Virus record (IMG/VR): IMGVR_UViG_3300044293_000595
Span: 1 to 26,521 of that record
DNA: 26,521 bases
Source of the DNA: a virus
Strand: one strand, 5' to 3'
The stretch's first letter is position 1, and each line of letters begins with the position of its first letter. The notes below the pieces were generated by a model that saw nothing but the letters and a program-made list of their open reading frames with translations, was not told the origin of the DNA and made no database searches. Shown piece by piece: positions 1 through 26,521 of this stretch. Made by a program: the position numbers and the translations under genes.

Positions 1-2612
1 TGAAACATACGAGGGTCTTGAGAATCTATTCCAGTTCCAGGCAATGGATTCCCATCAGGGCCCTTAATATCGACATATTCTCTATCTAATAGCACATCTC
101 CTAATTGAGAGAATACATTCAATGCTGCAACAAGTTTTGAAGATCTCAAAATCTTAGTCATTCCTGCTGCGGCTTGAATACGAGCTAAAGGATTTTGAGA
201 TGCAGCTTTTATAATCCTGTCAACATATTGAGCAATTACTAAACCTGAACGAACTATCGTACGTGCAACAATCAAATTTGCTCCAACAGCAGAACCTTCT
301 CCAATAAGTGCATCCAATCCAATTCCTGCTGCAGCAGCAACGACTTGAGCATCAGAAATTCTTGCATTTGATGCACCTATGAAAAACGCTTTCGCTCCTA
401 CTCCTAAACAAGTTAAAAAATTATTATTTGTAGGCCTTAATCCAAAAGCACCAACCCCTGTTGATCCGTAAAGCTTAAATCTTCCTAATGCAAATTGGGC
501 GTCAGGAGGCGTAACGACTGGGGTGTTTGATGAATATTCAAACAATCCAAACAACAGGCTGATTGCAATAACCAACAAAAACATCGTTATTGAAAGACCG
601 ATACTGCTTGGATCTTCAAAGGGTTCTGACGGGCTAGTGAGGGTTCCCCATGATTGTCCATCAAAAGGTGCGATAGAAGTCAACGCATCCGCGGCGATGG
701 CTTCTTCTTCATTTTCAATGTTGCCCGTCGTTGAAACTCCAGATATAGAATTTAAAACATCTTTTGCTTCGAGCAGAGCATTGTTAACTTTTAATATCCC
801 AAGCTGAGCGACGGAAGGAAGGATCGACCCTGCGGCTGCTAGAACACCATTCGGATTAAACTTATTGTCTTGACTAGAGATCCATGCTGGTATTTCTGCG
901 GCGGCTCGTTGTAACAACCCAGTACCGACTTGCGCAAACTTTAAATGTGACACAACAGTACCATCAGCAAGCTTCATTGTGGGATTAAATCCAGCTTCAA
1001 TTCTAGATGAATTTGTCCATCTGTTGTTTCCTATGTTCAAAACGGTCGCTCCTCTTCCACCAACATAGCCGTGTAGAGGATTAGATTCATTTATACCAGG
1101 AACGCCTCCTGATACGTCTTTTAACAATTCATTTCCATTTATCACATTTGCTGAAGATGATTCTTTTCCTTTTGAAAAATTTCGTATGTTAGAATCACTC
1201 GGCACGATCATACTAGGATCACGAGACAAGGGTTTTATATCTTCTCGTCTTATATAAGAATCTTTGTTGTTCTGAGTAAGAGGAAGAGGTAGAGAAGTCG
1301 AAGGATCGTTAGTGGGAACTAAAATATCAAATGGTCCTCCGGCAGGCGGGTCGATTGAGTATTGATTTACTTGAGTTACCTCAGAAGCTTTCTTTCTTTG
1401 ATCAATTAAATTCCACTGCGTTTTTACAGATTCTTGTCCTGAGTACTTTCCAAAAGATGTTCCAATGTTTATGATAGGTTCAAAAGAAGAAGGCGGCGAT
1501 GTTACATCAACTGTATTATCTAAAAAAATTTTTTCAGTTGCGCCGCTCTGCAAAACTGAATTTTTTGTATCAGGATAGAAAAAATTATTTACCGCAATTT
1601 TTTCAAAATAAGATTGCAATGAAGCATTAAGCTTTATATCTCCAAGTTGATTTTTTACCAGTTTTGTTAATAAATTGTTTCCATCTACTCCAGGTACGTT
1701 TTGTTTGCCTTTCTTAAATTGACCAGAAACGCTATCAAATTCTGCAGAATAAGACGAAGGCAAACTGTCGTTAAAGATAAATGCATTCTTATTCGTTCCA
1801 GCGGTCAATGGAGATGGAAACCCATCAGTCGTTATTGGGTATAAGCTATCTAAAGAAAATTTATCAGGCGAAGAAACAGGGTAAGCGTTTTTTGTTGAAG
1901 TCGTTAGATTCGAAGCAAAATTAAAAACGTTAGAAAGTGCTAATGTTAAATCTGTCGATTTAACAACTTCATCTTTGGGTTCAACTTTTTGTAAAGAGTT
2001 GTAATCTATTAATTTATAATCAAATTTGCTGGCAGGAAACAAGATATCTTCAGCCGTAAAGGGCGTAACAGATGATCTGTAATTGGGATCAAAGGCCACG
2101 CCTTGATACTGCTGAACAGGGGACGTCGCATCAACTGCAGCTGTTGCTGATTTTAATAAAGTGTGGCCGTCCTGACCAGATTGTGAAGATAAACCCTTTA
2201 TTATTTTTGTGTTTGTAGCACCACCTTGGTGGCTAGAAAAATCTTTTGATAATGATGAAGGTAAATCAGGATTAAATTTTGAACTATTTCCTAATAGACC
2301 TGGTGTCAACCCGGCAGGATATCCGCCTGAATCTCGTAATGATGATTCTATCGACGCCTCAGTCGATGCATCAATCGGGTATTTGTTCGGTTTTGTCGCA
2401 GCACCAACCTCACCCTTTGTGACCTTGCTGAGATAAGTTCCCAATGTTATCTTGGTTTTTTTATTTACGTCTTTGACTGTCTGATCAACCTTCATGTCAC
2501 CGGGATCATACGTTGAGGAAACTTCATCAGCATTACCGTTAGGATCAATTGTGTATACCTTTCCATCGGCTGGATTAACGAATCCTTTGTTTCCTGTCTT
2601 TATCCCTGACAT
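1..2612 (-). CDS. Large virion-associated protein of unknown function, one membrane segment (3' end outside window)
   Basis: An open frame of 870 codons runs from ATG at 2612 to the left edge; I checked each line in phase and found no stop, so the C-terminus is missing. It starts 5 bp after the preceding small gene, with a modest ribosome site (AGAGAAG) upstream. The N-terminal two thirds is rich in Ser, Asn, Pro and Asp and looks like an extended structural protein. A strongly hydrophobic stretch at about residues 671-691 (ends ISLLFGLF) is a convincing transmembrane helix. The following part is rich in Ala and Gly with amphipathic helices. Its position directly after the tape measure suggests a tail-tip, hub or DNA-entry role, but I do not recognise the family. 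A membrane helix is unusual for a baseplate protein and could mean insertion into the host membrane. Confidence 0.75.
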   Translation of the reverse strand, partial: MSGIKTGNKGFVNPADGKVYTIDPNGNADEVSSTYDPGDMKVDQTVKDVNKKTKITLGTYLSKVTKGEVGAATKPNKYPIDASTEASIESSLRDSGGYPAGLTPGLLGNSSKFNPDLPSSLSKDFSSHQGGATNTKIIKGLSSQSGQDGHTLLKSATAAVDATSPVQQYQGVAFDPNYRSSVTPFTAEDILFPASKFDYKLIDYNSLQKVEPKDEVVKSTDLTLALSNVFNFASNLTTSTKNAYPVSSPDKFSLDSLYPITTDGFPSPLTAGTNKNAFIFNDSLPSSYSAEFDSVSGQFKKGKQNVPGVDGNNLLTKLVKNQLGDIKLNASLQSYFEKIAVNNFFYPDTKNSVLQSGATEKIFLDNTVDVTSPPSSFEPIINIGTSFGKYSGQESVKTQWNLIDQRKKASEVTQVNQYSIDPPAGGPFDILVPTNDPSTSLPLPLTQNNKDSYIRREDIKPLSRDPSMIVPSDSNIRNFSKGKESSSANVINGNELLKDVSGGVPGINESNPLHGYVGGRGATVLNIGNNRWTNSSRIEAGFNPTMKLADGTVVSHLKFAQVGTGLLQRAAAEIPAWISSQDNKFNPNGVLAAAGSILPSVAQLGILKVNNALLEAKDVLNSISGVSTTGNIENEEEAIAADALTSIAPFDGQSWGTLTSPSEPFEDPSSIGLSITMFLLVIAISLLFGLFEYSSNTPVVTPPDAQFALGRFKLYGSTGVGAFGLRPTNNNFLTCLGVGAKAFFIGASNARISDAQVVAAAAGIGLDALIGEGSAVGANLIVARTIVRSGLVIAQYVDRIIKAASQNPLARIQAAAGMTKILRSSKLVAALNVFSQLGDVLLDREYVDIKGPDGNPLPGTGIDSQDPRMF

Positions 2613-2617
2613 TAGAT

Positions 2618-2893
2618 TTACTTCTCTTTCGGCTCAATCGGCGCGCCGTCACTTTCCTTAATTATGCCGTCACCTGCTTTCAATGCCTGAGAGATTTTTT
2701 CAGCTGCTTCAGGATTTTCTTTTGCTGATGCGGTGACCATCGATAAAGCATCAAATAAACTACCAACGATATGCTCTACAGTATTAATCGCTGTTTTTCT
2801 TTCTGTAGAGTCAGGAATCTTCTTCAACAAAGAAAGGTATTCTTTATTTGATCGTAACTGTTTAAAATATTCTTGTTTCGTTGGGATTTTCAT
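2618..2893 (-). CDS. Small helical protein of unknown function after the tape measure
   Basis: This is a 91-aa protein if it starts at ATG 2893 (MKIPTKQEYF). I prefer that start because GAGGG lies 8 bp upstream of it; a longer version from GTG at 2908 (96 aa) would put the start inside the ribosome site. It begins about 20 bp after the tape-measure stop and ends 5 bp before the next gene, so it sits within one operon. The sequence is charged and predicted mostly helical (residues about 5-75), with an acidic Pro/Glu tail. No cysteine, membrane segment or catalytic motif is visible. It may be a tail assembly or baseplate accessory factor by position only. Confidence 0.7.
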   Translation of the reverse strand: MKIPTKQEYFKQLRSNKEYLSLLKKIPDSTERKTAINTVEHIVGSLFDALSMVTASAKENPEAAEKISQALKAGDGIIKESDGAPIEPKEK

Positions 2894-2914
2894 TATCATC
2901 ACCCTCACTGCTTA

Positions 2915-5900
2915 TCAAGGAGAACTTTTGCCAACACTAACATTATATCCAGGAGACACGTTAACTTGTTTATTAGTGCCTTGTGCCATACCTCGCATCA
3001 CTTCAACAACGATAGAATCATTTCTTGTAACGAGAGCTTTTTCAAGCTCTTTTGCGTCTAATCGTATTTCAAATTTTAATTCTATTTTTGTGTTACCAGA
3101 TTGAATTGTAGGTGTACTTAACACGGTATTCACTTTGTTATTCGCGAAGGAAGTAGCATCAATTTTTACCAGTTTATTAGTGTCTAAGGCTTGTATCGTA
3201 TTTTGCAGCGTCTCTCTGAGTTTATTAATCTTATCTAAGTCTGTTTGTATCGATTCGATTTGAGTAGTTGACTCTTTTATTTTAGTTAACGTACCACCAA
3301 TTGAATCTACAAAAATATATTTTGTTTGATTCATCCATTTGTCAATCCTGGATGCGATTCCTGTCTCCTGTAAGTCTGGAATATTTTTGAACAACTCTGA
3401 CGTCGCATTATTCATTTTTTTAACTGCATTTGCAAGTCCATTAATTACCCTTGAAGGACCTTCGGTGTCTATTTGAAGTCTTGCGAAATCATCGAATTTA
3501 TTTTTGATGCTTTTAGTAACATCATACGCTTCTGTGAATGCTGTTTCTACTGGTCTTAAATCAAAAGATTGTCCTACAGATAAGTCACGTACGATTGTGT
3601 CGTTCAACCTTGCGATTGAAGTACCAAGGTAATATATTACATTTTCTGCATCTTCTGTATCTTTATCTGTAATTTTTAGTTGTGGATTTCCTAGTTTCTT
3701 TACAAGTTCAGGAAGGCCTAGCAAAGAAGTAAAAACAACATTTGAAGTTTCTATGATCTCTTTTAAGTCTGATGTTTTAGTTTTAATTTCTTCGATGTTT
3801 TTTGTTACGTTTCCTGAACCACCAGAAAAAGATGATATGATAGAATCCAACATCTGTTTTTGGTTCTTGGCAAACTCTACAATGTTATATGCTGTCGAAC
3901 CTGCCACAGAAGCGCTTCCAAACCCCTTTAAAGAATCAGAAGAAGTTTTTGAAGCATTTGCAATCTCACCCATCGTGATGATAAACCCCTTGAATCTCAG
4001 CAAGGTCTTCAAGGTTGATTCCATTTGTTCTCTTTTATTTTCTTCTACATTTTTATCATCGCTGAATAAATTTAAATTAATTCCAGACAGCGTGGAACGA
4101 ATAGCATCAAGGTTTTCTTTTAATTTTGCAGCACCTTTTGTAACATCTTTTGCGGTCTTGTCAATTTGTGCTATTTTTTCTTTAAACGTTAATATGTTAA
4201 CAGGGCCTTTAGACTTTGCCCCTATCGACTCCATGAATTCGTTATATTCATCTTCTTCAACTTTTTCTCTAGCTTGTCTCTCTAATTCTTTATCTGCTTT
4301 CTTTCTTTCTTCAATTAATTTTTTTTCTTTTCCAGCATTATCTTCTTGAATCTTCTTTGCGGCTTCAAATTTTTCTTGCAATATAGCTCTTAGTCTTTTA
4401 GCATCATCTTCATCAGATGCAAACCAGCTTCTTCCTCCGATCAATGCTCCGTATTGATCCAAAAGATCGTCATCTGTCATTCCTTCAAATGATAGCTCAG
4501 TCATTCCTCCTGATCCAGATGGTCGTACACCAAATCTTATCGCAAATTGTTCTGCATTGTCGTTTATATTTTCAAGTTCTTTTGCCGCTGATTGTTGCAT
4601 TTCTTCAATTTCATTATATGCATCAAATATTTCACGGCCGAGCGACCAAATTGCTCCGGACCCGGCGCCGATCAATGCTCCAATGGGGCCGCCTAGCATA
4701 AAGCCGATCGCGGCGCCACCACCCGCGCCGCCGAGGGCCGCTGCGACCGCTTGACCATCTTTACCCGCGCCCGCCTGTTCTGCGATTAATCTTGAAAGTT
4801 CAGAGGCCGCGATGCCGCCGGCGACGCTACCCAATGTCATGCCGAGTGGGCCCGCAGCGAGGCCTTGAAAACCGCCTGGTGTTGCCATCCCGGCGCGAAG
4901 AGCTTGGAACGCTCCTACAGGGGCTGGTGGGACGGGGACTGGTGGGACGGGGACTGATGGGACGGGGACTGATGGGGGTGTCTTCAATAATTGCGTTAAT
5001 TGCTGAATCTGTTTTCCTTGCTTGTACGTTTTATATGCCGAGTAACCTTCTGCGGCCGTGCCTAAAATACCTTTATCACCAGATGCAGCCACACCAAAAA
5101 GTCCAGCAAGCGCTAACTTTCCTTTATTTTCTGAAATCTTTTGTTTGAGATATTCCCAAAGATAATCAACACCTTCTTTTAGAGATTTTATTAACGATTC
5201 TTTTAACGGTGTCCAAATTCTATCGAACTGTTTTCCTACTTTTTCAAAGCTTGTCATCGCCGCTTTTCCAATTGGAGATAATTCTTTACTTGCAGACTTA
5301 AGAATATCTTTTCCGTTTGGAAGTTTTCTCTTTCCTTCAAAGAAATCAGCGATGAAAGAAAGTCCTTCTGCGACAACATCTCCTATTCCAAGAATAGCGG
5401 TCGCAATAATCTGTTTAATAGCACCCCAAAATTCTGATACACCGTTTAAGAATTCTTGACCTGCAGGTCCTTGTTTTAGGAAATAACTTTTTATACCATT
5501 GAATAAATCTTTGAATAAATCCTTGACATCGCCGGTACCATTCTTCAAATTCTTAAAGAAATTTTCGAATGACGTCGTAAATCCTCCGAATAAATCTCCG
5601 ATCTTCTTCGGATCAAAGAATTTAGCTAGCGCATCTAACATCTGTTTCAATCCAGGAAAAGTTGACACAATAATCATGCCTAATTGTTTTCCTGCCATGA
5701 ACACAGCGTCCAAAGCCATCGCAAGATTTGCAAGAACTTTTTGAAACGGACCAGATAGAAAAATACCTTCAAAGATTCCATCAAGAAATGCATCAAAAAA
5801 CCCAGAAGATGATCGTTGAATTTGTTTCAACGACATTGCAATACCTTTCATAGCCTCTTCCATGATATCGCCGGTCGAACGTGTTTGTTTGGCAACTCCT

Positions 5901-7300
5901 GCAGAAGCATCTTTAATCGCATCAAGAGAATTTGCTTGATTCCTGTTGGAAAGCATATTCTTTACAGTGGCTTCATCTGTTCCGATCAAACTAGCGGCAT
6001 AGCTTAATTCTCTGCGGCTTAAACTATCCAATGATTTTCCTGCAGCTGCGAAGGAATCTTTCAACATTTCCATTCGCTCTTCAGGAGTTTCTGCTTCAAC
6101 TAACTTCATCGTGTCAAGATTAACGCCGAATGCTTGCGATAATTTTGATACGCTTTCAGCAGCTGATTCGAATGTATCAAACTTGTCAAGAACTCCAACA
6201 ATCTTATCAAGCGAAACTCCCATCTTCATAGCATACGCGGCTGATTCTGCCATCGATTGCACAGTGGCTTTACCAAAATGCTTAACATCTTTTGCTGCAA
6301 GCAATAAGTTTTTCGATAAAACTTTAACGTTTAAATTTAGACTTTTTCCAATACCTTGAGAAAACTTCAACATGGATTCTTGAATACTGTCGATGCTCTC
6401 TCCAGTTGTATATGCCATGTCCATTACTGCTTTAAAATCTTCAGTCGTCTGACCGAGACCTTTCGCAAACATTGCAATTTTTGTAGCATTATCTTCAAGT
6501 TGATCGCTCAATAAAGAAGCCATCTCAGCAGAGCTTGAAGCAAGACCAAGAGCATAATCTGCAGCTTCAGTAATGCTTCCGAATATTTGCCTCACAGCTC
6601 CTGGGCTGTACATGCCCATCACTTTTTTGACGAATCCTGATATTTGTTTTCCTGAACCTTTTTCTAGATTTCCGAAAGTTTCTTTTACTTTTTCAATGGC
6701 TTGAGCAGCCTCAAACATTCTATTTTTTACTTCATCAGACATTCTGACCATCGTCTCAAATGCGTTTGAAGCAAGATCGATTACTCCACCGATAATAGAC
6801 TTTATAGCTCCTACCGCTGTAGATAATACGTCAAATATCCCACCGATGACTGAAGCGGCACCTTTTATAGCTTTTCCTAATAAATTGAAAGCTCCTCCGA
6901 GAGCTATAACTCCAGCTTTTGCAACTTTTGAAGATTTACCTAATTGTTCAAATACGTTATTCTTTCCATCACCACCTTTTTTAAATCCAGCTTCTTTATT
7001 GGCTTTTTCAAGAGCTTTTCCTTGTTTTATGATTGCGCCGGTTAATGAATCTATGTTTTGTGAAGTTGTTGCTGAAGAATCACTAACGTTTTTCATTTCA
7101 GAAGCTGCTTTAGAAGCACCTTCTGCTGCAAGTTGAAAGAAAGCGCTGGATTGTTGCGTAACACTTTGCAACTCTTGGGACATCTTTGTATTGGCCGCGA
7201 TGAACTCTTCAAGAGTGACCTTGGCTCCACGCATGATTTCTTGGAACTCTTTAGCTTTTTTTGATCCTTCAGCAAGAGGGTCTAGTTTATACTTAGCCAT
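2915..7300 (-). CDS. Tail tape measure protein
   Basis: This is the longest gene in the window (1461 aa) and sits where tape measures sit, after the tube and small assembly genes. Visible features are an N-terminal helical region, a hydrophobic Gly/Ala/Ile/Val stretch at about 130-178, long helical and coiled-coil segments, a Val-Pro repeat at about 777-793, and a glycine-zipper-like hydrophobic segment at about 862-886. The charged, Lys/Glu-rich segments and hydrophobic patches fit a protein that spans the tube and is delivered into the cell envelope. At the usual rule of about 1.5 angstrom per residue it predicts a tail of roughly 220 nm, against about 100 nm for T4. T4 gp29 has 590 aa. The start at 7300 has GAGAG upstream and lies 14 bp after the preceding gene. 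The 4630-4990 stretch is far richer in GC than the rest. Confidence 0.85.
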   Translation of the reverse strand: MAKYKLDPLAEGSKKAKEFQEIMRGAKVTLEEFIAANTKMSQELQSVTQQSSAFFQLAAEGASKAASEMKNVSDSSATTSQNIDSLTGAIIKQGKALEKANKEAGFKKGGDGKNNVFEQLGKSSKVAKAGVIALGGAFNLLGKAIKGAASVIGGIFDVLSTAVGAIKSIIGGVIDLASNAFETMVRMSDEVKNRMFEAAQAIEKVKETFGNLEKGSGKQISGFVKKVMGMYSPGAVRQIFGSITEAADYALGLASSSAEMASLLSDQLEDNATKIAMFAKGLGQTTEDFKAVMDMAYTTGESIDSIQESMLKFSQGIGKSLNLNVKVLSKNLLLAAKDVKHFGKATVQSMAESAAYAMKMGVSLDKIVGVLDKFDTFESAAESVSKLSQAFGVNLDTMKLVEAETPEERMEMLKDSFAAAGKSLDSLSRRELSYAASLIGTDEATVKNMLSNRNQANSLDAIKDASAGVAKQTRSTGDIMEEAMKGIAMSLKQIQRSSSGFFDAFLDGIFEGIFLSGPFQKVLANLAMALDAVFMAGKQLGMIIVSTFPGLKQMLDALAKFFDPKKIGDLFGGFTTSFENFFKNLKNGTGDVKDLFKDLFNGIKSYFLKQGPAGQEFLNGVSEFWGAIKQIIATAILGIGDVVAEGLSFIADFFEGKRKLPNGKDILKSASKELSPIGKAAMTSFEKVGKQFDRIWTPLKESLIKSLKEGVDYLWEYLKQKISENKGKLALAGLFGVAASGDKGILGTAAEGYSAYKTYKQGKQIQQLTQLLKTPPSVPVPSVPVPPVPVPPAPVGAFQALRAGMATPGGFQGLAAGPLGMTLGSVAGGIAASELSRLIAEQAGAGKDGQAVAAALGGAGGGAAIGFMLGGPIGALIGAGSGAIWSLGREIFDAYNEIEEMQQSAAKELENINDNAEQFAIRFGVRPSGSGGMTELSFEGMTDDDLLDQYGALIGGRSWFASDEDDAKRLRAILQEKFEAAKKIQEDNAGKEKKLIEERKKADKELERQAREKVEEDEYNEFMESIGAKSKGPVNILTFKEKIAQIDKTAKDVTKGAAKLKENLDAIRSTLSGINLNLFSDDKNVEENKREQMESTLKTLLRFKGFIITMGEIANASKTSSDSLKGFGSASVAGSTAYNIVEFAKNQKQMLDSIISSFSGGSGNVTKNIEEIKTKTSDLKEIIETSNVVFTSLLGLPELVKKLGNPQLKITDKDTEDAENVIYYLGTSIARLNDTIVRDLSVGQSFDLRPVETAFTEAYDVTKSIKNKFDDFARLQIDTEGPSRVINGLANAVKKMNNATSELFKNIPDLQETGIASRIDKWMNQTKYIFVDSIGGTLTKIKESTTQIESIQTDLDKINKLRETLQNTIQALDTNKLVKIDATSFANNKVNTVLSTPTIQSGNTKIELKFEIRLDAKELEKALVTRNDSIVVEVMRGMAQGTNKQVNVSPGYNVSVGKSSP
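4926..4970. repeat. 15-bp tandem repeat, three units plus a partial, inside the tape measure gene
   Basis: Three consecutive 15-bp units (GGTGGGACGGGGACT with G/A variation at the second base) run from 4926 to 4970, followed by a partial unit. On the coding strand each unit encodes five residues of a Val-Pro rich linker (S/P-V-P-V-P). Such in-frame minisatellites can expand or contract without breaking the reading frame. Confidence 0.85.
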
Positions 7301-7314
7301 TTATCTCTCTACTC

Positions 7315-7620
7315 TCAAAGAACCCAAAAAATTCCAAAAGTTTTTCCAAAAGCCTCTGCAGCAACATGCTTCATGGAAAGCTTATTAAAAACGCCGTCTA
7401 AATTTGTTTGATCATGGAATAGCTCATCTTGAAACTTTTTTGTCTCAAGCATTACATCCTTAATGATCTTAATTTGATCATTTGTTCCAACGAGATCAAT
7501 GTTTAATTTTTTACCGTTTGAAATCCAAGAAGCCACCGATTCAAATAATACTTTTTGTGTATAAGGATCACTCCCAAGGGTTTTTAAAAAAATTTTAAAA
7601 TTCTCGTTGTGGTTTATCAT
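7315..7620 (-). CDS. Small protein of unknown function upstream of the tape measure
   Basis: This is a 101-aa protein (begins MINHNENFKI), predicted alpha-helical and moderately charged, with no recognised motif. It lies between the small assembly-chaperone-like ORF (51 bp upstream) and the tape measure (14 bp downstream), which is where tail-assembly chaperones or tape-measure partners are encoded in many tailed phages. Its ribosome site is poor: the 35 bp before the start are AT-rich, and the only purine-rich stretch (AGGGGG) is about 37 bp upstream. Translation may therefore depend on coupling or on a different start. I do not recognise the family. Confidence 0.7.
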   Translation of the reverse strand: MINHNENFKIFLKTLGSDPYTQKVLFESVASWISNGKKLNIDLVGTNDQIKIIKDVMLETKKFQDELFHDQTNLDGVFNKLSMKHVAAEAFGKTFGIFWVL

Positions 7621-7671
7621 GCATATATTTACACATTAAAAAGAAGATACACCCCCTGAAGATGACAAAAA

Positions 7672-7956
7672 TTACGTAAATCTTCTAAGCCTTGAAGGAG
7701 TTTCTGTTCTAGCATTACCTAACAAGGCTCGCGTATCAGGAGCATTATCGTGCAAGGCCCTAGATTGAGTATATCCTTGTTCGCTTGTTCTAGATAATTC
7801 TCTGCTTATCCTCTGAATAAACCAATTTTTGTATGAGACTGGCATATTATAGGCTTCTTTGTACGTAAAGCCGCCATAATACATCAGCAAAAATATAGGT
7901 TCTAGGATGATATCAGACTTATCTTCAGGACGTAGGCCAAAGAAAGCTAACACCAA
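7672..7956 (-). CDS. Small tail-assembly protein overlapping the gp26-like gene, possible +1 frameshift product
   Basis: This frame overlaps the end of the gp26-like gene by 32 bp and has no ATG at its head. The available starts are TTG 7956, GTG 7953 or an ATG about 27 codons in, which would cut into a conserved-looking block (MYYGGFTYKEAYNMP, then W-F-I). That block resembles the short helical partner of tail-assembly-chaperone pairs: aromatic/Gly-Phe-Thr, a Glu-Ala-Tyr, Met-Pro, then Trp. In T4 the gene after 26 is 51, but this protein is much shorter than T4 gp51, so I do not use that name. It may be made by a +1 shift at TCC-TGA (7925-7930) at the end of the upstream gene, which would give a fused protein of about 369 aa, or by independent initiation. 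Confidence 0.6.
   Translation of the reverse strand: MVLAFFGLRPEDKSDIILEPIFLLMYYGGFTYKEAYNMPVSYKNWFIQRISRELSRTSEQGYTQSRALHDNAPDTRALLGNARTETPSRLRRFT
7925..7930 (-). promoter_or_regulatory. Candidate +1 recoding site, TCC-TGA
   Basis: The gp26-like gene ends in codons TCC TGA followed by A. A +1 slip (to CCT, then GAA) enters the downstream small frame directly. UCC-UGA is the shift site of eukaryotic antizyme, and CCC-UGA is used in some phages. A strong Shine-Dalgarno-like AGGAGG lies upstream at 7969-7974 with an in-frame ATG at 7963, twelve codons before the stop. I see no obvious downstream pseudoknot. The role is inferred from arrangement. Confidence 0.35.
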
Positions 7957-8785
7957 GTGGCATGTTCACCTCCTCGGAATGTCCACACTCTGGGCATGTC
8001 ATGTCTTGCTTCATTGTTAATCCAGGCTCATTTTGACGAATGTAATTTCTAAGCGCCAAAGAGTCTCTAGCAGGCATGGCCTTAATGAAGTTATTGATCT
8101 TTGCACGATCTTCGATTCCACCGACTGAGACAATCGCTTGTTGTAATGCGGTTGTAACCGTAGAATCAGTCTTTAGTCCAAGCTTCTTTTGCTTCTCTTG
8201 AATTACAGTAAGCTCTTCTTCATCTTTGCCCGTCGTAAACTTGAATAAAACTTTCTTCTTCGTATGAGGAAGAACGAACTCAAATAGGTTTTGTCCCTCG
8301 GTCACTGGATCAATTTCTAATCTCTTTACAGGAAGTTCTGCAAGATTAAACGTTTGCTGGCTCTTAGCTTCACATTCTGGACAAGAAACTTCCGCTGTAT
8401 ACTCGGCGCCGTACCCAGTTATTCTTACAGCAACCATCAATGCATTTCTATCTCCAGCGACGAGATCTAATGTATTGATTGATTTATCAATCAGACAAGA
8501 CTTAATTAACTCAGTTACGACTGTTCCTTTTTTAAGAAGCGCGCGGCTTGTTAAAATGTCTTCTTCACGAGCAGTCATAGGACGAATCTCAACCATGTCT
8601 TTTCCATGAAGAGAAGATGACGGAGGATATACTTTGCCATTAGAAGGAAGAGGAACAAGCTCTGTTGGAATGTCAAGACCAAATTCTGCTTTTACAACAT
8701 CAGCTTGGGACATCGATGGAATTCTTGAATCATGCGTTTGTGCCGGAGTAAAAACTGAATTCTTAATTTCTCTATTATCTGACAT
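7925..8785 (-). CDS. T4 gp26-like baseplate hub / tail assembly protein
   Basis: This 286-aa protein shows the marks of the T4 baseplate (gp26-type) family: the block around IRPMTAREEDILTSRALLKKG (about 67-87), a first zinc-knuckle CPEC at 135-138, a second at 264-267, and an ending in FLWP (281-284), much like relatives that end in FFWP. The two CxxC pairs probably bind one zinc. T4 gp26 is 208 aa and acts in baseplate hub assembly. The start at 8785 has AGGAG 5 bp upstream. The gene follows the tube (separated here by the broken endonuclease) and leads into the small overlapping ORF and tape measure. That order matches chaperone genes of other tailed phages, so a role in chaperoning tape measure and tube assembly is plausible. 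Confidence 0.8.
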   Translation of the reverse strand: MSDNREIKNSVFTPAQTHDSRIPSMSQADVVKAEFGLDIPTELVPLPSNGKVYPPSSSLHGKDMVEIRPMTAREEDILTSRALLKKGTVVTELIKSCLIDKSINTLDLVAGDRNALMVAVRITGYGAEYTAEVSCPECEAKSQQTFNLAELPVKRLEIDPVTEGQNLFEFVLPHTKKKVLFKFTTGKDEEELTVIQEKQKKLGLKTDSTVTTALQQAIVSVGGIEDRAKINNFIKAMPARDSLALRNYIRQNEPGLTMKQDMTCPECGHSEEVNMPLGVSFLWPTS

Positions 8786-8855
8786 ATATCTCCTAATAAC
8801 TTGCTAAATTATGTAATCATTACTTTAAAAAGTAAACACCATAAATGAAGAAAAA

Positions 8856-10513
8856 TCACGCAGAAATTAACAAATAGTTACCACAACCCCAAATTTCAGA
8901 TACACCGGCATTCATCGCAACCTTTACCTGGGATAACCCATTTAACTTATCTGCTTTGTACTTAAATCGATTAAACCTGTTTTCAAAATCAGTCCACCAG
9001 AATCTAGGACCGGTGCTTTCTTTTTCAAGCTTCCATGTTTCCGAAGATGTATACCCGTCTCCATTTCCAACCCTGGAGTCTACATACGTCATCAAACCTT
9101 GATATCCATTGTATTTTGAATATCTTAATGACTCTTTCGTTAGCCTTCCAATCCATCCTCTGACAGAAATTCCTGGTAACATCGCAGACCTAGCAACTTC
9201 TAATCGGGAAGATTTTGAAGCATGAAAAGGTTTTCGTAAAGACATCGCTGCATATACTTTACCTACCCCATCAACAAGACCAAACGTAATAATGTTTCTT
9301 GTTGAACCTTCAAGATGAGATTTTCAAAAAAGATGTTTGATGATTTTGAATCTATCTCTTCAAGCTTCAATGACCTTGCATCATAAGTTTCTACACACTT
9401 ATCCAACCTGTGACGAAGCATTCCTTCGACAATATTTCGTTTATCTCTCCATTCATCTTCATAAATTCCAAAAAAACGATACCCTGCACTTACCGTAGCC
9501 AGTCTCTTTTTTCATGATAATCTTTGTCCAAAATTCTTGCAGATGAATGCCAATATAAGCCGTTATATTCGATTGCAAGACGGGTTGATTGAACAAGAAC
9601 ATCTATCTCTAATGGAGAGATGAGGGATCGATCATTAGAAACTACGTTAACGCCAAGAGATCTAACAAAAATCCAATACTTCCAATTGACCCCTTGATTC
9701 CTTAGGATGACACACATGGCATACAGGAGTTGCCTCAATCATCATCATGTTTTTTAGTTGGATCGATTGGCAGTTCCTACATTTTAATCGAAGCTTTTGA
9801 TACCTGTTTCGATAGTCCTTTGGGTTCGATAATAAATCAAATATACCAGTTTCATTTATCCTAGATTCAACTTCATCAGGTGACAATCTCTTTGCAGATG
9901 CGTCAAGATTATTTTTATAATTCTCACTTATGGAAATTGATGACTTTAATAAAGAATTACTCACGTCCTTCGTGAGCCCAAGATTCCAAGGTACAAGCTC
10001 GCCGGAAGCATATAATCTTTTCTTTGTCTCAGAAACCTTCTTGGCAACCTGAATTGCTTTTTCTGGATTTAAAATATGCCAATCAGTTATCCTTCCTGTA
10101 TCATAACCTTCTTTTAAAGATGATGATATTTTTACGCTAATCGCAGCAACCTTCTCTGAAGATTGCTTCGTTAACCCAGAATTCCAAACAGAATATTTTC
10201 CCTGTTTGTATCCTTCAGATCTTTTCTGAGCAAACTCAGCTTGTTTATCTGGATTTAAATAAACAGAATCAACTCTTGCATTGTGTCCTCTAACATACTT
10301 TGAAATGAAACCCTTTTTCCATCCCATCCAACTTAATTTTTCTTGGCATTCTTCATTACAAGCGCAAGTTGGATGTACTCCACCAAAATGAGTATCAAGG
10401 TAATGTTGAAGATGATTCTCAACAAAATGTATGTCGGTTAAATGTTCAAGAAATCTTGATTCTTGCCCAAATGTTTCATCACATTTTGAACACTTAATAC
10501 GAATATAGGCCAC
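8856..10513 (-). pseudogene. Broken Vsr-like homing endonuclease (three frameshifts)
   Basis: Four consecutive frames encode pieces of one protein homologous to the intact endonuclease at 11164-12822. Frame 1 (from GTG 10513) carries the zinc finger, the CxC/GH module and three W-x-x-GL-type repeats, then hits a stop at 9664-9662. Removing one base from the five-A run at 9667-9671 leads into frame 2, with LEIDV and AIEYNGLYWH. Adding one base at the six-T run 9507-9512 leads into frame 3, with IYEDEW. Adding one base near 9321-9331 leads into frame 4 (9245-8856), the C-terminal domain ending in IWGCGN. With these repairs the gene is 1659 bp, 552 aa, the same length as the intact copy. No substitution-type stop was seen. 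Neighbouring 1000-codon genes are unbroken, so real decay is likelier than poor sequencing. Confidence 0.85.
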
Positions 10514-10525
10514 GATATATCGTGG
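10510..10525 (-). promoter_or_regulatory. Perfect 16-bp inverted repeat covering the start codon of the broken endonuclease
   Basis: CCACGATATATCGTGG is a perfect palindrome that can form a 6-bp stem with a TATA loop in the minus-strand transcript. The endonuclease GTG start (10513-10511) lies in the 3' arm. It sits 28 bp after the tube stop and has no T-run after it, so it is not a standard terminator. In T4, several homing endonuclease genes have hairpins that block translation from late read-through RNA; this arrangement fits that design. Confidence 0.6.
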
Positions 10526-10553
10526 TCCATAAAGTTGTATAATCCAGTGAGAA

Positions 10554-11042
10554 TCAGTATTGCAATACGCAATTATCGTAGCGAAGTGTTAGAGCAATTT
10601 CAACAGGAGCTCCATCTTCGTATGTAACTTCATTGAAGTTTGCATCTGTGATGAATGCGCCTTTGATATCCCATAATTCAACGACGGTACCTACTGGGTC
10701 AAGCATCTTCAATTGAATATCACGCTTATAAAAGTCTGCGTAACCAGAACGTCCTGATACGGATTCGAAGTGTAGGCGAATCCATTCCATGACCTGTTGA
10801 GCGCCCGATGGAGCAATTGGATCATGAAGCGTCACGTTCATTGCATTGAATGTTGTCTTTCCAGCTAAATAACGAGTTGAATTTATGAATGGAATTGTAA
10901 CTTCTTCAGTTGTGACCTGTGGACGGGCAGCAGTTTTGATGATATATGCATCAACACCCTCGATCATGAGAACCCAGCGATTCTTACGCTTTGGCTCGAA
11001 TTTATTTGGAATCATTGATGTAACGTCTAATGTCTCAGCCAT
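10554..11042 (-). CDS. Tail tube protein, T4 gp19-like
   Basis: At 162 aa it matches the T4 tube subunit (163 aa). Family marks are an N-terminal KRKNRWVLMIEGVDAYIIKT, a run like FINSTRYLAGKTTFNAMNVTLHDPI in the middle, a Q-VMEWIRLH helix, and a C-terminal beta strand ending in RYDNCVLQY. The protein forms the hexameric rings of the inner tail tube through which DNA passes and around which sheath polymerises. The start has AGGAG 9 bp upstream and a full copy of the ATACTTAT motif 31 bp upstream, so it has its own promoter candidate. In T4 the tube directly follows the sheath; here an endonuclease on the opposite strand has been inserted between them, and a second, broken one lies downstream. 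The tube gene itself is intact. Confidence 0.92.
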   Translation of the reverse strand: MAETLDVTSMIPNKFEPKRKNRWVLMIEGVDAYIIKTAARPQVTTEEVTIPFINSTRYLAGKTTFNAMNVTLHDPIAPSGAQQVMEWIRLHFESVSGRSGYADFYKRDIQLKMLDPVGTVVELWDIKGAFITDANFNEVTYEDGAPVEIALTLRYDNCVLQY

Positions 11043-11072
11043 TGTAATATTCTCCTATAGGGATGAGTATTC

Positions 11073-11080
11073 ATAAGTAT
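11073..11080 (-). promoter_or_regulatory. Promoter-like motif ATACTTAT before the tube gene
   Basis: The sense strand reads GAATACTTATGAATAC; the core ends 31 bp before the tube ATG. It matches the motif found before the other sheath genes and the fibre gene (consensus RATACTTATNA). It may be the late promoter element of this phage; T4's late element TATAAATA is different. Confidence 0.55.
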
Positions 11081-11086
11081 TCTTAT
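11079..11086 (+). promoter_or_regulatory. One-mismatch copy of the promoter-like motif facing the intact endonuclease
   Basis: ATTCTTAT on the plus strand differs from ATACTTAT at one base and overlaps the tube promoter candidate in the opposite direction. It lies 78 bp before the endonuclease ATG, comparable with the 68 bp spacing at the fibre gene. The match could be chance because the sequence is near-palindromic. Confidence 0.25.
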
Positions 11087-11163
11087 GCGAAAAGTGAAGA
11101 TCTTTTTTCAACAAATTTTTTCAACTTAAGAATATATTATGAGTAACGAAAGAGCAAGAATAG

Positions 11164-12822
11164 ATGGGTGATGATAATAAAAATGCATTGAGACCAGCAA
11201 AGTGCCCTTTATGCAATAACTTTGAATCAAAACGATTGACATCTTTTAAAAATCATCTTATATCTGAGCACAAGACTACAACACAGTTATTGTGGAACCA
11301 AATCAATGGTGGACCAAAAAAATGCGCATGTGGATGTGGTCAAGACACAAGATGGATTGGGTGGTGGAAAGGGTATTCGACAGTAATCAACGGTCACAAT
11401 GCATCGATTTATAAAGTGTTAGACGAAGAGTCAGCAAAAGAAATTTCTAGAAAAAGATCAGAATCTCTAAAAGGAAAATCAGGATGGTCCAAGGGATTAA
11501 CTAGCGAAACAGATGATAGAATCAAACGAAGAGCAGAAGCAACGAGTAAAGGCAGAAAAGATAAATTCGTTCAAGGGTCAATTAAGGTTTGGAACAAAGG
11601 GTTATCTGTAGAAACAGACCAAAGAATAGCAAGGTTTAGAGAAAATTTAAAAAACAAATTTGCTGTTGGAGAAATAATTCCATGGGCTAAAGGTCTAACG
11701 AAAGAAACAGACGATAGAATTAAATCTATGTCGCAAAAAGTTTCGTTAAAAATGAAACAAAAGCAAATAAGAGAAAGACTAGATCACCTTAAAAGATTAC
11801 CTTACGATGAAATTATAGGAAGAATTGAAAAAACAGGACAATTAAAAGTCATCGGTGGGTTAGAAAACTATATCAATGATGCACAAAAAATTATTGTCGT
11901 TGAATGTGGCGGATGTGGAAAACAATTTCAAGGTTCTTTAAGAAGCTTGCAACGTGGAAAATGTTTCTTTTGTTCTCCTGGCGGATCCGCTGCCCAAGAA
12001 GAATTAGCCAAATGGATAGAATCTTTAGGATTCGACGTATCAAGAAACGTTAGAAAAATGTTGGGTGGATTGGAACTTGATATCTTCATAGAAGATAAAA
12101 AACTTGCCATAGAATACAGCGGATTGTACTGGAATAGCCATGTCAATAAGACGCAAGGTTATCACAACAATAAAACAACCATTGCAGAACAATCTGGCAT
12201 CAGGTTAATGCACGTATTTGAAGATGAATGGAGAGACAAGCGGTTTATCATTCAATCAATGATTTTGTCTCGTTTAGGAATTTCTCAAACCAGAGTTGCT
12301 GCAAGAAAGTGTATGATAAGGCAATTATCAAAAACGGAAAGAAAAGCTTTTTTTGAAGAAAACCATGCAGATGGAGATGTCGTCTCCATGGATTCATGGG
12401 GGTTAATTGATGATAAAGGTCAAATCGTCTACGGCATTTCAGTGAGAAAGCCTTTTCATAAAAAACATGATGGAATAGAAATCGTAAGATGTTGTCCGAA
12501 AATAAATCATAATGTTCCAGGAGGCATCAGCAGGCTCATAAAATATGTTGAAAAATGGGCAAAAGAAAAAGGATATAACAAAATTATAACATATGTTGAC
12601 CACCGCTGGGGAGGATCTGGGGATGGTTATAGAAAGGCAGGATTCATACAAAAGTCAAAGACTCCTCCGCGGTTTTGGTGGACGGATTTTGAGAACAGAT
12701 ACAACCGTTTTAAATTTAAAGCAGACTCTTCAGAAGGATTAACAGAATCTCAAGTTGCTGAATCTGCGGGGGTTGTAAAAATTTGGGGATGCGGAAATTT
12801 TATCTTCGAATTGGAAGTTTAA
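11164..12822 (+). CDS. Intact Vsr-like free-standing homing endonuclease
   Basis: This 552-aa protein has a C2H2-like finger (C14, C17, H31, H36), a Cys-rich C54/C56/C58 module with GH at 77-78, three repeats of the form W-x-KGL-x-x-ETD-x-RI (about 108-120, 143-155, 174-186) typical of NUMOD-like DNA-binding repeats, and a second zinc ribbon (C248/C251, C267/C270). A Vsr/PD-(D/E)xK-like nuclease core follows: D306 in LDI, E317 in AIEYSGLYW, H334, and FEDEW at 352-356. The C-terminal part (about 405-552) has an acetyltransferase-like look and ends in the usual IWGCGN. It lies opposite to all flanking late genes, between sheath and tube, and its stop shares TTAA with the sheath stop. The gene probably makes a break in phage DNA to spread itself; the target is unknown. 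Its ribosome site is weak. Confidence 0.88.
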   Translation: MGDDNKNALRPAKCPLCNNFESKRLTSFKNHLISEHKTTTQLLWNQINGGPKKCACGCGQDTRWIGWWKGYSTVINGHNASIYKVLDEESAKEISRKRSESLKGKSGWSKGLTSETDDRIKRRAEATSKGRKDKFVQGSIKVWNKGLSVETDQRIARFRENLKNKFAVGEIIPWAKGLTKETDDRIKSMSQKVSLKMKQKQIRERLDHLKRLPYDEIIGRIEKTGQLKVIGGLENYINDAQKIIVVECGGCGKQFQGSLRSLQRGKCFFCSPGGSAAQEELAKWIESLGFDVSRNVRKMLGGLELDIFIEDKKLAIEYSGLYWNSHVNKTQGYHNNKTTIAEQSGIRLMHVFEDEWRDKRFIIQSMILSRLGISQTRVAARKCMIRQLSKTERKAFFEENHADGDVVSMDSWGLIDDKGQIVYGISVRKPFHKKHDGIEIVRCCPKINHNVPGGISRLIKYVEKWAKEKGYNKIITYVDHRWGGSGDGYRKAGFIQKSKTPPRFWWTDFENRYNRFKFKADSSEGLTESQVAESAGVVKIWGCGNFIFELEV

Positions 12823-15800
12823 ATCTCTGATTGCAAATCGTTAGAGACAATAAAATCTAAAGATAGATAGTCTATCGATTTAGGAGGTTTTATATAAATT
12901 TTTCCTCTAATCGTTTGATTATCAATATCTGTTTGAGAAGTTTGATTAGCTTCGATTTCTATTTTATATTCCTCTAACCCAAATGCTGAACGAATCGGAG
13001 AAAGAATCTCTGTCGCGAGGGTCACGAATCTATCAACAATTACATCTCTATCCTGCTCAAAGACTAATTGTAAAGCAATATTTCTAATCTGTCGTCTAAT
13101 TTGTATTAATAATCTTCTTACGTTTATTCTAGATAATGGCGATGATGAACGATTTAACGTTTTTTGACCTCCTATAAAAACTCCCGATCCTGTACCTCCA
13201 ACATTGGATGGAGCATATAAAAAGTTGATATTTTTTGCATATAGAGAATCAATTTCAGATTTTGTTAACTTTACGACAGTAGAAAAAACGTTTGTTAGTC
13301 CTCCTCTAACATTTCCAGACGGAGACATCCAAGATTGTCCTATTAAATCATTTAATGAAACCCCTCCTAAAACAGCTACCGTAGGAGGAACTATAACTGA
13401 ATCTATGCCATATGTACGTGCATCAAGCTTTAACACAACATCTGGATAATATGCCGCGGCAAATGATGTATTTAAAAATCTATTATTAAAATTATCGATT
13501 GTTTTTTGCAGACTAGGTTTCAATTCATCGCTATATGCTATTATCTCTGACATGTTTATGTTTTCATCGTTGTCGCTAATTTGTTCAATATCCATTAGGT
13601 ACAAAGAATCTAATCTATTTTCAGCAACGTCAGCTGCTTCATCAGTTATGATAGGCGCTCTTATTCCAGGTATGGCAAGAATTTGCATATCAACTGCAGT
13701 TGTATTTTTTACTATTTCTAATGCTTTTAAATAAGCACCAGCATTTGCACCGGCATCTCTACCTCTATTAATGTCGTACGTGTCAGCGACGACTGCTTCA
13801 TTTGTTAAATTAAACTCATTTTTTTCAAAAATATTAACTCCATCAAATCCTCCGCAAAGGATTGTTTGAAATGATAGAAAATTTCTGCTTGAAACATCTT
13901 CAAGGTCTTTAATGCTCACTCTACGAGTTTTTTCTTCATCATTTATTTGTATGTTACCGTTTCTAACATATTGAGCATATGCCCAATCTTCTTGTGAAGA
14001 ATATCCATTAGATGACGTTAATATTTTTATATTTTCTATAGTAAATAAATTATTACAAAATCTATCTGCATCAATTATTCCAAGTTGTGGTGTATCAGGA
14101 GTTCCGTGATTATCTGAAACTGAAAAGTTAATATTTATTGTAGAATGATTTGGGAAATGTTTTGAAAAACTTAAAATAGACTCGTTTTTATATTGAAAAT
14201 TATTTTGTTTTTCAACATCAGAAATATGATCAAATTTAATTCCCCATCTTCTAACTGCTGATGCATTTTGAGAATTATTTCTATAGACGGAAATGTTGTT
14301 GGAAAGAGGAAGAGGATGAGTTATTAAATTACTTAAAAAATTAGAATTTAATAATGCTGAAGCATCATGACTTGATAAAGATCCCATGATTGAAGATCCA
14401 GACGTAATAATATGGGGTATTCCTCTAAACCCAATAGGCAAAACTTCAATAGGAACTTCAGAATTTGAAACTTCTTTTGAAACTTCTACTCGAATATATT
14501 TTGAACTATTTTGATAACTTCCTTCAACAATTAATTTTTGATTATCATCTGGTCTGTCGAAATCAAAATATGTATATGAATCTCCTATGACTTTTGAGAT
14601 GTATCTATCAGATGATGGATTTAAATTTAAGTTAGGAAAAGATTCTAAAACCGGCATTACTTCATCAAAATCATCGATATCTCTTATCGACAAAGAAAAA
14701 GTTCCAAACTTGTATGTTGATCCATCTTTTATAGGAGTTATATCATGTATGATGATTTTTTGCTTTTTTGTTTGTTCTCCATCATGTAAAGAATGAAATT
14801 TAAATAAATTTATATACTTCCCATGGATTTTTTGAGAAATTATCCAGGGGGTTGAAGCGTGAGAAAATCTATCTCTAAATCCTTCATAATTTGGAACTGT
14901 AGAACTGCCTATATCTCTTGATAAGGATGACGTCAACAAAAACACGGATCGTTCAGTTGAAAAAACCCTTGAAGAATCGGTTGGTACTCCGGCACCTGAA
15001 TTAACTACACCGGTGCCCGTTAACGTAGCTACTGCAGGATGAATATCCCAATTTGCAGCAAGATAATGGCCTGCTTGTTGAATTAACGAAGCAGTCATAT
15101 TCAAGACTCTGGTTATATAAAAAGGTGACTGCATATCTAAAGATGCAGTTATTACATTTGGATAATTAAAAGATCCTTTATGCCCATTTAACAAAAGAAT
15201 AAATTGTTGTAATTGGGCACCGGTTCCTTCATTGAATAATTTTATCGCTCCAACAGTCGTTCCTTTTGCGGTCGAGTCAGATGCAATTTGCGTAGAAGTC
15301 GGGCAGGAAGAATCATGCCCACTTACTGATGCAGAAAGCCGTAAAATAACGCCAGAAGGCGCCATTAAAATGCCTCTTACGATAGGAACAGAAGTATTTA
15401 TTCCAATTCCATTAATGCTTCCAGTACCTTGAATACCTGCAGCGTTAAAAAAAGTCGATCCAGCAGACTCAGACATAAAACATCCTAAAAAGTATGTTCT
15501 TCCTAACGCGCCGCCAAAATTTGCATATGGATTTGAACTCAAAGATCCAGACAGCGTCGCATGATCAGGCTGCTGTTCTCCTACTGTATAACCTGCATTA
15601 ATTACGTCTCCTGCATTCGTTCCAGTTAATACTCTGTTTTTTCCGTTTCCAGTTCCTAAAACTCTAGTAAAAACTACAGACTTTTGATTACTGACCCATT
15701 CATTTACAGCTAAAGCACCGTAGTTAGTTAATCTATCATAAGAAGATATTCTAGATCCTGAAACATAAGGTATTCCAAATTTTTGCTGAAATTTTGCATT

Positions 15801-15947
15801 GGAATCAAAAAAAGTTGGAACGAATGCAGGTCCTGATAGTGACGTTCCTATGATTACAGCGGGAGGTATCGCTAAATTTAAAATAGGGGCAACTATAGTT
15901 CCTAAATCTTGTGCAGAAACTCCAGGACTATTAAACTTGACTGTCAT
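12819..15947 (-). CDS. Tail sheath paralogue A (divergent, 1042 aa)
   Basis: It shares the whole domain plan of sheath B: an N-terminal sheath start (IIGTSLSGPAFVPTF), a large inserted region (GRTYFLGCFMSES, VPIVRGILMAPSG), the block LNLNPSSDRYISKVIGD, GGFDGVNIF, LAIPGIRAPIITDEA, then the C-terminal sheath domain with RINVRRLLI. T4 gp18 has 659 aa. It departs from B and C at signature positions: the usual YPWFAPAG is replaced by QSWMSPSG (about 871-878), and the aromatic residue before GQKT is Gly. The gene is more AT-rich than B and has a weak ribosome site (AAGAAG) and a one-mismatch promoter motif. It is probably a sheath subunit present in small amounts or at one end of the tail, or a decaying duplicate. 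It meets the endonuclease end to end. Confidence 0.85.
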   Translation of the reverse strand: MTVKFNSPGVSAQDLGTIVAPILNLAIPPAVIIGTSLSGPAFVPTFFDSNAKFQQKFGIPYVSGSRISSYDRLTNYGALAVNEWVSNQKSVVFTRVLGTGNGKNRVLTGTNAGDVINAGYTVGEQQPDHATLSGSLSSNPYANFGGALGRTYFLGCFMSESAGSTFFNAAGIQGTGSINGIGINTSVPIVRGILMAPSGVILRLSASVSGHDSSCPTSTQIASDSTAKGTTVGAIKLFNEGTGAQLQQFILLLNGHKGSFNYPNVITASLDMQSPFYITRVLNMTASLIQQAGHYLAANWDIHPAVATLTGTGVVNSGAGVPTDSSRVFSTERSVFLLTSSLSRDIGSSTVPNYEGFRDRFSHASTPWIISQKIHGKYINLFKFHSLHDGEQTKKQKIIIHDITPIKDGSTYKFGTFSLSIRDIDDFDEVMPVLESFPNLNLNPSSDRYISKVIGDSYTYFDFDRPDDNQKLIVEGSYQNSSKYIRVEVSKEVSNSEVPIEVLPIGFRGIPHIITSGSSIMGSLSSHDASALLNSNFLSNLITHPLPLSNNISVYRNNSQNASAVRRWGIKFDHISDVEKQNNFQYKNESILSFSKHFPNHSTININFSVSDNHGTPDTPQLGIIDADRFCNNLFTIENIKILTSSNGYSSQEDWAYAQYVRNGNIQINDEEKTRRVSIKDLEDVSSRNFLSFQTILCGGFDGVNIFEKNEFNLTNEAVVADTYDINRGRDAGANAGAYLKALEIVKNTTAVDMQILAIPGIRAPIITDEAADVAENRLDSLYLMDIEQISDNDENINMSEIIAYSDELKPSLQKTIDNFNNRFLNTSFAAAYYPDVVLKLDARTYGIDSVIVPPTVAVLGGVSLNDLIGQSWMSPSGNVRGGLTNVFSTVVKLTKSEIDSLYAKNINFLYAPSNVGGTGSGVFIGGQKTLNRSSSPLSRINVRRLLIQIRRQIRNIALQLVFEQDRDVIVDRFVTLATEILSPIRSAFGLEEYKIEIEANQTSQTDIDNQTIRGKIYIKPPKSIDYLSLDFIVSNDLQSEI

Positions 15948-15968
15948 TTAAACAAACTTCTTTGGTTC

Positions 15969-15976
15969 ATAACTAT
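15969..15976 (-). promoter_or_regulatory. Degenerate promoter-like motif before sheath A
   Basis: The sense strand reads GATAGTTATGA, one base off the RATACTTATNA consensus, ending 22 bp before the sheath A ATG. It lies downstream of the terminator that follows sheath B, so sheath A would need its own promoter. Confidence 0.4.
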
Positions 15977-16010
15977 CTTGATTTAAATCTATATTGCCTA
16001 GATTCAAAAC

Positions 16011-16043
16011 AAAAAATTAAGGGCCTCATTAAGAAGCCCTTAA
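16011..16043 (-). terminator. Intrinsic terminator after sheath B
   Basis: In the minus direction an 8-bp perfect stem (TTAAGGGC with GCCCTTAA, 11-nt loop) is followed at once by six Ts (16016-16011). It lies 56 bp after the sheath B stop and before sheath A, so it should separate the abundant sheath transcript from sheath A. Confidence 0.8.
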
Positions 16044-16098
16044 AAATTCATTTGATATTTAAACGCTTGAATATATCAAACATTTTTATCAATTATTT

Positions 16099-19000
16099 TC
16101 ACTGTACTTGTTGAAGGTTGTTGGCCACAACGAAGTCCAAGGACACGAACTCGATCGTCTTGGTGGGTTGTAAGAAGATCTTACCACGAACAGTGTTGTT
16201 CTCAACGTCAGCTTGCGTTGTCGTTGAAGAATCAATGATGACGCGGAATCTCTCAAGACCTGCAAGCGCCTGAATTCTCTGTAGCCTTGGTGTTACTGCT
16301 GCAGTGAATCTTGCAAGGGTTGCTTCACGATTCGGTTCAAAGATGATTGTTTGCGCAATTTCACGAACCTGACGACGAATGTCGATGAGAAGACGTCTTA
16401 CGTTGATTCTATCAAGAGCAGATGCTGATTGAAGCATCGTCTTTTGTCCCCATACAACTACTCCTCCTTTTGGATTTGTTCCGCCTCTTGTTGTAGTCGA
16501 TGGAGCATACAACGGGTTGATGTCTTCATCATATAGAGAATCAAGATCTGCATCTTTCAATTGAATGCTAGTCTCAAGCGTTGTTGGAAGTTCTCCTCTT
16601 GTTAATCCTGCTGGAGCAAACCATGGATATCCAAGAGAATCATTCAATGATAAAGCTCCCATTACAGCGACTGAAGGAGGAACTATGACTGAGTTTGTTG
16701 GAAGAGAAGGATCTCTCATTAACAAGTCAGGGAAGTAAGCTGCTGCAAATGAAGTGTTAAGGTTTCTTGCCTTGTGTTGAGCAACTGTTTCAGTCACCGA
16801 AGGTTTGATATTTGACGTAATATTGATCAAATTTCCATCCTTATCAACCTGTTCAATGTCCATGACGTACAGAGCATCGAAACGTTCTTCTGTCGCGCGG
16901 ATTGCTTCATCAGTAACGATTGGAGCTCTGATGCCTGGTATAGCTAGAAGTTGAATATCGACATTGGTCGTATTCTTCATGACCTCTAAGGCCTTTAGGT
17001 ATGCAGATACGTTAGGACCAGATGAACGGCCACGATCTGCATCATCCATATCAGCTACAACTGCTGCGTTGTTGATCTCTGCTTCATCCTTATCGAAGAT
17101 ATTAACTCCATCGAATCCTCCCTGCATGATGAACGAGAATTTAAGGAATTTTCTGTTTTGTGAATTGGACAAATCGCTTACTGCAACGGCTCTTGTCTTT
17201 GCTACGTCATCGGCAGCTATGTTTCCTTTTCTAACGTATGATGCGTCTTTCCAATCATTATTTTGTGCGACTGTTCCATTTGATCCAGTAACGATTTGGA
17301 TGTTTTCAAGAGTGAAAATATTGTTACAGAATCTATCAGCGTCGACTATTCCGTTTTGAACAGTGTCTGCTGCGCCTGTATTATCTCCCACTACAAAGTT
17401 AATGTTTGTAGTAGAATGACCAGGGAAATGTTTGGTAAAGCTATTAAAAGATTTATCTTGTAGAACAGAGCTGTTTTGTTCAGATAGATTGGTTATGTGT
17501 TCAAACTTAACGCCCCAATGGTACCTGGAATTTACTTGCGTCTGTTGTCCTGTTCCATCATTCAAATGATTTCTAAAAGGAAGCGGTGGCTCAACTGTGT
17601 TTCTTGTGAACGTTGAAATCGATAGAGCAGAAGCATCTACTCCACCTAAAGCCGCAAGGGGTGCAGATCCAGATGTCACTAAATGTGTAATTCCTCTGAA
17701 TCCCATTGGAAGAGCAGCAGGATCGACTGCTTGTTCTGCGACTGCTGTCGATACTTCAACTCTAACGTATCTTGATCTTAGCTCATAATTGCCTTCGATG
17801 ACCAATTTTTGAGCTGCATCATCTCTGTCAAAATCGTAGTATGCGTTAACGTCTCCAATAACCTTTGCGATGTATCTGTCAGAAGATGGATCTAAATTAA
17901 TGCCTTCCCATCTTTCAAGAACTTTTTGATCAATGTCCGTATCAAACAAGCTTCTTATCGCAAGGCTAAATGATCCATACTTGTTAAGTGGATCTGAGGA
18001 AGGAGTTATGTTATAGATAGAGATCTTAACCTTGTTAGAGATTCCAGCTCCTGAATCAAGTGCGTGAAGTTTAAATAGATCTGTTGCAGAACCGCCGAAC
18101 TTTTGTGAAATCACCCAAGACGATTTAGCATTTGTGAATCTATCTCTAAACCCTTCATAGTTTGGAACAGTAGAAGATCCAAGGTTTCTTGCCAGGGATG
18201 AAGTCAATAAGAAGACTGATCTTTCGCTTTGATTAACAGGAACAGCAGAAACAACTCCAACTCCTGTCACTGCAGCTAGAGTTGGATGAATATCCCAATG
18301 CGCTGCAAGGTAGTGACCTGCTTGTTGAAGCTTATAAGGGTCTGTATTAAGAACCTTGCTGATATAATTTGCTGCTGTTACATCGAAAGATGCGGTAAGA
18401 ACGTTAGGATAAGATGAATCAGTTCCTTTATGACCGTTCAATAACAAGGTAAATTCTTGTTTTGAAGTAGCATCAGAACCTAACACAACTGATCCTAATG
18501 AAGTTCCTTTTGCATTAGCATCATCTCCTACCAATCCCGAACCAGGATTGCTTGAATCTAATCCTGCTACAGATGCTGATAATCTTAAAACGACCCCAGA
18601 AGGAGCCATTAACACACCTCTAACAATTGGAACTGCTGAGGTAGCGCTGATTCCATTTGCGTTTCCTAAACCTTGAAGCCCTGCGCTGCTAAACACGTTT
18701 GCGCCGAGCGACTCCGACATGAAGCAACCCAGAAAATACGTTCTTCCAGGATTACCTCCTGCATTTGCGTAAGTGTTTGATGACAAGGTTCCATCAGAAG
18801 CAGGTAATTCTTCCCCGACAGTAAATCCAGAGTTTGTTACATCACCAGCAGTTTGTCCGCTTAAGACTCTTTTCTTACCATCTCCAACGCCTAAGACCCT
18901 AAGATATGTAACAGCTGTGGCTCTTCTGAGCCATTCTGCTACAGCCATTGGGCCGAACTTCTTAGAATCACTTTCACCAAACTTTGCAAAGAAATCATTT

Positions 19001-19152
19001 AACGTTCCGTATGTTAAAGGAATAAATGCCGGTCCTTTAACGGAAGTACCAATTATGCCTGCAGGAACACCCGTAGGTGATGTCTCAACTGGTCCTGTTA
19101 AATCAATCTCTCTTGTCGTTACCCCTGCGCTTCCAAATTTGAGCTGTGCCAT
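16099..19152 (-). CDS. Tail sheath paralogue B (1017 aa)
   Basis: This is a clear contractile sheath subunit. The N-terminal part reads EIDLTGPVETSPTGVPAG, then IIGTSVKGPAFIPL. A large insertion shared with A follows (GRTYFLGCFMSES, VPIVRGVLMAPSG), then INLDPSSDRYIAKVIGD, GGFDGVNIF, LAIPGIRAPIVTDEA, the family signature YPWFAPAG (+ strand about 16611-16634) and the C-terminal domain with RINVRRLLIDIRRQVREIA. It is much longer than T4 gp18, so the surface insertions are large. The start has AGGAG 10 bp upstream and a full promoter-like motif 28 bp upstream; an intrinsic terminator follows. Intact signatures, the strong ribosome site and less AT-rich coding suggest this is a main, highly made subunit. 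Confidence 0.93.
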   Translation of the reverse strand: MAQLKFGSAGVTTREIDLTGPVETSPTGVPAGIIGTSVKGPAFIPLTYGTLNDFFAKFGESDSKKFGPMAVAEWLRRATAVTYLRVLGVGDGKKRVLSGQTAGDVTNSGFTVGEELPASDGTLSSNTYANAGGNPGRTYFLGCFMSESLGANVFSSAGLQGLGNANGISATSAVPIVRGVLMAPSGVVLRLSASVAGLDSSNPGSGLVGDDANAKGTSLGSVVLGSDATSKQEFTLLLNGHKGTDSSYPNVLTASFDVTAANYISKVLNTDPYKLQQAGHYLAAHWDIHPTLAAVTGVGVVSAVPVNQSERSVFLLTSSLARNLGSSTVPNYEGFRDRFTNAKSSWVISQKFGGSATDLFKLHALDSGAGISNKVKISIYNITPSSDPLNKYGSFSLAIRSLFDTDIDQKVLERWEGINLDPSSDRYIAKVIGDVNAYYDFDRDDAAQKLVIEGNYELRSRYVRVEVSTAVAEQAVDPAALPMGFRGITHLVTSGSAPLAALGGVDASALSISTFTRNTVEPPLPFRNHLNDGTGQQTQVNSRYHWGVKFEHITNLSEQNSSVLQDKSFNSFTKHFPGHSTTNINFVVGDNTGAADTVQNGIVDADRFCNNIFTLENIQIVTGSNGTVAQNNDWKDASYVRKGNIAADDVAKTRAVAVSDLSNSQNRKFLKFSFIMQGGFDGVNIFDKDEAEINNAAVVADMDDADRGRSSGPNVSAYLKALEVMKNTTNVDIQLLAIPGIRAPIVTDEAIRATEERFDALYVMDIEQVDKDGNLINITSNIKPSVTETVAQHKARNLNTSFAAAYFPDLLMRDPSLPTNSVIVPPSVAVMGALSLNDSLGYPWFAPAGLTRGELPTTLETSIQLKDADLDSLYDEDINPLYAPSTTTRGGTNPKGGVVVWGQKTMLQSASALDRINVRRLLIDIRRQVREIAQTIIFEPNREATLARFTAAVTPRLQRIQALAGLERFRVIIDSSTTTQADVENNTVRGKIFLQPTKTIEFVSLDFVVANNLQQVQ

Positions 19153-19179
19153 TTATTTTTCGCTCCTACAACTTGCTTG

Positions 19180-19187
19180 ATAAGTAT
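19180..19187 (-). promoter_or_regulatory. Promoter-like motif ATACTTAT before sheath B
   Basis: The sense strand reads TGATACTTATCA, itself nearly palindromic, with the core ending 28 bp before the sheath B start. It is one of four exact copies of the core in intergenic positions, each pointing toward its gene. Confidence 0.55.
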
Positions 19188-19210
19188 CAGATTACATAAG
19201 AATTTTAGAA

Positions 19211-22200
19211 TCAAACGAACTGAACTCCTGCATTTGTGATGATGAAGTCAATTGCAATGAATTCGATAGCTCTTGTTGGAACAACAACGATTCTACCATT
19301 CAAGCGGTTTAAGTCAACATCCTCTTGCGTGTTATTGGTTTCATTCATTACAACTTGGTATGCTTCGATACCAGCTTGAGCTTGAATTAGACCCAATTGA
19401 AGAACAGAATCTGCAACGAATTTGTTTCTAACTGCAGGTGTGTTCTGTTCAAACACAATTCTGTTTGCTATGTTTATGATAAGTCTCTTCACTTCAAGAA
19501 GCAAACGACGAACGTTTACTCTATCGAGCGCTGACTTTCTTATTTGTAGTGTCTTTTGTCCGTAGATGACAAATCCCAATCTTGGGAATGTCGCGATTGG
19601 ATTGATTCGAGCATCATACAATCTATCTCTATCAGAAACATTGAGTCTAACTTCAACGTTGTTGACGAAATCTAACGCTGCTCTATTAAATCCTGCTGGT
19701 GCAAACCATGGATATGCAACTCTATCATTAAACCCTAGAGCTCCTAATGCTGCAACAGAAGCAGGAACCTTGACATAACGACTATTTGTTGTATCATTTA
19801 CATAAACATTCGGGAAGTAAGTTGCAATATAATTGTTGTCGAATGATCTAGCTTCGAATGTTGCAGCTGTGTTTTCTATGTTAATTCTATTTGTAGAATC
19901 ATCATAGATGCGACCATCATTATCATCATAGTTTGGAAGATCCATTACGTACATAGAAAGTCCATAATCTCTAACTTTCTTTGCTGCATAATTTGTAATG
20001 TAATCTTCACGAATTCCAGGAATTGCTAGCAAGTTAGTGTTAACTTGAAGCGGATCAGTCATAACATCGACTGCAGTAATATATGAATTTACAGCATTGT
20101 TATCGACGCCCGTTCCTGCAAGGTTTGTAAGCAAACCGGGTGATACAAACGTTGATGATGCTCCGCCGAGTGGAGTTTCAAATGAAGTAGCCTTATCATT
20201 CATTCTTGATGCAGCTGAATCAAGAATATTCAATCCATCGAATCCACCTTGCATAAAGGTTGTAAACTTAGCAAATGATGAATACTTGTTAAATTCGTAA
20301 GCCTCGCCATTCGACAACAAAGATGCGAATGTAATTCTATTACCTAGAACTGGATCGTTGACTGTATATGTCGTTGGATCTACCTTGGCATTTCTGATGT
20401 ATGCAGCTTCTTTCATGTGTGAACGAACAGTTCCAGTTAACCCTGCTATTGTTCCTGCTGAGAATGCGACCTTCGACAATGAGAACTTGTTATTGTTGAA
20501 TGTATCTGCTCCTGAACCAGTTACCAAAGCGTCAAGTTTCTTTATTCCACCAAACTTAGTATAGCTCTCAAGAAGATGATTCTTAACTTCTGAAAGATTA
20601 GAATTAAGAGGAACATCATTTCTTTCAAACTTAACTCCCCAGTAGAATTGAGGAGATGCAACTTCTTGCGGGCCTGGATCACCGTCCCACGCTGGTGTAG
20701 TCATTGGACCCTTAGTTACTTTAAATCTGAATGGTACAGGAGGTAGTATAGATTGTGAAAGAATTCCCGTCGAGTCGATCGAGAACAATCCGGCTAATCT
20801 CTTTGCAGAAGTTGCTCCATCAGTTAATGAATCATTGGTCTTCAATAATTCTGGTCCTCTAAACCCGAATGGAAGAGATTTTGCTGGAACCTTCTTATCC
20901 TCTACATCCTGTGAAATAACAACTCTAACATACTTTGAAACATTTGCGTACTTTCCGCTCGTGATTATTCTTCTTTCTGAAAGTATGTCTTGATCAAAGT
21001 CGTAAGTTACCCTACGGTCACCAACAACTTTTCCAATATAGTTGTCAGAATCAGGATCTAAAGAGCAATTTACAAATTCTTCTAAAACTGCAGGATTTAA
21101 ATCTGTATCATTCCAATCGCGAATCTGTAAGTTAAATGTTCCATATTCGTAAGCTTCATTTTCAGAAACTTTAAGGCTTGCGATTGAAACCTTATAAAGG
21201 CTATTTGCATATGCTCCATCATCCAATGATTCAACTTGGAAGAGATCATATTCTGTTTTGCCGAATGGCTGAGAAATAAAGTAAGAAGTTTTTGGAGAAG
21301 TATATCTTGTATCAAATGCTCCAAATGCTTTTCTAAACTCTGTGGTAGGTTCACCAGAAACATTACTTGTTAATGAAGAACCTGATAACACAGCGACATA
21401 ATCATCATTAACGACTGATGCAACTTCATCATCTACTGCAAAATCTGTATATAGAAGATGTTGGTATTGCTCAAATTTTTCTGGGTCTCTATTTAAGACT
21501 TTTCCGACGTAATCATCACTCGTCGGATTCATCGACGCAGTATAGATTTTTACTCCAGGGAGCTTATCATCAAAAGCGAAAGAAGAACCAAGCGTAGAAG
21601 AAATAATTAATTTAAACTTACCACTCTTTACTTGAGCTGCATCGTCGACTGTCGTTGCACCAACAAATGATGCTGCAGTTTGTTGATTTCCGTCAAGAAC
21701 CATCATTCTTGCACCGGAAGCCAACATAACAACACCACGAACCAAGTTAACGTTTGTTGCACTTGTTCTTGAATCGTTGTCAGTAAACATTGGCATTCCA
21801 TAAGCTTCATTGGTTTGAAGGGTATGATCTGCAACCAAGAACTGTACGGCTCCAACGTGACGGCCTGCGGAATCATGCGAAGCCACAGAACCTTCAAGCT
21901 TAAATCCGGCGTTTTTTACTCTTCCAGTAAGAGATGTTGCGCTTATGTCTGTTGCGGTTTTATTCGCACCAGCGCCTAACACTCTCATATAAGTTAAGGC
22001 TGTTCGATTCTTTAAAAATTCGTTTACTGCATAAGGACCAAATTTTTTAGGATCTAAGTTGCCAAAAATGTTAACGAACTCATTAAAATTAGCGACGGTC
22101 ACAGGAACGAATGCTGGACCTTTATTCGCTGTTCCGATCACGCCTGCTGGAACACCTACTGGCCCTCCTCCAGGGGGCGCTTTTAATTCAATTTCTCTCT

Positions 22201-22237
22201 CAAAAAAACCAGGAGACCTAAAAACCTGCTCAGCCAT
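19211..22237 (-). CDS. Tail sheath paralogue C (1008 aa)
   Basis: The ends carry the same sheath signatures as B: an N-terminal part with REIELKAPPGGGPVGVPAG and VIGTANKGPAFVPV, the block SLDPDSDNYIGKVVGD, GGFDGLNILD, LAIPGIREDYITNYA, YPWFAPAGFNRAAL and a C-terminal RVNVRRLLLEVKRLI. The middle insertions differ greatly from those of A and B; for example the GRTYFLGCFMSES block is absent. C therefore split off before A and B separated. The start has AAGGAG 7 bp upstream and a full promoter-like motif 35 bp upstream. It follows the tail-completion gene. With B intact as well, the phage probably builds a sheath from more than one subunit type, as contractile injection systems such as Afp and PVC do with their two or three sheath proteins. 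Confidence 0.92.
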   Translation of the reverse strand: MAEQVFRSPGFFEREIELKAPPGGGPVGVPAGVIGTANKGPAFVPVTVANFNEFVNIFGNLDPKKFGPYAVNEFLKNRTALTYMRVLGAGANKTATDISATSLTGRVKNAGFKLEGSVASHDSAGRHVGAVQFLVADHTLQTNEAYGMPMFTDNDSRTSATNVNLVRGVVMLASGARMMVLDGNQQTAASFVGATTVDDAAQVKSGKFKLIISSTLGSSFAFDDKLPGVKIYTASMNPTSDDYVGKVLNRDPEKFEQYQHLLYTDFAVDDEVASVVNDDYVAVLSGSSLTSNVSGEPTTEFRKAFGAFDTRYTSPKTSYFISQPFGKTEYDLFQVESLDDGAYANSLYKVSIASLKVSENEAYEYGTFNLQIRDWNDTDLNPAVLEEFVNCSLDPDSDNYIGKVVGDRRVTYDFDQDILSERRIITSGKYANVSKYVRVVISQDVEDKKVPAKSLPFGFRGPELLKTNDSLTDGATSAKRLAGLFSIDSTGILSQSILPPVPFRFKVTKGPMTTPAWDGDPGPQEVASPQFYWGVKFERNDVPLNSNLSEVKNHLLESYTKFGGIKKLDALVTGSGADTFNNNKFSLSKVAFSAGTIAGLTGTVRSHMKEAAYIRNAKVDPTTYTVNDPVLGNRITFASLLSNGEAYEFNKYSSFAKFTTFMQGGFDGLNILDSAASRMNDKATSFETPLGGASSTFVSPGLLTNLAGTGVDNNAVNSYITAVDVMTDPLQVNTNLLAIPGIREDYITNYAAKKVRDYGLSMYVMDLPNYDDNDGRIYDDSTNRINIENTAATFEARSFDNNYIATYFPNVYVNDTTNSRYVKVPASVAALGALGFNDRVAYPWFAPAGFNRAALDFVNNVEVRLNVSDRDRLYDARINPIATFPRLGFVIYGQKTLQIRKSALDRVNVRRLLLEVKRLIINIANRIVFEQNTPAVRNKFVADSVLQLGLIQAQAGIEAYQVVMNETNNTQEDVDLNRLNGRIVVVPTRAIEFIAIDFIITNAGVQFV

Positions 22238-22271
22238 TACCTTGCTCCTTCATGCGAAATAAACTTCTCTT

Positions 22272-22279
22272 ATAAGTAT
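22272..22279 (-). promoter_or_regulatory. Promoter-like motif ATACTTAT before sheath C
   Basis: The sense strand reads AATACTTATAAGAG, preceded by a long A/T tract (about 22280-22300) that could act like an UP element. The core ends 35 bp before the sheath C ATG. Confidence 0.55.
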
Positions 22280-22303
22280 TAAAAAAAATTAAAAAAATAA
22301 AAA

Positions 22304-23626
22304 TCAATCATCTTCGCCAGTAATATGATAGGATAATCCTCCTAATAATGCATCTACAGTTAGCGGTGCAGGGGTCGATCCTATCTGAGAAGCAGGCCTA
22401 ATTATTGATTCACCAGATGCTTGGTTTACAGCATACACTCTTACATACCCGCCACTTGGCGTTTTTCTATAAACAGGTTCGAATTGATATGTTTGAGGAG
22501 TTCTTGCTTTTCTTGCAGGGTCATCAGACAGCGTTGCATCTTGAGGATCATACAACAACGTTCCATTCGTGTTTCGTTGATCGTTTCTTCTATTTAAAGA
22601 ATCTGCCAATGGAAGAGTCGGATCATCTGATCCAAGAAATGGATTCGTAACAGTCGATCCAACTTCATTGTTTATGACTCCTCCAAGAACATTTGTTTCA
22701 AATGAAACGATTGGAGAAGAAACATACCTTTTTATAGGAATTCCTCCATTCGCATGTTGAGCTGCAAAGATATATGCTTTAACATTTACGGTAAATTTAT
22801 ATTTGATGATTCTTTCTTCCTGTCCTAATTCATCTAGGTTTGATTCTGGATCATATGAATTGTTACTAACCGTCGCAATAAACCAATAACCTTTAGGCGT
22901 TTCTAACTTCCATGAATTTGCCTGAGGAAGAAACGAAGAAACAAGCTGTTCTAACAATTGGTTCATATGTTGAGTATATTGCGTCCACATCGTTACGTCA
23001 TACGTAACGTTATAAAATTGTGGAGATGGAACGACAATGGTTTCATAGATGTTATTGCTCTTTATGTCTGCAAGCCAAGCGCCGTCTTGCACAATTTGAT
23101 CAGTTGAATTTTCTCCGATTGTTCTATCTGTCAGCAGTTGATCATCCACATGTTCTAAAAAAGGATTGGTTGCAACGTTCTTTTGATTCTTTAGAAGAAA
23201 CCTATTGATTAGATTTTGATATTCTCTATCTGATTTATCCAATCTTCTTCTTATTACAATTTCTCCAGTTTGTTGATTAATACCTCGTCCAGCAATATCT
23301 GATGAAATATCTTGTGCAATTGATGTTCTAGAAATCGTCAATAAAGGAAGTATTAAAGAATTGTTTTTATCTCTTAAGGCTCTTTTTTTCTTTAATATAG
23401 CCCATTTTTCTCCTGTTGCAAAAATCACAGGAACCTTTTTAAAATCTGAATTATCTCCACCTACCTGTAATTTAATTTCATTTTCAAACAATTTAAATAG
23501 AGACACGTCAACATCTTCTATGCTAACAAAAGGTATTGTTATGTCAGCCGTGCCTTGATGAGTGTTTAAATTAATGCCTGATACACCAAATCTTGTTTTG
23601 CTATTAGAATTGAACCTAGTCGGCAT
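22304..23626 (-). CDS. Tail completion / sheath stabiliser protein, gp15-like
   Basis: I place the start at ATG 23626 (440 aa, MPTRFN) because GAGGAG lies 5 bp before it; the longer frame from GTG 23632 overlaps the upstream stop. The middle of the protein has the block VTYDVTMWTQYTQHMNQLLE (about 205-225), then GYWFIATV and an E-ERIIKYKFTVNVKAYIF stretch. These resemble proximal tail-capping proteins of the T4 gp15 type, which end sheath and tube polymerisation and offer the docking face for the head. T4 gp15 has 272 aa, so this one has long N- and C-terminal additions. It lies after two neck-like genes and before the sheaths, as gp13, gp14 and gp15 precede the T4 tail genes. I am fairly sure of the family and less sure of exact equivalence. 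Confidence 0.7.
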   Translation of the reverse strand: MPTRFNSNSKTRFGVSGINLNTHQGTADITIPFVSIEDVDVSLFKLFENEIKLQVGGDNSDFKKVPVIFATGEKWAILKKKRALRDKNNSLILPLLTISRTSIAQDISSDIAGRGINQQTGEIVIRRRLDKSDREYQNLINRFLLKNQKNVATNPFLEHVDDQLLTDRTIGENSTDQIVQDGAWLADIKSNNIYETIVVPSPQFYNVTYDVTMWTQYTQHMNQLLEQLVSSFLPQANSWKLETPKGYWFIATVSNNSYDPESNLDELGQEERIIKYKFTVNVKAYIFAAQHANGGIPIKRYVSSPIVSFETNVLGGVINNEVGSTVTNPFLGSDDPTLPLADSLNRRNDQRNTNGTLLYDPQDATLSDDPARKARTPQTYQFEPVYRKTPSGGYVRVYAVNQASGESIIRPASQIGSTPAPLTVDALLGGLSYHITGEDD

Positions 23627-23628
23627 AA

Positions 23629-24300
23629 TCACTCCTCATCGTAAAATGCGCTACCTACGCTGGTAGAATCACCAGCAGGGGATACTTGTTTTGGACCGGT
23701 CAATGGCTCTTCTAAGACTCCGTTCTTAACAAGATCTCTAACATCACCGGTCTCTTCTCCGTTAGCATCAGTTGCATAACCTCTTTGCTGAACGAATGTA
23801 TCTTGAACTGCGTCGGCGTCGTTGTACTTGATGTCTGTTGGACCATTCGTAAGGGCCTTGAACTGGCTTTCACGGACTCTGGTACCAGTCAAAGACACGC
23901 CATCTATGTTTTCTGCTTGGCCATAAATGGTTCTCATGTATTTGTACTCAGTTATCTCATAAAAGATTGCTCCGAAAGAGAAATAATCGCCTATTGATGG
24001 ATTAATTCCTTTTTCAATCATGTCTCTATGCTGTATATAAACTTCAAGAATAAACTGGGCATCGATTCCAAACTTATTTATCTTGGTTTCAGTTTGAAAT
24101 TCGCTGTTGACTAAAACATCAATGTTGATTGGATTATCAAAAATCTTTTTCAAAGACTCATCATACACTTCATGAGATTTTGTCTTTGTCTCAGAGACAG
24201 GGTAATAATAGATCTTTTGTCCTATAACGTCTTTTACAATTTCTTTTGTAATGTCAGAAATGAAATTTATTTCTCTTTTTGTAATGAAAAGCCTTGCCAT
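23629..24300 (-). CDS. Neck protein, probably gp14-like
   Basis: This 223-aa protein has the pattern of head-tail connector proteins in T4-like phages: an early GQKIYYYPVSE strand, an E-VYDESLKKIFDNPINIDVL block, KINKFGIDAQFILEVYI, and a GDYFSFGAIFYEITEY beta segment (about 103-120) that resembles the minor capsid/adaptor fold. The C-terminal 60 residues are acidic and probably flexible. AAGGA lies about 6 bp before the start; the preceding gene ends 12 bp upstream, and the next gene's ribosome site overlaps its end. T4 gp14 (256 aa) is similar in size. The call rests on pattern and gene order, so confidence is moderate. Confidence 0.6.
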   Translation of the reverse strand: MARLFITKREINFISDITKEIVKDVIGQKIYYYPVSETKTKSHEVYDESLKKIFDNPINIDVLVNSEFQTETKINKFGIDAQFILEVYIQHRDMIEKGINPSIGDYFSFGAIFYEITEYKYMRTIYGQAENIDGVSLTGTRVRESQFKALTNGPTDIKYNDADAVQDTFVQQRGYATDANGEETGDVRDLVKNGVLEEPLTGPKQVSPAGDSTSVGSAFYDEE

Positions 24301-24312
24301 ATAATCCTTTCA

Positions 24313-25500
24313 TCAGCCTATGACGATGGACTTACCTAACGGCATTGGGATATATCTAAGCTGTTTTTGCATGTTTTCAGCGACCAAAGCATCTTGCTCA
24401 AGAAGCTTAGCATGAGTTAAATTTCCTAAGAATTCCTTCATTTGAGTTGTTAGCTTATCTTTGTCTTCTCTGCCTTGTGAAACTAATTCTCCACCATTTA
24501 GCGTTAGTTCAGCATTAGGAATTGGTATTGAAGAAAACTTTGAACGAATTAACCCAAGCAATTCTTTGCATAATGCTAAAGTATATTGTCTAATCCATTG
24601 CTTGCCAGGTTGGTTTACCGTTGCAAACGGTATGTTTGCAAACGGCATGTTATTTGGTCCTGATATTCCATAAATTGAATCATCAGCATATGCTGATGGG
24701 TTTAACGGATTATGAGGTTTCATTAGCTTTATGAAAAGTTTTCCTGTTTGTAGATCAGTGGAAGGTACAGGGTAAATTCGCAAGTTACTTCCTATTATTT
24801 CATAGGAATAATTTGATCTTCTAACTCTAAATGCCGTCTCTAGCATTCCTCTTCTTAAAACATCTTCGAATACTGGCAATACATAGAACACAGTCGAATT
24901 GACATAAGATTCATAGTTAAAGTTGGTCGCTAAGAAGTTGGTTATATTTGAAGCATTTAATAAGAATTGTTGCGACGCTAAAGGCTCTAAATGAAAGACT
25001 TCAACGACCCTTAGTTTTCCTTTCGATCCAGAGGGTATTGTATCATAAACAACTTCTCCTGCATCATCGCCAGAAACAACCTTGACGTCTTTGTAAATAT
25101 TATAATCTTGTTGCCCAGAAACCAATTCTACATATCCTAATGTAGCATCGTATGATCCACCGACATACGCTTCAGTTGCATAAGGCTCTGCCATCCTAAG
25201 AAGATATTCGACTGTTCTCTTTGCATACCTATTTGTTAAATCAGTCGATCCTGTAGGCATGCCTAAAACGTTCGTTAAATCTGACGTTATTTTCATTTCA
25301 TGGATCAAACGAGAATATTCACAACATGCTTCTTCAAAACATGCCCATATTTCTTTTTTAGTCAATTCGACAGATAGAACATCGTCGCCTAATTTTCTTT
25401 TAACAAATAACACCATTGAATCAGCTTCAGTTTGGAATACTGCTTCTGCATCAAAGAAGCCAAACGGAGTTGGATTAATTGTATCTGCAAATGTCGTCAT
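24313..25500 (-). CDS. Neck protein, probably gp13-like
   Basis: This is a 395-aa protein (T4 gp13 is 309 aa). The N-terminal region has F-VKRKLGDDVLSVELTKKEIWACFEEACCEYSRLIHE, the helical start typical of head-completion proteins that bind the portal. A beta-rich middle follows (VSGQQDYNIYKDV; KLRVVEVFHLEP) with an ending in a long helix. The QWIRQYTLALCKELLGLIRSKFSSIPIPNAELTLNGGELV stretch (from about residue 303) is the most family-like part. It leads the leftward late cluster. A GAGGAA lies 12 bp before the ATG, and a four-codon mini-ORF (ATG 25511) ends in an ATGA overlap with the start, which may affect initiation. The family call is by pattern and order. Confidence 0.6.
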   Translation of the reverse strand: MTTFADTINPTPFGFFDAEAVFQTEADSMVLFVKRKLGDDVLSVELTKKEIWACFEEACCEYSRLIHEMKITSDLTNVLGMPTGSTDLTNRYAKRTVEYLLRMAEPYATEAYVGGSYDATLGYVELVSGQQDYNIYKDVKVVSGDDAGEVVYDTIPSGSKGKLRVVEVFHLEPLASQQFLLNASNITNFLATNFNYESYVNSTVFYVLPVFEDVLRRGMLETAFRVRRSNYSYEIIGSNLRIYPVPSTDLQTGKLFIKLMKPHNPLNPSAYADDSIYGISGPNNMPFANIPFATVNQPGKQWIRQYTLALCKELLGLIRSKFSSIPIPNAELTLNGGELVSQGREDKDKLTTQMKEFLGNLTHAKLLEQDALVAENMQKQLRYIPMPLGKSIVIG

Positions 25501-25618
25501 TTTGTATTCATTTCCTCAACGCTAAAGATGCTTAATAAAAATATGGTAGACGATAAGAACATCTCAAACATTTTTGACGAATAACCAACTAGTTAATCTT
25601 GTAATCTACATTTACTTC

Positions 25619-25640
25619 ATTATGACAAAATTATGACAAA
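25619..25640. repeat. 11-bp direct repeat in the divergent intergenic region
   Basis: ATTATGACAAA occurs twice back to back (25619-25629 and 25630-25640). It lies between the divergent starts of the neck gene (25500) and the fibre gene (25754). It could bind a regulator. The rest of the 253-bp gap holds one promoter-like motif and no gene that I can support. Confidence 0.6.
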
Positions 25641-25678
25641 TAGCCCACCGCTAGCGTTGTAGCACTGTTCGCTGCTGA

Positions 25679-25686
25679 ATACTTAT
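25679..25686 (+). promoter_or_regulatory. Promoter-like motif ATACTTAT facing the fibre gene
   Basis: GAATACTTATAAGTGTG on the plus strand, core ending 68 bp before the fibre ATG. It is the only exact copy on this strand and it also points toward a gene, which supports a directional promoter element rather than a chance AT-rich word. Confidence 0.5.
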
Positions 25687-25753
25687 AAGTGTGCAGAAAA
25701 ATCCGGCATGGTGCTAGATTTGCACACAAAAAACAACCAATTTAGGTGGTAAA

Positions 25754-26521
25754 ATGTCAATTTCAAAAATTCAACAAACTCAAATTAGGGGTTCGCTTTC
25801 TTTCGACGATGGGTTACCAGCAGGCGCTGACTTAGCTGGTAAGTCTACGGTGAAGGGCGACCTCGATGCGCTTCGTTCACAAATGAAGCGTATCATTGGT
25901 AAGGACGCATGGTATGCTGAACTAGACGGTTTACAAGACCTTGCTGACATCTATGCAGCAGTTCATATGACCGGTTCCGACGCAGATTTCCAAGGCGAAA
26001 TCTCCTCGGTTAGTCATGCCTCTATCGGTGGCGATCTCAGCGTGGCCGCTGCCGCCAGTATCGGCGGTGATTTAGGCGTTACAGGAGATTCTACGTTCGC
26101 GGGGGATGCGATTATTGCTGGTGCCGTCAACATCGGTGGCGGTTATGGATCCGGCGGCGTTTCTGTGGACATGGATGGTAACGTCTCCATGAACGGAAAC
26201 CTCATTGTTGATGCCAACGTCACCCTCGGCAATGCGTCAACTGATCTCATCACGTTCAATGCCAAGGCCGCCGGCGAGCTTAACATGAATTCTCACAAGA
26301 TCGTTGGTTTGGCTCAAGCTGGTGCACCTGGTGACGCTCTCGCCTTTGGCATGGATGCTTTTGTCTCCGACTTGATCGTTACTGGTGGACACTTCACTGT
26401 TGAGGCAGACGGTGACACTAACATAGCAGGAACACTCGACGTCGGCGGAGCAGTAAACTTCTCCAGCACGCTACAAGCTGGCGCTACTTCGCTCGACTCG
26501 CTCGCTGTCTCAGGAGCAACA
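25754..26521 (+). CDS. Tail fibre-like structural protein with hexapeptide repeats (3' end outside window)
   Basis: The frame opens at ATG 25754 (AGGTGG 4 bp upstream) and is still open after 256 codons at the right edge. Residues about 34-65 (DLDALRSQMKRIIGKDAWY, then LADIY) match the short helical element often found near the start of fibre-like proteins in T4-related marine phages. From about residue 85 the protein becomes a series of six-residue units of the form x-x-(I/V/F)-x-G-x (SIGGDL, SVAAAA, SIGGDL, GVTGDS, TFAGDA), which predicts a beta-helical, probably trimeric shaft. The coding sequence is much richer in GC than the other genes (36 of 60 bases at 26041-26100). It is on the opposite strand from the tail cluster. 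Receptor-binding parts would be downstream. Confidence 0.75.
   Translation, partial: MSISKIQQTQIRGSLSFDDGLPAGADLAGKSTVKGDLDALRSQMKRIIGKDAWYAELDGLQDLADIYAAVHMTGSDADFQGEISSVSHASIGGDLSVAAAASIGGDLGVTGDSTFAGDAIIAGAVNIGGGYGSGGVSVDMDGNVSMNGNLIVDANVTLGNASTDLITFNAKAAGELNMNSHKIVGLAQAGAPGDALAFGMDAFVSDLIVTGGHFTVEADGDTNIAGTLDVGGAVNFSSTLQAGATSLDSLAVSGAT

Follow-up and report, generated by a model that had tools for sequence, protein, structure and literature searches.

A candidate programmed +1 frameshift predicted to yield short and long forms of a probable tail-assembly chaperone in a T4-related myovirus

Vladimirov, Gautam & Davidson (2022, Virology 566:9-15) reportedly described frameshifting in several T4-like groups, and separate genes 26 and 51 in T4. 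Passages of two papers citing this work (Vladimirov 2022) credit it with the identification of the tail-assembly chaperones of T4-like phages (PMC10885494, PMC12846349). In these passages, some T4-like phages are stated to use a short and a long gene in place of frameshifting (PMC10885494), and polyT −1 signals are mentioned for other T4-like phages (PMC12846349). T4 gp26 and gp51 appear in a review among the hub assembly chaperones (PMC3004832). The G-T frameshift is widely conserved in long-tailed phages except T4, according to Atkins 2016, where the tail chaperone of halovirus HSTV-2 is reported to be made very likely by a +1 shift (PMC5009743).

The window (the whole stretch of DNA analysed, a 26.5-kb record of an uncultured virus) carries two overlapping frames on its minus strand, referred to here as TAC-N (ORF1) and TAC-C (ORF2), and shown in Table 1 with their neighbours. 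The ORF1 protein has two CxxC zinc-ribbon pairs and ends in ...GVSFLWPTS*. It scores 69.9 bits against the PF12322 HMM, above the curated cut-off of 24.5, and so belongs to the family that includes T4 gp26 (215.6 bits, the type of the family) and T4 gp51 (177.5 bits); its PHROG match is a baseplate hub protein. The 3′ end of ORF1 reads GTT AGC TTT CTT TGG CCT ACG TCC TGA. The ORF2 frame is bounded by a TGA at 7968–7966 and by its own stop at 7674–7672, and the overlap with ORF1 is 32 bp (7956–7925). No ATG is present at the head of ORF2, where the only start-like codons are TTG 7956 and GTG 7953. The overlap, the frame, these codons and an AGGAGG followed by an ATG had all been described in an earlier sequence-only reading, and all proved correct on the minus strand. 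ORF2 itself does not match the DUF6760 (PF20546) HMM, and its link to that family is indirect, through 39 of 63 aligned relatives that do match (best 6e-5).

Table 1. Features of the window that are discussed in the text; the slip, the long product and its C-terminal portion are predictions.
Feature	Position	Strand	Remarks
TAC-N, gp26-like ORF1	7925..8785	minus	Pfam T4_baseplate PF12322, phrog_150; 286 aa
TAC-C frame, ORF2	7672..7965	minus	+1 relative to TAC-N; stop-to-stop 97 codons
TAC-C portion translated after the shift	7938-7675	minus	GLRPEDK...RRFT
Predicted long product TAC-NC	7675..8785	minus	370 aa, CTTT read as one Leu step; inferred product
Proposed slip site CTT TGG	7937..7942	minus	Conserved motif in 98/107 +1 loci; codon choice beyond usage
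Proposed slip, P site	7942-7940	minus	CTT, re-pairing on TTT 7941-7939
Proposed slip, 0-frame A site	7939-7937	minus	TGG
SD-like AGGAGG	7970..7975	minus	27 nt upstream of P-site codon
ATG in ORF1 frame behind SD-like element	7961..7963	minus	Would begin MPLGVSFL...
TCC-TGA, ORF1 end	7925..7930	minus	Conserved in close relatives only
Tape measure gene	2915-7300		PHROG assignment
Frame between TAC-C and tape measure gene	7315-7620	minus	101 aa
Overlapping fragments between tube and gp26-like genes	8856-10513	minus	Last one matches C-terminus of the homing endonuclease family
Tube gene	10554-11042		PHROG assignment
Homing endonuclease gene	11164-12822	plus	Complete, 552 aa
Tail-sheath paralogues	12819-15947, 16099-19152, 19211-22237	minus	PHROG tail sheath; ~1,010-1,040 aa each

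The two frames are located between the genes for the major tail tube and the tape measure protein, with pieces of homing endonuclease intervening. Three tail-sheath paralogues lie adjacent to each other, and a complete endonuclease gene, encoded on the other strand, separates a sheath gene from the tube gene. Of the overlapping fragments between the tube gene and the gp26-like gene, the last matches the C-terminus of the same endonuclease family, and they are apparently a decayed copy. The small frame that precedes the tape measure gene gave no confident family match.

All 12 close relatives from IMG/VR (58–88% protein identity) retain the overlap, the +1 frame and TTTCTTTGGCCT. The wide comparison added phage records, 80 further viral contigs and 20 loci from genome assemblies, and gave a non-redundant set of 110 loci (<90% DNA identity); the small domain is in the +1 frame in 107 of them, so the overlap cannot be due to chance. 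Of these 107 loci, 98 carry the 12-mer TTY-YTT-TGG-YCY in frame (with TAC replacing TGG once), most often as TTT TTT TGG CCT (69 loci), TTT CTT TGG CCT (17) or TTC TTT TGG CCT (5), the rest being minor variants. Among cultured phages, Flavobacterium phage immuto carries TTT-CTT-TGG and Microcystis phage Mel-JY01 carries TTT-TTT-TGG. In eight of the nine remaining +1 loci this place is taken by TTT with T or C as the next base, the ninth being L124. In the window, the 12-mer begins with the codon before the proposed slip site (TTT 7945–7943), and the first +1 codon after the slip would be GGC 7938–7936.

The codons of the motif are strongly constrained. The P-site Phe codon is TTT in 81/81 loci (58.6 expected from usage) and the P-site Leu codon is CTT in 17/17 (5.5 expected), although the loci share ancestry, so these statistics are not independent trials and overstate independence. 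YTT-TGG does not occur in frame elsewhere in these genes (0/26,917 codon pairs), and third codon positions, which vary almost freely before the motif, are fixed inside it. The loci range in G+C from 0.28 to 0.59 and in protein identity down to about 37% in viral contigs and about 24–30% in phage records, which argues against simple inheritance. Past the site, the median open length in the group of the window is 82 codons in +1 and 2 codons in −1. The comparison therefore gives strong support to a real candidate for programmed +1 frameshifting, with the slip predicted at CTT-TGG (7942–7937). The suggestion of the sequence-only reading that a +1 shift would join the gp26-like protein to its small neighbour is likewise supported.

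The place of the slip is probably not the one first suggested. The suggestion had been a +1 slip of the antizyme type where ORF1 ends, at TCC-TGA, and these codons are found in the window and in most close relatives. However, L001 reads ACC-TGA, L012 lacks them, and most of the 98 loci have lost them; the ORF1 stop is found at distances of 12 to 33 nt from the motif. The conserved element, TTY-YTT-TGG-YCY, stands in the window four codons before TCC, and a slip at TCC-TGA can be considered highly improbable.

Within the motif, re-pairing of YTT in the +1 direction is the only movement that suits all three sequence variants. The codon before it offers a rival, UUU-C, in which the Phe tRNA would move from UUU to UUC and give ...VSFF-GLR. 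Re-pairing would be perfect in the window, UUU-CGU is the PA-X site of influenza virus, and UUU-C may be the slip site in the eight outlier +1 loci, which have TTT-C or TTT-T without YTT-TGG (e.g., L015, L019, L022, L120 and L121). As the site for the whole group it is nevertheless rather unlikely, since 6 of the 98 loci have TTC-T, which is unable to re-pair on UCU, whereas YTT-T suits all 98. Two other conceivable ways into the frame are a −2 shift and slippage of RNA polymerase on a run of T, either of which could be allowed by the TTTTTTT present in at least 69 of the 98 loci. The window and 16 other loci have TTTCTTTGG instead, and six have TTCTTTTGG; T runs in these do not exceed 4 and −2 re-pairing is not available, which excludes both processes there and leaves them with a minimal probability overall. 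For a +1 slip at CUU, the predicted junction in the window is ...NMPLGVSFL-GLRPEDK..., and the three candidate slip codons predict different junction peptides: QDMTCPECGHSEEVNMPLGVSFLGLR (CUU), ...VSFFGLR (UUU) and ...VSFLWPTSEDK (TCC).

An independent start of ORF2 at TTG 7956 or GTG 7953 was the case that the sequence-only reading had set against a shift. Such codons occur in the window and in part of the relatives, and the overlap would permit translation from them to be coupled to the termination of ORF1. In four close relatives (L002, L007, L008 and L011) the two codons read TCG GAG, which rules them out as a conserved start. In 41 of the 98 loci, no ATG, GTG or TTG occurs between the upstream stop and a point 8 codons beyond the slip site. 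Stops in the second frame come as near as 6 nt upstream of this site, no constraint on the ORF2 frame is visible upstream of the motif, and the SD-like element of the window is too distant from TTG 7956 (13 nt) and GTG 7953 (16 nt). The chance that ORF2 is started in this way appears very slight.

A practical consequence is that automatic gene prediction cuts the TAC-C frame short or overlooks it. It is annotated from an internal ATG in the public records of immuto, SP-15 and S-RIM8 (L013, L019 and L145), and is without annotation in those of SagM-GXN1 and LIS04 (L015 and L018).

Upstream of the slip site, GGAGG is found in the region in 71 of 98 loci, against 16.4 expected from synonymous shuffles, and in 62 of the 98 its distance from the P-site codon is 20 or 26 nt. 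Known stimulators act from about 3 nt (RF2) or about 10–14 nt (dnaX), and the distance of the SD-like element does not fit these. An RF2-type site, with a stop in the A site and an SD about 3 nt upstream, was not found, the A-site codon being TGG and the SD-like element 20–26 nt away. Predicted RNA structure downstream of the site did not differ from control stretches (mean z about −0.3, approximate shuffles).

The AGGAGG of the window could have a different role. The sequence-only reading had offered as a second option a short product that shifts frame; translation would start at ATG 7963, and such a leader would yield TAC-C alone besides the fusion. The enrichment of GGAGG is in keeping with this, and in the window the ATG, which precedes the ORF1 stop by 12 sense codons, is suitably spaced from the element. 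The start codon, however, is inconsistent among relatives. An ATG is found at this place in 23/98, and among the 62 loci with the element at its two main positions, about 30 codons reading ATG, GTG or TTG occur in the ORF1 frame within 3–12 nt (21 of them ATG). Where the element is at −25, in 19 loci, a start codon hardly ever occupies the usual spacing in the ORF1 frame. Relatives mirror this option in part, the SD-like element being enriched and the start behind it inconsistent; an internal start is unlikely, though it retains some small probability.

A second group, of cyanophage-like T4 relatives, carries the homologous two domains in a different frame. TTT TTC closes the gp26-like gene in cyanophage S-RIM8, Aeromonas phage 65.2 and phage SRB7757, forming the canonical −1 heptamer T-TTT-TTC, and the small domain follows in −1. 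Scanning with the S-RIM8 protein yielded 80 loci, and together with these phages there were 75 non-redundant loci. All 75 of these cyanophage-like loci (a few other phages included) have T-TTT-TTC and TAC-C in −1, CM1 having TTTTTTTA, and the open length after the slip has a median of 63 codons in −1 and 8 in +1. TTT-TTC is also present in BF, Atu_ph07 and L017. Three loci that could be taken for ordinary ATG-coupled starts (L017, L020 and L021) carry TTT-TTC and fall in the −1 group. The −1 signal is absent from the group of the window, where TAC-C is in +1 and the site is TTT-YTT-TGG.

Profile comparison (hhalign) aligned the TAC-N domains of the two groups with a probability of 97.4%, up to the final F-F, and their TAC-C domains with a probability of 94.7%. 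Since the TAC-N profiles align through the last two Phe codons and the TAC-C profiles also align, the polarity differs at a positionally homologous site. On these grounds it is proposed, tentatively and with slightly less than even confidence, that an orthologous chaperone gene switched polarity at the same Phe-codon pair, with −1 at T-TTT-TTC in the cyanophage-like group and +1 at YTT-TGG in the group of the window, and that the +1 site represents a new bacterial +1 class, in which the A site holds a sense codon, UGG, in place of a stop, downstream structure is lacking, and the SD-like element, placed distally at 20–26 nt upstream, is a possible stimulator.

The two domains are also found together without a shift. 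Residues 1–201 of T4 gp51 correspond to PF12322, and its C-terminus (200–244) matches the cyanophage-like TAC-C profile with a probability of 72%; a direct comparison of this C-terminus with the TAC-C profile of the window was not significant. With this composition gp51 resembles a ready-made long form, which T4 appears to make from a gene of its own. Two Bacteroidota loci (L128 and L129) have PF12322 and DUF6760 in a single uninterrupted ORF, the DUF6760 score being above the cut-off in L128 and just under it in L129. Such a natural in-frame fusion supports the view that a fused product is functional. The placement of the T4 gp26 family among the tail-assembly-chaperone pairs, as the sequence-only reading had argued, is supported.

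Loci from actinobacteria show a further variation, in which a zinc-ribbon gene with a conserved GGGGGAATC is followed by DUF6760 in −1. In eight loci from actinobacterial genomes (L130–L136 and L142) the zinc-ribbon gene ends CTG GGG GAA TCG/TCA TGA with DUF6760 next in −1, and a −1 frameshift at GGGGGAA is likely. In L137 the sequence is GGGGGGC, and DUF6760 lacks any start codon.

TAC-N and TAC-C were modelled separately. Among the solved structures re-aligned, the AlphaFold model of TAC-N (mean pLDDT 89) was closest to YqbN (3klu; Z 5.8, rmsd 8.5, 92 aligned), a member of the XkdN-like tail chaperone family, and then to 2ob9, the tail assembly chaperone of HK97 (Z 5.1, rmsd 3.7 Å, 81 residues), both Z scores being low (<8); the next structure reached Z 3.2. 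The modelled likeness to tail-assembly chaperones at such Z scores is support rather than proof. TAC-C is predicted to form three helices, with pLDDT over 90 at residues 11–50; its model found no match with Foldseek or VIA-align, a result that does not in itself indicate a new fold. A PDB sequence search with either domain profile gave nothing useful.

The sequences themselves show the overlap, the frame, the conserved motif, the lack of usable starts, the homology of both domains to the −1 cyanophage pair and the natural in-frame fusions; that shifting occurs, its efficiency, the exact slip codon and a chaperone role are inferred. Very probably, a T4-related myovirus makes its tail-assembly chaperone from the two frames in a short form, TAC-N, and a long form, TAC-NC, with a +1 slip at CUU/UUU-UGG yielding the latter. 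The majority of ribosomes would complete the 286-aa TAC-N. A fraction would slip +1 while UGG waits in the A site and the P site holds CUU, which in most relatives is UUU; the P-site tRNA would re-pair on UUU and reading would resume at GGC into the helical TAC-C, giving a fusion of about 370 aa. By analogy with gpG/gpGT of lambda, many TAC-N and few TAC-NC may coat the tape measure protein, and TAC-C may recruit tube subunits.

Among known systems, lambda gpG/gpGT is similar in its place between tube and tape measure, its overlapping frames and its short and long products. It differs in using −1 and gpG, whereas the group of the window has +1 and a zinc-ribbon PF12322 protein, with no sequence similarity shown between them. 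HSTV-2, likened here by description, would share a +1 shift in a myovirus tail chaperone. The T4-like chaperones of Vladimirov 2022 reportedly share the combination of a PF12322 TAC-N with a small TAC-C; the signals described in a citing paper are polyT −1, in contrast to +1 at YTT-TGG. The +1 site of RF2 (prfB) is CUU-UGA-C with an SD 3 nt upstream. It is alike in the re-pairing of P-site CUU to UUU and in having U as the fourth base, but has a stop in the A site and a near SD, while the group of the window has sense UGG, an SD-like element 20–26 nt away and no autoregulatory logic. The +1 polarity, the YTT-TGG site and the enriched SD-like element 20–26 nt upstream appear to be new. With both polarities, separate genes and a single in-frame fusion all found in the T4 gp26 family, the evolution of a recoding signal becomes directly testable.
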